Virus record (IMG/VR): IMGVR_UViG_3300009703_000016
Coordinates: 1-64,000 of that record
Origin: a virus
Reading direction: 5' to 3' (one strand)
Length of the DNA: 64,000 bases
Below the pieces are notes generated by a model that saw only the letters and a program-made list of their open reading frames with translations, had not been told where the DNA came from and ran no database searches. A program made the position numbers and the translations under genes. Shown here piece by piece: positions 1 through 64,000 of the stretch (its first letter is position 1; each line of letters starts with the position of its first letter).

Positions 1-727
1 CAGGAAGAACGCTATTGTTCGAAGCTCTTGGGATTTTCCCAATCTCAGAAGCACCTGAAGTAAGCGGTCGACGTGGTGGTAGATATGCTAAGTATTTATT
101 AGTATCTCGTCTAACAAACTTAATACCCTTCCAGTCAGTTTCCATATCTGGGTGAGGAATTACATTATATGCAGACTCTGAACTACCGTCTGTCGGCCAG
201 TTTGTAGCTAGAACTTCATACTCTATTACGCCAGGTGTATTGAAGTTACTGCTATCCAATTCTAAGCCTAGATATATGATTCCATTTATAGTATCTAGAT
301 GGTAATCGTCATCAGCAGCAATAGAATCCCTAGCTACGGCATTGAAGAAGTCTACATTATATAGCGACGTGGTCAGAACTGAAGTATTTTCAGGTACAAA
401 ATCAAGGTGTATTTCTGTTTGACCATCTTGAGATACGACACTTTGAGCGTATTGAATAACTTCAGAAACTTCTAGATTGGGTTTCTGCATCAAGGCATTT
501 GAAGCCTTCTGCTGCCCTACGATTCTTGCGAGGTTCGTAATCTGGAGAGGTTCTCCATCCATGATATTATCGCCAGACTGTGTCCACAGATCACCAAGTG
601 CTCTTTCTACAAGAGCAAGGCCATTCTTAGACTGAGTAGCAATAGAATTCAACTTCACATTAGAAGGTTGTTCGCCTGATGCAAAGCTAATTGGAATAGG
701 AAAAGTAACCCTAAATTGGTCGCTCAT
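1..727 (-). CDS. Virion (probably tail/baseplate) protein, C-terminus outside window
   Basis: The visible part is the first 242 residues, read from an ATG at 727. The 3' end lies beyond the left edge. The sequence starts MSDQFRVTFPIP and continues with a mixed helical and beta pattern, with no transmembrane segment and no motif I recognise. It follows the 787-aa fibre-like gene after about 30 bases on the same strand, so it is the next gene of the baseplate/fibre end of the late operon. A structural role is inferred from position only. It is a genuine coding frame because it is open across the whole stretch and has normal composition. Confidence 0.7.
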   Translation of the reverse strand, partial: MSDQFRVTFPIPISFASGEQPSNVKLNSIATQSKNGLALVERALGDLWTQSGDNIMDGEPLQITNLARIVGQQKASNALMQKPNLEVSEVIQYAQSVVSQDGQTEIHLDFVPENTSVLTTSLYNVDFFNAVARDSIAADDDYHLDTINGIIYLGLELDSSNFNTPGVIEYEVLATNWPTDGSSESAYNVIPHPDMETDWKGIKFVRRDTNKYLAYLPPRRPLTSGASEIGKIPRASNNSVLP

Positions 728-757
728 AAACTGACACCTCTGTGTAATACTATCAGA

Positions 758-3121
758 TTAGATAGTCACCTCAAACTCATGTCCAAGATTAATTAACATA
801 CCTGAGGTCGTTAGTCCAGATACTGTTGTTATTAAATCATGGGTATAAGCCTGGGGGATTGGATTTAGATCTAAGAATGTAACACCATCTAGTGCACTTG
901 CCAGTGTTATAGATGGGGATCTCAATCTCCACCCAATGGGAAGTAAACCAGATTGCAGAAGTTCAACATGCTCAAGAGTGGTTCCTTCTTGGTCATAGTA
1001 GTGAGCATTAGTAAGTGTCCCACTTGGAACTGAATTGATAGTATCGATATCAAATAGACCCTTTGAGGCATCTGGAATATCAATCAAGATCTCAATAGTG
1101 TTACTAAAGATCGTAGTATTTGTACGTGTATTTAAGGTCTTAGCTCTCATTCTGACCTTTGTAGGTCCAACAATTAAATAAGATTTTTGAATAGAACTGG
1201 CTGTAACATCAGGCAGTATACTGTCAAAAGTAACACCAGTACCACTATCAGTTATTGTAATAGAGGTAGGCTGTACAGGAACGATTGCAGGCACATCTCC
1301 TGTGTGAGGATTGACCGCTAGTGGATCAATCTCAGACACAACAGTTTTCTTACCTGTGCGGAGATCCTCTTCTCCATACACGAGAGGGACAGCTAAGCTG
1401 TGAACCTCGCGGTGCCATACTTCCCATTTGATTTGCTCTTCTACAGCTGAACCTAACCATGCAAAGTTTCCTGTTGGATCTAGGTCAAAATCAATTGAGG
1501 GACCGTTAAAGTCTTCTTCTGTTAGGAATGTCTCATAGTAATTCTTTAGACCTGACTTCGGTATCCCAAGAATAAGATCCTCTCTAGCCACCTGGAATAA
1601 GAAAAGAGTATCGCTAGCTGAGGAAGCCTGGAAGTCTGTCAAGAATAAGTCAGTTCCAGAAGCGGTGGAGGATACATCATCTGTTACCGCTCCTAACTGT
1701 TCAATAGTACGAGGTGGATTGTAGAGAGTTCGGGCCTGCCCCCTGCCATTTGTAATAGCACTTGTGGACTGAGAAGAACCAAAGCTTCCTATCTCTACAT
1801 CTAGTATTTCAAAGGTAACCTCTTGACCTTCAACTACTTCGTTATCTTTAGTAAGCGCTGTAGCTTGTATGGTTGCAAAGTTATTCCCTAGGAATAGTGG
1901 ACCAAAGAAGTTTGTAGATATCTCAGGTAACAAAGCAGTAAGCTGAAGCTGACTAACATCTAGCACTCTATTACGGAGAAAGACAAAGCCGTCCCCAGTG
2001 AATCTCCTTACAGGGTTTAAGTCTGCATTTGAGTCCTGTACGTAGTCTCTAGAGTCTGTTGGTTCATACTCTAGTCCAATAGTTTTATGGTACCCAGCAC
2101 GTAAGTTAGATCCATATGGGGGTACACCACCTGATACTGTTGTGCCAAATGTAGCTAAGCCTAAGTCCCAGTCAATCTTTACTTGGTCTACTCCTGATAA
2201 AGTAAAGTCACTGACCACAGTGTAGATACGATGATCGCCACCCAGGAAGTCACTATACAATGTGAACGGGGCAGTTCTGTCTATAGGTGAATATGTAAAG
2301 TTGAACTGTTGATTATTAGTTCCGTCTGATACTCCAAGTGTATCTAGCTCATCAAGTTGTATACTGTCCAGTCCAGATGTGTTGACATAAAAATCACCTA
2401 TCTGATTTGAGACCTGTTGATTAAAGACAGCAGTCGGTGGGCTCGTTGTTGTATCTAAGTACCACTCCTCATCAGCAGTATTTACATTTTGCCAGAATAT
2501 AGAGCTACCATCCTGGGCATTTTGTTGACCAGAGGGCGTGAACTTTCCTGTGAACTCAACCATTTTCCTAACGTCTCTATCTGGCAAGTAGACACCATCA
2601 GTTCTGTTCCACTCATAGCCACGAGCTATTATTGGTGTACCTGTTTTTGGTACATAAGAAAGCTGTAGCAGGTTACCACCAGATGCCGTTATGCCAGTTG
2701 GCGGAGCAAGACCTGAGACTTGCACGACATCAATAACGCCATCGTCAGAATAAAGATAGAACTCTTCGTCTTCAGAATAGTAAAAGCCATGAAGAACTCT
2801 TGGTCTCCAGACGCTATCTGGTCCATCCTCTACTGACTGAATAGCTGTTACCAGTAGGTCGTTTCTATCTCCGATACCCGTAACCATATTGTCCTCTACA
2901 CCAGCCATCGATGGGTCCCAAAGGACAGGAACGAAATGGGCCTCATTGTCGTCTAGCTGACCACCCCATCTCCTATCATCAAAGGAGAAACCATCTATAG
3001 TTTTTCCGGTGGTAGGAAAGGGACTCTCATCAAAGGAAGAGGATAGCCCAACACTTGGGCCTTCAGCTCTTCGTTGATAAATAGCTATTTGTGTATCAAA
3101 AAGTTTTGTAAAAGCAGGCAT
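758..3121 (-). CDS. Large beta-rich fibre or baseplate-appendage protein with Ig-like segment
   Basis: A 787-aa protein rich in Thr, Ser, Gly and Asp with many short beta-type stretches, as in phage fibres and appendages. Near residues 410-460 a segment containing ATIQATALTKDNEVVEGQ looks like a bacterial Ig-like (Big-1/invasin type) strand pattern. It ends with LGHEFEVTI. The next upstream protein begins with a related GHEFEV motif. The start codon lies just after the TAA of the preceding gene, with only a weak ribosome site, so translation is probably coupled. Function as a host-contact or baseplate appendage is inferred from composition and its place after the baseplate genes; no catalytic motif is visible. 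Confidence 0.6.
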   Translation of the reverse strand: MPAFTKLFDTQIAIYQRRAEGPSVGLSSSFDESPFPTTGKTIDGFSFDDRRWGGQLDDNEAHFVPVLWDPSMAGVEDNMVTGIGDRNDLLVTAIQSVEDGPDSVWRPRVLHGFYYSEDEEFYLYSDDGVIDVVQVSGLAPPTGITASGGNLLQLSYVPKTGTPIIARGYEWNRTDGVYLPDRDVRKMVEFTGKFTPSGQQNAQDGSSIFWQNVNTADEEWYLDTTTSPPTAVFNQQVSNQIGDFYVNTSGLDSIQLDELDTLGVSDGTNNQQFNFTYSPIDRTAPFTLYSDFLGGDHRIYTVVSDFTLSGVDQVKIDWDLGLATFGTTVSGGVPPYGSNLRAGYHKTIGLEYEPTDSRDYVQDSNADLNPVRRFTGDGFVFLRNRVLDVSQLQLTALLPEISTNFFGPLFLGNNFATIQATALTKDNEVVEGQEVTFEILDVEIGSFGSSQSTSAITNGRGQARTLYNPPRTIEQLGAVTDDVSSTASGTDLFLTDFQASSASDTLFLFQVAREDLILGIPKSGLKNYYETFLTEEDFNGPSIDFDLDPTGNFAWLGSAVEEQIKWEVWHREVHSLAVPLVYGEEDLRTGKKTVVSEIDPLAVNPHTGDVPAIVPVQPTSITITDSGTGVTFDSILPDVTASSIQKSYLIVGPTKVRMRAKTLNTRTNTTIFSNTIEILIDIPDASKGLFDIDTINSVPSGTLTNAHYYDQEGTTLEHVELLQSGLLPIGWRLRSPSITLASALDGVTFLDLNPIPQAYTHDLITTVSGLTTSGMLINLGHEFEVTI
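771..784. repeat. 14-bp direct repeat, copy 1 (encodes HEFEV)
   Basis: The 14 bases at 771-784 recur exactly at 4025-4038. Here they encode the C-terminal HEFEV of the 787-aa protein; the other copy encodes the N-terminal GHEFEV of the 310-aa protein. Confidence 0.8.
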
Positions 3122-3123
3122 TC

Positions 3124-4056
3124 TTATACACCAAAATACATAGGATAGACGGACATTAGTTCATTAATTATAAGAGCGCCTAGGTCTGTAGGAATACCAG
3201 AGGTCTGGCTTCCATCATAATTAACAGTTTGTGAGAAAAGTAATTCTTTAAAGATCTCTGATTGAAGGTCTCTGATTATAACAGGAGATGCTACTGGACT
3301 AAAAGAGGTTTCATGGAAATTATATCTAGCGCGAACACCTTCTGGTGGGACAGAAAAGGTTTTTATAACACCATTTACATAATCAACAAAGTAGCATCCT
3401 TGTGCAGTAACTTCGACTTCTGTATTTACCTCTTTATTGAAAGCTAATCTGTCTGTAAAAACCAGAGAGTTCTTCTCTATATTCTGATTAGGAAGAACCT
3501 GAATATTTGAATCTCTCAATAAGAAGTTGTTAACAATCTTAGAACTACTCTGGTTAATAATAGTATCAGATCTAGTAAAGGGTTCCTGACCTGATGCTAA
3601 TGTTAGATTAAAGTATGCCGACTCAGTATTAATCTTATTTACCAGATCACCCAGCCAGTAACCTTCTACTCCTGGAGTGGATCTGTTTATCTCCATCTCA
3701 AGTGTACTGGTTGCTTTGTTAGAATAAATGAAGACCTTATTCTCTATGAATTCAATAACAGGTTGAATATTTGTAGGAGTTGCAGAGTCAAGCTCAATAG
3801 TTATCGGCTTGGAATATTCTAATCCCAACTCTCTTGTCATAGCATTCAGTAGTCCTATATAAGTTGAACTTGCACGACGTGCGAAGACATCAAGCAGGCG
3901 CTTCTTGTAGGCATCATTCCTCTCTAGTGGTAGACGAGGCAGATTAAGAGCTACACCGTGACTGTCAAGTTCGTTGAAAACAGAAGATGCTACAGGTGTA
4001 CCCTTGATAGCTATTCCGCTTACTTCAAACTCATGTCCGATTAAAGATTCAGTCAT
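3124..4056 (-). CDS. Baseplate/tail adaptor-like structural protein
   Basis: A 310-aa protein starting at an ATG that overlaps the TGA of the preceding gene (ATGA), so the two are translationally coupled. The N-terminus has GHEFEV followed by a helical segment (LPRLPLERNDAYKKRLLDVF, about residues 40-59), a pattern I associate with phage baseplate adaptor or tail-fibre-connector proteins. The remainder is mixed beta. There is no enzyme motif. It sits in the run baseplate J-like, 538-aa, 310-aa, 787-aa, so a role in linking fibres to the baseplate is a reasonable inference but not shown. The family could not be named from sequence alone. Confidence 0.55.
   Translation of the reverse strand: MTESLIGHEFEVSGIAIKGTPVASSVFNELDSHGVALNLPRLPLERNDAYKKRLLDVFARRASSTYIGLLNAMTRELGLEYSKPITIELDSATPTNIQPVIEFIENKVFIYSNKATSTLEMEINRSTPGVEGYWLGDLVNKINTESAYFNLTLASGQEPFTRSDTIINQSSSKIVNNFLLRDSNIQVLPNQNIEKNSLVFTDRLAFNKEVNTEVEVTAQGCYFVDYVNGVIKTFSVPPEGVRARYNFHETSFSPVASPVIIRDLQSEIFKELLFSQTVNYDGSQTSGIPTDLGALIINELMSVYPMYFGV
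4025..4038. repeat. 14-bp direct repeat, copy 2 (encodes GHEFEV)
   Basis: Identical to 771-784. The two copies are 3.25 kb apart, at the 5' end of one gene and the 3' end of the next. Confidence 0.8.
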
Positions 4057-5669
4057 TTAATAATCTTTACCTCACTATAGTTCTCATGAAAGATTATCTC
4101 TTTCGTATCGTAATCAATCAGCATTGTGTCATAGTGGGGTTCTAAGTGATGAACGCCACTATCTACATCTCTTACTAAGATGTGCTGTTGGTGATCGATA
4201 TCAACACCCGCAACTGTTGTACCTATAATATTAAACAAGTTGAACTCTGCAAGAGCTGTCTTGGAACTAACACGAACTATACGCTTATCTATCTCTGTGA
4301 GGTTTCCATTGAAGACGACTTCAAGAGTAAATATATGATCGCCTAATTCTGTTAATGTGAAATCAGTTGGAGATCTCAGTGATCTTGTTTCTATTATGTT
4401 GTTGACCCAGTAGTCTGTTGAAGTAGAAACTAAGGTTCCATCCTCCAGAACACCCATGGATACGCCATCAGGAAACTTAACCGTTAGGCGATGTTTTATA
4501 ACAGTACGAACTGGACGAACAAATCTCAGGTCTACCTCTACTTCCTCATCTCTTGTTATGTAGTCTCTCTGTGTCACTATTTGAACAAGAGGACTATTTG
4601 TTTTACCCACAAGTTCAGATTGAGATGGCTGGTCAAATTCAAGATCATACAATAGCAGACCAGACTCAGTGACAACCCATGCTCTTTGCATGAAAGGGAT
4701 AGGAGCAATATCAAGTGGGGTAATAACATTGTTACCACTGTCTAGTAGCTCCCACTCTCTATATGCCTCTCTGTCTGTTCTGTTTCTTAGTACATCAATA
4801 GCATGAGATGCTGCATAAGTTTCGCACTCTAGGAGCACAACATCTGATTGCCAACAAGATGTTCCAATTTTCCAGAAGGTAGAAAGATTGTCTCTACTAT
4901 GTTTGAATTGAGATATGTCTCCAAACGAATCCTTGTAGTCAACTTGGTTGAAGCCGTGTGACCATATTCTTACCTCTCCCGAAGCTGGGAAGTCAAGGGC
5001 CTGGACCTGATCAATTTCTTTCCAACCTTTCAGTGTTCTCTTTTTATCGTTATAGATAAAAGGAATCTCTTCTGCTTCTTCTGTATCTTTCCATGTTGTT
5101 CCTGAGATTCTAATCTTAGCCTGAAGGAAACCATCTTGCAGGTCTGGTCTTTCCTCCAGGAGAGAAACTCCTGATACCTCAACATATAAAGTGTTAGATA
5201 AGAATGGATTGTTTATGCCACTAAACGTGTACTCTTCACTATTGCTGTCTAACAATACGTGGTCGGTTCCAGAGTAAGTGGTCAGCAGGTTTAACCTGTC
5301 AGGTATCGCATCATACCAAAACTCTTTGATCGTTCCTGTTTCTGCTTCGTCTACTAGGTACCAAGTATTACCCACTAGTCCTGAGACAGTAGGGGCAAGT
5401 GACAGGGGCTGTAACTGGGTTGCGTTGTCTACGGAGAACTCAAATGTTTCAGGCAATTGAAACCTGTAAACAAGATCTATCTCTTGAGTATTAACAGTTG
5501 TCAGGGACGTGTTTGAGAAACCACGAAATAATTCTGTCTCTATAGTCTCAAGGTTACGACCGATTACATTCAGAAGACCTTGGCCTACTGACTGCTCATC
5601 TGTTCTAATCTTGCTCCAGTCAGGAAAACTGTTTGCAAGTTCTTGTGTAACCTTATACTTTTTTGCCAT
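4053..5669 (-). CDS. Baseplate structural protein, unknown family
   Basis: A 538-aa protein. Its ATG overlaps the TAA of the J-like gene upstream (TAATG), so it is coupled to it. The N-terminus (MAKKYKVTQELANSFPDWSK) and the following helix resemble the opening of baseplate proteins that sit next to gpJ-like wedges in large myoviruses. The rest is beta-rich with no transmembrane segment. The Pro-Asp-Trp context and the position after gp25-like and J-like genes suggest a wedge or peripheral baseplate component. No catalytic residues can be recognised, and it could also be an appendage anchor. Confidence 0.55.
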   Translation of the reverse strand: MAKKYKVTQELANSFPDWSKIRTDEQSVGQGLLNVIGRNLETIETELFRGFSNTSLTTVNTQEIDLVYRFQLPETFEFSVDNATQLQPLSLAPTVSGLVGNTWYLVDEAETGTIKEFWYDAIPDRLNLLTTYSGTDHVLLDSNSEEYTFSGINNPFLSNTLYVEVSGVSLLEERPDLQDGFLQAKIRISGTTWKDTEEAEEIPFIYNDKKRTLKGWKEIDQVQALDFPASGEVRIWSHGFNQVDYKDSFGDISQFKHSRDNLSTFWKIGTSCWQSDVVLLECETYAASHAIDVLRNRTDREAYREWELLDSGNNVITPLDIAPIPFMQRAWVVTESGLLLYDLEFDQPSQSELVGKTNSPLVQIVTQRDYITRDEEVEVDLRFVRPVRTVIKHRLTVKFPDGVSMGVLEDGTLVSTSTDYWVNNIIETRSLRSPTDFTLTELGDHIFTLEVVFNGNLTEIDKRIVRVSSKTALAEFNLFNIIGTTVAGVDIDHQQHILVRDVDSGVHHLEPHYDTMLIDYDTKEIIFHENYSEVKIIK

Positions 5670-6883
5670 TAGTTCTTATCTAAAACTACAATGGGTATCT
5701 GAACTGATGGTTCAATAATAACTCTCTCCTCTGCGCTTGGTTGATAGTCGTTCAGAAGAGTTTGTTTAATACGATTGTCTTTTAGCTTTGTCTCCTTATA
5801 GATAGAGATATCATCGAATGCCTGTTGTGCTGTGCCGATGTTTAGTATTTGACTGCTTACTGCCATGACTCTTTCGATCGCTTCATTAACAAAAAAGCCC
5901 TCTCCAATGTCAAGGTTGTTTACATAATCTTGCAGGGCAGTTTGGATGTCAATCCTGACCTGGTCACGTACATCCTGTGTAGTATCTGTACGCCATGTTA
6001 CTGACACTTGAAAGGTTAGCCCACTTAAATCTGGAGCTTTTGCAAGCCCACTTATACCCTGAGCCTGAACTCTTTCTATAGCTTCTTGACATGCATTGAT
6101 TAACGGTTGTGGAGTGTTTGGGATAACAGCTTGAACTAGGATATCAAAACTTCCTATGCCACGAGCATAGGGTCTCGCAATTATATCAGATACCCCAGGG
6201 ACAGCGAAGACCGCAAGTCTTACTGACACTTCGTTAGCTTTTTCTGCTGCAGTAACCTGATTAGATAATCGGAATCTATAGTTAGTATCGTTCTCAATAG
6301 AAGAACCATTATCTATTAGCCCAGGATTATTAACTAATAGACCAGCAGCTGCTGTGTAGTTTGTGAAATCATGAAAGGTAAGTGTGTTTGTTCCTACGTT
6401 AGATGTGGACCCATCAGCTGTGGCTTCTACTGAAATCCATTGCTCCGCAGATAATCTGTTCAGGAACGTGCCTACGCTCACCCTGTATACAGTTCCAGAG
6501 TTGTTTATTCCAGTTGACACAAATGTTCCAGAAGGGATAAAGATATCTGTATTACTGTTGATATCTCCAAATGTTCCTGTTTCTACATAGAATCTAATTA
6601 GTTGGTCGGCCGCTGAAGCCCCTGCTCTGACTGCTGGAGCACGAGGAACTCCTAGCATATCTCCAAAATAGTCAAGAAATTGTCCTTCTGCAAAAGGTAA
6701 GAAGCCTCTAAGGAGATTTATATCAAACTCCTGATAGGCCTTATTTAGTTTTCTATTTACTACACGTAAGAGATTACGTGCCTTTCCACCCGGAGAGGTT
6801 CGTGTGATATTGGTTTCATTGATCAGCTCGTTTAGGGTTTCACCCTGTAAACGTTCAAATGATTTTTCAAATAAAAGTGGGAT
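5669..6883 (-). CDS. Baseplate wedge protein, gpJ-like, with apparent ATC start
   Basis: A 404-aa protein of the baseplate J-like family, a component of the contractile tail baseplate wedge. The N-terminus has the expected opening (about residues 20-30, TRTSPGGKARNLL), then LLRGFLPFAEGQFLDYFG and LGVPRAP, matching the family pattern of a helix that leads into a GxxR motif. The first in-frame ATG (6658) would cut off 75 residues of this conserved region. Upstream the frame stays open back to the TAG of the gp25-like gene at 6898. An AGGAGG lies eight bases before ATC at 6883, ideal spacing, so I place the start there. ATT four codons further up is too close to the ribosome site. The downstream gene overlaps by TAATG. 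Confidence 0.8.
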   Translation of the reverse strand: MPLLFEKSFERLQGETLNELINETNITRTSPGGKARNLLRVVNRKLNKAYQEFDINLLRGFLPFAEGQFLDYFGDMLGVPRAPAVRAGASAADQLIRFYVETGTFGDINSNTDIFIPSGTFVSTGINNSGTVYRVSVGTFLNRLSAEQWISVEATADGSTSNVGTNTLTFHDFTNYTAAAGLLVNNPGLIDNGSSIENDTNYRFRLSNQVTAAEKANEVSVRLAVFAVPGVSDIIARPYARGIGSFDILVQAVIPNTPQPLINACQEAIERVQAQGISGLAKAPDLSGLTFQVSVTWRTDTTQDVRDQVRIDIQTALQDYVNNLDIGEGFFVNEAIERVMAVSSQILNIGTAQQAFDDISIYKETKLKDNRIKQTLLNDYQPSAEERVIIEPSVQIPIVVLDKN

Positions 6884-6890
6884 ACCAATC

Positions 6891-6898
6891 TCCTCCTA
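6891..6898 (-). promoter_or_regulatory. Ribosome binding site that supports an ATC start
   Basis: The minus strand reads TAGGAGGA, merging the TAG stop of the gp25-like gene with a perfect AGGAGG. Eight bases further on is ATC, in frame with the conserved J-like N-terminus. No ATG, GTG or in-frame TTG lies at usable spacing. Confidence 0.7.
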
Positions 6899-7372
6899 TC
6901 GAGTTCCACGTTCGTCAAATCTACTACGATTATCCAGGTCTACATAGACACCCTTCTCTAAGTAATCATACAGGAATGTGGCACTAATTACAGTGCCAGA
7001 CTGTATTCTATTTTCTGCAGTAGCTAATACAGCTAAGCTTAATGAAATTAGCACCTTATAAATACTCACAGGTGTGACTCTGATTTCTACATCTGAAACA
7101 GAGACTAGCTGAGAAAGAGAGCTTTCTAATCTAATCTTAATATTCTCTGCTGTTTCTCTAGAGTTAGACTCTCCAACGAAGTCATCTAAATCTGCACCTA
7201 CTGTAATATCTTCTTTCCAGTCACCAAGACTAGATTTTACAATAGTAAACATTTCATTACGAATAGAGAGTAGTAGATCTTCTGAGGTGTCTTTTATGTC
7301 ACCCTGATTATCTAGTAGTAAGTCCCCATCCCAAGAGAAATCCAAATCCACTGAATCATAATTTCCTGCCAC
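6896..7372 (-). CDS. gp25-like baseplate wedge protein
   Basis: A 158-aa protein of the gp25/gpW-like baseplate family, a small core wedge component of contractile tails. The pattern fits well: DLDFSWDGDLLLDNQGDI near the start, then a helix with IRNEMFTIVKSSLGDW, then repeated beta strands (SVSDVEIRVTP and the LISLSLAV region). It starts at a GTG with GGAG nine bases upstream. It lies directly before the J-like gene, the usual order for these two wedge genes. Related proteins have been called lysozyme-like, but no lysozyme catalytic signature is evident and a structural role is more likely. Confidence 0.8.
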   Translation of the reverse strand: MAGNYDSVDLDFSWDGDLLLDNQGDIKDTSEDLLLSIRNEMFTIVKSSLGDWKEDITVGADLDDFVGESNSRETAENIKIRLESSLSQLVSVSDVEIRVTPVSIYKVLISLSLAVLATAENRIQSGTVISATFLYDYLEKGVYVDLDNRSRFDERGTR

Positions 7373-7378
7373 TTATAA

Positions 7379-7720
7379 TCACTCCAAGGATAGATCTACT
7401 GGAAGTAGAAGTGCTGCAAAGAACCCAACGTCTTGTGCAAGATCAAAGGCTACGTGGATAGGAGGTATGGATATCTTACCAGGAAGGGGCGTGACCTCAG
7501 TTGAAGGTAGGCTCTGTACAGGCTCAGGTAGGGAAACATAAGCACCGCCAGTTCTAATAGACTCAGAACCAGCGACTATAGATGTAGGACCATAGATGAC
7601 ATTGCCACCAGACCCTGTCTTAATAAAATTCTTCTTAGACCCAACCATCTGTACGCTTTCAGCCGCTACCGTCATTTGAGCTGTGCTTTCTGTAGTTAGC
7701 TTCCATATTTTAATAGTCAT
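7379..7720 (-). CDS. Small baseplate-region protein, unknown
   Basis: A 113-aa protein with a clear AGGAGG ribosome site before its ATG. It is rich in Ser, Gly, Pro and Val. It has no Cys, no signal peptide and only a mild hydrophobic stretch near the C-terminus (FFAALLLPVDL). Its stop lies a few bases from the GTG of the gp25-like gene. It sits between a 148-aa gene and gp25, where myoviruses often encode spike or hub accessory proteins. I do not recognise the family. Confidence 0.5.
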   Translation of the reverse strand: MTIKIWKLTTESTAQMTVAAESVQMVGSKKNFIKTGSGGNVIYGPTSIVAGSESIRTGGAYVSLPEPVQSLPSTEVTPLPGKISIPPIHVAFDLAQDVGFFAALLLPVDLSLE

Positions 7721-7731
7721 TCCTATTCCTC

Positions 7732-8178
7732 CTATGATAATAAACCAAATGGTTCAAACGGTAACGATGATTGTGTATCCACATTACGATCTGGTATTTG
7801 ATCTCCGTTCTTCAGTGTCTCATCTTCTGTTGCTTCTGCCAAGACCTTTGCATATGCTTTACTTGATTCTCCTATTCCTCTCCATGTTATCTCTATTATC
7901 ATTCCTGCTTGAAGACCACCAAATCTCATTAGTAAGTCCAAAGGGGAATCTATGATAATAATCTCCCGGCCGTCACCCCAGAGTCTTCTTCCTTGTCCTA
8001 GCTTACTGACCCAGGCAGTACATGAGAGTGTACCCGTTTCTCTTGGATCTATCTTGTGTATAGTTCCTATTGCTTTTTTAGTACTACGGTTAGAGTCTTC
8101 ATCTAGCTTTCTTCTAGATGCCTCTCTCTCATGTTGAACTTTAGTAGTGAAACTAGATTGCCCTTTTGTACCTTTCAT
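7732..8178 (-). CDS. Small baseplate/hub-associated protein, unknown
   Basis: A 148-aa protein whose ATG overlaps the TAA of the 2013-aa hub gene (TAATG), with GGAG upstream. It has a basic, charged N-terminus (residues 1-35), then a beta-rich core (TGTLSCTAWVSKLGQG and MIIEITWRG), which could be an OB-like fold as in spike or hub accessory proteins. No catalytic motif is seen. Tight coupling to the hub protein suggests the two are made in fixed ratio and may interact. Confidence 0.5.
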   Translation of the reverse strand: MKGTKGQSSFTTKVQHEREASRRKLDEDSNRSTKKAIGTIHKIDPRETGTLSCTAWVSKLGQGRRLWGDGREIIIIDSPLDLLMRFGGLQAGMIIEITWRGIGESSKAYAKVLAEATEDETLKNGDQIPDRNVDTQSSLPFEPFGLLS

Positions 8179-11100
8179 TATTGGTCACTCCTTATCTTAA
8201 ACTGACGTACGTTCTCTCCATTAAGTCTGCCTCTTGTTTCATGTAAGAGACCCTTGTCCCACTGTAGGGTTAGGGAGTCAACGCCCTCCATTAGACCAGT
8301 CATAGCATCTTTAGCTTCTCGTAGGAAACCCTTGGTGCTAAAGAAGTTCTTTCTCAAATGAATAGGACCGAACCCTGCTACCAGAGGCTTGCCCTGTTTA
8401 AACATAGGAACTACATGGATCGGATCGTCGAACTGAGTTCTAAATAGCATCCTCTTACCACCAAAGAAGTTTATTAAGTTTCCAGCAGCAGCAGCAAGTT
8501 GATAACTACCTGGCGTTGTTTGTGCACCATCAAGTGGGGTTCTACCAGGTGTAATTATTTTGTGATCAATCCCAGCAGTCTTACGTAGAAATACCTCTGC
8601 CATGAGAGCCATTGCTTGGTTTTGAGTTAGTCCGGTTCCTTCTGATGCGTATGCAACACAGTCTGGTGTTAGAACTGTAATGAACCCTGTCTCATGTGAG
8701 AAGTGATGACTAACACGACGTACCTGGAAAGGTCCAACCATATCAGTATAAGCATCATTTACATAACATATGTCATAGGGTTTTATGTCTGGATTCCCCA
8801 GAATAATAAGTTCCCCGCCATACGTCTGCCATACACCCTTCTGGAGTAGAGACACACAATAGTTCTTAGCCATTGCTTCCCCTAGACAATTAGGAAAGAT
8901 AACAAAGTTCTCTCTGATAAACTCATCGGGAATTGCTGGATCCAATTTCATAGTGATAGTTTCTGGATCATCTATCTCTATAGACAGGTCATCTCTAACT
9001 AGTTCAGATATTTGATTAGCCAATCCTGCTGTTGCATAGTTGGCAGCTTTGTCAAATATAGAAATGTCCTCATACTGAACAGTAACCGCATTGAAAGTGT
9101 TAGATGCTTTTGCTTTTAGATTATTAGCTACGATATGCATGTCACTAGTTAACAAATGATATTTTCTGAATGGCTGAATAGCTCCAGACTCTATAGCATC
9201 TTTAGCTAGCTCTGCATCAATGAAGGCATCAACAAGTGCACTAACTCGACCTTCTACCTTGAACTCTTGTTCCGAACTTCCACCTGTTAAGATATTAGTG
9301 TGAGAGGGGTTGCTAAAGGATTGCTTAAGACGAGAGAGTAACTCCTGTCTATTATCTAGCGTTACAGCAGAGTTGCTTAACAGTTCTTGAGCTGCCCCGA
9401 GAACTTTTCCACCTGTTCTGAACGTAGACAACAAGCTTTTCTTTTGTTCTTCTCTGTTTTGTTTGACAGTTGCAGACCTGCGATTCTCAGTAAGTGATGG
9501 ATCTCTACTATGGTAAAGCTGGTCTGGTAATCCAAAGAACATTGTCATACGTTTTTTAGAACCATTAGACTCAGAGTAGGGAACTGGAGATGCAATGTAT
9601 TCAGGGTGGCGTAATTCCATTTCTTTGAATACATCCCAAATTGTAGATTGATACATACGGTATGTAATCCTGTCGAATACAAATCCCGGATCAATAGCAT
9701 TCATTGCTTCGCCACTTGGTGCAAAGATATTATCTGATTGTGGACGTGGGTTCCATTGGAACCTGTTAGACAGTATGCCTCTGTTTTCATTGTTGATCTT
9801 ATTACCACGTTCCCATAGCCCAAAGCTTACGCACTCAGGAGATGCAATAAGGTTCTCAAGAAGAGGCCCAGTGTTGGCATCATTAAACAAGAAGCTGTTA
9901 AAGGAAACTGATTTATCTAAGCCCTTGATATCCTGAACAAGTTCAGTTGCAAGAGACTGGATCTCTACCTGAACGATATCTCCTGTCTCATCCCATTGAA
10001 CACCGACAATTCTACCTACGATTACATCAGTTAAATTATCTGGAGAATCACTGTATCCTAATCTAACTTCTACCTTGATACCTTCTCTTAGCATTAGCGA
10101 AGTTATCTGAGTTTCTTTTACAGTACCCCTTACGTTTGAATTAGTATTCTTAGTAGATAACTCGCCTCTTTTTAAAGCCTCATTCTCATAAAGTGTTCCT
10201 TGAAAATGTTTATTCGATAGCACTCCAGAGATATTAGTTAGGACTAGCTTACAATAATCAGCAGCCACCTCTCTGTCTCTGACGATGTCGCAAGAAACTA
10301 TAGACTGGTAGTTAAAGAACGCATCAAAAACCAAAACCTCTCTAGGGGAATCCTCTTCAATAAAAGCAAGATAGATACCAGGATAGGCTCTATTCATTCT
10401 GTATCCAGCATTCTTGTTCCAACTTCTAGACATAGATTTCATACTTTCTTCTAGAATAGTATTGCCTCTATCAGTAGGTGCTATGCCAGCAACATTAGTA
10501 ATTTCATGGCTAGTATCACCCCAAGAGATCAGGGAGACATCATAGATAGGATCATTTTCTCTGCTTTTTATTGGACCACGTGGTAACCAAGAACCAAATG
10601 GCCAAATGATATCGCCACTAGATGCGCCACGTCTAACCTCAAAATGTAGGTGTGGTGCCTTCGTTCCTGTGTTACCTACGAAACCTATCAGTTGTCCCTT
10701 CTTGACAATATCACCCTTGGCGTAGTCATCTGTGAAAGCTGCAAGGTGGTAGTATTTATGATGATAAATCTCACCGCCACTGACGGTCTTTATAACAACT
10801 TGATTACCAGTACCAAACCCAGTTCCACCCCATGTTCTTTTAGCGATAACTTCACCTTCAGCAGCAGCAAAGACAGGCTTACCGTTAACTGTACCCTTTG
10901 GTCTAAGAACGATATCTGTTCCCTTGTGATACTTACTACCATTTTTTACATTGCGTTCGCCAGGAGTGGAACTAATAAATACATTCCCCTCTATAGGCAT
11001 AATCCAAGCATCGCTAGAAAGAGACTCTTTAGCGTTAGCAGAGATAATTGTATTGGGTACGTGTACAACATAGTTCTTAGCATCTGCAAATTTAGACATT

Positions 11101-14100
11101 GAATTCTGAGACTCAGGAACTCCTGCGCTTACAGGTATAGTATTCAAGGACTTCTGCCCTCTAAGTTCTTTTGTCTTACCAGAGTTAACACGAGTTACAG
11201 TTGCATTATTCACAGACCCAGTTGACTTAGGTGGCTTATTCATCTGTGACAAACCTGGTGAGTTAAACAGATCAGTAAGCCGAGAGCTTACGTTTTGTTT
11301 GTCTGAGGAATCTTCTAGGAACTTTCCGAAAGAGGATCCTACTTCTTTCAGATATGTTTCTTGAAACCAGTTCTTGTTGTGGTCAATTACATCATCTATA
11401 TATTGACTACTGTAATCTCGAATCTGAACTACCTGCTCTTCTGGTACAAAAGAGTTAAGTGAAAGATCAGCAGTTTCATTTATAAAATAGAAGTCAGGCT
11501 CAAGACGAAGACCCTGTGGGTATCCCTGTCCAAGGGAATCCTGTACAACATTTTGGACCTCTTGCATCGGCATGTCTTTATAGATATGACCATGGTGACT
11601 AGTTTCCATTTCGTCTAGGAGCTTCTTAGCCTCAGCAAACATATCAAACTCAATGATGTCTGTTTGCATTACTAGATCTGCAAGGTCACGTGCTCGTGGT
11701 ATCCACAAGCTAAAAGGTCCAGTTCCTCTTCTGAATATATCTGTAAGATCTCCGACTCTTTCTCCAGAGTCTAAAGCCTCTTCCAGGTCACGCAATTCAT
11801 TATCAAGATCTTCTATGTACTCATCAACAAAATCCTGTTGCTCATCACCTACAGACTGAGTAGCTAAATAACTAAGTAATCTACCCAATGGATGTCGAGC
11901 AATAATAGGAGTGGCACTTAAATCTTTAAACCCACCTAGCCAATCTTCTTCTCCAGCTGCTATAACTTTGTTTCTAAAGTCATCTTCTAGTCCTGCTTCT
12001 TTTAGAACCTTATCAAGGTTAACGAATTCTCCCTGTGCGTTTTGAACCCTAAGCGTACTAGCCCCTTCAGCAGATTGTCCACCTTGAGCGATAGCAGCTT
12101 TGTATTCTCTGATCCCATCGGCAGCTGCTTGAATTTTCTTATATCTATCTTCAGTTGTTTCTATGTTTTGTTCTAGCTTAGCGCGAATAACCTTACGTGC
12201 CTCACTTAGCCCACTCGTAAAGATGGCACTCTCTGTATCTACAGGATCAAGCAATCGCGCAGACAGAGATGCATTACCCAATGCTCCAGAACCTGCCCCT
12301 CCCCAGTTCCACATAACATTTGATAGACCTTCTACAGCAAGCACATCTTCATCACTCAGAGATGTGAGAACTAGTAAATTTCTAAAACCTTTAGAAATTT
12401 TATTAGGAGAATCCTTACGCTTAGCAAGTTGATCTCTTGAGACGTTTGCTACTGGTAATCCTTGTCCAAACTCAACAGCTCCTTGCTGTGCGTTTGCACC
12501 AGCACTGTTTGCAGTGATTTGATTATAAACAGGAATACCAATATTAAACCCTCTTCCGATAGTGGTACCAGAAGCAAAGTTCAACATGCTTTCTATCTCA
12601 GGTCTTAAGAATCCAGAAATTGTATCTTCTAGAAATTCTTTAGCACCTGGTTCTTGTGCCCCTTTTCCTGTAGGGATAAGATTTGCTCTTTCATGAACTG
12701 CGATGTTTCTCCAAATAGCATCCCATATAGCAATACGAACCTGCCCAAAACTAGTAGGCACAGCACGGAAAGCTTCCTCGTCTTCTGGGCGCACCCCTCT
12801 TTCAACGACATCTAAGCTGACAGAATATAGTCCAGGGTGATCAGGAACAGTATTCTCTACACTGTTTTCAATCAGAACTTCATTGATAGACATAAACTCA
12901 AATAGCTCATTCTTAACTTCTATATTTGTATAAGATTGTGGAATAAACTTTCCTAATTGAACATTGTTGTTGTGAATGTTTAAGAAGGTCACATATTCCT
13001 GAAGAGAGACATCGTCTAGAACCTTTAAGTTTAGGCTGAAACGTTTATCAGATGATCCAAGATACTGTGCTGTAGGATACTGATGACCAGTCATGGGCAA
13101 CATAGCTAGCATGTTACTGTGAGATGCAGCTATCTGTTCTATTATTAGCCCATCGTTTTCTGTTCCAAACTCTAGATCTACGCGACGGAAGTAAAGCTTA
13201 GAGGGCTTATCCTTTCCTATACTGTTTGATCCACCAAGTAAGTCAGCCGGAAATTCAAACCAAACATCTTTATTGCGAAAAATCTGAGATGAAACATCTA
13301 GTAGTTGCTTGTTCTGAGCAATAAGCTTATTAATATCTTTGTTCTCTCCAGTGGTTGTAACTTGTGCATTTTCTAAGATAGTTGCTGCTGACGATGCTTC
13401 TGCTAGTGCTCTAGAGATACCCCCAGCGTTAGTCACTGTTGGGTCTCCAGATCCTAGTCTGAAAACAATATCGCTTAGCCCGTCCAGGTTAAACCCACTC
13501 AAGTCTGCAGTATCAGTCTCTTCTGTATTAGCTCTAACGGCATCAGTCGTTCTAACAAAGTCATCTAGTAGATTACGAAAGCTATCGAATGCCTGTTTGT
13601 TAACATCTAGAGAGATATTATTTTCTTCAGCAAACTTCTCATCACCAGTGATTAAAAATTCAAACTGACTAAGTCTTAGTTTTGAATCATTAAAGGTCAT
13701 CTTAGAATGCTTACTTAACTGTGGTAAGTAGAACATCTGAAACGCAGCACCAGGTTGCTTATGTGGTAAGGAGATAAAAGGTAGATTCTTGAAGTGAAAG
13801 TTTTTCACATATGGCTTGTAGTTAAACCACGTAAAATTAAACCTAGCATTCAGTAAGCCTGGCTGACCAGGGACTGTGGTAACAGTTAGATTCTGTAGAG
13901 CCAGGGCCATGTTCTGACCACTATCATCCTTGCCTAATATAGAATTACGTAGGTGTTCATTCTCTACATAGCAGAAGGGAGTTAAAGAAAACTGTGCCAC
14001 TAGTCTGCGCAGCTTGTCATTTACACTTTGATTATCAGCAAAAAATACATCCAGAGAGACTGTTAGTCCAGCTTTACCAGACCTCATCTTCATAGAAGAG

Positions 14101-14219
14101 GGCGTACGGAGACCTTTCACTTCTCTAAGAGAGTTAACTTTATTAATAGAGATCTGCGAAGGTGGTATATCTAATACCACATCGTTAATTGTGAATGTGC
14201 TATCGTGTGAATCTGGCAC
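8178..14219 (-). CDS. Giant tail hub protein with M23 peptidase domain
   Basis: A 2013-aa protein with a GTG start preceded by a perfect AGGAGG. The first 500 residues hold two copies of a beta-rich module (around 1-140 and 330-490). A helical linker region spans roughly 700-1000. An M23 (LytM-type) zinc endopeptidase domain lies at about 1080-1205: KYHKGTDIV gives H1098 and D1102, and APHLHFEVRR gives H1190 and H1192, the zinc and catalytic positions of the family. Downstream, about 1260-1460, is a hub-type beta-barrel (VEVRLGYSD... VIVGRIVGV) and further beta modules follow to the C-terminus. I infer a tail-tip hub that carries its own cell-wall-cutting domain for DNA entry. Its length is far above normal hub proteins, which suggests fusion of several baseplate functions. 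Confidence 0.8.
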   Translation of the reverse strand: MPDSHDSTFTINDVVLDIPPSQISINKVNSLREVKGLRTPSSMKMRSGKAGLTVSLDVFFADNQSVNDKLRRLVAQFSLTPFCYVENEHLRNSILGKDDSGQNMALALQNLTVTTVPGQPGLLNARFNFTWFNYKPYVKNFHFKNLPFISLPHKQPGAAFQMFYLPQLSKHSKMTFNDSKLRLSQFEFLITGDEKFAEENNISLDVNKQAFDSFRNLLDDFVRTTDAVRANTEETDTADLSGFNLDGLSDIVFRLGSGDPTVTNAGGISRALAEASSAATILENAQVTTTGENKDINKLIAQNKQLLDVSSQIFRNKDVWFEFPADLLGGSNSIGKDKPSKLYFRRVDLEFGTENDGLIIEQIAASHSNMLAMLPMTGHQYPTAQYLGSSDKRFSLNLKVLDDVSLQEYVTFLNIHNNNVQLGKFIPQSYTNIEVKNELFEFMSINEVLIENSVENTVPDHPGLYSVSLDVVERGVRPEDEEAFRAVPTSFGQVRIAIWDAIWRNIAVHERANLIPTGKGAQEPGAKEFLEDTISGFLRPEIESMLNFASGTTIGRGFNIGIPVYNQITANSAGANAQQGAVEFGQGLPVANVSRDQLAKRKDSPNKISKGFRNLLVLTSLSDEDVLAVEGLSNVMWNWGGAGSGALGNASLSARLLDPVDTESAIFTSGLSEARKVIRAKLEQNIETTEDRYKKIQAAADGIREYKAAIAQGGQSAEGASTLRVQNAQGEFVNLDKVLKEAGLEDDFRNKVIAAGEEDWLGGFKDLSATPIIARHPLGRLLSYLATQSVGDEQQDFVDEYIEDLDNELRDLEEALDSGERVGDLTDIFRRGTGPFSLWIPRARDLADLVMQTDIIEFDMFAEAKKLLDEMETSHHGHIYKDMPMQEVQNVVQDSLGQGYPQGLRLEPDFYFINETADLSLNSFVPEEQVVQIRDYSSQYIDDVIDHNKNWFQETYLKEVGSSFGKFLEDSSDKQNVSSRLTDLFNSPGLSQMNKPPKSTGSVNNATVTRVNSGKTKELRGQKSLNTIPVSAGVPESQNSMSKFADAKNYVVHVPNTIISANAKESLSSDAWIMPIEGNVFISSTPGERNVKNGSKYHKGTDIVLRPKGTVNGKPVFAAAEGEVIAKRTWGGTGFGTGNQVVIKTVSGGEIYHHKYYHLAAFTDDYAKGDIVKKGQLIGFVGNTGTKAPHLHFEVRRGASSGDIIWPFGSWLPRGPIKSRENDPIYDVSLISWGDTSHEITNVAGIAPTDRGNTILEESMKSMSRSWNKNAGYRMNRAYPGIYLAFIEEDSPREVLVFDAFFNYQSIVSCDIVRDREVAADYCKLVLTNISGVLSNKHFQGTLYENEALKRGELSTKNTNSNVRGTVKETQITSLMLREGIKVEVRLGYSDSPDNLTDVIVGRIVGVQWDETGDIVQVEIQSLATELVQDIKGLDKSVSFNSFLFNDANTGPLLENLIASPECVSFGLWERGNKINNENRGILSNRFQWNPRPQSDNIFAPSGEAMNAIDPGFVFDRITYRMYQSTIWDVFKEMELRHPEYIASPVPYSESNGSKKRMTMFFGLPDQLYHSRDPSLTENRRSATVKQNREEQKKSLLSTFRTGGKVLGAAQELLSNSAVTLDNRQELLSRLKQSFSNPSHTNILTGGSSEQEFKVEGRVSALVDAFIDAELAKDAIESGAIQPFRKYHLLTSDMHIVANNLKAKASNTFNAVTVQYEDISIFDKAANYATAGLANQISELVRDDLSIEIDDPETITMKLDPAIPDEFIRENFVIFPNCLGEAMAKNYCVSLLQKGVWQTYGGELIILGNPDIKPYDICYVNDAYTDMVGPFQVRRVSHHFSHETGFITVLTPDCVAYASEGTGLTQNQAMALMAEVFLRKTAGIDHKIITPGRTPLDGAQTTPGSYQLAAAAGNLINFFGGKRMLFRTQFDDPIHVVPMFKQGKPLVAGFGPIHLRKNFFSTKGFLREAKDAMTGLMEGVDSLTLQWDKGLLHETRGRLNGENVRQFKIRSDQ
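12376..12400. repeat. 11-bp perfect inverted repeat inside hub gene
   Basis: The arms at 12376-12386 and 12390-12400 are exact reverse complements with a 3-base loop. It lies inside the coding frame and has no U-tract after it, so it is not a standard terminator. Confidence 0.7.
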
Positions 14220-14238
14220 TAATCTGCCTCCTGTATGG

Positions 14239-17200
14239 TTAATCTATCATATCTGAAAGTGTATGCTGAGACAAAGAACGTCTACTGTCACGAATATTTA
14301 AGTCTAAACCACCTGGAAACCTAGAATTCAATCTTGAAGAAAGCTCTCTTCTCTGAGTTGCGTTTAGGTTTTGAGCATTTATACGCATACGCATGTCTCT
14401 TGACCTGTCAGACTGTGCCTCGTCTAGTACTATCTGACGATTAGAACGCATTCCAGAAGCAGAGGGATTGCCCAGTGCTTGCTGATCCAACTCAGGGATA
14501 GAAACATTATCTCTATTGCTACGACCTATTACTGCCTGATGTTCTGGCATTGAACCTACACGATCTACAGGGGCAGCAAGTTCTCCTGGTGAACCAGATA
14601 GCGCAAATGAAGCAAACCCTGCTGCTGCTAGCCCAGCCATAATAGGCTTAGCAAGAGGTTTAATGCGAGCTGTTACCTGTGCAGATGCTTTATTTATACT
14701 AGAAAGAGTTCGCTTTTGATATTCAGAAAAGGCTGATCGAACCTTATCTCCTGTCGCACTTGTTGCGCGTAGCATGTCAGGGAAGTTTCTACGGCTTGCC
14801 GTGGTTGACCTACCTGGTTTCATATACCTCTGTGCTTGCGCCAGTGTTATACCATCCATCTTACTAGTCTTAAAACCTTTAACAGCTTCAGCTATTGCTA
14901 CTGCAGTATTCTTTAAATCAAAACCCTTGATTGATTTGATTTGTTGACCGTGCATTTCAAATGGGCTGTCCAAGTCAAAACCAGACCCAAGGATTCCATC
15001 CCTGATAGTCTTATTCCGAGCACCCTTAGTCATATCTTGAACGGTATCTACAAGAAGATCGCTATCTCCTTGTACACCGGCCATGATAGATTTCATCTGA
15101 TCACCAAAAACACCAGAGGTTATCTGGCTTTCAGATAAGTGTTTTGCAGAAATAGGTTGTTGCTCCAACCATTCTAGTAGTCCGAGTGCTCTACTCTGTG
15201 CAATTGAGTTCATATCAGAGGCACCAACAGCAGCCCGAGCCTGGGCTAGGCTATTCGATACTTGTCCAACATACTCGTCTACTATACCAAGCTTGGTTCC
15301 TGCAGCTGCAATTTGCTGGCGACGACTTAGGACACCCAGCGCGTCCCCACCCTTCTCACCCTTCAGTAGCTGTGTTCTAATACTGTGCTGAGAATATGCT
15401 TCAAGTTGAGCATTAGCTCCTGCAAGCTGACTTCTAACCTTTTGCTCCATATCCTTATTGACTGCAACAGCCATGATAATATCTGCATCTTTGTCAGCAC
15501 CCATACCAGTTGCTATACCTTGCATGATTGGCTGAGGTTCTGCTACTCCAGGAAGATTTACCTTTAGAGTTTTCTCTGGCATATATATAACAGGTTCTGT
15601 TTCCTTAGACATTATCATCTGTACAGGTTGCATAGAGTGAGCACCAATGAAAGGGTGACGTGCAACAGCTGCCCCAACAGGCTTACCAGCTCTAAATCTT
15701 TCTAGCATTCCTTCGACATCTTGACCGTGAGCAGCCAACTCTTCAATCATCTCCACACCATATTTTTCTGGAACACCCATGACTGCAGATTCTTGTAGTC
15801 CCATAGACTTCAAAGAGTCATAGAAAGCTCCCTCACCTGACACTGCTGTTAGGAATCTAGAACCAAATACCTGTCCACGAGCTAATGCTCCCTGACCCTT
15901 GCCCGCAGGTGCATAAGCTTGAACAAGCTCTGGAAAGAATTTGCTCTCAAATTGAGCCATTTTTTCTGCAGGGCCAAGTGTTCGACTAGTTATAGTTCTT
16001 TCAATATCCCTAAACGTTTTCTGAAGAGGAGCAGTGGTAACCATATCCTCTCCAACTTTATAAGGTGCTAGTGCTGGTATATCTTTGTAACCTGGCATAT
16101 AAATAGATGGCATATCTGGTATGTGAGTTTCGATATACCCACCTGTTCTTCTTAGCTCTTGAAGCTCAGGCTTATCTAGCATAGATATGTTTTGACCTGT
16201 AGGAACGTTAGCGCCCTCTACCATCGATTCAAATGTTTTACGAAGTTCATTGTGGATAGCAAGTCTGTCAGGATCGGCAGCCATAACACGACCAACAAGC
16301 TCTGACCCCATTTCATTACCGAAGGCTCCACCTTGAGACTCTAGTAGATTTAGAATTCTAGGCTCTATAGTCCCAAGCTTACCTGCGCCAGTAAACTCTT
16401 TTGTTCCACCAAATTTTAAACGGGTAACACCCTCGACATTACCTGCATCTCCAAAGATTCTACTGAAGTCTTCAGAGCCTTCAGTGATCCCTATCAGACC
16501 AGCCATAGCTCTAAGCTCTTTGTTCATCTGTTCTGGAGATCCTGCAAGGTTTATCTCTGACATAAAACGAGAAGAGTTTCTTAACATAGTTTGTGCATCT
16601 GGAGAATTTAGAGACTTTGCATGTAACATTATTCCAGAGAACTGTTGCATAGCACGAAGAGCTGGGTCTTTTGCAGCTTTGATATCGCTAAAGCGTCCTA
16701 GAGCACCATAGGTTTCTAATTCATGAGGAGCCATTCCTAATGCCTGAGCAAGAGGTCTTGAATTAAAAGAACCAAACTTAGCCATGCCCTTAAGTCCACC
16801 AAAGACTTTTTCATACTTACCCATCTGAATAGTTTCTTCTAAGACTAGGTTGTACCCTGCAGTTCCAGTTCCCTTGATTGGAACCTCGGAGAAGCCTTTA
16901 ATCCTTGTTCCTTTTCGTGCGGTCAATAGCTCTCCAGAAACTGATCTTCCAAGTAGTACATCATCAGCAGTAGCTGAAGCACTAGCTAATAAGACATCAA
17001 TATTACCCTTACGCAAGCCTCGTAGTTGAGCACCTACTTGTGTATTTAACTCGTGTACTGCAACTCTACGAGTACGTGTTACTTCGAATTGGTTTTTAAA
17101 TTTTTCATTCACCAAAAGCTCACCATCGCCCACGGGGAAACCAAGACTCTCCAACTCTGCAAGCTGGGAGTCTGATAGGTAAAGAGTCTTTAGTCTAGCA

Positions 17201-18489
17201 CCTGAAGGCCCCTTAAACTGCTTTATAGCAGCAGGGCTATCTAGAAATTGAAAGTCTCGGAAGTCACCATTACGAATTGCGCTCTGTGCTTCCGCAGTGG
17301 GATTCAGTTGTCGTATAGATTGCCATGGCTTACGTGAGTAATCTAATAGGTTTGTAAACCCTGCATAAATCTGCGACGGAGCTAACATTTGAAAACGTCC
17401 AGCCTTACTAGTTGGAGTCAGTTTATCCCCATGTTTCTCCAAAACCTTCTGTGCAATATCTCCAGTTACCCTCTTCCCTGCTTCATTTACGATCGTTAAT
17501 CTCTGAGACTTAGCAATAGTTTCTAGTGAAAAACTTTCATCACCTAGGGATGGTTCCATGAAATCCATGAACTTACCCAGTTCTTTTGAACGTTCAGCAA
17601 GAGCTGCTTCTACAGAAACTCCACTACTCATTGCCTCTCTAGCTGTCTTTACTAACTCTGCAGATGAGAACTCTGTGAAAGTCATAGACTTTCCAAGGTT
17701 TCCACTTTCATCTACCAGAGAGAATAAGCCAGGAGCATATATGTTATGTAGTCCCTGACCAGTACGAATTAATCCCTTTTGAAGACCTTGAGGTCCAAAC
17801 GACTGGGGCAATGTGAATAGGTCATCCCCAGCACTAAAGATAAATTCTCCAGCGCCTTCTACTCCTCGAAATCTAGCAGTGACATTGTCTCCAAGAACCC
17901 CAGTAAGCTCACTAGCAACCCCAGTTACAAACTTATTAGAAAACCCTCGACCTTCATTTCTTAAATGCTCAGGTATAGAAAGTGTTCTTGTTAGATCCTG
18001 TAGTGTATCGAACTGTCCTGTTCTAGAAAGAGATTCTACATTAGATGCGAACCTTCTAAAGACATCTTGCATGTATACATTATTAGACTCCTGCAGTCTG
18101 CCTCTGATATCCTGAAGAGGTGCACTTCCACCTATGTTAAATCCTGTAGACATTCTAGAAGGAAGAACAGATTTTTTGGCTGCCTCCCACTCTCTAGATA
18201 TTGCCTTGTTCATTCCCGGAATAGAGGGGAAAGCTTGTAGTGCATTTTCTATTTTGTCTAACCTAGCTAGGGCAGCTTTCTTTTTAAGATTGCCAGATAT
18301 TAAATCTCTAGATGAGGTAACGTCTCTGATTGCACGTTGGGCTGCTGATTGTTTAGGTGTAATAGTTGGTGATATAGCAGGATGGTTAGCTTGGTTAAAA
18401 GCAGAAGAGAATCCGGCCACATGTGCTGCTCCACCAAAAGCAACCGTTGAGGCTGCCCATGATACCCAACCATTATTATCATCTTTCAT
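14239..18489 (-). CDS. Putative single-chain double-psi-barrel RNA polymerase (virion RNAP candidate)
   Basis: A 1416-aa protein coupled to the preceding 1273-aa gene by TAATG. Two motifs suggest a polymerase of the two-barrel type. First, residues 554-569 (IQMGKYEKVFGGLKGM) match the bacterial beta-subunit segment IQVGDKMAGRHGNKGV at equal length in IQ.G and G.KG, with K567 at the second active-site lysine; the first lysine is displaced. The preceding stretch (DDVLLGRSVSGELLT) also resembles beta. Second, residues 944-957 (RHPFIGAHSMQPVQ) followed by 995-1006 (GMGADKDADIIM) resemble beta' R.P....G.Q and DFDGD; D999, D1001 and D1003 would bind catalytic magnesium. Third, 1073-1085 (YVGQVSNSLAQAR) and ISAKH at 1113 resemble the region after the metal motif in QDE-1/YonO-type enzymes. 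A hydrophobic Gly/Ala segment lies near 1279-1297. No assay or search backs this; remote homology only. Confidence 0.65.
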   Translation of the reverse strand: MKDDNNGWVSWAASTVAFGGAAHVAGFSSAFNQANHPAISPTITPKQSAAQRAIRDVTSSRDLISGNLKKKAALARLDKIENALQAFPSIPGMNKAISREWEAAKKSVLPSRMSTGFNIGGSAPLQDIRGRLQESNNVYMQDVFRRFASNVESLSRTGQFDTLQDLTRTLSIPEHLRNEGRGFSNKFVTGVASELTGVLGDNVTARFRGVEGAGEFIFSAGDDLFTLPQSFGPQGLQKGLIRTGQGLHNIYAPGLFSLVDESGNLGKSMTFTEFSSAELVKTAREAMSSGVSVEAALAERSKELGKFMDFMEPSLGDESFSLETIAKSQRLTIVNEAGKRVTGDIAQKVLEKHGDKLTPTSKAGRFQMLAPSQIYAGFTNLLDYSRKPWQSIRQLNPTAEAQSAIRNGDFRDFQFLDSPAAIKQFKGPSGARLKTLYLSDSQLAELESLGFPVGDGELLVNEKFKNQFEVTRTRRVAVHELNTQVGAQLRGLRKGNIDVLLASASATADDVLLGRSVSGELLTARKGTRIKGFSEVPIKGTGTAGYNLVLEETIQMGKYEKVFGGLKGMAKFGSFNSRPLAQALGMAPHELETYGALGRFSDIKAAKDPALRAMQQFSGIMLHAKSLNSPDAQTMLRNSSRFMSEINLAGSPEQMNKELRAMAGLIGITEGSEDFSRIFGDAGNVEGVTRLKFGGTKEFTGAGKLGTIEPRILNLLESQGGAFGNEMGSELVGRVMAADPDRLAIHNELRKTFESMVEGANVPTGQNISMLDKPELQELRRTGGYIETHIPDMPSIYMPGYKDIPALAPYKVGEDMVTTAPLQKTFRDIERTITSRTLGPAEKMAQFESKFFPELVQAYAPAGKGQGALARGQVFGSRFLTAVSGEGAFYDSLKSMGLQESAVMGVPEKYGVEMIEELAAHGQDVEGMLERFRAGKPVGAAVARHPFIGAHSMQPVQMIMSKETEPVIYMPEKTLKVNLPGVAEPQPIMQGIATGMGADKDADIIMAVAVNKDMEQKVRSQLAGANAQLEAYSQHSIRTQLLKGEKGGDALGVLSRRQQIAAAGTKLGIVDEYVGQVSNSLAQARAAVGASDMNSIAQSRALGLLEWLEQQPISAKHLSESQITSGVFGDQMKSIMAGVQGDSDLLVDTVQDMTKGARNKTIRDGILGSGFDLDSPFEMHGQQIKSIKGFDLKNTAVAIAEAVKGFKTSKMDGITLAQAQRYMKPGRSTTASRRNFPDMLRATSATGDKVRSAFSEYQKRTLSSINKASAQVTARIKPLAKPIMAGLAAAGFASFALSGSPGELAAPVDRVGSMPEHQAVIGRSNRDNVSIPELDQQALGNPSASGMRSNRQIVLDEAQSDRSRDMRMRINAQNLNATQRRELSSRLNSRFPGGLDLNIRDSRRSLSQHTLSDMID

Positions 18490-21400
18490 TATGCTTCCAT
18501 CTCCTGAAGTACTTGTCTAACTTCATCTCTTCTATTCTCTGTTACCTCTAGAGTAATCTTATATGTATTATCATCGTTATCTGATTCTAATCCATAAACA
18601 TGGACCTGTCCTAGTATACCAAGATCTGCAAGTATTTGCTCAATCTCTGCCTGTACCTCAGAAGCTGATCGGGCATCCTGAGGAGTTTCCACTTCGACCA
18701 ACTCTTTAGTTGCATCATCTAGGAAATCACGATGTGCTGCTGCTCTGGCATCAGATTCCCACAGATCAAAGTCATGAATATCCAATCCAGCATTCTGAAC
18801 CACCTTCAACTTGATATCATCTAGATCCACAGCTGGATGCCAACCGACCCAGTCAGGACCTGGAAGGCCAACTTCTTTGGATACCTCAGACATTAATATT
18901 GTATCTCTAAACCAATCTGCATAAGTTTGATCTCTAGTAGCCTCTGCCTGGAAACGCTGCTGTAGATCAGGTGTCATTGGAAAACCCTCAGCCTCTTGTC
19001 TTTCGTATAGGGACGTTAATTCTTTTTGTGCCTGTGCCTGAAGATCATCAGGTATTAAACCCTGATCCATTTGTGTTTGTAACTCATCTGCATATAGCAT
19101 TTCCCACTGAGAGCGATAGATACGTTTCTCATTTTCTGGGATTAACTCCATGATCCTCTCTCTATCTTTTACATTCTTAGCTTTAGAGAATGCATTGAAG
19201 TAATCACGTGATGCACGAGGCATTGCTTTGTATATAGAGCCTAGGTTTCTAGAATATGGATTAACACCTATAAGGGTTTGACTAGCCATCTTTCTGTAAA
19301 TAGTAGAGGCGCTATCTAGACCCTCGTCTTCAGCCTGTTCAGCTAATCTTGTCTGTTTAGTGTATTCAAGAATGTCAAAGTAAGACTTCAGTTGTCGCTC
19401 TTGTTCTACTACATCAGGTATACTACCTGCGCCTACAAAATCAGCAGACTCTCTCATGAAGGGTAGAATGAAATTCTTTATAGGGTTATCCCATAGAGAG
19501 ATTTCAGATCCATATACCTGAGTTCTTTTATACTCCTCAATAGCAGACTGAAGATGCATGAACTTAGAAGCTGGAGCAAGAGGGGTTAAGGCTTCAAGTG
19601 GATTTTGTGCACCCTTGATCAGACCCTCCCAGTATCCCGTGATCGCTGAACTAGCAAGACTTTTCGAAGGCTGACGACTACTAATATTTTCATTGATAGT
19701 AGCTAGTAGATCTTGAGACTGAATAGCTCCTGAAGCACCAGGAAGTGTAATATCTTGATCGCCAGTTAAGACCTTATAGTCATAAAAACTTTTGTTCTTA
19801 TTCTTAACTTGCGCCATCTGCTCTTTAGCAGTGTTGTAGATTTGCACCTCTCTATCTGTCAATTCTCCTCTTCTAATAGAGGCGCTAACAGCTCGACCCA
19901 GGTTTGCAGTTCGACTAGTGTAGGGGGCGATGTCGGATAGTATTTTATATTTGAATACATCTGAATAGTCTTCGGGATCAACACCTTCAAGCTCAGCGAA
20001 TCTTGCTGCAAAGCCTGCGCCTGGGAGACGAAGTTCTCCCTCTTTTACCTTAGTAAATGGATCGCCGTGTTGGAAGTCAGGAGATCTTTCTCCTGCACCA
20101 GGTAACCAGTCAGGCATAGCATTGCGAATAGGATTGTATTCTGCAATCTGACGACGACGATGTGGATATAAACGACGGAAGAATTCTGTTGTTCCCAGTC
20201 CACCACCAATTTGTAAGTCCCAGTATTCACGTTCAGCACCATACATGCGGCGGGCTGACTGTAGTCTTTCTTCTTGGTCAAACCATTCATCATTACCAGT
20301 AATAGCTTTCTTAATAGAAGATAAACTAAAGCCAACTAGACCAGTTAGCTCTGTTAGTCTATAGGACTGTTCTCCAAGAACTTGCTTAAAGCTACCTGGT
20401 AATACAGGAGTTCCAAGAGGGGTATCTCCCCTGTCGGGACGCACTCCTGAACCAATTCTTTCCTGTAGGCGTAAGACAGTAGATGTGTCCTCTTCGAACT
20501 TGTTACTTCCTAGCCACTCTTTTGTATGCATAAGCTTTGTTGGCTTAACTAGTTGACCCAGGGTCGCAGCCATCATGGGTCCAATGATTGGTATGTCCTC
20601 AAAAGCTGCGCCTGTCACAGGATATGGTCTATCGTAGTAATGTTCTCGTTCGATATCATATGTAAAGTTTTCTAGCATCCACTGCTTAGCAGGCGAACGT
20701 TCCTCTGTTCCCATAGATTTCTCATAGGAATTCTGCAGCATTCTAGGATACCAATGTGGACGGAAGTACTGAATACGTGTTCCTTCGTATGGTGTTCTTC
20801 CAAACTCCCAGAACCTACCCTTCCTAACTGCTACCTCTTGTTCTCCAGAATATATTCTAGATAGCTCATCTTCAGTCTCTCCTGGAATAAGTGCACCAGG
20901 TAAGAATGGTAAAGCTAAAGCTGCACCAGCAACTGCACCCATAAAGCCAAATTGCTTAGCCTTGCCAAACGCACCGAGATAAGGAATCTTTTTCTGAAAC
21001 CTTCCACCTGTTAACTTATCAAAAGTCTTTGAAGCAAAAGCTTTAGACTCTTCACGAACAAGTGGGTCTGCTCTTGATAGGGCCTGAGAAAATGTTATAC
21101 CAGGAGACTCTTTCATTATCCTACGAGTCTGACTAAAGCGATCACCTATAGTAGATATGTAAGAACCTGTTAGTCCAGATAGAGCGCCAACAAGAGGCAG
21201 AGCTGCTAGCTTAGTTAATGAAGTAGAACCAGGAGCAAGCTCCTCTTGAGCTTGTTGATAAGATCTTAATCCAGGTACTGCATCGGCAATCCCAGCAGCT
21301 AATAGATTTGCTTTAATACCAGCAGTTGCTACGCCAGCAGTTATTCCCTCTCCAAGAATTGTTTCATCAAGAAGAGAAGATTCTCTAGTTGCCCAGTCAG

Positions 21401-22310
21401 CTGTTTGATAGCCTAAGAATGCGGCCGTTCCGATACCGCCCCACTTTCCTGCCATTCGTCCTAGTGTAGGAAGTGCTGTGCCAGCTTTAACACTAAAGAT
21501 ATCTTTACCACGAGACAGAGTGGCTAGTGGTTCTAACTCAAAAGGTGTAGCAGCTAACCTGTTTGCTCTTTGAATCCACTCTGCCAATACGGTACGTGAT
21601 TGAGGAACGATTCCACCACGAACAAAGTGGAAGGACTCTTCTTGTATACTCCCAACTGTATTTCTAAAATGTATAGACTGCTGAAGCTTAGCACTATCTC
21701 TGACGTTAGGCAGGTCTGAGTAACCGGCAACCCTAGCTGCAGAAGCAGCAAGGTGTGGGTCACCACTACTAGTCATCACGTTTATGTTGTCTAGTATTAA
21801 TTTGTCACCAGCAAAAAGCTGATTATTTCTGAATGTTAATCCAGTACGAGAGGGTTCCCAGGCATTTAGTAGGCCCGATCTACCTCCACCAATATTCTGA
21901 CTACGAATATTATTTTGTAATTCAGAGTACCAAGCAGTCCTTTCTAGGTTCCTTATTTGTTCTGCAGAAATGAATCTACTAGCTGTATTAGTACTAGTGA
22001 ACTGAGATAGGAAATCTCCAGCGCCAAATGTTCTAAGTACCTGGCCTGGAGAAAAATCTTCAGCTGCTCTTATTCCAGAATAGACATAGTCGAGAGGGTT
22101 GTACCCAAACCTACGGGCGCCATAGAATCCAGCTGCAACTGCTGCTGATGCACCTGCAAACCCTAAGAGACTAGATCCCTGCTCTCCATACGGATTAACT
22201 TGACGCTGTGTACCACCTGCAAAATAGGTTGGTAGACGCCTCATTTGACCAGGAGCGAATTGTTCTAGATCATCTTTAGATATATTTCCTGTAAAGGGGA
22301 AACTCGCCAA
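18489..22310 (-). CDS. Large virion protein in tape-measure position, possible ejected cargo
   Basis: A 1273-aa protein starting at TTG with AAGGAG nine bases upstream. It follows the chaperone-like genes, where a tape measure would lie, but it is not coiled-coil rich. Gly/Ala-rich hydrophobic stretches occur near 46-69, 310-390 and 451-475. Between about 497 and 530 is an aromatic, basic motif (GRFWEFGRTPYEG, then YFRPHWYPRML) that looks strongly constrained. The last 75 residues look like a small alpha/beta domain. The following polymerase-like gene overlaps its stop, so the two are made together. It may be the tape measure, an ejected pore or cargo protein, or a partner of the polymerase. 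I cannot decide from sequence. Confidence 0.55.
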   Translation of the reverse strand: MASFPFTGNISKDDLEQFAPGQMRRLPTYFAGGTQRQVNPYGEQGSSLLGFAGASAAVAAGFYGARRFGYNPLDYVYSGIRAAEDFSPGQVLRTFGAGDFLSQFTSTNTASRFISAEQIRNLERTAWYSELQNNIRSQNIGGGRSGLLNAWEPSRTGLTFRNNQLFAGDKLILDNINVMTSSGDPHLAASAARVAGYSDLPNVRDSAKLQQSIHFRNTVGSIQEESFHFVRGGIVPQSRTVLAEWIQRANRLAATPFELEPLATLSRGKDIFSVKAGTALPTLGRMAGKWGGIGTAAFLGYQTADWATRESSLLDETILGEGITAGVATAGIKANLLAAGIADAVPGLRSYQQAQEELAPGSTSLTKLAALPLVGALSGLTGSYISTIGDRFSQTRRIMKESPGITFSQALSRADPLVREESKAFASKTFDKLTGGRFQKKIPYLGAFGKAKQFGFMGAVAGAALALPFLPGALIPGETEDELSRIYSGEQEVAVRKGRFWEFGRTPYEGTRIQYFRPHWYPRMLQNSYEKSMGTEERSPAKQWMLENFTYDIEREHYYDRPYPVTGAAFEDIPIIGPMMAATLGQLVKPTKLMHTKEWLGSNKFEEDTSTVLRLQERIGSGVRPDRGDTPLGTPVLPGSFKQVLGEQSYRLTELTGLVGFSLSSIKKAITGNDEWFDQEERLQSARRMYGAEREYWDLQIGGGLGTTEFFRRLYPHRRRQIAEYNPIRNAMPDWLPGAGERSPDFQHGDPFTKVKEGELRLPGAGFAARFAELEGVDPEDYSDVFKYKILSDIAPYTSRTANLGRAVSASIRRGELTDREVQIYNTAKEQMAQVKNKNKSFYDYKVLTGDQDITLPGASGAIQSQDLLATINENISSRQPSKSLASSAITGYWEGLIKGAQNPLEALTPLAPASKFMHLQSAIEEYKRTQVYGSEISLWDNPIKNFILPFMRESADFVGAGSIPDVVEQERQLKSYFDILEYTKQTRLAEQAEDEGLDSASTIYRKMASQTLIGVNPYSRNLGSIYKAMPRASRDYFNAFSKAKNVKDRERIMELIPENEKRIYRSQWEMLYADELQTQMDQGLIPDDLQAQAQKELTSLYERQEAEGFPMTPDLQQRFQAEATRDQTYADWFRDTILMSEVSKEVGLPGPDWVGWHPAVDLDDIKLKVVQNAGLDIHDFDLWESDARAAAHRDFLDDATKELVEVETPQDARSASEVQAEIEQILADLGILGQVHVYGLESDNDDNTYKITLEVTENRRDEVRQVLQEMEA

Positions 22311-22316
22311 GTACTA

Positions 22317-23291
22317 TCACTCCTTAGATCTTTTAGCCTTTGGCTTTGCCCCCTCTCCTTGTTCCCAGGCAATCAGAGGCTTTGATGGTTCGTGTTTGAT
22401 TTTACCATCTAATATGTTTTTAGTGTACTCCTTGTTCTTGGCTCGAACCTCTTCTGGAGTTGCACCTCTGGTTGAACGAACAGTTTCTGGCGTAATCTCT
22501 TCTCCTGCCTTTAGCTTTGACATAAGCTCAGGATAGATATGCTCCAAACCTTCTAGGGCATCTTGTCTCCACTTGTCGCCATTCATTTTCATATAAACCT
22601 CAAGGTCTATACCTGTCATACCGTCAGGGACATGGAACATTTGACCATCTGCCCCATCAGAAACCACAAGGTCTTTGTTCCTCTTAGGCTGCTGTCTTGG
22701 AATTGGTGGGTGATATGGATCTAAGACAGGAGCTTTTTCTTCAGGGTTTAGGTCCTTAAACTGCTGTTGTTGACTAGCTGGGGAGTCTTCGCCCTCTAGT
22801 AATACTGGCTGGATGGGTTCCTGCAGGAGACCCGTTGCTATAAGCCTACGCTCTGCCATCATAAGAATTTTTAAGAATTCAAGATAGGGCAAGTCATAGA
22901 GCTTGTCAGCTGTGTATCCAGGAAACGTCTGCAGTATGATTGCAACACTATCATTAAGAAAGTCCCCAACCATATAGCGAGCGTTGTTCAGATCATTAGC
23001 AATCTGCTCTGGACCACTTGGTCCTGAGTACTCCATAATCTGAGATACAACAGTGGTTACTATACCAGCATCTAGAGAATTTATATTTAGTTTAACACCA
23101 GAACTTATTACGCATTTTTTAAATATTTCATCTTCAATGATTGCAGAAGGTATCCTTCCTGCTCTAAGCTCCAGGTCATACTTAACAAAGTCTCCTAGAC
23201 TAAGAGTTTCCCAGGCGATGTCTAAGCCACTAGGTAACCTAGAAACATGACACTCGCCATGGAGAATCCTTGAGTGAAATATTGTAGACAC
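22317..23291 (-). CDS. Tail assembly chaperone-like protein, downstream part
   Basis: A 324-aa protein whose likely start is GTG at 23291 with no clear ribosome site. It lies in the same frame as the 129-aa gene before it, separated only by TAA and AGC. The N-terminal 170 residues are helical (FVKYDLELRAGRIPSAIIED, LEFLKILMMAERRL), and the C-terminus is charged and Pro-rich (PYHPPIPRQQPKRNKD). Position between tube genes and the tape-measure-position gene matches the classic pair of tail assembly chaperones, usually joined by a ribosomal frameshift. Here a stop readthrough or re-initiation would take that place. The family assignment is by context. Confidence 0.55.
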   Translation of the reverse strand: MSTIFHSRILHGECHVSRLPSGLDIAWETLSLGDFVKYDLELRAGRIPSAIIEDEIFKKCVISSGVKLNINSLDAGIVTTVVSQIMEYSGPSGPEQIANDLNNARYMVGDFLNDSVAIILQTFPGYTADKLYDLPYLEFLKILMMAERRLIATGLLQEPIQPVLLEGEDSPASQQQQFKDLNPEEKAPVLDPYHPPIPRQQPKRNKDLVVSDGADGQMFHVPDGMTGIDLEVYMKMNGDKWRQDALEGLEHIYPELMSKLKAGEEITPETVRSTRGATPEEVRAKNKEYTKNILDGKIKHEPSKPLIAWEQGEGAKPKAKRSKE

Positions 23292-23297
23292 GCTTTA
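23292..23297 (-). promoter_or_regulatory. In-frame TAA plus one codon between chaperone ORFs
   Basis: The minus strand reads CTT TAA AGC GTG. Both flanking frames are the same, so suppression of the single TAA would give a fused protein of about 455 residues. No ribosome binding site precedes the GTG. Confidence 0.6.
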
Positions 23298-23684
23298 AAG
23301 CTTAGCTACTAACTGCGCTGCAATCTGAGGTGATACAAAGTTTGAATTTTGCATAATCATTTCAATCAGAGACGGGATGGTTCCTGCCTTTGCCTCAAGA
23401 TCTTCAATAGACTTCCACAACAAACAAGTTCGTACAGTTTGTTCTTCGTGCTGTGCAGCATCTATTTGACCAGCCATAGCTTGCTCCTGAAGCGCTCTAT
23501 ACTCTAAGCGAGTAAGACTGCGAAATAGGAAGATCTCCTCTTCATCAAAAGCAGCAATATAGATGTCTCCATAAGTAGCCTTGAATGCTGTAATCTGTTC
23601 TTCTGTTGGTGCATTATCACGTTTGCCTAAAACTTCTTGAAGTTTCTCTGCCAACGTTTGTTCTGTTTTGTTTTCCTCACTCAT
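23295..23684 (-). CDS. Tail assembly chaperone-like protein, upstream part
   Basis: A 129-aa acidic, helical protein with AAGGAG before its ATG. Features such as EEEIFLFRSLTRLEYRALQE and a C-terminal GTIPSLIEMIMQNSNF are typical in style of short phage tail assembly chaperones that bind the tape measure during tail assembly. It follows the tube genes and the HNH insertion and precedes the tape-measure-position gene, as expected. No enzyme motif is present. Confidence 0.6.
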   Translation of the reverse strand: MSEENKTEQTLAEKLQEVLGKRDNAPTEEQITAFKATYGDIYIAAFDEEEIFLFRSLTRLEYRALQEQAMAGQIDAAQHEEQTVRTCLLWKSIEDLEAKAGTIPSLIEMIMQNSNFVSPQIAAQLVAKL

Positions 23685-23693
23685 GTAAGCTCC

Positions 23694-24287
23694 TTATAAA
23701 TCATGATACTCTTGTATCTGTTTGATCTTCTCAAAAAAAATCCTTTTTGAATAGTCTCGTTTCATATAATTGCAGATTGTGCAACATGGTACACAATTAT
23801 CCTTAAAATAGCCAAGGGCGTTATTAATCCTGTCGATTCCATTGTATTTTTTGTTTAAGTTAAGATCCCCACAATAAAAACAAGGCTGAGTAATTAAAGC
23901 TTCAAATTCTATAAAGGATAGACCCCATTCTCGGTCTTTCTTTTTGGCATTTCTTTTGTAGGTAGAGAAGCGACCCCTGACTGACTTATCATAGTTTCTA
24001 CTATATTCATTCCGTTCTTCTCTGTGACTTGAATTATATTCTTTTGCCCTTTTCTGTTCTGATATTTTATTGCGAAAATAGAAAGCTCGTTTACGTTCTT
24101 TTATTAACTCTTTGTGATTATTTTTGTATTTTCTATCCGCTTTCCTTATTTTATCACGATTCACTGTGGCATAATCTTTCTTGCAGTTTTTGCAATAAGC
24201 TCCTAATCCATCTTTAGACTTCTGTTGTTTGTGGAACTCAGAAAGCGCTAAAGACTCTTGGCACCTAGAGCAAATTTTTTCCTTCAT
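23694..24287 (-). CDS. HNH homing endonuclease
   Basis: A 197-aa free-standing endonuclease. An N-terminal zinc-ribbon-like pair (C6, C9 and C32, C35) is followed by a very basic helical region (about 40-120) likely to bind DNA. The C-terminal HNH part has CFYCG (136-140), NGIDRINNALGYF (149-161) and NCVPCCTICN (164-173), where the D-R-I-N and Cys pairs fit the HNH treble-clef with structural zinc. There is no good ribosome site. It lies between a tube-paralogue gene and the chaperone gene, with a short gap before it, as for a mobile endonuclease that invaded a late operon. Its composition is more AT-rich than its neighbours. Confidence 0.85.
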   Translation of the reverse strand: MKEKICSRCQESLALSEFHKQQKSKDGLGAYCKNCKKDYATVNRDKIRKADRKYKNNHKELIKERKRAFYFRNKISEQKRAKEYNSSHREERNEYSRNYDKSVRGRFSTYKRNAKKKDREWGLSFIEFEALITQPCFYCGDLNLNKKYNGIDRINNALGYFKDNCVPCCTICNYMKRDYSKRIFFEKIKQIQEYHDL

Positions 24288-24324
24288 ATTTCTAGTATAA
24301 TGTAAGTTAGTTTTATAGCAACCG

Positions 24325-25122
24325 TCACGACCATTGACGGGCGATAAACTGGTAACCTTCTTTTACTGGTTTACCATCATTCATAATTGTCTTAGCTTGA
24401 CCGACTATCCGAACACCGTCAATACGACGTGCGGTATGGTTGATACGATCATTACTGTTAAAATCTCCGTAAGTAACATAAATAGTAAATCCATCAAAAG
24501 CGTTGTCATCTACTCTCCTGGGTTCCTTGTCCAGTTTTTGTCTTCCCCAGACTCTATTCTCGAATGCTTCGAATAGATTCTCTGCAGAATTAAGTGCACC
24601 ATCGGGATTATTAAAGCCAGATATGTCAGCGTGTAGACTTGTTAGCTTCTGGTAGTAATCCATAAGCTCTTCTCTCGTTGCGCCATCTCGTCTAGCTAAC
24701 TCAGATTCAGCTGATAGGACTCTTTCTATATTAGCCATCTCAACTCCACCAAGCTCCTTTCCCCTAGTTGCTCCTCTTATGTCAGGACGACCTAGTTGTT
24801 TACTAGATACGAAGGGTGACACAAGTGGAGTTCCCTTTTGAGATTCTAGACGACGAAGTCTGTTAAGTACAGTATATAAATAACCAGACTCTTTAAAGTT
24901 AATCTGAAAACTACCCTGTACTAATACAGTACCCTGAGCTGTTGCATCAAAGAGTTGAGAAGCATAGCCATATATAGGACGTTTGTTTTGATTAAGAACG
25001 ACTTGTAGTTCACAGCATTCATCAATAACCACATCTCCTATATAGAGATTCACCTGACTAGAGGCAAAGTATTCCTGATCATAAACAGTTGTTCTAGTTT
25101 GTGTACGTGGATTAGGTGGCAT
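24325..25122 (-). CDS. Tail tube-like structural protein, third paralogue
   Basis: A 265-aa protein. Residues 20-90 (SSQVNLYIGDVVIDECCEL, PIYGYASQLFDATAQGTVLV and QGSFQINF) follow the same strand order as the tail tube protein at 26709..27395 (NNVVIGELQAI, PIYTMGKADPRAFARGKRGIAG). It is therefore probably a tube-fold protein, for example a tube initiator, tail completion or baseplate-tube adaptor. Its ATG sits three bases after the TAA of the preceding 99-aa gene, in the same frame, with no ribosome site at normal spacing. A second domain of about 160 residues is unassigned. Confidence 0.55.
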   Translation of the reverse strand: MPPNPRTQTRTTVYDQEYFASSQVNLYIGDVVIDECCELQVVLNQNKRPIYGYASQLFDATAQGTVLVQGSFQINFKESGYLYTVLNRLRRLESQKGTPLVSPFVSSKQLGRPDIRGATRGKELGGVEMANIERVLSAESELARRDGATREELMDYYQKLTSLHADISGFNNPDGALNSAENLFEAFENRVWGRQKLDKEPRRVDDNAFDGFTIYVTYGDFNSNDRINHTARRIDGVRIVGQAKTIMNDGKPVKEGYQFIARQWS

Positions 25123-25125
25123 TTT

Positions 25126-25425
25126 TTAGAAAATCAAACTCCTCATCTTAACCTGAGTGCAAATATCATCTACCGAGAATTCAAATCCAAGAGACTGTAG
25201 GTTTAAATCTTTTAAGTCAATTCTTGTTTCATCTTCCATCAAGAGATATCCTTCGAAATAATCTGTTGCCGTGCCTACGCATTTAACCACAAGCTTTTTG
25301 ACCTTACTGTTTGATAGTGCTGGGTGCGTATTTAGTTCAAGCTCTATCTCGGGAATGTCCAACGTAGAGTCTACAAACTTTATTGGATCAGGACTTGAAA
25401 ATTTATATAGTGGTTTTTTACTCAT
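25126..25425 (-). CDS. Small tail protein, unknown
   Basis: A 99-aa acidic protein with GGGAG before its ATG. The pattern of alternating strands (DIPEIELELNTHP, VKKLVVKCVG) suggests a small beta domain. It lies between two tube-like genes. Its stop and the next start are in frame, separated by TAA AAA, so a fused product with the 265-aa protein is possible by readthrough. I do not recognise a family. Confidence 0.5.
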   Translation of the reverse strand: MSKKPLYKFSSPDPIKFVDSTLDIPEIELELNTHPALSNSKVKKLVVKCVGTATDYFEGYLLMEDETRIDLKDLNLQSLGFEFSVDDICTQVKMRSLIF

Positions 25426-25436
25426 GTTAGATCTCC

Positions 25437-26648
25437 CTAGAAATATGGATTATAGCGATTCTTAAATCTAGTCTCTGATGCATCTTCATCATTCTCTACT
25501 TCACCATAGTCACTACCAATAAGGTCTGATGCCTTGAGTGGCTTATCAGGTCTACGACCCTGAGCAAGAGCTTGGTTGTATGCTAGCAGTACTTCACTGT
25601 AACGTCGACCATCTTCTGTGGTTACTGGAGTCATAGGGTCTACATCTCTAGCAATATACTGGACAGTATTCTCTAATAGAATATCTTCTATGGACATAGT
25701 TTGACCTTCAGATACAAACTCTACTCCATAGATTGTCATCCTTGATAGGGATCCGTATTCGTTTGCAAACTGTATAGTGATATCAATAGGTGGTAGTTGA
25801 TCTAAGATCGCTGCCTTAAACTTGTTATCACCATCAAAGTCTGAGGGGTCGTAGTCCAGAAGAGAGAATAGGACATTCTTATCAAAGACAGTAAAGATCA
25901 TACTTCCAGCTATAGTGCGCTGGCCCCTGACCCAACCCTGAGGATTGGACTTACCGAAGGATCTAACAGGCCCCTTCTCTCTGTATGTTGAGAGTGATAT
26001 TGTTTGAAGCTCCGCAAGTACCTTAGTTTGAAAGAACTGTCCCGACTCCTTTTTGGAATCAAGGGCGTCTTTCTGTTGCTTCCATCCATCTATTAATAGT
26101 TGTAGGTCTGATTTGATAGCATCTATCTCTCCAGCAAAAGCAGTTGGATTCTCTTGGACTGCGAAATACCTGCCAAGAAGTGTTTTACCAATAAACTGAT
26201 TATAATTTATATTCACAGGCAGTGAACTTTCTATGCCAATAATATTATTAATAGGCTGTCTCCAGATGTTATTAAACTGAAGTTCATACTGAGTACGAGC
26301 AATTTGTCCACTAACGAGCTGATCTTGTAACGGTCTGATTAATCTAGTATTAGCCTTCAGGTTAGAGAGTATTGAGTTAACCTGTTCATATGAACCTATA
26401 GCTGCCTCAAGCTGTTTGATTATACTTATTGGTCCTTCATGATACTTGTGAACCAATACTTTTATATCAGCTCCAGAGTATGAAGATCCATTGAAAAACA
26501 ACCTCTTAGACGGGCTTTCAATAGCAGTAGAATTCCCATTTCTATCAAGAGGGTTGGGACCATGAACATCAGATAGTTTAGTAGGATCTGTTATTTCAGA
26601 GTTTGTTGTTGCTTGTTTTTTAGGTATTGCCATATACACACTATACAA
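25437..26648 (-). CDS. Tail tube paralogue with helical insertion
   Basis: A 403-aa protein. The core matches the tail tube protein downstream: YSGADIKV near the N-terminus, then LAELQTISLSTYREKGPVRS, GKSNPQGWVRGQRTIAGSMI, QFANEYGSLSRMTIYGVEF and the C-terminal QYIARDVDPMTP. A helical insertion of about 120 residues (roughly 70-190) interrupts the first part. It is likely a tube-like ring, such as a tail terminator, tube cap or baseplate hub adaptor. The frame opens at a TTG (26648); an internal ATG at 26633 (MAIPKK) is an equally plausible start. Neither has a good ribosome site, and a terminator hairpin lies just upstream. Confidence 0.65.
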   Translation of the reverse strand: MYSVYMAIPKKQATTNSEITDPTKLSDVHGPNPLDRNGNSTAIESPSKRLFFNGSSYSGADIKVLVHKYHEGPISIIKQLEAAIGSYEQVNSILSNLKANTRLIRPLQDQLVSGQIARTQYELQFNNIWRQPINNIIGIESSLPVNINYNQFIGKTLLGRYFAVQENPTAFAGEIDAIKSDLQLLIDGWKQQKDALDSKKESGQFFQTKVLAELQTISLSTYREKGPVRSFGKSNPQGWVRGQRTIAGSMIFTVFDKNVLFSLLDYDPSDFDGDNKFKAAILDQLPPIDITIQFANEYGSLSRMTIYGVEFVSEGQTMSIEDILLENTVQYIARDVDPMTPVTTEDGRRYSEVLLAYNQALAQGRRPDKPLKASDLIGSDYGEVENDEDASETRFKNRYNPYF

Positions 26649-26654
26649 AAGAAG

Positions 26655-26686
26655 AAAGCCCAGGTCGAATTTTCGATCTGGGCTTT
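26655..26686 (-). terminator. Intrinsic terminator after tail tube gene
   Basis: The arms 26655-26669 and 26672-26686 pair over up to 15 bp with one G-U pair. The minus-strand 3' arm is followed by a T-rich run (CTTCTTTTG). It separates the highly expressed tube gene from the lower-demand genes that follow. Confidence 0.75.
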
Positions 26687-26708
26687 ACTTCTCACTTGTT
26701 TGTGAATT

Positions 26709-27395
26709 TTAACTTTCAGCAGCAGCAACTTCAATAGGGGTACCAATGGCATCGATATTGGGGTTGGTGAGGTTTTGCCAGTTAATTACTTGACGGGCAA
26801 CAAAGGTCATCTGCTGTTCGGATACGATGTCATCAATAGACACACCGTAACCCTCGTTGAGGATCTCCAATTGGAAGATTCTCATAACAGCAAGAGCACC
26901 ATACTCATTAGCTGCGGCTAGCGTAACATCAAATGGAGGAATTTGATCAGCATACCACGGAGCAGTAATTGCTTGATCACCACCTACGTTTTGAATATTA
27001 GATTCTGTACGTAGGGCAGCTAGAGACTCACGACTCTGAGCAATACCTTCATTAATATTAGGCGTCTGGTTTGCACCAGGGAAAGCCTTTAGCTCCTCTT
27101 TATCAGCAGAGAAGTTTAATTTGTTAGCATCCGAAGTTGCAAACGCACCAAACGTACCGATAAGAGCACCACGATCAAAGACAATAAAGATAAGAGTACC
27201 GGCAATACCCCTCTTTCCGCGAGCGAAAGCTCTTGGATCTGCCTTTCCCATAGTATAGATAGGAGCCTTTTCACGAGTGATTGAGTAACTGATAGCTTGA
27301 AGCTCACCAATTACAACATTATTAAAGACAGCTTTAATATCAATTCCTGAGAATGAATTATAGGACTGTCCGATAGCTGCAGTAGCATTAGGCAT
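26709..27395 (-). CDS. Tail tube protein
   Basis: A 228-aa protein with AGGAGG before its ATG, placed immediately after the sheath gene, the standard sheath-tube order. The sequence has a beta-rich core: NNVVIGELQAISYSITREKA, GKADPRAFARGKRGIAGTLI and ANEYGALAVMRIFQLEIL. It polymerises as rings to form the inner tube through which DNA and any injected proteins pass. Its stop is followed by a strong terminator, consistent with the need for many copies. Two neighbouring genes encode diverged versions of the same fold. Confidence 0.85.
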   Translation of the reverse strand: MPNATAAIGQSYNSFSGIDIKAVFNNVVIGELQAISYSITREKAPIYTMGKADPRAFARGKRGIAGTLIFIVFDRGALIGTFGAFATSDANKLNFSADKEELKAFPGANQTPNINEGIAQSRESLAALRTESNIQNVGGDQAITAPWYADQIPPFDVTLAAANEYGALAVMRIFQLEILNEGYGVSIDDIVSEQQMTFVARQVINWQNLTNPNIDAIGTPIEVAAAES

Positions 27396-27413
27396 ATTTT
27401 ATCACTCCTCCTA

Positions 27414-29348
27414 TTAGGTAGCGGCCAAAGCAAGTGTTACGTTGATTTGTCGCAATTCGAAAGCTGGGACGATAACTAGGTTAACATCAGCTTTACCTTC
27501 GATTCGTTGTAATGACGTTGAAGTCACGCCTAGCTCAAATCTGTTCAAGACTCCAGCTTCTGCCAAGTCGCCGAGAGCTTGACTGATTGCTGTTTCAAGA
27601 GCTGATAGCTGAGCAGAGGTGACACCTTCACCGAGGAACGGTTCACCAACTAGTCTTACAGTATCCAAGACAGCTTTTACGATTGCCATAGTACTACGGC
27701 GTGTGTAATCACTATCAGGACGAGCTGCGGTAGGTGCATCTGCCACAACGACACCCTTTGGTTTTTCTAAGAAGTGGACGTATCGCTTTCCAGCAAGTGA
27801 GTCAGTCTTAGAGTTAGCCAAACGGAATGGTAATTGTACGTTTGCAACAACCTTGTTAGTAGCAGCAGAAGCTGGAGCTAACCTGGTTAATAGACCTGCA
27901 TAAGATGCAGCTCCAGAAGCAGAGTACTGTTGTGAACGTGCTGGGTTACTAACTAATGGATATGCAGAGACAACATCAAGATATTTCCCGATATCAACTA
28001 CAGAGCTATTAGTATCTAGTAATTCTGCACCATTAAGTAGTCCATTGTCAGTAGCGATGAAGCCACCATTAACAGAGCCATTTCTGTAAGCTGGTAGCGT
28101 AGCCTCAGCAATTCTACCTGCTAAGAACTTATTACCTAACAAGCCTTTACCGTTAACAGTAATACTGGTTGTTCCAGCTGCACTTATTGTAGTAGTAGGA
28201 CTTGATCCAACCCAGAGGGCAACGTCTTTCGGAGAGAAAGAGTTTGGAGGTAATACACCAATTGATCCATGCATCTCAGTGTTTAGGTGAGACTGTTGGA
28301 AACAGAAATATGCTAGTTGATGTGCAAAGTTTACTTCACTGAAGCTACCAAGAACAAGATCAGCAGCGGAACCTGCAACAGCAGCAGCAATTGAAATGTC
28401 GCCAGCGTCGATGGCAGTTTGGGCTGAGCCACTAATGCCTTCAACAGTTGGAGTAATTTCAGCAACGCCGTCTTCATCCATGTCCCACCAGTAGTAATGA
28501 CGACCTTCGAATTCTTCCTGACGGAACATTCCAAGCATGTCATCTAGACCACCAAGTGTGATATCAGAATGTGCAGTGATACTAGCCATTAAGCCAGAAA
28601 CAGTTGCACTGTCTGTATCTCTGATGTTTTTATCATCCAAGAATACATTCATAGGAAGAACAACATCTAAATCAGCATCTTCAAGTAAGCGATAAGCATC
28701 TTGAAGGGCTTCATAGGTTTGCATCCTATTTAATGTTAGACCATCATCACCAGCGGTGATTGTTGTTGCAAGGTCACCATTAGGGGTTGCAGAAAGAGGG
28801 ACCTGGTCAAGCTGAACAGCACTATCTTCTGGATTACCAGAGGCAAGTCCAACATCGTCACCAGAGCCTAGAGCTGCACTAATAGTTACGATAACCTCTC
28901 CTAGATCAACACGAGTAGATGGATCTCCAACTGCTCCGCTGTCATAAACAAGAAGATCGTCAGCAACACGAAAAACCCTTGCTCTAGATGTGGAAGTTAA
29001 GTAATGAACTTTAAATAAAGCTCCAGCAGTATCGTCTTTAGCGATAGTTTCAATAACAAGAGCACTTGAAGCTAAGCCTGTTAACTTAGCAGCAGTAGCA
29101 CCTATTCTAAATAGTCGTAGGTTGGATGCACCAGTAGAGTTAGCTTCATACATACCACGAACAAGTGTGCCAGTGGTACCATATGTGGAAGCAGCATCAG
29201 AAACCCTTACAACTGTAAAAAGCTCCTCTGCATCACCCTGGGCAGATGTTCCAAGAACAACTACGATAGGGGCATCGTTTGTATTAGGGATGGTTAGGTT
29301 TCCATCGAGTTTGGTATCGAAGATACCAGGTAAGTTCTCAAAGGGCAT
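27414..29348 (-). CDS. Contractile tail sheath protein
   Basis: A 644-aa protein with AAGGAGGAG before its ATG. The N-terminus (PGIFDTKLDGNL, then PIVVVLGTSAQGDAEELF) and the C-terminal part (YTRRSTMAIVKAVLDTVR, then FLGEGVTSAQLSALETAI and ending VNLVIVPAFELRQINVTL) follow the conserved ends of phage tail sheath proteins. The middle is more variable. It forms the contractile outer sheath, which makes the virion a myovirus. It is followed 18 bases later by the tube gene. Confidence 0.93.
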   Translation of the reverse strand: MPFENLPGIFDTKLDGNLTIPNTNDAPIVVVLGTSAQGDAEELFTVVRVSDAASTYGTTGTLVRGMYEANSTGASNLRLFRIGATAAKLTGLASSALVIETIAKDDTAGALFKVHYLTSTSRARVFRVADDLLVYDSGAVGDPSTRVDLGEVIVTISAALGSGDDVGLASGNPEDSAVQLDQVPLSATPNGDLATTITAGDDGLTLNRMQTYEALQDAYRLLEDADLDVVLPMNVFLDDKNIRDTDSATVSGLMASITAHSDITLGGLDDMLGMFRQEEFEGRHYYWWDMDEDGVAEITPTVEGISGSAQTAIDAGDISIAAAVAGSAADLVLGSFSEVNFAHQLAYFCFQQSHLNTEMHGSIGVLPPNSFSPKDVALWVGSSPTTTISAAGTTSITVNGKGLLGNKFLAGRIAEATLPAYRNGSVNGGFIATDNGLLNGAELLDTNSSVVDIGKYLDVVSAYPLVSNPARSQQYSASGAASYAGLLTRLAPASAATNKVVANVQLPFRLANSKTDSLAGKRYVHFLEKPKGVVVADAPTAARPDSDYTRRSTMAIVKAVLDTVRLVGEPFLGEGVTSAQLSALETAISQALGDLAEAGVLNRFELGVTSTSLQRIEGKADVNLVIVPAFELRQINVTLALAAT

Positions 29349-29366
29349 TTAACTTCTCCTCCTTAT

Positions 29367-30089
29367 TTATTCTTCTGAGCCTGAGCGGCCGACAGAGAGA
29401 TCAAGATAAATATGTTCTAATTGCTTCTCATCTACTGTAGTTATTTTTTCAGTACGAACAAAGTATACAAGTCTTTGACCATATACCCTCTGTCCATCAT
29501 TATCCTGAAACACATCTTCTTGCGAATAATATAAGACTCTATTCACACCTGACACTCTGAAAAACCAGATATACTTTTCCATGAACTCTTCAAACCAAAA
29601 GGCACGCTCGATTGCTTCCTTATTAGTCTGAGCCCATGCTGTAAACCCGATCAGATTGTCAAACCATTTCCCCAGTATTGCCGTAGTGTAGCCAGGATCT
29701 GTTTTAGATAGCCTTTTCTCTCGCAGGATTGGACGCCAATTTTTTGTATTGCCTTCCATCGGTGACCCTTCTGCGAAAGAACCTGGTACCCTTTTATCTA
29801 GGGATATAGTTATACGCTCCGTTTCTTGTTCTCTATTGGGTCTTTCCCACGATAGCTCAAGTTTTCTATTGATCGGAGGCTGCTGTCTTCTTTGATAATC
29901 TTCCATTGCTTTACTTACAAGTTCTAAAAATTGAAAATAGTTCTTAGACTGACCATGTGTTCTCGATCGGCCTACTGGATCTTGTGCGTTATCCACAATA
30001 GATTCCATGATTTGGTTGACATTGGTTCTAATACCAGGCTCTTGTTCTAGAAGAGCAGGCGGTGTATCAAATCTAGTATCGTTACTCAT
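29367..30089 (-). CDS. Neck/tail terminator-like protein
   Basis: A 240-aa protein with GAGG before its ATG. An N-terminal disordered part is followed by a mixed alpha/beta region: an aromatic helix (WFDNLIGFTAWAQTNKEA) and a C-terminal strand pair (LVYFVRTEKITT, LEHIYLDLSV). It lies between neck proteins and the sheath gene, where tail terminator or sheath-completion proteins are usually encoded. I do not recognise a specific family. Confidence 0.5.
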   Translation of the reverse strand: MSNDTRFDTPPALLEQEPGIRTNVNQIMESIVDNAQDPVGRSRTHGQSKNYFQFLELVSKAMEDYQRRQQPPINRKLELSWERPNREQETERITISLDKRVPGSFAEGSPMEGNTKNWRPILREKRLSKTDPGYTTAILGKWFDNLIGFTAWAQTNKEAIERAFWFEEFMEKYIWFFRVSGVNRVLYYSQEDVFQDNDGQRVYGQRLVYFVRTEKITTVDEKQLEHIYLDLSVGRSGSEE

Positions 30090-30098
30090 CGTTTATCC

Positions 30099-30662
30099 TC
30101 AGAGCCACTTGTTATTATCTTTATAACCGTTTGCTTTCCAGAACTCTAAACGTCCATTATCTAGACGTAATTCTAATAAAGCAGCAATAACATATAGTTC
30201 TTTACGCTGCTTTGGTAATACCATTTTACCTTCTTTGTTAAGTACCAATGTTACCAGTTTATCATCCTTGGTCAAGTCGTAGTCAGACTCTATCCAGAAG
30301 GCTCTTAGTGGGGTATTCATGATACCTGGAACCCTAAGAGATTCACGATCTGATCTTTGAGATTCAGTGTTTACCTCAGCATGGTAGAATCTAATATCGA
30401 CTTCGTCCCAGAGGAAAGCTTCTCCGAGGCAACTATTACACCTTCGTTCTCTGTCAGGCTCTGCAGTTACAGGACTCACACATGAACACAGAATCTTTTG
30501 GCCTTCGGCATCTCTTCGAAATCTACGAAGAAATCCTGGCTGGAACTTTGAGATTTCAGGACACGAGCCCTCTGCAGTATTGTTAAACTCACTGCGAAGA
30601 TCAATTTCAGTTACGCCACTCTTACTACAGTCTCCGTAAAAATCGTCTACTCTTCTAGGCAT
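30099..30662 (-). CDS. Neck-region protein with zinc-binding Cys cluster
   Basis: A 187-aa protein read from an ATG at 30662 that overlaps the TAA of the previous gene (TAATG). A TTG two codons further up is possible but less likely. It has Cys at about residues 12, 34, 59, 61, 75 and 78 (LCSCV and CNSCLG), spaced like a zinc ribbon. The C-terminal half has strands and a helix (YVIAALLELRL). Position suggests a head-tail joining or head-completion protein. No enzymatic motif is seen. Confidence 0.55.
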   Translation of the reverse strand: MPRRVDDFYGDCSKSGVTEIDLRSEFNNTAEGSCPEISKFQPGFLRRFRRDAEGQKILCSCVSPVTAEPDRERRCNSCLGEAFLWDEVDIRFYHAEVNTESQRSDRESLRVPGIMNTPLRAFWIESDYDLTKDDKLVTLVLNKEGKMVLPKQRKELYVIAALLELRLDNGRLEFWKANGYKDNNKWL

Positions 30663-31690
30663 TACCAATCACCCCATTGTTTCCCTCTACGGGAACCATG
30701 AAGTCTTCCTCTTAAACTCTTACTTAAGCGACTATTTTGATAAGTTGTTTTTGATCTACGTGAACCAGTGGGAATGCGCTTGGCGTTACCTATTGGAATA
30801 TCTCCATCAATTACAGGCTCCCAGTCTCTTCCTACTGTTGGCCTATCAGGGTCAAGTTCTCCCTTGATAACTCCACGTGGATTACGAACAGCTCTTGTTC
30901 CACCGCCTGACTCAACTTGTGATTGCCATCTCTTGCAACTGTCCATTAGCTGGCCGATCAACTCACCAAGAAGAGAGATATCATATTCAACTGAAAAGTC
31001 TGCTAGCCTCTTGTTCTTGAGTGTACCACCAGCAGCAGCTACGTTCATAGCTACAGAAAGAGCAGCTTTACATGCTGTGTATTCACGACGGGCATGGTTA
31101 TAAAGTTTTGCATTAATAGCTGGTTTCATGAAAGTTATACAGTCAGCTTCTATGGAAGCTTCCAGTAGTGCATTACATAGTGTGTAATCAGATACGCCTT
31201 GTAACAGCCCACCTGCTTCAAGTCTAGCTTTTCTACTATCTGCATATAGTGGGTTGTATGCTGTTGTGAAAAAGAAAGAGTGTTCTTCTTCAAGAGGAAC
31301 GCCAGCAAGGCTTTGTATCCCAGAAGAGAGCGTTACTTCAATAAGGTTGTTTTCACATGGGCCGAGTGTTGGATAATCTACAATCATCCCAGAATCTAGA
31401 ACTGAATGAGAAAAGTTAACAGTTGTTAAGGTTCCCAGAACCAGTCCACGCCAGTGGTCAATCCAGGTGCCACCTGGGAACTGTGTAGTATATTCAAGTT
31501 GATATATACCATTCCCTAGGTAATCTGGTATTAAACCACTTACAGTAGGAAGGTCAGGACCAGGAGTTAACCCCGGTTCATACAATAAGACTTCAACACC
31601 AGATGCTTGAATAGGATTGCCAGCACTATCATTAAATTGTGCTCTTAATACTCCTGCCGTAGTTACTCTAATCGGTTGTCGTGTTGCCAC
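30662..31690 (-). CDS. Head-tail joining or virion protein, unknown
   Basis: A 342-aa protein starting at GTG with AGGAAGTG upstream. The N-terminal 115 residues are beta-rich with an Ig-like feel (VTTAGVLRAQFNDSAG ... YQLEYTTQFPGGTW). The middle (about 150-260) is helical with several Cys (SDYTLCNALLEAS, EYTACKAALSVAM), and the C-terminus is strongly basic (SRRSKTTYQNSRLSKSLRGR). It precedes the Cys-cluster neck gene with a TAATG overlap. The basic tail could contact DNA or an acidic partner. No family recognised. Confidence 0.5.
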   Translation of the reverse strand: MATRQPIRVTTAGVLRAQFNDSAGNPIQASGVEVLLYEPGLTPGPDLPTVSGLIPDYLGNGIYQLEYTTQFPGGTWIDHWRGLVLGTLTTVNFSHSVLDSGMIVDYPTLGPCENNLIEVTLSSGIQSLAGVPLEEEHSFFFTTAYNPLYADSRKARLEAGGLLQGVSDYTLCNALLEASIEADCITFMKPAINAKLYNHARREYTACKAALSVAMNVAAAGGTLKNKRLADFSVEYDISLLGELIGQLMDSCKRWQSQVESGGGTRAVRNPRGVIKGELDPDRPTVGRDWEPVIDGDIPIGNAKRIPTGSRRSKTTYQNSRLSKSLRGRLHGSRRGKQWGDW

Positions 31691-31724
31691 TCATATCACT
31701 TCCTGTTTGTACTATATCAGAAAA

Positions 31725-34616
31725 TTATTTTAGTCCTATCCATTTTGCGAATGTCAAGAGTTTAGACCCGACTCTCTCTCCAAAAGTGTCAGATGTGGTG
31801 TAGCTAGCAATCGGCTCATTCCAGACGTGTTGTGTTATGTGGGGTGCACTAATATGAGATCTATGATCTATTACGAAACCAGGTCCTGAATTGTCAGTTA
31901 GTTTTAAGATACCATCAAGGGCTACAGTACCATTAGTGCAAGACGAATCGAATGTTACTTTCCCCCCGAGGTTACCAATAGTAGAATCATTACCGCCATT
32001 TATATTAATAAAATTGAGTCCACCTGCATAGTTACGAAAAGCAATAGGGCTTGTTGTTCCATTGTAATCTATAGTAGCTGGATTGGGGCCTGGTATACCG
32101 CTTAGGCAATCAATAAAGTGAATATTCTGAGGGGTCAACAATCCCGAGGCCATAGTCTGTGTACCAGCTCTAAGTATACACCTATCGAAAAGAGACGGAA
32201 AAGTCTCAGAACCTATATTAGTTATGCTCTGTAGACCAACTCCTGTACAGAAAACAGGACCCCCTAATTCTCCAGTTAGAATCATGTCGTCAAATGTTGT
32301 TCTATCTGTTGAGCAGCCCGCTCCTAGTACCATGACAGATGTCAGTGGATTCTCTCCTCTGAACTTTAAGTTATCAAGATTATCTGTTGGGGAACAAACT
32401 ATGGTTCCCCTAACAATAAAACTGTCTAGACCACGTTGGAAACCAATAGCCTTGGCATCTGCAAGATTATTAACTGGAGCAGAGTGAGTTCCAAGAGGAA
32501 ACTCAATACCAGAAGAACCTGCTAATGGATCTATAAAAATATTACCGTCAAAGGCTGAAAGCTGGAGTTCATCTGGGTAAATAAGAGATTCTGTATTTAC
32601 AGTAGTAAGCGGTCCAGAGTTATTAACTAACTTGCTTAACCCTCTAATTGTAAATACTCCACTAGTTACGGTATTGTCAAAGACAACTTGACCAGAGTTC
32701 ATATCGACTGAGACACTGTGATCTCTTCCGTTATTAGAGAACGTTAATCCACCGTTATAATTACGAATAACCATATCACTACCGAGACCGGCAAAATCAA
32801 TCGTGGCTGTATTATCGCCTCCAGCAACAGTAGAATAACAGTTGAACAAATGAAGATCTGCAGAACAATCGACTAGTAATGTATTATCTAGTCCACAGTT
32901 TTCAAATGTTGTGACCTCACCATTCACACCTATATTGCTCAACTCGCCAATAACTGAGTCTCTTATGTAAAGAGTTCCATCAACAACACCAGAGATTGTA
33001 CAATCTCCAAAGGTCGTATTCTGTGTACTGACGCCAGAGGTCAGAAAGAAGTGACTGCGATTTCTATCCTCTCCTAATATTGTTAATTCGTCAGCCACAC
33101 GAGTGGCTCCCATCGTCATACTGCCAATAACATAGATCTCATGAAGACCACGATTATTAGCAATAGCAACAGCATCACCAAAGTTATTAACAGGAGCAGA
33201 TCTAAGCCCTACTGGATATTCAGTCCCGGAGAATGAACTTGTAATGTCTAAAGTAACCTGACGATTAAAGGCACCAAGTTGGACCTGGTCGGGAAAGATA
33301 ACCTCGGAAACATCTACAATAGCAGTATCTGGAGTATTATCTAGAACCTCCATAATACCAGTCAGTCTCAAGAGACCACTTGTAACTGTACTATCAAGAC
33401 GAATGCGACCGCCGCTAACCATGTTAAATTCTACATTTTCGCCACCAGTTTTATTAACTAGCTCTATGTCTCCATAGTAATTACGTACAGCAAGGGCCTT
33501 ACCGCTACCATTAAAATCAATAGTTGGAGGCGGAGCATCTTCTACGAGACCGTCATTACAGTCATATAAAGATGTAAGTCCAGTTCCGGCAAGAGTTATA
33601 GTTCCTCCTAGGATACAACTATGAATATTAGCTTCAACAAATTGAATATCGACGAGGTGACAATCTCTGAAATCCGCTTGTGTATCAAAGATACCAGTGA
33701 CAGTGGCTTCTCTAATCTCGACATTTACTGTTGATGCTGGGTCTAAAACAGTTAATAAGGTTCTAGATGCATTATCTCCAACTATTACGAAATCGGAGAT
33801 ATCATCGCCAAGACCAATAGTAGCATTACCCACAATACGTATCGTATTAAAACCTCGTGAAAGAGCAACTGTTCTTGCATCGGCAAAATTATTTGAGGGT
33901 TGTTGTTGTGTTCCTGTAGGATATTCTGTTCCTGTAATACCCTTTGTTGTATCTACTGTTACAGCACCATTAAATGTACTATGCTCAAGTTGTAATTGGC
34001 TTTGTATGGTTGCTGTTGTCGCCGCAGCTCGAACAGCTTGAGTTCCAGCAGTGGGAAAAATTGCGTCAATCGTAGTTTCAAACTCATCTACAGCAACAAG
34101 ATTACCACCTGCAACTTCTACCTGGGTTACATTTAGGACTTTATAGATATCTCCAATTTCAAATTGATTATCCGTACCTCCGCCTAGAAAGTCTGTAGTT
34201 ATTTGAGTTTCTGAATCAACAGTAAGTGCTGTAGCAATAGAGCCATCTGTTAGGTTCATTACCCAGGCTCCAGGTACGACCCCTGAGCTAACGAACTGAG
34301 CGCTTGCATCTTGCAGTACAGCACCTGTTGTGTCTAGAGAAGAAGACAACCCGCTGGTTGTCCAAGTCTTACGAGATTGGAAACCAATATGGGCATTCTG
34401 TAATGTTGTTGTCACTCCAACAAACGTTCCGCCACCAAGGTTTTCCTTACCAGCAGAATCTACGATTGTAGGATAGATCAAATTGGCAGGTTCCTGCTCA
34501 ATATCACGAAGTGTATCGTGTAGATCTTGAATTGTTATTTCAGTAGAGGGGTCAGCAACAAGAATCAATCTTGGGTCGAGATTCCAAAGTACTAAAACAT
34601 CATCTCTACTAGCCAT
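31725..34616 (-). CDS. Tail fibre-like beta-helix protein with three tandem repeats
   Basis: A 963-aa protein. Three copies of a repeat of about 240 residues begin near 225, 462 and 703. Each opens with G-T/I-E-Y/F-P-x-G then PxNNxxDAxxIAxxRG (for example GTEYPVGLRSAPVNNFGDA) and later has ATIDFxG and RNYxGG followed by a SGxxxLxG strand. This regular strand pattern suggests a beta-helix. The C-terminus (HVWNEPIASYTTSDTFGERV ...) is a pattern I associate with phage fibre proteins. It lies among other fibre and appendage genes. Receptor binding is inferred, not shown. Confidence 0.65.
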   Translation of the reverse strand: MASRDDVLVLWNLDPRLILVADPSTEITIQDLHDTLRDIEQEPANLIYPTIVDSAGKENLGGGTFVGVTTTLQNAHIGFQSRKTWTTSGLSSSLDTTGAVLQDASAQFVSSGVVPGAWVMNLTDGSIATALTVDSETQITTDFLGGGTDNQFEIGDIYKVLNVTQVEVAGGNLVAVDEFETTIDAIFPTAGTQAVRAAATTATIQSQLQLEHSTFNGAVTVDTTKGITGTEYPTGTQQQPSNNFADARTVALSRGFNTIRIVGNATIGLGDDISDFVIVGDNASRTLLTVLDPASTVNVEIREATVTGIFDTQADFRDCHLVDIQFVEANIHSCILGGTITLAGTGLTSLYDCNDGLVEDAPPPTIDFNGSGKALAVRNYYGDIELVNKTGGENVEFNMVSGGRIRLDSTVTSGLLRLTGIMEVLDNTPDTAIVDVSEVIFPDQVQLGAFNRQVTLDITSSFSGTEYPVGLRSAPVNNFGDAVAIANNRGLHEIYVIGSMTMGATRVADELTILGEDRNRSHFFLTSGVSTQNTTFGDCTISGVVDGTLYIRDSVIGELSNIGVNGEVTTFENCGLDNTLLVDCSADLHLFNCYSTVAGGDNTATIDFAGLGSDMVIRNYNGGLTFSNNGRDHSVSVDMNSGQVVFDNTVTSGVFTIRGLSKLVNNSGPLTTVNTESLIYPDELQLSAFDGNIFIDPLAGSSGIEFPLGTHSAPVNNLADAKAIGFQRGLDSFIVRGTIVCSPTDNLDNLKFRGENPLTSVMVLGAGCSTDRTTFDDMILTGELGGPVFCTGVGLQSITNIGSETFPSLFDRCILRAGTQTMASGLLTPQNIHFIDCLSGIPGPNPATIDYNGTTSPIAFRNYAGGLNFININGGNDSTIGNLGGKVTFDSSCTNGTVALDGILKLTDNSGPGFVIDHRSHISAPHITQHVWNEPIASYTTSDTFGERVGSKLLTFAKWIGLK

Positions 34617-34620
34617 TTAC

Positions 34621-35016
34621 TCATCCCTTTTTTGACCTGTCACTCAACTCTTTTTGTAGACGAATAGTATCCTGTTGACATCTTTGGATTTTATCCTGAG
34701 CCACCTGGATAATATCTTCCCAGTCTGTAATTCTGTCATTACTAACCTTAACCTCTTCTTTGAGTGAATCAAGGTCGTACTGCATCATCGGTTCCATCCT
34801 TGAAACCTTAACAGGCATATTTGATCGAAAAGATTCTACTTGTGTAATTAGTAACTCTAGCTCGGTAATCTTTCTTCTCTCAACCCTAATCTGTTCTTGA
34901 TAAGTACGAATATCATTTTGACCATCAATAGACCCCTGTAGGGATTCTCCAAGTTGAACGGCCAGCTCTTCCACAGAAAACTGTGGAAGAGCTGTAACCT
35001 CAAATCTAATTCCCAT
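34621..35016 (-). CDS. Small coiled-coil structural protein
   Basis: A 131-aa protein with AAGGAG before its ATG. Residues 35-130 are mostly charged helix with heptad-like spacing (QEQIRVERRKITELELLI, then DKIQRCQQDTIRLQKEL), predicted coiled coil. It lies between two large fibre genes, so a trimeric connector, hinge or fibre chaperone is plausible. The first 20 codons contain a 13-bp perfect inverted repeat. No known family recognised. Confidence 0.55.
   Translation of the reverse strand: MGIRFEVTALPQFSVEELAVQLGESLQGSIDGQNDIRTYQEQIRVERRKITELELLITQVESFRSNMPVKVSRMEPMMQYDLDSLKEEVKVSNDRITDWEDIIQVAQDKIQRCQQDTIRLQKELSDRSKKG
34964..34993. repeat. 13-bp perfect inverted repeat near start of coiled-coil gene
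   Basis: The arms 34964-34976 and 34981-34993 are exact reverse complements with a 4-base loop. The hairpin covers codons 8 to 18 of the gene. No U-tract follows on the minus strand, so translational control or an mRNA stability element is more likely than termination. Confidence 0.75.
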
Positions 35017-35025
35017 TTTAACTCC

Positions 35026-37647
35026 TTAGCCGGCGATTGAATCTGTAGTACGAATAGCTGTAACTGTTAAGTCAGAATCGGCAACTGTAATGTTCTTCTG
35101 AACGTATGGAAGAATACGAGTACCACCCACATCTGGATCAGAGAAACGAGCGCGAGCTATACAATTTGTATCTCCAACATATTTAATGTTTTTGGAGATT
35201 GTAGTCCCTGTTGCGACATCGTCAATGAATGGGAAGTAGATAGTATCTGCATCCACTAAAGCGACTACAGGAGCATTCATTTCCCAGGTATCAGCAGTAC
35301 CGGCACTATGCCAGTTCCCGCCACCACTCAAAACACTTGTTTCAATTGAATCATTATTAATCTTTCTTAGAACAATAGCATGTTCAGACAGTGTTGTGTT
35401 AGTAATATGCATTCCGATTCTAGGCTGACCTGCAGCACCAAAGTTTGTAAACGCACCTATATCTGTTAGAACAGTAGCGCTTTCGGAACCAGTAGTTGTA
35501 CCAGTTGACCAGGCACCCTGATCCAAAGTAACTGTAGTTGCAGCAACTGCACTATAAGCAAAACGATACTCCTCTCCAGTTGTCGAAGATGTATCTACAA
35601 CACGAACCCAACCAGTAGTAGGAACGTCAAGAGCGACTGTCGAATCAAGTGGAATAGTGGCAGCACCGATACTAGCGCCTGCAACACCAACACCATTTTG
35701 GTTCTTAGTAACATCTGCCCCACCGGCTGTATCCACTTCAAGTAAAGCAGCACGATCGTTAGCTACTAGTCCAGCAAAAGTAATTGTACGAACAGTAGGA
35801 GGAATAATCTGAGCACCTGTGAGATCAATAGTCTCCCAGTTGTTAGCATCAGCCGTTGGGACATTAATAAGAACAACGCCCTGAGCAACGAACCAACGAC
35901 CACCAGCAAACGTTCCGAATGGAGCAGCTGTATTGTCAACCACACTTACGACACCAGTTACTGGTTCATTAATAGTAATATTGTTTAAAGCTAATGCATT
36001 AATTTCTGCAATAACGTCATTGTCTGCAAAAGTTCCAGTCACAGCTGTAAGAACACAGACACCTGTTGTTCCAGCAGTGATGGATGTTACAGTTCCGTAG
36101 GCACCAGATCCATTAGTTACCAGGTTACCTTCAGTTGGTTGTGTACCCTGACCGCCATCATAGTTAAAGATGATATCACCAACACCGCGATAGAATTCGC
36201 CGGCTTCATTCTTGGATGCATGTGCAGAAGGAAGTAGTGTATCTTGTGTATCTGCAACCGTACCGTCTTGGTTACCCCGAGCGGTTAGGAACATTACACG
36301 CTTATATACACTAGCTAGTGTATTATTTGCACAGTCAATGGTGCAAGCATACTCTTCATTAGTAGAGTCTTCGTTCACATCTACCTGGGCATCAGCAAAG
36401 GTGATTGTAACAGCACCAGCACCTGGATTAGCAAGAGCTGGGCCAGTTGCAGTTGGCGTTCCATTAACTTCAAAGTCATTAGTTGAAGAACCTCGCGTAA
36501 CAAGGTTATCATTATTACTTAGCTGAATAAGAGTTCTATCTGTAGTAGCAAGTGGTTCTGTGTCTCCAAGTAGGAAAAATCCAATAGTACCAGTTGCTGC
36601 ATTACCATTACTAACTGATGTAATCACAGCGCGCAAACGACCACTTGGACTTGTTAATCCATTTTCAATAATATCTCCAATAGCCATATCTGTTCCAGCA
36701 CGGCCATCAAAAGCTACTGTGTAGGGACCATCTTGAGCATTCAAATCTGAAGCACCAGAAGAGAAGGGAACAACGAAGTTACCAACACCACCGGTCAATT
36801 CGAAGTGAGAGAACACTTTCGAAAACTGACGAGCAAAAACAGCAAGTCTCTGACCATCAATAGCGTTACCCGCTTCTTGAGTTTTAACAAGGATATCGAA
36901 GTGTCCTAGTCCACCCAAGAGGTTAGGAGAACTGGTAAAATCAACGTCAGCATCCCACCACTCATCAAGTTTTTCAATTCTACGCTCAAAACGAGAATCC
37001 GCATCGGGGTCATGGAAGGCAGCGCCGCCCATGTAATCATCGTCCTGACCAACATAAATATCCGTATTAGCCTGTAGAGAACCAACTGAGAAGAGGTTCG
37101 ACCAGACAGATTCACCTGTTTCAATACCGTTGTTAGTTTCCAGAGTGAAGTCTGGATTTATACCAGTTGCATCGTCATCTACAACCTCAGAGGCTGAGAA
37201 TTGAGTTACGGATGTATTCCTAACCCATACGATTTGTCTGACAGTATCTACTGCAAGTATAACGCCTGTTGCACCAGAAGAAACTCCTGTTACAGCTTTT
37301 CCGATATCAGTAGCATCTGGTGCAGCAGTTGCTGACGCCCATCTAAGTCCAGTGATGCCAGTAGCCCCAGACTTAGTCCAGCTAGAAGTTTGAATGGATC
37401 CACCATACAAGGCCTTCATTGTCTCATCGTCAATAAACCACTGATTAATCAGTGTATACTGAGTAGGAGTCTGAGCAGACATAGGGATTTCATATTGCAA
37501 AAATCCTGGCTCATCAAATGTATCCTGAAGATATGAATACAACTGATTAACAGTATAAATACTAGGTGGTCTGTCGTTTACGAATGCAGTATCGTAGGTA
37601 ATTTTTTTATCGACAACGTCGATTGTAATATCATCTTGAATAGCCAA
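35026..37647 (-). CDS. Large fibre/appendage protein
   Basis: An 873-aa protein starting at TTG with AGGA eleven bases upstream. The first 75 residues form a short alpha/beta unit (IDVVDKKITYDTAF, YTVNQLYSYLQDTF). The rest is beta-rich, high in Thr, Gly, Ala and Val. Stretches such as GKAVTGVSSGATGVILAVD and VLTAVTGTFADNDVIAE look like repeated small beta units, as in appendage or decoration fibres. There is no catalytic motif. It is preceded by an intergenic gap with a possible promoter. Confidence 0.55.
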   Translation of the reverse strand: MAIQDDITIDVVDKKITYDTAFVNDRPPSIYTVNQLYSYLQDTFDEPGFLQYEIPMSAQTPTQYTLINQWFIDDETMKALYGGSIQTSSWTKSGATGITGLRWASATAAPDATDIGKAVTGVSSGATGVILAVDTVRQIVWVRNTSVTQFSASEVVDDDATGINPDFTLETNNGIETGESVWSNLFSVGSLQANTDIYVGQDDDYMGGAAFHDPDADSRFERRIEKLDEWWDADVDFTSSPNLLGGLGHFDILVKTQEAGNAIDGQRLAVFARQFSKVFSHFELTGGVGNFVVPFSSGASDLNAQDGPYTVAFDGRAGTDMAIGDIIENGLTSPSGRLRAVITSVSNGNAATGTIGFFLLGDTEPLATTDRTLIQLSNNDNLVTRGSSTNDFEVNGTPTATGPALANPGAGAVTITFADAQVDVNEDSTNEEYACTIDCANNTLASVYKRVMFLTARGNQDGTVADTQDTLLPSAHASKNEAGEFYRGVGDIIFNYDGGQGTQPTEGNLVTNGSGAYGTVTSITAGTTGVCVLTAVTGTFADNDVIAEINALALNNITINEPVTGVVSVVDNTAAPFGTFAGGRWFVAQGVVLINVPTADANNWETIDLTGAQIIPPTVRTITFAGLVANDRAALLEVDTAGGADVTKNQNGVGVAGASIGAATIPLDSTVALDVPTTGWVRVVDTSSTTGEEYRFAYSAVAATTVTLDQGAWSTGTTTGSESATVLTDIGAFTNFGAAGQPRIGMHITNTTLSEHAIVLRKINNDSIETSVLSGGGNWHSAGTADTWEMNAPVVALVDADTIYFPFIDDVATGTTISKNIKYVGDTNCIARARFSDPDVGGTRILPYVQKNITVADSDLTVTAIRTTDSIAG

Positions 37648-37728
37648 TGAAGATCACTTCCTGAGAGAATAATAAGGCATGTTGCCGATACAAATATCAT
37701 ACTAAAAAAATGTCAATACTCAAATTTA
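37648..37728 (-). promoter_or_regulatory. Intergenic gap with possible promoter
   Basis: The minus strand carries a perfect TTGACA (complement of 37711-37716) followed 17 bases later by a poor -10 candidate (TTGTAT), upstream of the 873-aa gene. This is one of the few gaps in the late operon long enough for an internal promoter. Confidence 0.35.
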
Positions 37729-39837
37729 CTAAGAATTATTTACATCTTCTATCCACACAACTGTAGTCGTCAATCCTGTACCAGTAGCAATAGTTCCTTG
37801 ATTATTAAACGGCAGATATTTAACAGTATTGTTAAGGGTTATTGTCTCCCCTTTTGGCTGAACACCACCACCAGTAGTAACCCTTGCTCTAATATAATAA
37901 AATGGCCCCTGGGTATTAAATGAAGTCGTCGCCCAGTCACTAGGCGCTGTAAAAGACACAGTATTCCACCCAGATGTCTGGAACGAGTTTGTATTATCAA
38001 CTACAGTAAGGGCCGACCAAGCAGCTCCGATCCAGTACTCCCACGCCAATACATAAGTCGTTCCTACAGTTGTTATGTCTAAAAGGACCTCTGAAAAAGC
38101 TGCTAATCCGCCAATATAAAACGCATCATTCAGTGCCGGTACGGCTGGTAGTAAATTAACATCATTCGCAGTGCCAGTACCTGTGCCTGTAGTAAAGTTT
38201 CTTGCCGCATTAGTATAATCAGTATCCACCCCTCCTTCGTCATGTTGAATTGCAGCATTAACAATGCCTGCATTGCGTGACTTCACGTCTACGTTCTGAG
38301 GCGTAGTCCCTCCAAATGAACCAGTAATTTTACCAGTGCTGTCAGCATATCCGGCTAACAACTCAACACCATTTTCGGCCCCACCATTACCAATCATAAC
38401 TCCGTAAGAGCCCTCTGTAAGATTATTTATCTCTAAAGAGACAGACACATTTACTACAGTAGAGCTACTAGTCCCATTTCTATAAGTCGGAGAAGTTCCT
38501 CCCCCAGCAATATTTATAGTTACTAAACCACCTGAGTTATTATAAATGGCAGCACTCGTAGACCCAGTTATTCCATATCCTGTAAAAGTATTACCTGTAA
38601 ATGTATAGGTACCAATTGCTGTTATTTCTATAGCATGCCCAGTGCCACCGGTGTTGTCAAAAACGTGATCCTCTACCTTGGTTAAATCATTAGTGGTTAT
38701 AAAGGCTACCGAAACTGCCGTCGCATGCAAGTTTGTGCTTCCGCCCAATATTTTATCACTAGCTACACTTAAAGCTACTGCTGTAGAATTCTCAAAGACA
38801 CAGTCTGTAACAGTTATACCATTAGGCTGTATATCAGCACACTGCACAAACTTACAGGTACTCACAGTTGATTGAGCACCAAACTTGACCAAGCTGCCAA
38901 AAATAAATGTATTAGCTACAAAACGACCTGTATCGCCAGTAGCTAGGGCCGACATGTCAAAATCAAAGGGAAGAGCTGTGCTAGCGCCTTGCCAAACTAC
39001 ATTTTCCAAATCTATATTAGATACCCCGGTCGTACCATCATTACCTATTACCTTATAAAAAGTACTTGCTACTGGCAAGTCACGGAAAATAACAGTTTTT
39101 GTATTATCTTGAAGATAAATAGTGCTAGCGGCATTTCCAAACTGCATTGCTCCTGCAACAGAAAACGCCGTACCGCCACCCAGGTCAATAAATGTGCCAT
39201 AAGCGCTGGTATCTGCAGATGCTAAATTAGCAAGTGTGAGTCGATCTCCCGAAGTTCCGCCAGTATACCTTAATCCAAAATCATTATTTGCATCACTACG
39301 TCTTACTGCGTCAAAATACTGATTTTGAAGGAATGCTTCTCCTTTAGAGGCGGTAACATTATAAGCGCTTCCTACACGAGTAAATCCAGTGTGCCCTGGC
39401 TCAGTACCGTAATTAAGATCAGATGCTGGACCGGTACTGTCTATGTTTAAAACATAGTAATACCAGCCTCCAGAATAACTTTCATCTGCGCCTGTTGCAT
39501 ACCACAAGCCCCTATTGGTATTATCCCCTAAATACAAAGATACTCCACCATCAGCCTTATTATGCACAGGATAAAGAGCACGTAACCAAATTCCCAAATG
39601 CCTATTTGCTCCACTAAAAGAAGTCACTTGTACATACATTGCAGAAAAGTCGCTGGTAGCAGGATTTGTTGAGCCTACTGCTCCAGAGTACCCACAGGCA
39701 TAGCATCCGGCTCCTTCTATATTAAGGTCAGCATCATTATTGGTTGTATTAGAATTACCTGTAGCCTCTAATACAGGATTACCTGTATTGGCAAGATCAA
39801 TGGTGACCATTAATGCTGCAATGGTAGCTACAGCCAT
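37729..39837 (-). CDS. Beta-helix-like fibre/appendage protein
   Basis: A 702-aa protein with AAGGGGGT before its ATG. It has many short strands with Asn/Thr/Gly turns and repeats of the type FDNTGGTGHAIEITAIGTYT, typical of a right-handed beta-helix (pectate-lyase-like) surface. The C-terminal 150 residues (VLAWEYWIGAAWSALTVV ... FYYIRARVTTGGGVQ) form a separate beta domain of a kind common in virion adhesins. It is followed by the gap with a possible promoter. A carbohydrate- or receptor-binding appendage is inferred. Confidence 0.6.
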   Translation of the reverse strand: MAVATIAALMVTIDLANTGNPVLEATGNSNTTNNDADLNIEGAGCYACGYSGAVGSTNPATSDFSAMYVQVTSFSGANRHLGIWLRALYPVHNKADGGVSLYLGDNTNRGLWYATGADESYSGGWYYYVLNIDSTGPASDLNYGTEPGHTGFTRVGSAYNVTASKGEAFLQNQYFDAVRRSDANNDFGLRYTGGTSGDRLTLANLASADTSAYGTFIDLGGGTAFSVAGAMQFGNAASTIYLQDNTKTVIFRDLPVASTFYKVIGNDGTTGVSNIDLENVVWQGASTALPFDFDMSALATGDTGRFVANTFIFGSLVKFGAQSTVSTCKFVQCADIQPNGITVTDCVFENSTAVALSVASDKILGGSTNLHATAVSVAFITTNDLTKVEDHVFDNTGGTGHAIEITAIGTYTFTGNTFTGYGITGSTSAAIYNNSGGLVTINIAGGGTSPTYRNGTSSSTVVNVSVSLEINNLTEGSYGVMIGNGGAENGVELLAGYADSTGKITGSFGGTTPQNVDVKSRNAGIVNAAIQHDEGGVDTDYTNAARNFTTGTGTGTANDVNLLPAVPALNDAFYIGGLAAFSEVLLDITTVGTTYVLAWEYWIGAAWSALTVVDNTNSFQTSGWNTVSFTAPSDWATTSFNTQGPFYYIRARVTTGGGVQPKGETITLNNTVKYLPFNNQGTIATGTGLTTTVVWIEDVNNS

Positions 39838-39868
39838 TTTTTTACCCCCTTATATCAACGCAAATAAT

Positions 39869-40084
39869 TTATGAATAAGCCAAGCTCAGTCGGCTATCCC
39901 AAATATTATCAAATAAAGCATCTCCGTCAGCCCAAGTTATTGATATATCCTCCAAAGGGCCCGTCTTTATAAAAACAATTCTCTGTATTCTCCAAGAAGG
40001 AGCTGAGCTCGCCGTACCAGGCAAAGACTCTCCTATATACAGAGGAGAGCCGCCTGGAGTTTCATCTATTTCTTTATTATACAT
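39869..40084 (-). CDS. Short fibre protein, C-terminal half of a miniaturised duplicate
   Basis: A 71-aa protein. Its middle and C-terminal parts (YIGESLPGTASSAPSWRIQR and LFDNIWDSRLSLAYS) parallel the end of the 226-aa protein at 40367..41047 (YVGEATPGTATSAASWRIYR and SFDQVWDDRLSLTY). The ATG lies inside the end of the preceding 57-aa frame. With that frame it looks like a second, shortened and split copy of the 226-aa gene. It may still be made, since the frame is intact and coupled. Confidence 0.65.
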   Translation of the reverse strand: MYNKEIDETPGGSPLYIGESLPGTASSAPSWRIQRIVFIKTGPLEDISITWADGDALFDNIWDSRLSLAYS

Positions 40085-40250
40085 ATAATTCTACACTCGT
40101 AAATTCACCAGCACCACCAGTAGGGTTGGATGCATTAGAGGAAGTCAACTCATTCCATGATGGTCCTGAAGTAATAATAATCCCTAACAAATCATTGATT
40201 TGAAAATCAGGATCTGTACCATTATTTCCGGTGCGCACAAATAAAGACAC
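40077..40250 (-). CDS. Short fibre protein, N-terminal half of a miniaturised duplicate
   Basis: A 57-aa frame starting at GTG (40250) with a good GGAGG six bases upstream and ending at TAA 40077. The sequence SLFVRTGNNGTDPDFQINDL parallels the start of the 226-aa protein (TRLYVRTGNTGTDPSVDVDD). The next gene starts inside its last codons. The middle region of the 226-aa protein is absent. It is a real, ribosome-site-led small gene and also evidence of a tandem duplication. Confidence 0.6.
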   Translation of the reverse strand: MSLFVRTGNNGTDPDFQINDLLGIIITSGPSWNELTSSNASNPTGGAGEFTSVELYV

Positions 40251-40363
40251 CTATATCCTCCAAGCTATTTCAAGGCCAACGACGGGGCTCTCAGTAGGTG
40301 ATCCCAAAGACCAGTGATCAGGTGGCTCTCTGGGTAATAAAAAGCGAGTTTAAGATCAGACAT
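40251..40363 (-). pseudogene. 37-residue fragment with -1 frameshift at a T5 run
   Basis: From ATG 40363 the frame reads MSDLKLAF. After a run of five T it makes better sense one base back: LLPREPPDHWSL ... VVGLEIAWRI, ending at a TAG (40251-40253) that touches the next GTG. The end GLEIAWRI parallels WIEVAWRVT at the C-terminus of the 164-aa protein (41049..41543). Without a shift the frame ends at 40265 with an unremarkable tail. It is either a decayed copy, a programmed slip, or a base error. Confidence 0.4.
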
Positions 40364-40366
40364 TTT

Positions 40367-41047
40367 TCACGCTGGTAGATTGTAGGTTAGAGAAAGTCTA
40401 TCGTCCCAAACCTGATCAAAAGAAGTACTACTATTGGCATATAACTTGATCAATTCCTCATCGCCACCGCCACTTTCATCTAAACGATAGATTCTCCATG
40501 AAGCTGCTGAGGTTGCAGTTCCAGGGGTGGCCTCCCCTACGTAGGTTAACTTGCCAGGATTAACCTCATCTAATAATAATACTAATGGCGTCGTTCCCAT
40601 CTCTACTGCCTCCCAAGAAGTTCCATTTCCAATATACAACTGATTAGTTGTTGTGTCATAGAAGAACTCCCCTAATCTGGTTTCAGCAGGAAGACTACTG
40701 GCCTGTGGAGAGGTTAAGCGTCCGTCTGTTAAATCCCAATCATCACCAATAAGATCTTGGAGAATCATGTAGTCAGCTATATAAGCGTCTGCTCTTTCTC
40801 CTAGGATTCCTGTCTTGGACCACTCAAGTCCAGAAGTGGTGATAGCGTCGTATAGATCTTGTGAGTCTCTTAATCTCCTAGCATTGAACTGACCATCATC
40901 AGCAGGGCTATTAATGGCTTGATCTGGATCAGAAGCAGATATTAGTAGCCAACCAGATGCAGTGGGAACTGTAAGCCCAAGATCATCTACATCAACAGAT
41001 GGGTCTGTTCCAGTGTTTCCTGTTCTTACATATAGTCTAGTTGCCAT
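40367..41047 (-). CDS. Fibre/appendage protein
   Basis: A 226-aa protein whose ATG follows the TGA of the 164-aa gene by one base. It opens with TRLYVRTGNTGTDPSVDVDD, has a central helical/loop part with ADAYIADYMILQDLIGDDWD, a segment RLGEFFYDTTTNQLYIGNGT typical of tail-fibre repeats, and ends in WRIYRLDESGG ... WDDRLSLTY. The pieces at both ends recur in the two small genes downstream. A fibre or fibre-connector role is inferred from these repeat-type motifs. Confidence 0.6.
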   Translation of the reverse strand: MATRLYVRTGNTGTDPSVDVDDLGLTVPTASGWLLISASDPDQAINSPADDGQFNARRLRDSQDLYDAITTSGLEWSKTGILGERADAYIADYMILQDLIGDDWDLTDGRLTSPQASSLPAETRLGEFFYDTTTNQLYIGNGTSWEAVEMGTTPLVLLLDEVNPGKLTYVGEATPGTATSAASWRIYRLDESGGGDEELIKLYANSSTSFDQVWDDRLSLTYNLPA

Positions 41048-41048
41048 A

Positions 41049-41543
41049 TCAGGTAACTCTCCATGCTACTTCGATCCAGGTGTGAGGATCATTAGCTGTG
41101 CCTTCAATATAAAACTGTAGCAAATCACCCTGACTAAAGTCTATGTTAGTAGATACATCCTGGTTTCCCAATCCTGCTGTTACAGCTAGAGATGTAAGAT
41201 TTGTTACAGATCCATTCTTTCTAACCCTGAGTGTGAAAGTATTGGTTTTGCTATTCTCAACGGAGACCATGGTTATAGTTCCCTTTCGAGCCATTCTTAT
41301 TCCTGTCTTTTGAAGATTAACCCCATCTTCTGTGAATAAAAGAACGTTCTTAGCTTTTCCCCTTTTACCACCTGCAAAAGTATTTCTCGCTATTGTTAAG
41401 GTCTTGTTGCCCCGTGTTGGGTCTATGTACACGGGATAACCATTTGTTATTATCAGGTCACCAGTAGTGCTGTTACCATCAACGCCGATAATCTCGTGCA
41501 TTAAGATATGGTCAGATATTGCCTTACTGTTTATCTTAGACAT
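41049..41543 (-). CDS. Virion fibre-type protein
   Basis: A 164-aa protein whose ATG overlaps the preceding TAA (TAATG). It has a beta-sandwich-like pattern: ITMVSVENSKTNTFTLRVRK and the end FYIEGTANDPHTWIEVAWRV. Such domains are common at fibre or decoration-protein ends. The last ten residues are echoed in the frameshifted fragment at 40251..40363. No enzyme motif is present. Confidence 0.55.
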   Translation of the reverse strand: MSKINSKAISDHILMHEIIGVDGNSTTGDLIITNGYPVYIDPTRGNKTLTIARNTFAGGKRGKAKNVLLFTEDGVNLQKTGIRMARKGTITMVSVENSKTNTFTLRVRKNGSVTNLTSLAVTAGLGNQDVSTNIDFSQGDLLQFYIEGTANDPHTWIEVAWRVT

Positions 41544-41929
41544 TAAAGAGTGGCCCCTATGGTAGGGAACTCACTTAGGCCAACGATTAAATCATTTTCT
41601 AAATTCTCATCATCACGACCATCATATGTAACTGATAATATATCATTACTAGATCCGTTCATTACGAAGTCGTCATAACCTCCAAGCATCAGAACAGAAT
41701 CAACAACTCTACTTCCACCCATATCGAGATTGAACCTCTGGAAGCTTACTGATAAGTGTAGTCCGCGTTTTCTTCGTTCAGCTAAAGATCCATATTCACC
41801 TGGAATACTAGTAGGATTAGCTTCTCGTTTTTCATTTACACTAATGCAGTGAACACCAATGACCTTGCCATTAGAGTTCTTATAGATACGAGTTATTGTA
41901 TCCAGTAGTGAAGTTCCTACTTGTCCCAT
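41543..41929 (-). CDS. Small virion protein, unknown
   Basis: A 128-aa protein with an ATG overlapping the TAA of the 367-aa gene. Mixed strands and loops (TRIYKNSNGKVIGVHCISV, LHLSVSFQRFNLDMGG) with one Cys. No transmembrane segment and no motif recognised. It is part of a run of tightly coupled fibre/head-surface genes. Confidence 0.5.
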   Translation of the reverse strand: MGQVGTSLLDTITRIYKNSNGKVIGVHCISVNEKREANPTSIPGEYGSLAERRKRGLHLSVSFQRFNLDMGGSRVVDSVLMLGGYDDFVMNGSSNDILSVTYDGRDDENLENDLIVGLSEFPTIGATL

Positions 41930-43032
41930 TAGACATCAATCCAAAGTTTGTTTCCGCTTACTGTTAGTATTTTAGCTATAGGCCCATCTACAGATGTGAT
42001 CGATAGGTTTGGGTGATCGATAACTGGTTCTGCTGTTACCTGCACTGTTAGATCTGAAATAGTAGCAGGATCGATATTGTCGTTGAATTCAACACATATC
42101 CTATCGTAGGCTTCTGGTTTGAGATTAACAGCTAAGTCTGCAGGGGTATTGCTTAAGACTTTAAAATCTATAGTTGGCAATAGGGCAGCGGGAATAGGTA
42201 TTCCAGTAGGGGATGTTGCGGTCTCACCTGCTACTGGGACGATTGTTCCTCCACCTGTTGTGAAGCTAAATGTTTGGTGACCTTCAAAGAATTCAGGATC
42301 TTTTAATACAAAGGTCCACTCGTCTCCAGTCTGATAAGTTCCTTCTTCAAATCGAATATTCGTACCTTTAATAAAGTTAAGTGTATTGATATGCGTAAAG
42401 GCTGGACCGTGAAGATCCATAGGTACACTATCTAACCACCACTCAGTTTGAGCTTCTGCTAGAATGCCAGATGTGGTTACTCGAATATTTACCGTATCTG
42501 TAGTTAATCCACCAGTGTAAGTTCCATCTACGACAGGTACACCTGTTGAGGTATTACCTCCTGCAACTACAACATCAAAGACAGATCGGTTTTTCGCACC
42601 AAAGTCATCACCATCTGTTAGGTCTTCATCACCAACAATATGAACAATATACTCAGTATCTGGAGCAAAGGGTTTATCAGGTAAGAAGGTTACTCTAGTC
42701 TTATAGAGTGTTCCTAAACCAGTAGTATCTGTTGTGCTGACTGGTAATCCAGTAGAGGGATCAAGTCTCTCAAAAGTATACGTACCAGGAACAATGCCCT
42801 TGTACCCTGGACTTTCTAGGATTGAGGTTTCTGCGCCTTGTTGAAGAACGTCTGGTATATATGAATTGTAAATTATCTCATCTGTATCTGGACCTTCTAC
42901 TATAATAGTATTTGCTAAGCACTCTTCGTCCATAGCCCTGTTGAAAGTAATACGAATACTATCAGTTAAGATAGTGCCCACAGTGTTATCTGCAGGAAAT
43001 ACACTTTCTACAATGTCAGAGATTAAAGTCAT
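41929..43032 (-). CDS. Virion protein with Ig-like domains
   Basis: A 367-aa protein with AGGAG upstream of its ATG. Two segments have the pattern of bacterial Ig-like (Big_5/SbsA-type) domains: near the N-terminus FPADNTVGTILTDSIRITFN and near residue 310 NTPADLAVNLKPEAYDRICV followed by FNDNIDPATI. Such domains mediate surface attachment in virions and S-layers. It lies after the capsid genes and before fibre genes, so it may be a head- or tail-surface decoration. No catalytic residues are seen. Confidence 0.6.
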   Translation of the reverse strand: MTLISDIVESVFPADNTVGTILTDSIRITFNRAMDEECLANTIIVEGPDTDEIIYNSYIPDVLQQGAETSILESPGYKGIVPGTYTFERLDPSTGLPVSTTDTTGLGTLYKTRVTFLPDKPFAPDTEYIVHIVGDEDLTDGDDFGAKNRSVFDVVVAGGNTSTGVPVVDGTYTGGLTTDTVNIRVTTSGILAEAQTEWWLDSVPMDLHGPAFTHINTLNFIKGTNIRFEEGTYQTGDEWTFVLKDPEFFEGHQTFSFTTGGGTIVPVAGETATSPTGIPIPAALLPTIDFKVLSNTPADLAVNLKPEAYDRICVEFNDNIDPATISDLTVQVTAEPVIDHPNLSITSVDGPIAKILTVSGNKLWIDV

Positions 43033-43046
43033 TCAGGAATCAGCTC

Positions 43047-43667
43047 CTATTCATCTGTTACTTCCAGGTCAGTAAAGTCATCTTCTGTTGCGGGTCTTAC
43101 AACAACCTTTCGTTCATCTTGATCTGTTACTTCAGATACAAAATCACTATTGATTGCACCTACACGTACAGGGTTAAGTTTATCACCAACATCCTCAGTG
43201 CCAATCTTTTGGGTTACAAGACTCTGTAGATGATCAAGCCTGTCGTTCACAACCTTTAGTAAACTGCTTCTAGGTTTCTTTTTCAACTGCTCTTGAACCT
43301 TAACAGCTCTAAGTAGTTGAAAGTTATTACTACCTTTTAAGTCTTTTTTGAGACTTGCCATCGGTAGCTTTAGTAGATTTTTAATCTTTTCCTCTTCTGC
43401 ATCTTTATTAGGATGAACAAGTGGTTTCTGATCTTGAACTGCTGGTTTAGAAACTTGAATTACTGCACCTTTAGTTTCTTTATTCACGTTATCTACTTTA
43501 ACTTTTTTAAGAAAATGTGCATTATTGATCCAGCCCTTTTCCTCTTCTGACAAGGTCGCAGGGTCAAAGGATATGGGTCCTCTATCTTCTATACTTAAGT
43601 GGATCTTCCCAGGCACTATGAATAGGGGTGCTTCATCTAATTCAATCGTTGGCATATTGTCAGTCAT
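43047..43667 (-). CDS. Small head or neck protein, unknown
   Basis: A 206-aa protein. I choose ATG 43667 because TAGGAG lies just before it; the longer frame from 43688 starts inside the terminator hairpin. It is charged, with helical stretches (LSEEEKGWINNAHFLKKVK, RAVKVQEQLKKKP) and an acidic C-terminus. It follows the capsid gene and its terminator, so it is expressed below the level of the capsid protein. Function unknown; a head-completion role is only a positional guess. Confidence 0.55.
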   Translation of the reverse strand: MTDNMPTIELDEAPLFIVPGKIHLSIEDRGPISFDPATLSEEEKGWINNAHFLKKVKVDNVNKETKGAVIQVSKPAVQDQKPLVHPNKDAEEEKIKNLLKLPMASLKKDLKGSNNFQLLRAVKVQEQLKKKPRSSLLKVVNDRLDHLQSLVTQKIGTEDVGDKLNPVRVGAINSDFVSEVTDQDERKVVVRPATEDDFTDLEVTDE

Positions 43668-43684
43668 TATTACTCCTATAAAAA

Positions 43685-43718
43685 ACAAACGCGAGGGCGG
43701 TTAAGCCACTCGCGTTCA
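43685..43718 (-). terminator. Intrinsic terminator after major capsid gene
   Basis: On the minus strand AACGCGAG...CTCGCGTT forms a GC-rich stem with an inner GGC/GCC part and a short loop, followed by TTTGTTTTTT. This is a classical rho-independent terminator, lying 30 bases after the capsid stop. Confidence 0.9.
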
Positions 43719-43747
43719 TTATACCTAATTGTTAGTAAGCTGTCAGC

Positions 43748-45001
43748 TTAAAGAACACTATCAGTTGGGCCGATTGGTCCTAGGCTTGAGCTAGCTACAT
43801 TAAGTGTTGCTTGAGCTGGGAGAACAACTTCGTTTGGAACGACGTGTACGTTCTTCATAGTTGCAACAGCTTGTCCTTCGTGAAGGATAGCGATTGCATA
43901 ACGCTCGCGCAATTTGATTTTCTTAATTTCAACTTTTGGATCGTTGAATTCTTCGGTAGTAATATCCTCATCTACGATAAGGGCGCCAAGTTCAGAACTA
44001 TCAAACATGTAAATGTCAGTTAGTCTAGTACGTGGATCGAAAGGTACGAATGGGGATACTACAATCCTGAAGTTCATACCTAAGTAACTAGGTAGTGCTG
44101 GAGCGCTGTTCATTGTCTGAGAGAACTCAGTCAAGCTACTTGGAGTAGCAACGCCTGTGCCATCGCCAGGGGCGATAACGTTTTGACCAGCACCGCTTCC
44201 AAGTCCGCCCTGTGAGGCTTGTGGATTAAACTGCTGATTAACCTGACCAGTATGATTAGCGAAGAAAGTTCCGCCGCCACTCATAAGAGCGAACATACGT
44301 AAGGTTGGATCCTTGACAAACATGATCCAGGTTAGTGGATGCATAAGCAAGGTATTTGGCATAAAGCCCTGTGTCATAACCTGACCGAAGCAATCGAAAA
44401 CGTCATCCATGGTTACAGAACCATTTGGAGCGCCATCTAGGCCTCGTCCAGTAGTAACACCCTTCACAGATTGTGCTGGAGTTACGTTATCAAAGACAGT
44501 AACACCCACAGAACGGATCATATTAAAGATCTTTTGTTCTTTGTGGCGTGCTAGTGCCCTACCGGCTGCACGGAGATGCATACCAATTACATCGAATTGG
44601 CTGTAACGAACCATCTCATCAGTAACTTTAACGGCTACACCGCTTTTACCGATTGTGGCTGTTACGCTGCTTCCGCCCATTGCGAGTCTCTGTTCTGGGT
44701 ACTCTTGCCCTTCTCCGATATCAGCTGCGACCAAGGCACCAACGGCTGGGAAGGTGATGGTTTGACCATAGCTATATTGAATTCGCTGAAGTAAAGAAGT
44801 TCCCACAAGAAGAGGCTCTTGTGCTTCACGCACTACATTGCTCATTACTTTTGGTAAAAGCATAGGTGCGTCTGGAACAGATAGTGCGTCACTAAGACGT
44901 ACCAATCCGCCAGAGATAGAATCACGACCCGTACGCCACACATATTCCATCTGGGCTGCGTCGTTAATCTTAAGCTCATCTATTGACATAAAATCATTCA
45001 T
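43748..45001 (-). CDS. Major capsid protein (HK97 fold)
   Basis: A 417-aa protein with GGGGAGG before its ATG. The N-terminal helix region, the segment GQTITFPAVGALVAADIGEG leading to a stretch VTATIGKSGVAVKVTDEMV, then AAGRALARHKEQKIFNMIR (spine helix), a long glycine-rich loop (residues 240-290) and the closing strands KIKLRERYAIAILHEG follow the HK97-type capsid layout. It lies after the protease/scaffold and a head protein, the usual order. The strong terminator after it supports high expression. Confidence 0.88.
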   Translation of the reverse strand: MNDFMSIDELKINDAAQMEYVWRTGRDSISGGLVRLSDALSVPDAPMLLPKVMSNVVREAQEPLLVGTSLLQRIQYSYGQTITFPAVGALVAADIGEGQEYPEQRLAMGGSSVTATIGKSGVAVKVTDEMVRYSQFDVIGMHLRAAGRALARHKEQKIFNMIRSVGVTVFDNVTPAQSVKGVTTGRGLDGAPNGSVTMDDVFDCFGQVMTQGFMPNTLLMHPLTWIMFVKDPTLRMFALMSGGGTFFANHTGQVNQQFNPQASQGGLGSGAGQNVIAPGDGTGVATPSSLTEFSQTMNSAPALPSYLGMNFRIVVSPFVPFDPRTRLTDIYMFDSSELGALIVDEDITTEEFNDPKVEIKKIKLRERYAIAILHEGQAVATMKNVHVVPNEVVLPAQATLNVASSSLGPIGPTDSVL

Positions 45002-45017
45002 TCTCTGTTACCTCCCC

Positions 45018-46277
45018 TTAGAACCTAGTTAGGTTGATACGTACTACAGTGTCTGCAGCGCCAGCATAGTGGACATTACCACGTGCTCCACCAGTAGCTG
45101 TACCAGGCATCTCGTCAAGTTGACCAAGATAAGCAGGTTTACCACCAGTAGCATCAGTGCTAATTGCAGGATTGTACGCAGTACGTACTCTTTCAAGTAA
45201 GTCTTTAGGACCGACATCGCGATCTAAGACCTGTCCAACGATAAGACCCATAGCACGAGCGACATTAGCGGATTCGTCTCCACCAGAAGTGTCGCCTATG
45301 TATAGGTTAGCGGCGGATGCCAAGCGGAGGTTAGAGTCTGCATCAAAAGTGAGCAAGTCTCCGCACTTGAGGTCGCCAACAGCACTTGCAAATGTCGAAA
45401 CAGTTGAAGGCGCAGCAGCGTAATGGCTATAAGTTAGTGTGATACCAGTTGGTTGAGAGGTTGCATATACAGTAATGTCACCATTAACAGTATCTACATG
45501 CCAATCACCACTAGCTACAACTTCTGCTTCAGTGGCTTTCTGATTAACAAACAATGTAGCCGAAGCTCCACCTGCAAATGCCATTGCAGTACGTTTGGTA
45601 CTAGTAGCTAATGGAATATTAGCAACTGGATCAGATTTAGAAACATTAGCAACTGGAACACCAAATGAAAGTGCTTCAGCCGTAGTCGTAGCAGGAACAA
45701 GTGGTAGTTCTAATACGTAGTCACACAGGATGGCTACCTGATGCTGCATATTATAGTTGTGATTTTTGTATAGAGCTGGGTTAGAACCATCTCCACCTGC
45801 CCATTGAAGATACGCATAAGGAGCGACTCCAACTGGCTGAGAGATGCTGATTGCAACACCGGAAACACCAAGGAACCCAGCAGCGTCAATTTCTGCTGCA
45901 GTATATCCACGAGTAGATCCAGCGTCAGTAAGTTCTGCTGTAGTAACAGCAGCACCTGTTGCAACGTTGATCGTTCCAGCGGTTACGTCCCGAGTGGTAT
46001 AGGTAACAACGTCACCCGATCCAGCTAGTTCAGCTGGAATTTTTAAACCCGCAGGAACAAGATCACCGTTAGGGTCACAAGCTACAACTTTACCTGGCAT
46101 AATCACGAAATAATTTTCATAATGCTTATCAGCGAACTGGACAGGCAGCCATTCAGCTGGTCTGTATTCAATCGCTGGGCGAACACCTTCAGAGTGTTCA
46201 ACATTAGGAAGAATATTCCCTACGTGATCCCAAGTCTTGTGATTAGCCTCATATTGGCCAAAAGCGTTAAAAGACAT
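45018..46277 (-). CDS. Head structural protein between scaffold and capsid genes
   Basis: A 419-aa protein with AGAGGAGG before its ATG. It has an N-terminal conserved-looking segment (RPAIEYRPAEWLPVQFADKH), then beta-rich Ala/Thr/Gly-rich parts. Position between protease/scaffold and the major capsid gene fits a capsid decoration, minor capsid or head-fibre protein. There is no protease signature. Composition differs from fibres in being Ala-rich. Confidence 0.55.
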   Translation of the reverse strand: MSFNAFGQYEANHKTWDHVGNILPNVEHSEGVRPAIEYRPAEWLPVQFADKHYENYFVIMPGKVVACDPNGDLVPAGLKIPAELAGSGDVVTYTTRDVTAGTINVATGAAVTTAELTDAGSTRGYTAAEIDAAGFLGVSGVAISISQPVGVAPYAYLQWAGGDGSNPALYKNHNYNMQHQVAILCDYVLELPLVPATTTAEALSFGVPVANVSKSDPVANIPLATSTKRTAMAFAGGASATLFVNQKATEAEVVASGDWHVDTVNGDITVYATSQPTGITLTYSHYAAAPSTVSTFASAVGDLKCGDLLTFDADSNLRLASAANLYIGDTSGGDESANVARAMGLIVGQVLDRDVGPKDLLERVRTAYNPAISTDATGGKPAYLGQLDEMPGTATGGARGNVHYAGAADTVVRINLTRF

Positions 46278-46294
46278 ATTCTTTCTTCCTCCTC

Positions 46295-48607
46295 TTAGTT
46301 ATCAAGATCTGGCTTTGGTTGAGCGAAACCCCTTGCAACTGCATCTTTATAAAAAGATTTAGCTTTTATTGGGTTCTGCTCCTGAACTAGAATACGGCGA
46401 TATTCATTGTCTGCCCAGTCTTGCGATCGGAAAGTAGGCTTTGTGTCTACCTGATCTTTAGTTTCCTCAGTAACGGAAGGCGTTGTTACCTCAGTTGGAT
46501 TGTCTACGGTTTCTTTAGGTGTTCTAGAGAGTCCGTCATTGACTTTATCAGCAATGCGAACCATGTCAACCTTCCCTGAAATTGTTTCTAGTGAATTGTC
46601 AAGTACCTCATCGCTGATTTTTGAAAAATTATCCTTAAGATCGTCGGTAAGCGTACCTTCTAATGTGTGTAAGTTCTCAAGTCTTGCAATCTTCTGACTA
46701 CGTAAGCTGTGATTAGCATTTACGAGTTGGTCAGTTAAGACTTCAATGTCTGAGTATGTTGCACGCAACTCTTGGCGAAGAGCAGTTAATTGGTCATTCT
46801 TGTTTCCAAGCTTGTCTTCAAGCCTAGTTGACTCTGCAACTTGAGCATCGAATTCATCCTGAACAACAACTAATCCAGTAAGAGCTAAGGCCTTGCGTAG
46901 ACCATCTTCACCAATGCGTTCTGCAAGTGAGATAATCATCTGCTTTAACTGGTTAATCTCTTTATCCTTAAGAGCGGGTGCTTCGTCCATGGACTCTTCA
47001 TCCCAGGGGTTTCCATACAGTCCAAGATCAAGAGTATTAAGAACTGAGCGTACAAGGTCTGCTGTCAGGCGAGAATCCTCTACTTCTTCAGGTGTTTCCT
47101 TGGCAGAGTCTTCAACTTTCGAGTCGGACTCTACACAATCACACCCCATTGCTTTCGCTTTTCTGGAGACAGAAGTATACACACTGCTTTTCTTAGCCGA
47201 TTCAACTGTTGAGCTGTCCATTAGTTTCAAAACTGCATTAACATGAGCACAGTCTACAACAGGCAGGGACATGTCTGGTCCGCAGAACGAACTCTTTGGC
47301 AACTTCTCACGGTCCTCAACCGAGAGCTTGTCTTCAAGCAACTCATTAAAAGCATCGTTAAGCAAGAGGCTTTCTTCGTCTGTTAAGTTAAAGTCATAGG
47401 ATTGACCGTCTTGAACGCTAAAGATCTTATCCAGAATAGGGAGGACATCACCTTTAGATTCATTGTCATCCTGAATGACTTCTTTGTTTGTTTCTGAGCT
47501 ATCTTCGGAGTCTGCAACTGTTTCAGCTGTGTCTTTAACCTCAGCTTCTACCTTAGCGTTTTCCTCTGCTTTTACAGTGGGCTCATCTCCACTCTCTTCA
47601 GAAGTTTTAACTTCATCTTTGACTTTGTCATCATCGGCCTTGGTATCAATATCCATTGCAGAATCCTCCTTGTGAAAGTAATCAGCGACAGGATACAAGA
47701 ACATGCTTGCTTTTTTATCCTTTACGCTATCCAAAATACCATTTGATTCGATAGATAGAACACCTGAATGTCGATCAGCTGGAGTATTAACAAATGAATA
47801 TTCGTCATAATCCAAGCTACCGGCAATAACAAAACACTTCTTGTCTTCATATACCTTTCCAGGTCTATGACCACAGTGTTCCTCATCTAACCAATTAGTA
47901 CTACAAATGGAACATACGGCTTTGTCAGATATAGCTCCAACAGAACCGGTTAAGAATCTACCATCTAAAACTTTTTGGATGGCATCTGGGTCAGTAATAT
48001 CGGCTGTTAGTTCAATGAAACCAACGCCACGATAATGCTTATCACCTAAGACACTATCTATTAGCTTAACCATTTGTAATTTTTCAATAAAAGATTTATC
48101 ACTACCGCAGAAGTCTTTCCAAAAGTCAGAGTCAGCACGGCCAATATCCTTCTTTCTGGAATCTCGCAGTACGTGATTTTTGAACCTATCCACTACTTGA
48201 CCAACAGTCTCTACATATCTTGATTGGACTACGCGACCAACTGGATCTTTATGATCTTCGTGGTGTACCTGGATTGGTTTTGGATATAGTTCAGTAAATG
48301 TTTTTGCGCCATCTCGCATCTTATCTGGTAAGTAGAATCCGTTATTTCTAGTTACGAGACCTGCATGAGTGGCAGCTAGTCTAATAACTAGGCCATTACC
48401 ATTTACTTGAGTAGGTTGAACAGTCTCTGTTCCTGGCTGGGTACCTAATCCAGAAGGATGGGGTTCGCCAGTTTGGGGCTTAAAGGCGCCCATATAATCA
48501 TCTTGTACTTTTTCAAAAGACTGCTGGTTGTAATCTAGAACTTTAAAATCTACTTGATCGCTAAATTCCCAACCTCTATCAGTTTTTCGTCCATTATCAA
48601 TGCTCAT
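46295..48607 (-). CDS. Prohead protease fused to acidic scaffold
   Basis: A 770-aa protein with AAGGAG before its ATG. The first 280 residues look like a serine prohead protease: PIQVHHEDHKDPVGRVV (H115, H116, H119), then GFIELTADITDPDAI and FLTGSVGAISD with S222 as candidate nucleophile, and SFVNTPADRH at 271-280. A Cys/His group (C232, C235, C245, H247, C258) suggests a bound zinc in the protease part. From about 320 on, the protein is very acidic and Lys/Glu-rich with long helices, as in scaffolds that are cut during head maturation. Fusion of protease and scaffold in one gene is known in other phages. Confidence 0.75.
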   Translation of the reverse strand: MSIDNGRKTDRGWEFSDQVDFKVLDYNQQSFEKVQDDYMGAFKPQTGEPHPSGLGTQPGTETVQPTQVNGNGLVIRLAATHAGLVTRNNGFYLPDKMRDGAKTFTELYPKPIQVHHEDHKDPVGRVVQSRYVETVGQVVDRFKNHVLRDSRKKDIGRADSDFWKDFCGSDKSFIEKLQMVKLIDSVLGDKHYRGVGFIELTADITDPDAIQKVLDGRFLTGSVGAISDKAVCSICSTNWLDEEHCGHRPGKVYEDKKCFVIAGSLDYDEYSFVNTPADRHSGVLSIESNGILDSVKDKKASMFLYPVADYFHKEDSAMDIDTKADDDKVKDEVKTSEESGDEPTVKAEENAKVEAEVKDTAETVADSEDSSETNKEVIQDDNESKGDVLPILDKIFSVQDGQSYDFNLTDEESLLLNDAFNELLEDKLSVEDREKLPKSSFCGPDMSLPVVDCAHVNAVLKLMDSSTVESAKKSSVYTSVSRKAKAMGCDCVESDSKVEDSAKETPEEVEDSRLTADLVRSVLNTLDLGLYGNPWDEESMDEAPALKDKEINQLKQMIISLAERIGEDGLRKALALTGLVVVQDEFDAQVAESTRLEDKLGNKNDQLTALRQELRATYSDIEVLTDQLVNANHSLRSQKIARLENLHTLEGTLTDDLKDNFSKISDEVLDNSLETISGKVDMVRIADKVNDGLSRTPKETVDNPTEVTTPSVTEETKDQVDTKPTFRSQDWADNEYRRILVQEQNPIKAKSFYKDAVARGFAQPKPDLDN

Positions 48608-48615
48608 ATATAAGT

Positions 48616-51600
48616 CTACTCCTTATTAAAAACTTCGATCTCTGCTCTTGCACTTGCATGTAGCGGAGGGATTTCCTCTAGGTCGAAGCTAGATTGAATG
48701 GAGTGAGAATCTGCAGAGGCATTTTTACACTTATCACAAGAGTCCTCTGGGGCAGCAATTCTCCATTCACTAAACTTCAAGTCTCTAGCTGCTTCAAGAA
48801 AACCAAGGTTATGTGCTTTCCTAATCTCTACATCTTCCATGAATTTGTTTCTAAACCTAAATGAATCAAAGACAGCTTTAACTCTGTGGATTCTATCACC
48901 CTTTGACAGATCCGCAATACTCTGCCTATCTACAGCATTGATTGTATCTCTGATCAGTCGTTCTATGTAGAAATCTATACGTTGTTGGATCTTGGAACGA
49001 GAGCGAATAGACGCATCAATTTGTTGATTACTATCACTATTCAGTTCTTTATAACCCCTCATGAAAGCTGCACTTGCTCGGCTATTGAGATCCTTAGACA
49101 TAGAATCTTGAGTTGAAATAGCAAGCTGTCTAAACAGGAAGAAGTCAAAACCATTCTTATTAACCATCTCTACAAGGTCACTCTCTAAGTCATTATACTT
49201 TGGGGTTAAGAAGTCTGTTGTCTTTGCCTGTGGCTTATTAGCAGCTGCAGTTTTTGCTCTTCTTTCTTCTGCTTGTAACTGCTCCTCTCCAGCTTCAACT
49301 CTTTGAGTTTCTGTTACAGAGGTAGACCTTGAAGCAGCAGCAGCCTTCGCAGCTGGAGTGAAGGGTTCATCAACAGCCTGGATTAAAGCTTTGGGCTCAT
49401 CTATTAGCTTCCAGAATGTAGAATGCCACTCTGGGAACTGTTCTGCTAGATCCTCTATCTCTTGGGCCTCTAGAGAAGTTGGGATATCAAATGGCTGTCT
49501 TCCCATTCCAATTCTTGCTTCATGAATGGTAATAGCATTTTTTGCAAATAGATCTGCATGGTGATTTTCTTTTTTAATCTGATGATCTAAATCGATCTCT
49601 TTAAACTTAAGGAACACTTTGTGTTCTTGGTTTAGTACATCAGAACCGAAGTTAGATTCTAGTAAAAGCTCACTAACTAGAAAATCATTAACCTGACACT
49701 CTAGAGTTCTTTGAATGTCTTTTACAGAGTCAACAAGATTCTGTGACATATTATCAGAAGTAGCACGGTTTGCAGTATTACCCTGGATAGTAATAAGTTT
49801 ATTACGTCTAGTTACGAAAAGGTGATTGGGAACATTATAGCAATAAATAATCCCACTATAATCAACCTCACTAACATCTCTCTTGATGTTCAAAAATCTG
49901 TTTCGAGCTTTTCGTTCCCTCAGGTTAGCTCTTAGGTAAAAGAAGTGACCGATTTCAGGACTATGTTTTTCAGAAATATTACAGTTATATCCAGCAGATA
50001 TTAGAAGTCTCTGGATCAAGTCAACAACAAGCGGCTCGGTTACTCTCATATAGTATTCAAGTCCGCCACTTCTACTGTCTCTTTTTCTGAAGGCTACCTT
50101 CGTGAAGTTACAAGCGAACACCTTCCTAGCTGCTAGAGTAAAGTTCTCTGCCCAGCTAAAAGCCTCTACCGTGGTAAATTTCTTGAAGAATCCACCCAGA
50201 GTATTAGCATCAATTCTTATGCAGTTCTTATTTCCTACCTTCTGGGCTGTCCAAGGAATTTCCAAGTCAGATAAGACTTTGATTATATCCTCTTCCTGAC
50301 CAGTACCCCTTCTTCCTTTTAAGAACAAGAAGTCACCTGGCTCGTTCCACATAGGTTCATTGCCAGCTATATAGCCAGCAACAGCAGCAAGACTTATTTC
50401 GTCCTTGTGAGGTAATTTAACATTTGCCTTGTCTGCAAAAGAGGTTGTACTAAGTAGGTGACACTTGTACCCAGCTTTGCCAGCTAAGATATCCTTTGCA
50501 GACATCTTGGTCCACATACATTCATCGTTTGTACAAACCCACATGTCATGATTTGGAGTGACAAGAATGTCTACTCTTGAGTTTTTAAACTTGATCATCT
50601 TACCAACATAAGGATTTTCATACTTATAATTAGCAATGTGAAATTCAATCCTTTTACTTTCTGGATTATAAGTGGCAATCTTTTCTTTTGTATGATCGAT
50701 AGCCCAGTGGAATTTCCACCCAGATTCAGTTAGTGTTTGAGTACTAGAATCGTAACATTCACCTTCACCCATATCTACAGCTGAAATACCAAGACCAGAG
50801 AAGACTCTCTTCTTGAAATGTTCAAGATAACTCTCTGCACGTAGGGCTCTATTCTCTGTACCAATAAGTTCGATATTGTGTCTATGAGAAGTAACGATAC
50901 CGCCTTCTGAAGGCATGTATTGAATTTCACGTCTGGCGATTTCAATTTCTGTCTCACCCTGTTCTGTAATAGTTGCAGGTTGAGCATCGCTACCTATTTG
51001 GTAATGGAATAGTGGAAATAAGTGTTGATATATAAGAAGTTCTATATTCTCTTCAATCTTTCTAAGAGCACGAATATCATCTATGACTGGAACTAGAGTG
51101 GGCGTCCCAAACATGAGACCTTCTTTCTTGTTGAAGTAGAAATGTACAACATCTTCTGCTGCAAAGATCTTGAAGCTACCATCATGCATACGTTGTTTCC
51201 AACGGCGGACCTTACCAAACTTGTCAGCATCAACCAGCATTGTTTCTGGTGGAGCAATAAAGTATCCAGCGATTGGCTGTAATAGCTTCTCTTTTCCGGG
51301 AACCTGTCTAGGTTGTCCACCTGATGCAGACTCTTTCCTTACTTTTACAAGAAAAGCATTGGATTTTTTAATCAATCCAGAACCGATGGCTTTGACAAGT
51401 TCATCTGTGGGGATACTTGTAGCACGTGCTATTTGGTCAAGTCGTGATTTTATATATTGTATAGTACGAGGATTTGGGCCAACGAATTCATAACCTTCTT
51501 TAAATAGTAGGCCAATCTTCTTTAGGTAAGCCTGATGAACATAGGAGTCGGTATCCTCTACGCGGCCAACCTGGGAAAGATCATATTCAGACTGTATAAA

Positions 51601-51810
51601 GTCACCACGTCTACCCCTGTCTGTATTATAGCTAAGAACATTTGGCTTAACAGGTAAAATATTAGCTGGCTGCTTGTGTTCAGGAATAGAAAAGCCCTTA
51701 AGCTCAGGGCGAATAACTGGACCACGATCTTTGATTCCTACATTAATATTACTATCTGAAATAATAGGAAAATTTACCTTATCTCCAAGTTGAAAACCAA
51801 AAATATTCAT
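48616..51810 (-). CDS. Portal protein with intein
   Basis: A 1064-aa precursor read from ATG 51810; an upstream TTG at 51837 would add nine residues but has no ribosome site. Removal of a 327-aa intein (352-678) leaves a 737-aa portal. The portal part shows the phage portal pattern: VHFYFNKKEGLMFGTPTLV, IEENIELLIYQHLFPLFHY and GLGISAVDMGEG. The C-terminal part, about 650-737 of the spliced chain, has paired Cys (CDKCK), as in minor-head-type extensions. The portal forms the dodecameric DNA gate at the capsid vertex and docks the terminase encoded upstream. Confidence 0.85.
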   Translation of the reverse strand: MNIFGFQLGDKVNFPIISDSNINVGIKDRGPVIRPELKGFSIPEHKQPANILPVKPNVLSYNTDRGRRGDFIQSEYDLSQVGRVEDTDSYVHQAYLKKIGLLFKEGYEFVGPNPRTIQYIKSRLDQIARATSIPTDELVKAIGSGLIKKSNAFLVKVRKESASGGQPRQVPGKEKLLQPIAGYFIAPPETMLVDADKFGKVRRWKQRMHDGSFKIFAAEDVVHFYFNKKEGLMFGTPTLVPVIDDIRALRKIEENIELLIYQHLFPLFHYQIGSDAQPATITEQGETEIEIARREIQYMPSEGGIVTSHRHNIELIGTENRALRAESYLEHFKKRVFSGLGISAVDMGEGECYDSSTQTLTESGWKFHWAIDHTKEKIATYNPESKRIEFHIANYKYENPYVGKMIKFKNSRVDILVTPNHDMWVCTNDECMWTKMSAKDILAGKAGYKCHLLSTTSFADKANVKLPHKDEISLAAVAGYIAGNEPMWNEPGDFLFLKGRRGTGQEEDIIKVLSDLEIPWTAQKVGNKNCIRIDANTLGGFFKKFTTVEAFSWAENFTLAARKVFACNFTKVAFRKRDSRSGGLEYYMRVTEPLVVDLIQRLLISAGYNCNISEKHSPEIGHFFYLRANLRERKARNRFLNIKRDVSEVDYSGIIYCYNVPNHLFVTRRNKLITIQGNTANRATSDNMSQNLVDSVKDIQRTLECQVNDFLVSELLLESNFGSDVLNQEHKVFLKFKEIDLDHQIKKENHHADLFAKNAITIHEARIGMGRQPFDIPTSLEAQEIEDLAEQFPEWHSTFWKLIDEPKALIQAVDEPFTPAAKAAAASRSTSVTETQRVEAGEEQLQAEERRAKTAAANKPQAKTTDFLTPKYNDLESDLVEMVNKNGFDFFLFRQLAISTQDSMSKDLNSRASAAFMRGYKELNSDSNQQIDASIRSRSKIQQRIDFYIERLIRDTINAVDRQSIADLSKGDRIHRVKAVFDSFRFRNKFMEDVEIRKAHNLGFLEAARDLKFSEWRIAAPEDSCDKCKNASADSHSIQSSFDLEEIPPLHASARAEIEVFNKE
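49777..50757 (-). other. Intein in portal protein
   Basis: A 327-aa intein begins at Cys (CYDSSTQTLTESGWKF) and ends ...LITIQGN before Thr of the C-extein (TANRAT). The N-terminal splicing block and block B (VDILVTPNHDMW, with TxxH) are clear, and the C-terminal block is YCYNVPNHLFVTRR. The penultimate residue is Gly instead of the usual His. The middle has a weak LAGLIDADG-like trace (AAVAGYIAGNE) and looks like a decayed homing endonuclease. The joined extein reads GEGE-TANRAT, a plausible portal sequence. Confidence 0.85.
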
Positions 51811-51817
51811 TCCCTTT

Positions 51818-53293
51818 TTAAACCTCTGTATTATCAAGTTCAGCCAAGAAGGCTGCTAGCTTATTGTCATCTGGGGTCTGTGCCTCAAAGAAACACTGTG
51901 GTATTACCCTTACTGGCGTATTAGCTTGAGTTATTATAGCATCAACTGCCTGATCTACCTCATTATTTCCAGTTGGATCAATTGTTATATTAGATTCTCC
52001 CAAAATATCGTTAACATTAGTATCAAGAACAAGCATGATATTATTTGTTGTCGTATCTACAGATATTAACACATTACTTTCTGGACCTAAGAATTCTTCA
52101 AAGAATTGGGTAAGAACAGAGTTTGCAGCCTCTGCATCTGGTATTTCACAATTCAACCCACCAGAAAGAGCCCGAACTGTAGCAATTAAAAATTGTATCA
52201 TCCTAACAATCAACAGCTTATCATATTGTTTTGTTAAGAATTCCAGTGTTTCCTGTTGACCCCCACCGACAAACTTATCCAGTTCAGATAGTAACTCAGC
52301 AAGAACACTTTCTACCTCCACTACACCACTTGTAACGATTCTTTTCAGATGAAAAACAGAAGAGCCTAGACTGTTCTGCATATTACTTATGTAGTCATCA
52401 TAGCTTAAACCTGCAGATCTAGCGCTTCGAAGTGCACCACTAACAGCTGGACTATTAAAATCTACACCTGTTAACTGCTCAGTGCCTGTTATGCCAGTGA
52501 TCTGTTCTAGTTCATTAGTTCTGCTTTCAATTGCTGAAATGTTCTGATTCTCTAAGAACCCACCGGTTTTTATTTTTTCTAGTGATGCGCTTAGTTGTCC
52601 TATTACACACTGTAGGGGGTCCGTAACAAGAACCTTGTATTGACCAAAAAGCTGTGTGATGTTTGTGAATATAGGTTCAAATATAGGCTGAATTAACAGC
52701 TTCATTATGTCAGTGCTCTCCAGTATCTCCTTGGATGTCTGCCTATATAACATTGCAGACATGAGGGATATCATTCTTTGTATATCAGGAATGCAAACAT
52801 CATTAAGAGCTTTTAGTAATAAACATGCATCTTGATATACGTCAGAGGCATTTAGCATATTCATAATAAAAGCTAACTGTTTTAGATAGTTCCCTAGTAG
52901 ATCTTCAAGTGTATTAAGAAGGGTATCGTTTAAGCTAAGCGCCAAGTCTGCCCTAAATTTTAATCGTAGAGAGCAAGGGACACATTTCTCTAGCCACTCT
53001 AATCCCAAGCCAGACATTTGATTTCCAGCTGCAAGAATTCCAGAAGCGTCGATGGGAAGTTCCACGCTAATACTGGATTCTGAAGCTGCATTTAACAACT
53101 GTTGTATTATATCAGGGATTGGTGGTGATATAGCATTGGTAAGGTTTGAGCTGGCACTATCGGCACCCACCTGCATCATTACAGTGCAGGACATTAGACC
53201 CCCAATAACATTATCCTCCGCAGGCGCAGAGAGCATCTTCTTCTGGAAAAGTTTAGCGACCTGCGAACAGTCTTGTAGTTTCGTAGCTTCCAT
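51818..53293 (-). CDS. Helical virion protein with cysteines, unknown
   Basis: A 491-aa protein upstream of the portal gene. It is mostly helical (LNDTLLNTLEDLLGNYLKQL, ELLSELDKFVGGGQQETLEF) with several Cys (for example KCVPCSLRL, CEIPDAEAA). It has hydrophobic helices but no clear transmembrane span. The start is an ATG four bases after the previous stop and without a good ribosome site. Located between terminase and portal, it may be a head-internal or portal-associated protein. No family recognised. Confidence 0.5.
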   Translation of the reverse strand: MEATKLQDCSQVAKLFQKKMLSAPAEDNVIGGLMSCTVMMQVGADSASSNLTNAISPPIPDIIQQLLNAASESSISVELPIDASGILAAGNQMSGLGLEWLEKCVPCSLRLKFRADLALSLNDTLLNTLEDLLGNYLKQLAFIMNMLNASDVYQDACLLLKALNDVCIPDIQRMISLMSAMLYRQTSKEILESTDIMKLLIQPIFEPIFTNITQLFGQYKVLVTDPLQCVIGQLSASLEKIKTGGFLENQNISAIESRTNELEQITGITGTEQLTGVDFNSPAVSGALRSARSAGLSYDDYISNMQNSLGSSVFHLKRIVTSGVVEVESVLAELLSELDKFVGGGQQETLEFLTKQYDKLLIVRMIQFLIATVRALSGGLNCEIPDAEAANSVLTQFFEEFLGPESNVLISVDTTTNNIMLVLDTNVNDILGESNITIDPTGNNEVDQAVDAIITQANTPVRVIPQCFFEAQTPDDNKLAAFLAELDNTEV

Positions 53294-53297
53294 AATA

Positions 53298-53969
53298 TTA
53301 AACGGGATTTACAGGAATACCTGGACCCACAGGCGACCCTGGCGCTGGAGTTGTTACATTATGTATGTGACCAGCGATTTTTGAGTTCACATAAAGAGAT
53401 CTTAGTGGATGCAGCATTAAGAACATTAAAGGTATAGTTGCAATTAGATATGCAGGAATAGGTACAGGTGGAATAATAATAGACATCTGATTAAGCTCAG
53501 GTCGCCTATCTTCTCCTGCTCCCCCAAAGTTAGTTTCAGGACCAGGATTAACAGCAGGAATCTGATTTCTCTGCCCAGCATCTTTTCCGTGTGCTTTTAA
53601 ATCAGACATACACTTTCTATACATAGGAAATGTTATTTCTGTACAAACTTTAATACCAGAGAGATTGGGCAGTTCTTTTGCGCAATCTGGAAACAACCTG
53701 GCGGCTGCTTGTGCTGTTGCAAACTCTTCTGGATTATCGGGGTTTAGTGTTAAGACAACATCTTTTGCACGATCTGCAATTAGCTGTTCTGCGATCACGG
53801 CTGCTTTATTTAAATTTGTAAACCCATCAATGAGCTGTTGTATACGCTCAGGTGTTTCTATTGGAGGAGTAGATGGAGAAGGCTCTGGAATAGTATCTAC
53901 AGACCTTGGTCCAACGAACTGGATCAAGGGTCTCCTATTTAAAATAGATTTATTAAACGCATCTAGCAC
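53298..53969 (-). CDS. Virion protein with one hydrophobic segment
   Basis: A 223-aa protein starting at GTG with AGGAG thirteen bases upstream. The first 130 residues include a helical part with Cys (ALFPDCAKEL-like stretch and ...KVCTEITFPMYRKCM). A hydrophobic segment lies near 168-185 (IPAYLIATIPLMFLMLHPL), then a Pro/Gly/Val tail (PAPGSPVGPGIPVNPV). This could be a single membrane-spanning or membrane-contacting virion protein. Function unknown. Confidence 0.5.
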   Translation of the reverse strand: MLDAFNKSILNRRPLIQFVGPRSVDTIPEPSPSTPPIETPERIQQLIDGFTNLNKAAVIAEQLIADRAKDVVLTLNPDNPEEFATAQAAARLFPDCAKELPNLSGIKVCTEITFPMYRKCMSDLKAHGKDAGQRNQIPAVNPGPETNFGGAGEDRRPELNQMSIIIPPVPIPAYLIATIPLMFLMLHPLRSLYVNSKIAGHIHNVTTPAPGSPVGPGIPVNPV

Positions 53970-53970
53970 T

Positions 53971-54417
53971 TTAGATTAGATTCTCCTGGCCATGTAGAAC
54001 AAACTGCACATCATCAAATGTTTGAACGTCTAGCCCTGCTGGGATTTCAATTCTTACCCAGAAGGGTAGAAAAGTAGATGTATCTGGAGATGATGGTGCA
54101 CCTATATCTGTGAAGTTAATAGTGTTGGCTGCTGCTGTATTATCCCAGTCAGCCTGAGTTGGTTGATTGTCGCCCTCAGATAGCTTCCACGTAAAACTAT
54201 CTACTGATCTATCAACAATATTATTACCGCTAGTATCCTGCACTGTCATGGTGATATTGTCGTAATAATAAAGAGCACTATTATTTCTGACATATAAACG
54301 AAACTGTTTATAGCCGCCTGATCTACCATCGAATGTTACAGCTAGTGGATTAATTAGATCGCCGTTCTGGGATAGTACAGAATCGTTACTTGCCAGTAGG
54401 TATATTGCTAATGCCAT
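53971..54417 (-). CDS. Small beta-rich virion protein
   Basis: A 148-aa protein with GGTGAT before its ATG. The alternating strand pattern (YKQFRLYVRNNSALYYYDN, LPFWVRIEIPAGLDVQTFDD) is that of a beta-sandwich, as in capsid decoration or small head proteins. No Cys or enzyme motif. It follows the terminase gene within 10 bases. Confidence 0.5.
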   Translation of the reverse strand: MALAIYLLASNDSVLSQNGDLINPLAVTFDGRSGGYKQFRLYVRNNSALYYYDNITMTVQDTSGNNIVDRSVDSFTWKLSEGDNQPTQADWDNTAAANTINFTDIGAPSSPDTSTFLPFWVRIEIPAGLDVQTFDDVQFVLHGQENLI

Positions 54418-54427
54418 TTATATCACC

Positions 54428-57400
54428 TTAAATATTCTTGCGCTTGGGTGGACCACCACGTGCGCCTTTTCTAAAGTCGGAACCTCTCCCAGGGGAAACA
54501 TTTGACCTACCTGGAATATAAGACTCTTTCCGTTGTTTTTCAACTGGTTCTGTCCAAAGCGGTAAAGATTCTCTTGCTCTATATCCAAACTGAGTCTTAT
54601 TTGGATTTTCAAAGGCAGATCTGTCATTGTCTGGCTTAGCAGCCTGTGCCTGCTGTAGCTGAGTAGGTGCGCCGCTTCCCATGTTTGGATCAAAATTATT
54701 GTGTCTTATTGGAGAAAACAATATGCGATGATCTGATCCAGGCTTGCCAAACGAGGTTTTTTCAAGAGTGAAGGCAACAAGAGCTAGCATTAAGGCATCA
54801 AGATTGTGATCTCCCAAGCCCTCACTGTTTGTAGCATACACAAACTGTCCAGTTGGAGATACGTTCTTGACTATGTAACCCATCAACTCTGCTGCCATCT
54901 GAATGTCACTTTCGGGGAATAGAATATCTCCAGCTTCAAACCTTCTAACTGAATTTTCAACTAAGAAGCCCTTTGCTGGTTTATTAACCTTTTCTTTAGT
55001 AAAGGGATCGTGGGTCTCTACCTTGCTTCCGAAGTCATAAGCTTTAACAATAAAAGGAAGTCTTGAGTCAATATGCTTAGGTCCCTTCTCTGGATTAGAC
55101 ATTGAGTCATAACCAAACTTATGCAGTACTTCTACTTGCATTGCTCCATAGCCACGATCTACATAAATAGCGAATGGTCTCCACTTTCTATTAAACTCTG
55201 CGATACGATCGCATGCTGCAAGTTGTGTCCAGCCTGCTCTTTGAACAATGTCCTGATCTACAATGTAGAACTTACTAGTTGCTGGATTAAAACCAATCAC
55301 TCTGATGGTTGTACCAATAGCTGGAGAGTTCCAGTCTACACCTATACTATATAGCCAGCTTGGCTGTGGAGACATGTCTTCATATTCATAATCAACCTGT
55401 GCAGCCTCAACGTATTGAACCTGGAAGACACCCTCTTCTTGTTCACCAAAGTCAGCCAAGACTTCATGCTTATAGCCGATATCCGTATACTCATCTCTAA
55501 AGTATTGTTCCATCTCTGGATCCCAGTTAGGATTAACTGCTGATGAGTAATGAAACTCTCGCCACTTATCAGAACGACAGTTGTCATAGAACTTCTCACG
55601 TTTACCAGATGGAGTGGAACTCATCCAAACAAGAGCGTCTGGATGGTCAATGGTGATAGCCATAGCAGCTTCGACATCAGCTTTACTTAGATAATCTGCT
55701 TCATCAAACACAAGCATGTTAGCATCTTGACCACGAGCACTAGCTGCACCACTTCCTGACTTAGTTCCTGCAGTGAAACCCTTTATATAGGAACCATTGT
55801 GAAGCTCCATCGAATATTGAGGAGCTTTAACGTTTCGTCTAATAGAGTTAGAAAGTGCAGGTTTACTTTGTAGTAGTTCTTGTAAACGAGCAAAGATTAG
55901 ATCAATTTGTGATTGAAAAGGAGTGATGAGAACAACTTTAAAATTGTTATTAGTGAACATGTGAAACAGAATAGATATAACAAGACTCTCTGTCTTGCCT
56001 GCTCGACGCCCAATACGAAAGATTTTTCTTTCTGCTGTACAATTATGAACTATGACCCCATCACTAACAAAGTTGTGACGTGTATCTACCTCTATATCGT
56101 AGACAGGTTCTTGGCCAATCAACTCTATGCTTTTAATTTTAGTTCTAGTAGTAGTCTTTAGTTTTCCACGCTTTTTATTATGATTCCTTTTTTTAGTTTC
56201 TGACAAAGCTAATAAAGACTTCTGTTCCTTTCCATAGATAGGACCAGAAAAATTCAGAAAGGTTTCTATATCACTAATTCTATTAATAACTAGAGACCTA
56301 GATACGTCTCCATTCTTTTTCATATCGACATAGACCTTACTCGTTGCAATGCCAATCTTTTTTAACAACAGTCTATATAATCTCAAGAAGTCATCACTAC
56401 CGCTAGATAGTGACAATACTACCCTTAGGTGGCTTAGGTGGTTTTCTTTTTTAAGATAAACACAACCATCACCAGACCACGACCTGTTAATAAAATAAGA
56501 CAATGCTTCTTTTGAAAACTTAAATGCAAAATTAGTAATAGATAACTCTCTCGTATATTTATCCCTACAGCCGATATCTCTTAAAAACACCAGTAGCGGA
56601 TGTGATTTGCCAGATATGCTAATTGTCCAAAATTCTTTATGAGAAACCCCATCCTTGCTAATTTGAGCAGGCCTGTAGGATACTAGTGGACGATTTGTTT
56701 TAAAATGTTTTTGAACTAAATCAGCGAACTCTTCAACATATTCTCTTCTTGTATTTGAAAACTGAACAACATGCTTTTGACCAACAACGCTAGTATTAGA
56801 TACGTAACCATCTGTCACAATATAACCTAATAGCTTTGCAAGATTGATTGAATTTTCGTTTCCAAATATTCCAAAGCTATTTAATGTATATACACGATCA
56901 CCCACAGAGAGCCCCTTTTCTATAGAGGAGTAGACTCTTTTAAAGGACTTGTGACCAAATAATTGATTAGTTGCCCCAGCTTTAACCCATGAAAGAATAG
57001 GGTGATTGTCAGTTACTTTTAATATATCACCATTAGTGAGTTCTATTTTATAGATATTTTTGAGACCATTATCCCAGGTGTTTAATACTTTATAAGAGTT
57101 TTGAGTCTGTTTTCTATTTTCATTATAGGTAACAACCTTGTCTCCAACTTTTACATCCTTGATGTTTCTAACAGTTCCATCAGCTAGAAATATTTTAGAA
57201 TCCCCTTGTAAACAACGGAGCATTTCTGCCTGATAAGGACGATGGTAGTTAGAGGCTCTTCCTGGAAACCTCTCTACCAACCTGTCACGTTCTTCTGCAT
57301 TTTTTCTTATCCAGACACTGTGATCTGGATCAAGACAATGCCAATCTAAAACTTCTGCTGCCCAAGTTACAGGATCCAGAAGCAGGGCAATGTTGTCATG

Positions 57401-57559
57401 TGCTGGAATGAGTGATGCTGTTTCATCACCTACATAAGATTCAGGGATGCCTCCACATTGAATCTGGAAGGTTGAGCCCTTTTTTAGCTTATGCTTGCAG
57501 GTGTAATTCTTAACGCAACTACGACAAGTTTCACTTGTATTTAATAGATTGAGTGCCAA
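54428..57559 (-). CDS. terL: Terminase large subunit with intein and N-terminal Cys cluster
   Basis: A 1043-aa precursor from a TTG start; removal of a 391-aa intein (116-506) leaves 652 residues. The ATPase part has Walker A GRRAGKTES (517-525 of the precursor, ten residues after the intein) and Walker B MLVFDEADYL. The nuclease part has IGVDWNS, YVDRGYGAMQVE and a later DHNLDALMLALVA, the usual acidic sites. Unusually, the first 35 residues carry four Cys (C12, C15, C21, C35) like a zinc ribbon. It translocates DNA into the head and cuts it, with the portal as docking partner. Confidence 0.92.
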   Translation of the reverse strand: MALNLLNTSETCRSCVKNYTCKHKLKKGSTFQIQCGGIPESYVGDETASLIPAHDNIALLLDPVTWAAEVLDWHCLDPDHSVWIRKNAEERDRLVERFPGRASNYHRPYQAEMLRCLQGDSKIFLADGTVRNIKDVKVGDKVVTYNENRKQTQNSYKVLNTWDNGLKNIYKIELTNGDILKVTDNHPILSWVKAGATNQLFGHKSFKRVYSSIEKGLSVGDRVYTLNSFGIFGNENSINLAKLLGYIVTDGYVSNTSVVGQKHVVQFSNTRREYVEEFADLVQKHFKTNRPLVSYRPAQISKDGVSHKEFWTISISGKSHPLLVFLRDIGCRDKYTRELSITNFAFKFSKEALSYFINRSWSGDGCVYLKKENHLSHLRVVLSLSSGSDDFLRLYRLLLKKIGIATSKVYVDMKKNGDVSRSLVINRISDIETFLNFSGPIYGKEQKSLLALSETKKRNHNKKRGKLKTTTRTKIKSIELIGQEPVYDIEVDTRHNFVSDGVIVHNCTAERKIFRIGRRAGKTESLVISILFHMFTNNNFKVVLITPFQSQIDLIFARLQELLQSKPALSNSIRRNVKAPQYSMELHNGSYIKGFTAGTKSGSGAASARGQDANMLVFDEADYLSKADVEAAMAITIDHPDALVWMSSTPSGKREKFYDNCRSDKWREFHYSSAVNPNWDPEMEQYFRDEYTDIGYKHEVLADFGEQEEGVFQVQYVEAAQVDYEYEDMSPQPSWLYSIGVDWNSPAIGTTIRVIGFNPATSKFYIVDQDIVQRAGWTQLAACDRIAEFNRKWRPFAIYVDRGYGAMQVEVLHKFGYDSMSNPEKGPKHIDSRLPFIVKAYDFGSKVETHDPFTKEKVNKPAKGFLVENSVRRFEAGDILFPESDIQMAAELMGYIVKNVSPTGQFVYATNSEGLGDHNLDALMLALVAFTLEKTSFGKPGSDHRILFSPIRHNNFDPNMGSGAPTQLQQAQAAKPDNDRSAFENPNKTQFGYRARESLPLWTEPVEKQRKESYIPGRSNVSPGRGSDFRKGARGGPPKRKNI
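56042..57214 (-). other. Intein with LAGLIDADG endonuclease in large terminase
   Basis: A 391-aa intein from Cys116 (CLQGDSKIFLADGT) to Asn506 with the canonical end FVSDGVIVHN, followed by Cys507. Block B has KVTDNHPILSW (TxNH). Two LAGLIDADG-like motifs are visible, LLGYIVTDGY and FINRSWSGDGCVY, so this looks like an intact two-motif homing endonuclease. Insertion is just before Walker A, a conserved site that favours homing. Confidence 0.92.
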
Positions 57560-57562
57560 TGA

Positions 57563-58042
57563 TTAGATACCGCCGCCGAAGCTGCCAACTCCAAGGTTCC
57601 CTCTAAGGCTAGCGCCTAAGTTACCATATGATCTACGTGCTAAGCTCGCCATGTAATTGAAGTCTCTGCGGCCCTGAGCCCCCATGTTTCCCATACCACG
57701 CATTGCGCTAATCCCCAATCGTTGACCACCTGAGATATCCCCTGTTATCCCTTTCATACCACGTAGGTGTCCTGATCTATATCCACGTCTAGCACCGCGC
57801 ATGCCAGCTCTACCATAGCGACCCATAGCAGCGCCACCCATGGCTCCAGTAAGGGCTCCGCCCAAACGACTTTGTCCACGGTCACGACCTATAGTTCCAC
57901 CATAGATGCCGCCACCAGCTGCTCCAGCTAGAGTTGCCATATTAGCAGCACCGATTGCTTGAGACCCCCGACTAAAAGCACCTTTGGCAAAATATGCGCC
58001 ATCGCCAACCACACTACCTAAGAAAAAACCTGCCCCTGGCAT
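57563..58042 (-). CDS. Small Gly/Ala/Arg-rich protein with glycine-zipper segments
   Basis: A 159-aa protein with AGGAG before its ATG. Segments ATLAGAAGGGIYGGTIG (about 36-52) and LGGALTGAMGGAAMG (60-74) are glycine-zipper-like and could insert into membranes. The remainder is Arg/Gly-rich (GRYGRAGMRGARRGYRSG) and could bind nucleic acid. It lies between TerL and two similar small genes downstream of the exonuclease-kinase gene. Function unknown; it may be packaged with DNA. Confidence 0.5.
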   Translation of the reverse strand: MPGAGFFLGSVVGDGAYFAKGAFSRGSQAIGAANMATLAGAAGGGIYGGTIGRDRGQSRLGGALTGAMGGAAMGRYGRAGMRGARRGYRSGHLRGMKGITGDISGGQRLGISAMRGMGNMGAQGRRDFNYMASLARRSYGNLGASLRGNLGVGSFGGGI

Positions 58043-58055
58043 ATTAAAACAACTC

Positions 58056-58511
58056 CTATCTGTGAAGAATTCTAGCTTCGTTGCCTAGAGTTCTAGACAT
58101 TGCAGACCTATCTCTAGAAAGAGATCTTGCTGACTGCATCTTCATTTGATTTAGTGTACCATAACTATCCATAAATGGTCTATACATGTTAACTTGCCGA
58201 TTAGAAGTGTAAATCTCCTTACCCTTTTGGTATGCAAAATATCCACCAACGGCTGCAGCTCCAACAGCCCATCCATGAGGACCAGCGCTTATTGCCATAT
58301 CAAACAGTGCTGCTTCACCCAGACCCATTAACACACCAGCACCAGCACCGTAGTCTTGTCCATAGGAGTAATATCCCGTTCCAGCGCTAATACCATAACC
58401 TGCAACTGTTGCAGTTCCAATAGCTCCTGCTTTAGCAAAACCTGCTGCACTACGAACTTTTTGAGATCTACCGACAGCAGAAAGACCAGTTGATATAAAT
58501 CTACTTATCAT
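58056..58511 (-). CDS. Small Gly/Ala-rich membrane-type protein
   Basis: A 151-aa protein whose ATG overlaps the stop of the upstream gene (ATGA) with GGGAG nearby. It has several hydrophobic Gly/Ala stretches (FAKAGAIGTATVAGYGI, WAVGAAAVGGYFAYQKG) and a basic C-terminus (MSRTLGNEARILHR). A membrane-active or virion-internal role is suggested by composition and neighbours. No homolog recognised. Confidence 0.5.
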   Translation of the reverse strand: MISRFISTGLSAVGRSQKVRSAAGFAKAGAIGTATVAGYGISAGTGYYSYGQDYGAGAGVLMGLGEAALFDMAISAGPHGWAVGAAAVGGYFAYQKGKEIYTSNRQVNMYRPFMDSYGTLNQMKMQSARSLSRDRSAMSRTLGNEARILHR

Positions 58512-59119
58512 CTTGTTCTACTCCCGTGAAGTCCAAAGACAAGACCCTGAGTGGACTGTTGAAACTCTGTAGACCGATAACTTGATCTTTTAAATTGTTG
58601 AGTATAGGATTTCATTTCACTTCGCATTGCACTTGCTCCCTGAGCTGCAGCCTGTAGCCCCCCAACTGGATCATCAGATAACATTCCATAGGCAAGGAGT
58701 CCCGCACCTGCGACTGCCCCTATCTGAGGAATAGATGCACCAAATGCTAATTTAGAAAATGCATTTGCAGCTTTATAAGACTTATTAGCAGCTGGACTTG
58801 TTGCAGCACGATATAAACCACTTACACCACTACCTGCTAAGCTTGCTGTCTTTAAGGCTGCCCCGCCAATCATCTTTCCCCTTCCAGCCCACACCTTTCT
58901 ACTTCTACTTCTCATTTTCTTCTCTAGAAAAGAATCGTGTGCGCCTACATCTGGGGTAAAGCTCATAGCTCTGGAGGTTGCACCTGTTAGGTTCTTTCCT
59001 GAACTCATATTTATATTACGATAGGGTTGAGGACTACCATAATATCCCTGTGCAAAGTCTTTTGATGAGTTTGGCAGGCCAATTGGAATATTATGATATG
59101 CATCTTGTAAAAAGCTCAT
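58508..59119 (-). CDS. Small basic protein with Gly/Ala hydrophobic segment
   Basis: A 203-aa protein. The first 60 residues are polar and Tyr/Pro-rich, then a basic helix (KKMRSRSRKVWAGRGK), a hydrophobic part (SIPQIGAVAGAGLLAYGML, about 130-148) and a Ser/Arg/Gln tail. It follows the exonuclease-kinase gene and precedes two similar small proteins. Composition fits a DNA-associated or membrane-contacting virion protein. Confidence 0.5.
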   Translation of the reverse strand: MSFLQDAYHNIPIGLPNSSKDFAQGYYGSPQPYRNINMSSGKNLTGATSRAMSFTPDVGAHDSFLEKKMRSRSRKVWAGRGKMIGGAALKTASLAGSGVSGLYRAATSPAANKSYKAANAFSKLAFGASIPQIGAVAGAGLLAYGMLSDDPVGGLQAAAQGASAMRSEMKSYTQQFKRSSYRSTEFQQSTQGLVFGLHGSRTR

Positions 59120-59128
59120 TATATGATT

Positions 59129-61600
59129 CTATCCTGATCTTGATCTTTTACCACCAGAAGAACCAGATCTTGATAACTCTTCAGATGCAGCTGCTTGTGC
59201 TTTTGCCCTACGAAGCTTACGTGCTGCAATTCTCGCTTGACGTGCAGGGTTTACTTTACCAGAAATAACACTTTTCTCAGCCAGTGCTCCTCGGTTAAGA
59301 TCTAGCGGCATATCTAGCTTGGCTGCGTGTCTTTGAAGCTCAGAGATGTCCATAGCTGTTTCTCTTACGTTGTATCCATGGGCGGCTACGGTCGACATAA
59401 CCTCTTCTTTAACAGAACTGCCTGGTACATGCTCAAAGCTTTTTATATTAAATTCAGTATTTACTTTACCAGCAAAGCCAAAGTCGATAACACCAACCTG
59501 GCCTTGTTTTGTTAACATGACGTTTTTAAAGTGGAGATCACCATGGACGTACCCTTTCTTGTGCATGTGTTCAACGTTCTGTTGTAATTTACTCATATGG
59601 GATGCCTTAAATAGACCCTGATCAAGAGCATCAGCAGCTGAATGCCCTTCAAAAAGCTCCATGTCTATAAAATGCTGCTTATCCTTACTGCCTGATGCAT
59701 AAACAGTGGGACCGAAGCTGTCTTCAAACTTTTGCATAGTTGAAACTTCTTCTGTTCCCATCTCTCCTCTTTTTCTAACGAAGGAAAATTCTTTACCTCT
59801 AAATTGACCTTTCATTAAATAGGCTTCACCAAAAGCACTTTCGTCACCAAGACGGGCTCCCTGCTTAGCTGTACTTAGTGCCTCCTGGAATCCCTTACTC
59901 TGTGTCATCTGTTTAAAGGTTTCCTTACCTTTAGTTAGAGCACGTAGAGCATCCCAACCAGAACCAAACCCTGTCATCTTCTTGCGAATATTTTGGGCTA
60001 TCCCCTTGTGGCCCATACCTTCAATAACATTAAAAGCATCATCAAATCCTTGTCGAGATTCAGCAACTCCAATAGCTGCTTGTCTTCCAAGCTTTCCGCC
60101 ACCTAGGCTAATAAAGGCACCTAGCTCATTTTGTTCTCCTGTTTTAATAAAATCGACAAGCTGTTTACGAAAATTAGATGATCCCGTTTTGACAAGCTTT
60201 TTTGTTAACTGTGGCTGCTGCGCAGCTGCTACAGCTACTTCTTTAATAGCACGTCTATTTTTTAGTCCTGCATAGATATACTTAGTGGCCGCAAAAGTAC
60301 CTGCAGCACCAGCTATAGCACCACCTGTCAAACCTCCGCTTGCTGCAGTCATTCCCAAGTGAATCATTTCTGCACTTGCTGCTGTTGTGGCACCTATAGC
60401 CAGTGGGGCACCTTTCATTGTATCTGCAGCAACTTGAGCTGTTAGATTATAAGTTTCATGAACACCACCCTTGATAGCAACTTTACCAGCTTGTAACATA
60501 CGGGCTGCAATTCTTATATAGCCACTACCAAACTCTGTCATCTGTTTACGAAGAACTTCAGCAAAACCACCATGTCTTAAACCTTCTACTGTATTGTATT
60601 CATCATCACTAGCAGAGAAGGCACTGGATAGACCATTTGCTGTAATTAAACCAGCTGCAAGGATGCCAGCACCAGCACCAAACCTTCTTAGAAGTTTAGG
60701 TATGTTCTGCCAGGCAACCCTAGCTCTTTCAGACTTACTGGGATAAAAGAACTCTCCTGCAGCTTTTTCTGCTTTAGAAGGTGCACTTTTATATCCTGCT
60801 ACTGTAGAGGCTAACCAGCCACGAGCAAACTCGGGAGTTTCAGCTACCCTCCTCATCTCTCCTGTACCAATGGCATCGTAGAGGCGTCGAGTCATTTTGA
60901 CATCAGCACTACTTTGGTGGGCTTGTGAGGTTAGCTTCGAGTCGGGCTCAAGTAGGGGAAATATCTGCTCCAGTCTCCAACCACGAGCTAGGTAGTCCTT
61001 CACAGCAGATGGACCTCTTCGCTCTACTTGATTACCGAAGGCCTCCATCTGACGAAGCATGTTGTATTCAACTGGTCTACTGGAGTGGGGCAGCTTCTCC
61101 CAGGCCGTCTGGGCCTGGCTCCAAGTTTTGCCACCCAGCTGCTCCCTGAACGTCCCCTGTTGAAGGTGAGCACCTATGGTCTCTCCCAGTATCTTCTTTG
61201 TTCTAAGACCAACGTCTATTTGTCTGTGACCCCTCAGGGCTGATGATAGTTCACCCTCAAGTCCATGCATTCTAGCTCTTTGTTGCATGAAGGGTATATC
61301 GAAGTTGGAACTATTAAATCCAACGACAGGGCTACCTGCTGGTGCTCCCTGTAGTCCTGTTATGAACTGTTTGATTACATCTCTTTCTGGAAAGGTTCTA
61401 GATGCTTGTGATACCTGAGGTATAATATTTTCTTGAGAAAACTTGCTTAACCAGCTTCCTGACTGGGGATGGGCAAATGCTTCCTGGACCAGGCTCCTGT
61501 TGGACGAATAGGACGCAGAGAGGATGGAAGAACCCCTCTTTCCAGAAGAATCTAGTCCACCAGTCTCTATGTCGAATATGAAGGGCTCAGGGAGCTTCAA
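59129..61600 (-). CDS. DEDDh exonuclease fused to protein kinase-like domain
   Basis: An 823-aa protein starting at TTG. Residues 1-245 form a DEDDh 3'-5' exonuclease: FIFDIETGG (D10, E12), GFNSSNFDIPFM (D101) and HQSSADVKMT (H228, D233). Between 300 and 450 are Gly/Ala-rich hydrophobic stretches (AGAGILAAGLITANG, GGLTGGAIAGAAG). A repeated motif of the type EGhxHxGhAxxhRKxMTxFGSG occurs at about 339-360 and 527-548. Residues about 580-720 form a kinase-like domain: Gly-loop region LGDESAFGEAY, putative Lys K610, acidic helix E617/E618, HGDLHFKNVML (D688, N693) and IDFG (D706). The tail is basic. A virion or early-infection effector is inferred. Confidence 0.75.
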   Translation of the reverse strand: MKLPEPFIFDIETGGLDSSGKRGSSILSASYSSNRSLVQEAFAHPQSGSWLSKFSQENIIPQVSQASRTFPERDVIKQFITGLQGAPAGSPVVGFNSSNFDIPFMQQRARMHGLEGELSSALRGHRQIDVGLRTKKILGETIGAHLQQGTFREQLGGKTWSQAQTAWEKLPHSSRPVEYNMLRQMEAFGNQVERRGPSAVKDYLARGWRLEQIFPLLEPDSKLTSQAHQSSADVKMTRRLYDAIGTGEMRRVAETPEFARGWLASTVAGYKSAPSKAEKAAGEFFYPSKSERARVAWQNIPKLLRRFGAGAGILAAGLITANGLSSAFSASDDEYNTVEGLRHGGFAEVLRKQMTEFGSGYIRIAARMLQAGKVAIKGGVHETYNLTAQVAADTMKGAPLAIGATTAASAEMIHLGMTAASGGLTGGAIAGAAGTFAATKYIYAGLKNRRAIKEVAVAAAQQPQLTKKLVKTGSSNFRKQLVDFIKTGEQNELGAFISLGGGKLGRQAAIGVAESRQGFDDAFNVIEGMGHKGIAQNIRKKMTGFGSGWDALRALTKGKETFKQMTQSKGFQEALSTAKQGARLGDESAFGEAYLMKGQFRGKEFSFVRKRGEMGTEEVSTMQKFEDSFGPTVYASGSKDKQHFIDMELFEGHSAADALDQGLFKASHMSKLQQNVEHMHKKGYVHGDLHFKNVMLTKQGQVGVIDFGFAGKVNTEFNIKSFEHVPGSSVKEEVMSTVAAHGYNVRETAMDISELQRHAAKLDMPLDLNRGALAEKSVISGKVNPARQARIAARKLRRAKAQAAASEELSRSGSSGGKRSRSG

Positions 61601-61602
61601 GT

Positions 61603-62436
61603 CTAATCACCAGACTTATTGTTACCTTCATCTATCGTCTGGTCAATAAGAGATTCTGGAGTTACGATCTCTGCATCTATTATTTGGGAATCTGCCTTTT
61701 TAACTTGAGATTGTAGATCTTTAAGTTGTTGTTTTACATTGGCCATGCTGGAACTGGCATCTTCATCTGTTTTCTGTTTTAGAGCGGCTTCTCTTCTGTA
61801 TTTCTCCTGTCTGTCTCCAACCATCAATTTAACTAGTTTACTTTTTCTGTTGGCTAGTTTTTGTTTTTGTTCAAAGATTGGTGAGACTTGGAGGTTTGTT
61901 ATTACATTGCCGTCTCTGTCTATGCCTACGGATTGATCTGTTACTAGAGTTGCATTCTCTGGTCTACGTAGGGTCATTGTTAGTCTCCACTGTAGAACTT
62001 CTATTTCTGCTAGTTCAGTACATATTCCTATTTCTGTGAAGGAGTTGGGATCTACGTCATACTCTACTACGTAGTTCATTACTGACTCTTTTAGCATAGT
62101 TGTTTCTAGGAGGCAGTCTTTGTCTAGAGGTGCTTTGTTCATTTGTTGTAGGGCACACTCTCTAGCAAAGGGGCATTGGCTGGCTGCACATCTCATGGGG
62201 GCAAAGGTTGCTGCTCCTGTTGCCATCTTCTTTAGGGTTTTTAGTAGGACCTTTTCTTGTTCTTTGTTTAGTTCTATGTCTGAATAGTCTTCTGCTCCAG
62301 CTTCTAGTGTTTGTTGGAGTGTTTTATGTGTTTTGTTTTCTATGTCTGTCCAAGCTGATTGGGTAACTATAGATAGACTTCTAGGTGGGGGTAGAAGTTC
62401 TTCTAGTCTTAAGCTGTCATCTTTTTCGTCTGTCAT
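61603..62436 (-). CDS. Cys-cluster protein, candidate small terminase
   Basis: A 277-aa protein with an ATG overlapping the previous stop. It has a Cys cluster (C83, C88, C94, C108: MRCAASQCPFARECALQQM) followed by acidic and helical regions and a C-terminal coiled coil (SMANVKQQLKDLQSQVKKA). Proteins with a CPF/CP-type Cys cluster are found near terminases in some large phages, and TerL lies four genes downstream. A zinc- or Fe-S-binding regulator is also possible. Confidence 0.4.
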   Translation of the reverse strand: MTDEKDDSLRLEELLPPPRSLSIVTQSAWTDIENKTHKTLQQTLEAGAEDYSDIELNKEQEKVLLKTLKKMATGAATFAPMRCAASQCPFARECALQQMNKAPLDKDCLLETTMLKESVMNYVVEYDVDPNSFTEIGICTELAEIEVLQWRLTMTLRRPENATLVTDQSVGIDRDGNVITNLQVSPIFEQKQKLANRKSKLVKLMVGDRQEKYRREAALKQKTDEDASSSMANVKQQLKDLQSQVKKADSQIIDAEIVTPESLIDQTIDEGNNKSGD

Positions 62437-62765
62437 TTGTTTTGATCCAGAAGAGGTGAGTTTGTGGGCCTTGTTGTGGTATTAAGCTCTTCTTTTTCCC
62501 TGTTGAATTTCTCTAGGAGAGATAGTATTTCTGCTGCTGAGTCTCTGTAGAATATTTTTTTAGATTTTATATAATACGGGCATTTGCTGCCAAATCTAGA
62601 GGACTTCTTGATCATGCTCATTGCTTCTAGTTGAGAGTTGTTTAATAGTTTTCTAATTTGTTCTAGTGTATCCCAACTGTCTGTTTTGTGCTTTTCTGCA
62701 TGGTCTTCTAGGATCTCTTCCCAGTCTTCATCAGAGAGATCATCTGGTTTTTGTAGGATGGTCAT
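62433..62765 (-). CDS. Small acidic protein, unknown
   Basis: A 110-aa protein whose start ATG overlaps the previous TGA. It is acidic at the N-terminus (LSDEDWEEILEDHAEKH) and helical elsewhere (AAEILSLLEKFNREKEEL), with one Cys. It could be a small DNA-packaging or regulatory partner of the Cys-cluster protein. No family recognised. Confidence 0.45.
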   Translation of the reverse strand: MTILQKPDDLSDEDWEEILEDHAEKHKTDSWDTLEQIRKLLNNSQLEAMSMIKKSSRFGSKCPYYIKSKKIFYRDSAAEILSLLEKFNREKEELNTTTRPTNSPLLDQNK

Positions 62766-62935
62766 TTAGATCTTCTCCAGTCTTTGTCTCCTGCATCTTT
62801 GAAGACAGAGAAGGTTTCATATGTTCCATCAGAGTAGAAAATATGTTGTATGCCTTGGTAGGCTACTGGTTCAGACTGTCCCATCATGAGTAGGGGGTCG
62901 TAGTCTATATATTGGTGAGATATTGTTTTAGACAT
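62762..62935 (-). CDS. Small protein, unknown
   Basis: A 57-aa frame from ATG 62935 (MSKTISHQYIDYDPLLMM) to TGA 62762, two bases after the upstream stop. Its stop overlaps the next ATG (ATGA), so coupled translation is likely. The sequence is well-formed (AYQGIQHIFYSDGTYETFS). No known motif. Confidence 0.65.
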   Translation of the reverse strand: MSKTISHQYIDYDPLLMMGQSEPVAYQGIQHIFYSDGTYETFSVFKDAGDKDWRRSK

Positions 62936-62936
62936 G

Positions 62937-63428
62937 TTAGTAGTCTTCCTCGTTTAGGTCTTCTATTAGGTCTAAATAGCCTACACCTGAGAATAAGGTT
63001 CTTGTGGCCTTTTTAGTTTCTAAGTCTACATAGCGTGGGTCATTAGGTGAAAGAAAGTTCCCTGGCGTTGGTTCGTTGATGCCATGCCAAATCTCTCTGT
63101 CGTATTTTAGATCAGGGCCTGAGATGTGGATAAAGCCTGAAGGGTCTGGGTCTTCTAAGTGTATAGAAGGTGGACAAAGTCCAGAAGGAGTAGAGATAGG
63201 GTCGCTCATGTGGGTCTCCTTGGGTTTCAGTAGGAAACCTACGCCTCTCTTGCGACAGCCTCCCATGGTCTCAATACCTCTGCAGATATAGAGCTTGTCT
63301 TCAATTAGAACAGTGTCACCGGGTTTGATGTGTTGAGTCTGAGGTTGCTCACGGCCAACTGCTGTGTAGACATTTCCCCTGCCTGCTATGTTGTAGACGT
63401 TATCAGGGATAAAAGAAATAGGGTTCAT
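62937..63428 (-). CDS. First gene of the late minus-strand operon, unknown
   Basis: A 163-aa protein. ATG 63428 is chosen over TTG 63434 because AAGGA lies seven bases before it. It has strands with KPGDTVLIEDKLYICRG and two Cys (C near 49 and 58), then a Pro-rich, polar second half (PISTPSGLCPPSIHLEDPDP). It opens the long minus-strand operon, and the upstream region carries the repeated sequence and promoter candidates. Unknown function. Confidence 0.55.
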   Translation of the reverse strand: MNPISFIPDNVYNIAGRGNVYTAVGREQPQTQHIKPGDTVLIEDKLYICRGIETMGGCRKRGVGFLLKPKETHMSDPISTPSGLCPPSIHLEDPDPSGFIHISGPDLKYDREIWHGINEPTPGNFLSPNDPRYVDLETKKATRTLFSGVGYLDLIEDLNEEDY

Positions 63429-63514
63429 TACCAAGTCCTTGCTACATATAGGTAGGAGAACAGTATAACTCCTAGGGAGTATAAAACCAACAATAGAATC
63501 ACCTTGATAAAAAC

Positions 63515-63552
63515 CCTTAGGAGGACGTTTTCCGAATATTATATTATTTCAG
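63515..63552. repeat. Direct repeat R1 in divergent region
   Basis: CCTTAGG...GTTTTCC...TATTTCAG pattern. R2 at 63585-63615 shares the start, middle and end with a 7-base deletion. A weaker third copy of the first half lies near 63620-63640. Confidence 0.6.
63538..63543 (-). promoter_or_regulatory. Candidate -10 box for late operon
   Basis: Minus-strand TATAAT lies about 110 bases before the first start codon. No good -35 at 17 bases is seen (only TTGAGG at 20), so an activator or another polymerase may be needed. Confidence 0.35.
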
Positions 63553-63584
63553 ATTTAGGCAAACCTCAAGTTGGGAAAATTTTT

Positions 63585-63615
63585 CCTTAGGTAGGTGTTT
63601 TCCTAATTATTTCAG
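63585..63615. repeat. Direct repeat R2 in divergent region
   Basis: Related to R1 at 63515-63552 across its length apart from an indel of seven bases and a few substitutions. Confidence 0.6.
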
Positions 63616-63760
63616 TAAGGTACCTAGTGGTGTTTTAGGTAGTAAGAGACTCCTTACTCCTGATCGACCCCCAGGGTAACCCTTAAACACTTCATTCTGA
63701 ATGTGTTGTCTTGGGTACCTCTTCACACAATTTCGTGTGTACAACCAAAGGATAAGTAAG

Positions 63761-64000
63761 ATGTTTGATTCCATCAAAAATAAGATGAATGCTCTTCGTG
63801 TTGAGATGATTGCTGGTTATGAGAGTGGATACCAGAAGGGAAAAGAGAAAGAGGCCGCGATGTGGACAGCTACTGCTAAGAACTTGCGTTCTGCTGCTGA
63901 TAGGTGTGATGAGCGTGCTGTTGTGTGTCAAGCACAAGCATCTGTTACTGTGTGTGTGCCTAAGCCTGTTGCATTAGTGCCAGCTAAGATGTGTGTGCCT
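63761..64000 (+). CDS. Plus-strand small protein, C-terminus outside window
   Basis: A frame of at least 80 residues starting at ATG 63761 with AAAGGA a few bases before. It reads MFDSIKNKMNALRVEMIAGY, then a charged helix and a Val/Cys/Pro-rich stretch to the window edge. It is transcribed away from the late operon and probably belongs to the neighbouring block. The visible part is helical and basic at first; no family recognised. Confidence 0.6.
   Translation, partial: MFDSIKNKMNALRVEMIAGYESGYQKGKEKEAAMWTATAKNLRSAADRCDERAVVCQAQASVTVCVPKPVALVPAKMCVP

Follow-up and report, generated by a model that had tools for sequence, protein, structure and literature searches.

A probable ATC start codon in a baseplate wedge gene of an uncultured contractile-tailed phage

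Introduction

Where does translation of a conserved phage gene begin if its reading frame offers no ATG, GTG or TTG ahead of the residues shared by its homologs? The question is raised by a Baseplate_J gene located among the minus-strand structural genes of an uncultured contractile-tailed phage, represented by the 65,976-base IMG/VR virus record IMGVR_UViG_3300009703_000016; positions 1-64,000 of this record are the stretch analysed here (the window). In practice, gene finders accept ATG, GTG and TTG alone, and genes with near-cognate starts are therefore shortened or missed. Some bacterial genes start with AUU, AUA or AUC, and initiation at these codons is held back by IF3 (PMC13009471; PMC5472188). 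Based on a comparison of start sites among related phages, combined with a control for sequencing error, we suggest that this gp6-type wedge protein is probably translated from AUC at 6883 by genuine near-cognate initiation.

Results

The gene and its neighbors are arranged as follows:

6896..7372, minus strand: gp25-like wedge gene with GTG start and TAG stop (PHROG 120, baseplate wedge subunit, E 1.5e-4; alignment A2)
5669..6883, minus strand: Baseplate_J gene (gp6-type wedge), 404 codons counted from ATC and including the stop
4053..5669, minus strand: next gene, with ATG start and a 1-base overlap with the Baseplate_J stop

In addition to adjoining the gp25-like gene, the product scores 62.3 bits against the Pfam Baseplate_J profile (cut-off 21.1), is assigned by PHROG to the baseplate wedge subunits and has profile matches to solved baseplate and triplex proteins. 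AlphaFold predicts N-terminal helices, with a low confidence over residues ~1-60 that makes the model add little.

Read directly on the minus strand, the 5' end of the gene is GAACTCGA TAG GAG GAG ATT GGT ATC CCA CTT, and the elements relevant to its start are:

6898-6896, minus strand: TAG stop of the gp25-like gene, in frame with Baseplate_J and overlapping the Shine-Dalgarno sequence
6892..6897, minus strand: AGGAGG Shine-Dalgarno sequence, 8 nt ahead of ATC and overlapping TAG
6881..6883, minus strand: ATC, the inferred start codon, aligned with the ATG of homologs
6656..6658, minus strand: earliest ATG in frame (residue 76), a conserved Met inside the protein and an unlikely start

The gene coordinates, the ATC and the spacing of AGGAGG given in a preliminary description are thus all exact, as is its claim that no ATG, GTG or TTG precedes 6658: the frame is open from the TAG, and none of the three codons is found between this and 6658 (75 codons). 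By itself a run of 74 codons lacking them is not rare (P ~0.08 with the window's own codon usage), and folding of the start region is not unusual. The TAG and the ATC share one frame and are separated by four codons, a 12-nt gap; the Shine-Dalgarno sequence ranks 6th of the 45 window genes by core anti-SD energy and 2nd when a longer anti-SD is considered. ATC is one base from ATG and has a suitably spaced Shine-Dalgarno sequence with no better start nearby. Two other codons were considered and rejected, namely ATT at 6889, which is only 2 nt away from AGGAGG and not part of the conserved protein, and TTG at 6888, which is out of frame and meets a stop after 18 codons.

Relatives were located via the major-capsid gene in viral contigs, where 13 of 36 records had the wedge gene, and a wider scan yielded 69 loci, with starts read in about 55. 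Scanning genome contigs returned one remote fragment alone and the sheath gene one new locus; the gp25 alignment was too variable to be used as a scan basis. Among the 13 records with the wedge gene, an ATG is aligned with the ATC, mostly as ATG-CCN (Met-Pro-Leu/Ile). In alignment A1 all 11 other sequences begin with ATG at the ATC column, and nearly all of the ~55 loci have ATG at the aligned residue, which is the comparison with related phages that the preliminary description had called for; the exceptions in the wider scan are TTG in two identical contigs and GTG or TTG in a few distant loci. L084, the closest relative (57% identity), likewise has a gp25-like gene that ends just upstream, with the arrangement TAA-ATG. 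Since the start residue of the homologs coincides with the ATC position, the Baseplate_J protein would begin at that residue; judging from the alignments, this placement is not due to chance, and ATC appears to be an ancestral ATG site changed at its third base.

A start at ATG 6658, which would produce a shortened protein, is very unlikely. Although it is the first canonical in-frame start and has a GGAG two bases upstream, this spacing is too short for a Shine-Dalgarno sequence, the Met is internal and conserved in several relatives, and, as originally pointed out, 75 conserved residues would be lost; our alignments show their conservation in all homologs.

The strongest alternative to initiation at ATC is that the virus in fact has ATG, with an error from sequencing, assembly or consensus calling at base 6881. 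That ATC is one base from the codon used by nearly all relatives, and that a pattern scan for another copy of the ATC start site found none, speak for an error; the same facts (one base, one contig, no independent copy) count against an AUC start. However, a second contig of the window virus (G001, IMGVR_UViG_3300011013_000023) aligns to the window over 25,813 bp without gaps, with 21.1 kb lacking any difference; the 6 mismatches are confined to positions from 61,292 onward, and one of these is a synonymous change in a listed gene. The overlap of this contig stops at 40,164, short of the Baseplate_J start. In an error control that included all ORFs of 15 mostly whole records plus 119 further loci (2.3 Mb), none of the genes with homologs was interrupted by a premature in-frame stop within 1.7 Mb of homologous coding sequence, with 61% of simulated stops being recovered. 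This bounds substitution errors at 6.9e-5 per base (95%), a value that is an average over contigs and no substitute for reads, and corresponds to an expectation of ~0.007 error-broken starts among the 45 genes of the window and 0.2 among the full set of 1253 ORFs tested.

A stringent start-codon scan of these 1253 ORFs flagged Baseplate_J, with 48 of 58 homologs extending upstream of its first canonical start, and no other window gene. It also detected one more true case, in the gp25-like gene of a relative (G033), to which reading the wedge genes by hand added a third, in the Baseplate_J gene of locus L133:

L107:2509-2511 (G033, IMGVR_UViG_3300042731_006512): apparent ATT start of gp25-like gene, behind TAAGGAGGT
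L133:2989-2991 (IMGVR_UViG_3300033067_000628): apparent ATT start of Baseplate_J gene, behind AAGAGG

The context of the former is TTTAAGGAGGTATGCGAAG-ATT-TCT-GAT, with ATT aligned to the ATG of homologs beginning with MSDYDSIDL; its Shine-Dalgarno sequence is a full anti-SD complement (-13.4 kcal/mol) that beats 192 other ORF starts of the genome. The latter reads GATCTTAAGAGGTGCAAC-ATT-AGA, and residues 1-384 of the protein starting at ATT align with 1-384 of the L137 homolog at 52.6% identity; its first ATG lies nine codons on, without a Shine-Dalgarno sequence. Each ATT start was found in one contig only, so that the cases supporting an AUC start are themselves single-copy. In all three cases a gene of the gp25/gp6 pair has ATG changed at its third base (ATC, ATT and ATT), and the sequences suggest that odd starts recur there; what we claim is recurrence and not enrichment, as the sample was centred on this pair. 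A looser survey by ungapped extension was too noisy and was not used.

The preliminary description had allowed for either a rare start or an error for ATG. Both were fair readings, and a genuine ATC start is favored because of the error bound, the 21 kb of identity with the second contig and the two ATT starts in relatives. The error alternative thus appears weakened rather than closed, and we regard it as unlikely; the remaining doubt about the ATC start is a single base in one contig.

That the contig is instead a defective variant with a lost start codon is highly improbable: a single substitution in a gene without other damage would give this picture, but the reading frame and all neighboring genes are intact, the phage should depend on its wedge protein, and ATT starts are seen again in relatives. 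Read-through of the TAG into a gp25-gp6 fusion, suggested by the shared frame and the merely four intervening codons, is hardly tenable given that all relatives make two proteins from separate starts, that TAG ends 9 of the 45 window genes and interrupts none, and that a strong, ideally spaced Shine-Dalgarno sequence would be pointless.

Discussion

The case for initiation at AUC is built on the position of the codon, the Shine-Dalgarno geometry, the conservation of the start residue and the recurrence of ATT, with initiation itself being inferred. Following the change of an ancestral AUG to AUC at its third base, the strong Shine-Dalgarno sequence located on the gp25-like stop codon would keep a 30S subunit or re-initiating ribosome at AUC, where initiator tRNA would start at a reduced rate. 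The Baseplate_J start may thereby be coupled to the gp25-like gene and sensitive to IF3. With 12 nt between the upstream stop and AUC, partial re-initiation would be permitted; a gap of +14 nt cuts re-initiation by 40-80% in E. coli (PMC10666635). Wedge proteins of T4-type baseplates are needed in few copies, and a reduced wedge output would be tolerable and perhaps useful, considering the few copies per virion. Near-cognate codons of S. aureus, which accompany strong, extended Shine-Dalgarno sequences, have an output of about 10-30% of AUG (PMC13009471); by analogy with these published measurements on near-cognate codons, Baseplate_J output would be lowered. Against an AUC start, AUC is weak as a start codon and is discriminated against by IF3.

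ATC itself is conserved in no relative: ATG is found in these or, less often, GTG or TTG, with ATT in the distant L133 alone. Regulatory cases usually have a conserved odd start, although a codon can be used without such conservation; its absence here argues more for tolerance than for an old regulatory device. It is possible, if doubtful, that the gp25-gp6 pair of this group repeatedly gains near-cognate starts backed by Shine-Dalgarno sequences, which would set a low wedge level and perhaps make assembly sensitive to IF3.

The Baseplate_J ATC most likely belongs with the known near-cognate starts of infC, pcnB, cvfC1 and ccpN. The IF3 gene infC starts with AUU in E. coli, ATC in Streptomyces and AUA in S. 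aureus (PMC5472188, PMC13009471), so that it shares a third-base near-cognate of AUG with Baseplate_J and ATC is among its documented forms; it differs from the phage structural gene, whose relatives have ATG, in having a conserved odd start and in being under autoregulation by IF3. A near-cognate start is also combined with a strong extended Shine-Dalgarno sequence in cvfC1 (AUU) and ccpN (AUA) of S. aureus (PMC13009471), where the starts have been measured and are conserved across relatives, in contrast to the Baseplate_J ATC. The GTC start of Streptomyces sigR, a different non-canonical codon, sets the balance of two operon genes, as demonstrated by experiment (PMC5472188); a comparable regulatory role of the Baseplate_J ATC would be hypothetical. 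Compared to T4 gp6-type wedge proteins, the window gene is alike in sequence family and in its place beside a gp25-like gene, and unusual in its start codon alone. The literature searched yielded nothing usable on phage structural genes that start at AUC or AUU, and absence there is no proof of absence. With three cases in a single baseplate gene pair, near-cognate starts seem to be under-counted in phage structural genes, and they can be detected by comparing start codons across relatives under a control for the error rate.

Additional features

Two further kinds of flags in the stringent survey trace to frameshifts and not to odd starts. Those of the L071 type reflect a conserved frameshift in another phage group (L051-L083), which splits a prohead-protease-like gene at AT(A/C/T)-CA(C/T)-GA(A/G)-CGG in 19 of 19 contigs with a recognised site (for example near 7590-7620 in L071 and 6835-6865 in L068); homologs outside the group, including window 46295-48607, have a single uninterrupted frame, and the split looks like a programmed +1 frameshift from its sequence. 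The flag in L009 (3430-3480) corresponds to a protease-like gene that is frameshift-split in that contig alone.

Within the window, the large-terminase and portal-like genes (54428-57559 and 48616-51837) each seemingly contain an intein, as judged from translation only (motifs Cys ... VHNC and GECYDSSTQTL ... TIQGN). Among the tail genes, the translation of 23694-24287 is a small protein that shows CxxC...CxxC spacing and ends in an HNH-like zinc motif at its C-terminus, perhaps a homing endonuclease. The translation of a structural-region gene at 59129-61600 combines an N-terminal exonuclease-like part (FDIETGG) with a C-terminal kinase-like motif (HGDLHFKNVM...VIDFG). Finally, minus-strand frames at 39869-40250 resemble pieces of the neighboring gene at 40367-41047 (LFVRTGNNGTDP, GESLPGTASSAPSWRI), as if they were a broken or frameshifted duplicate of it.
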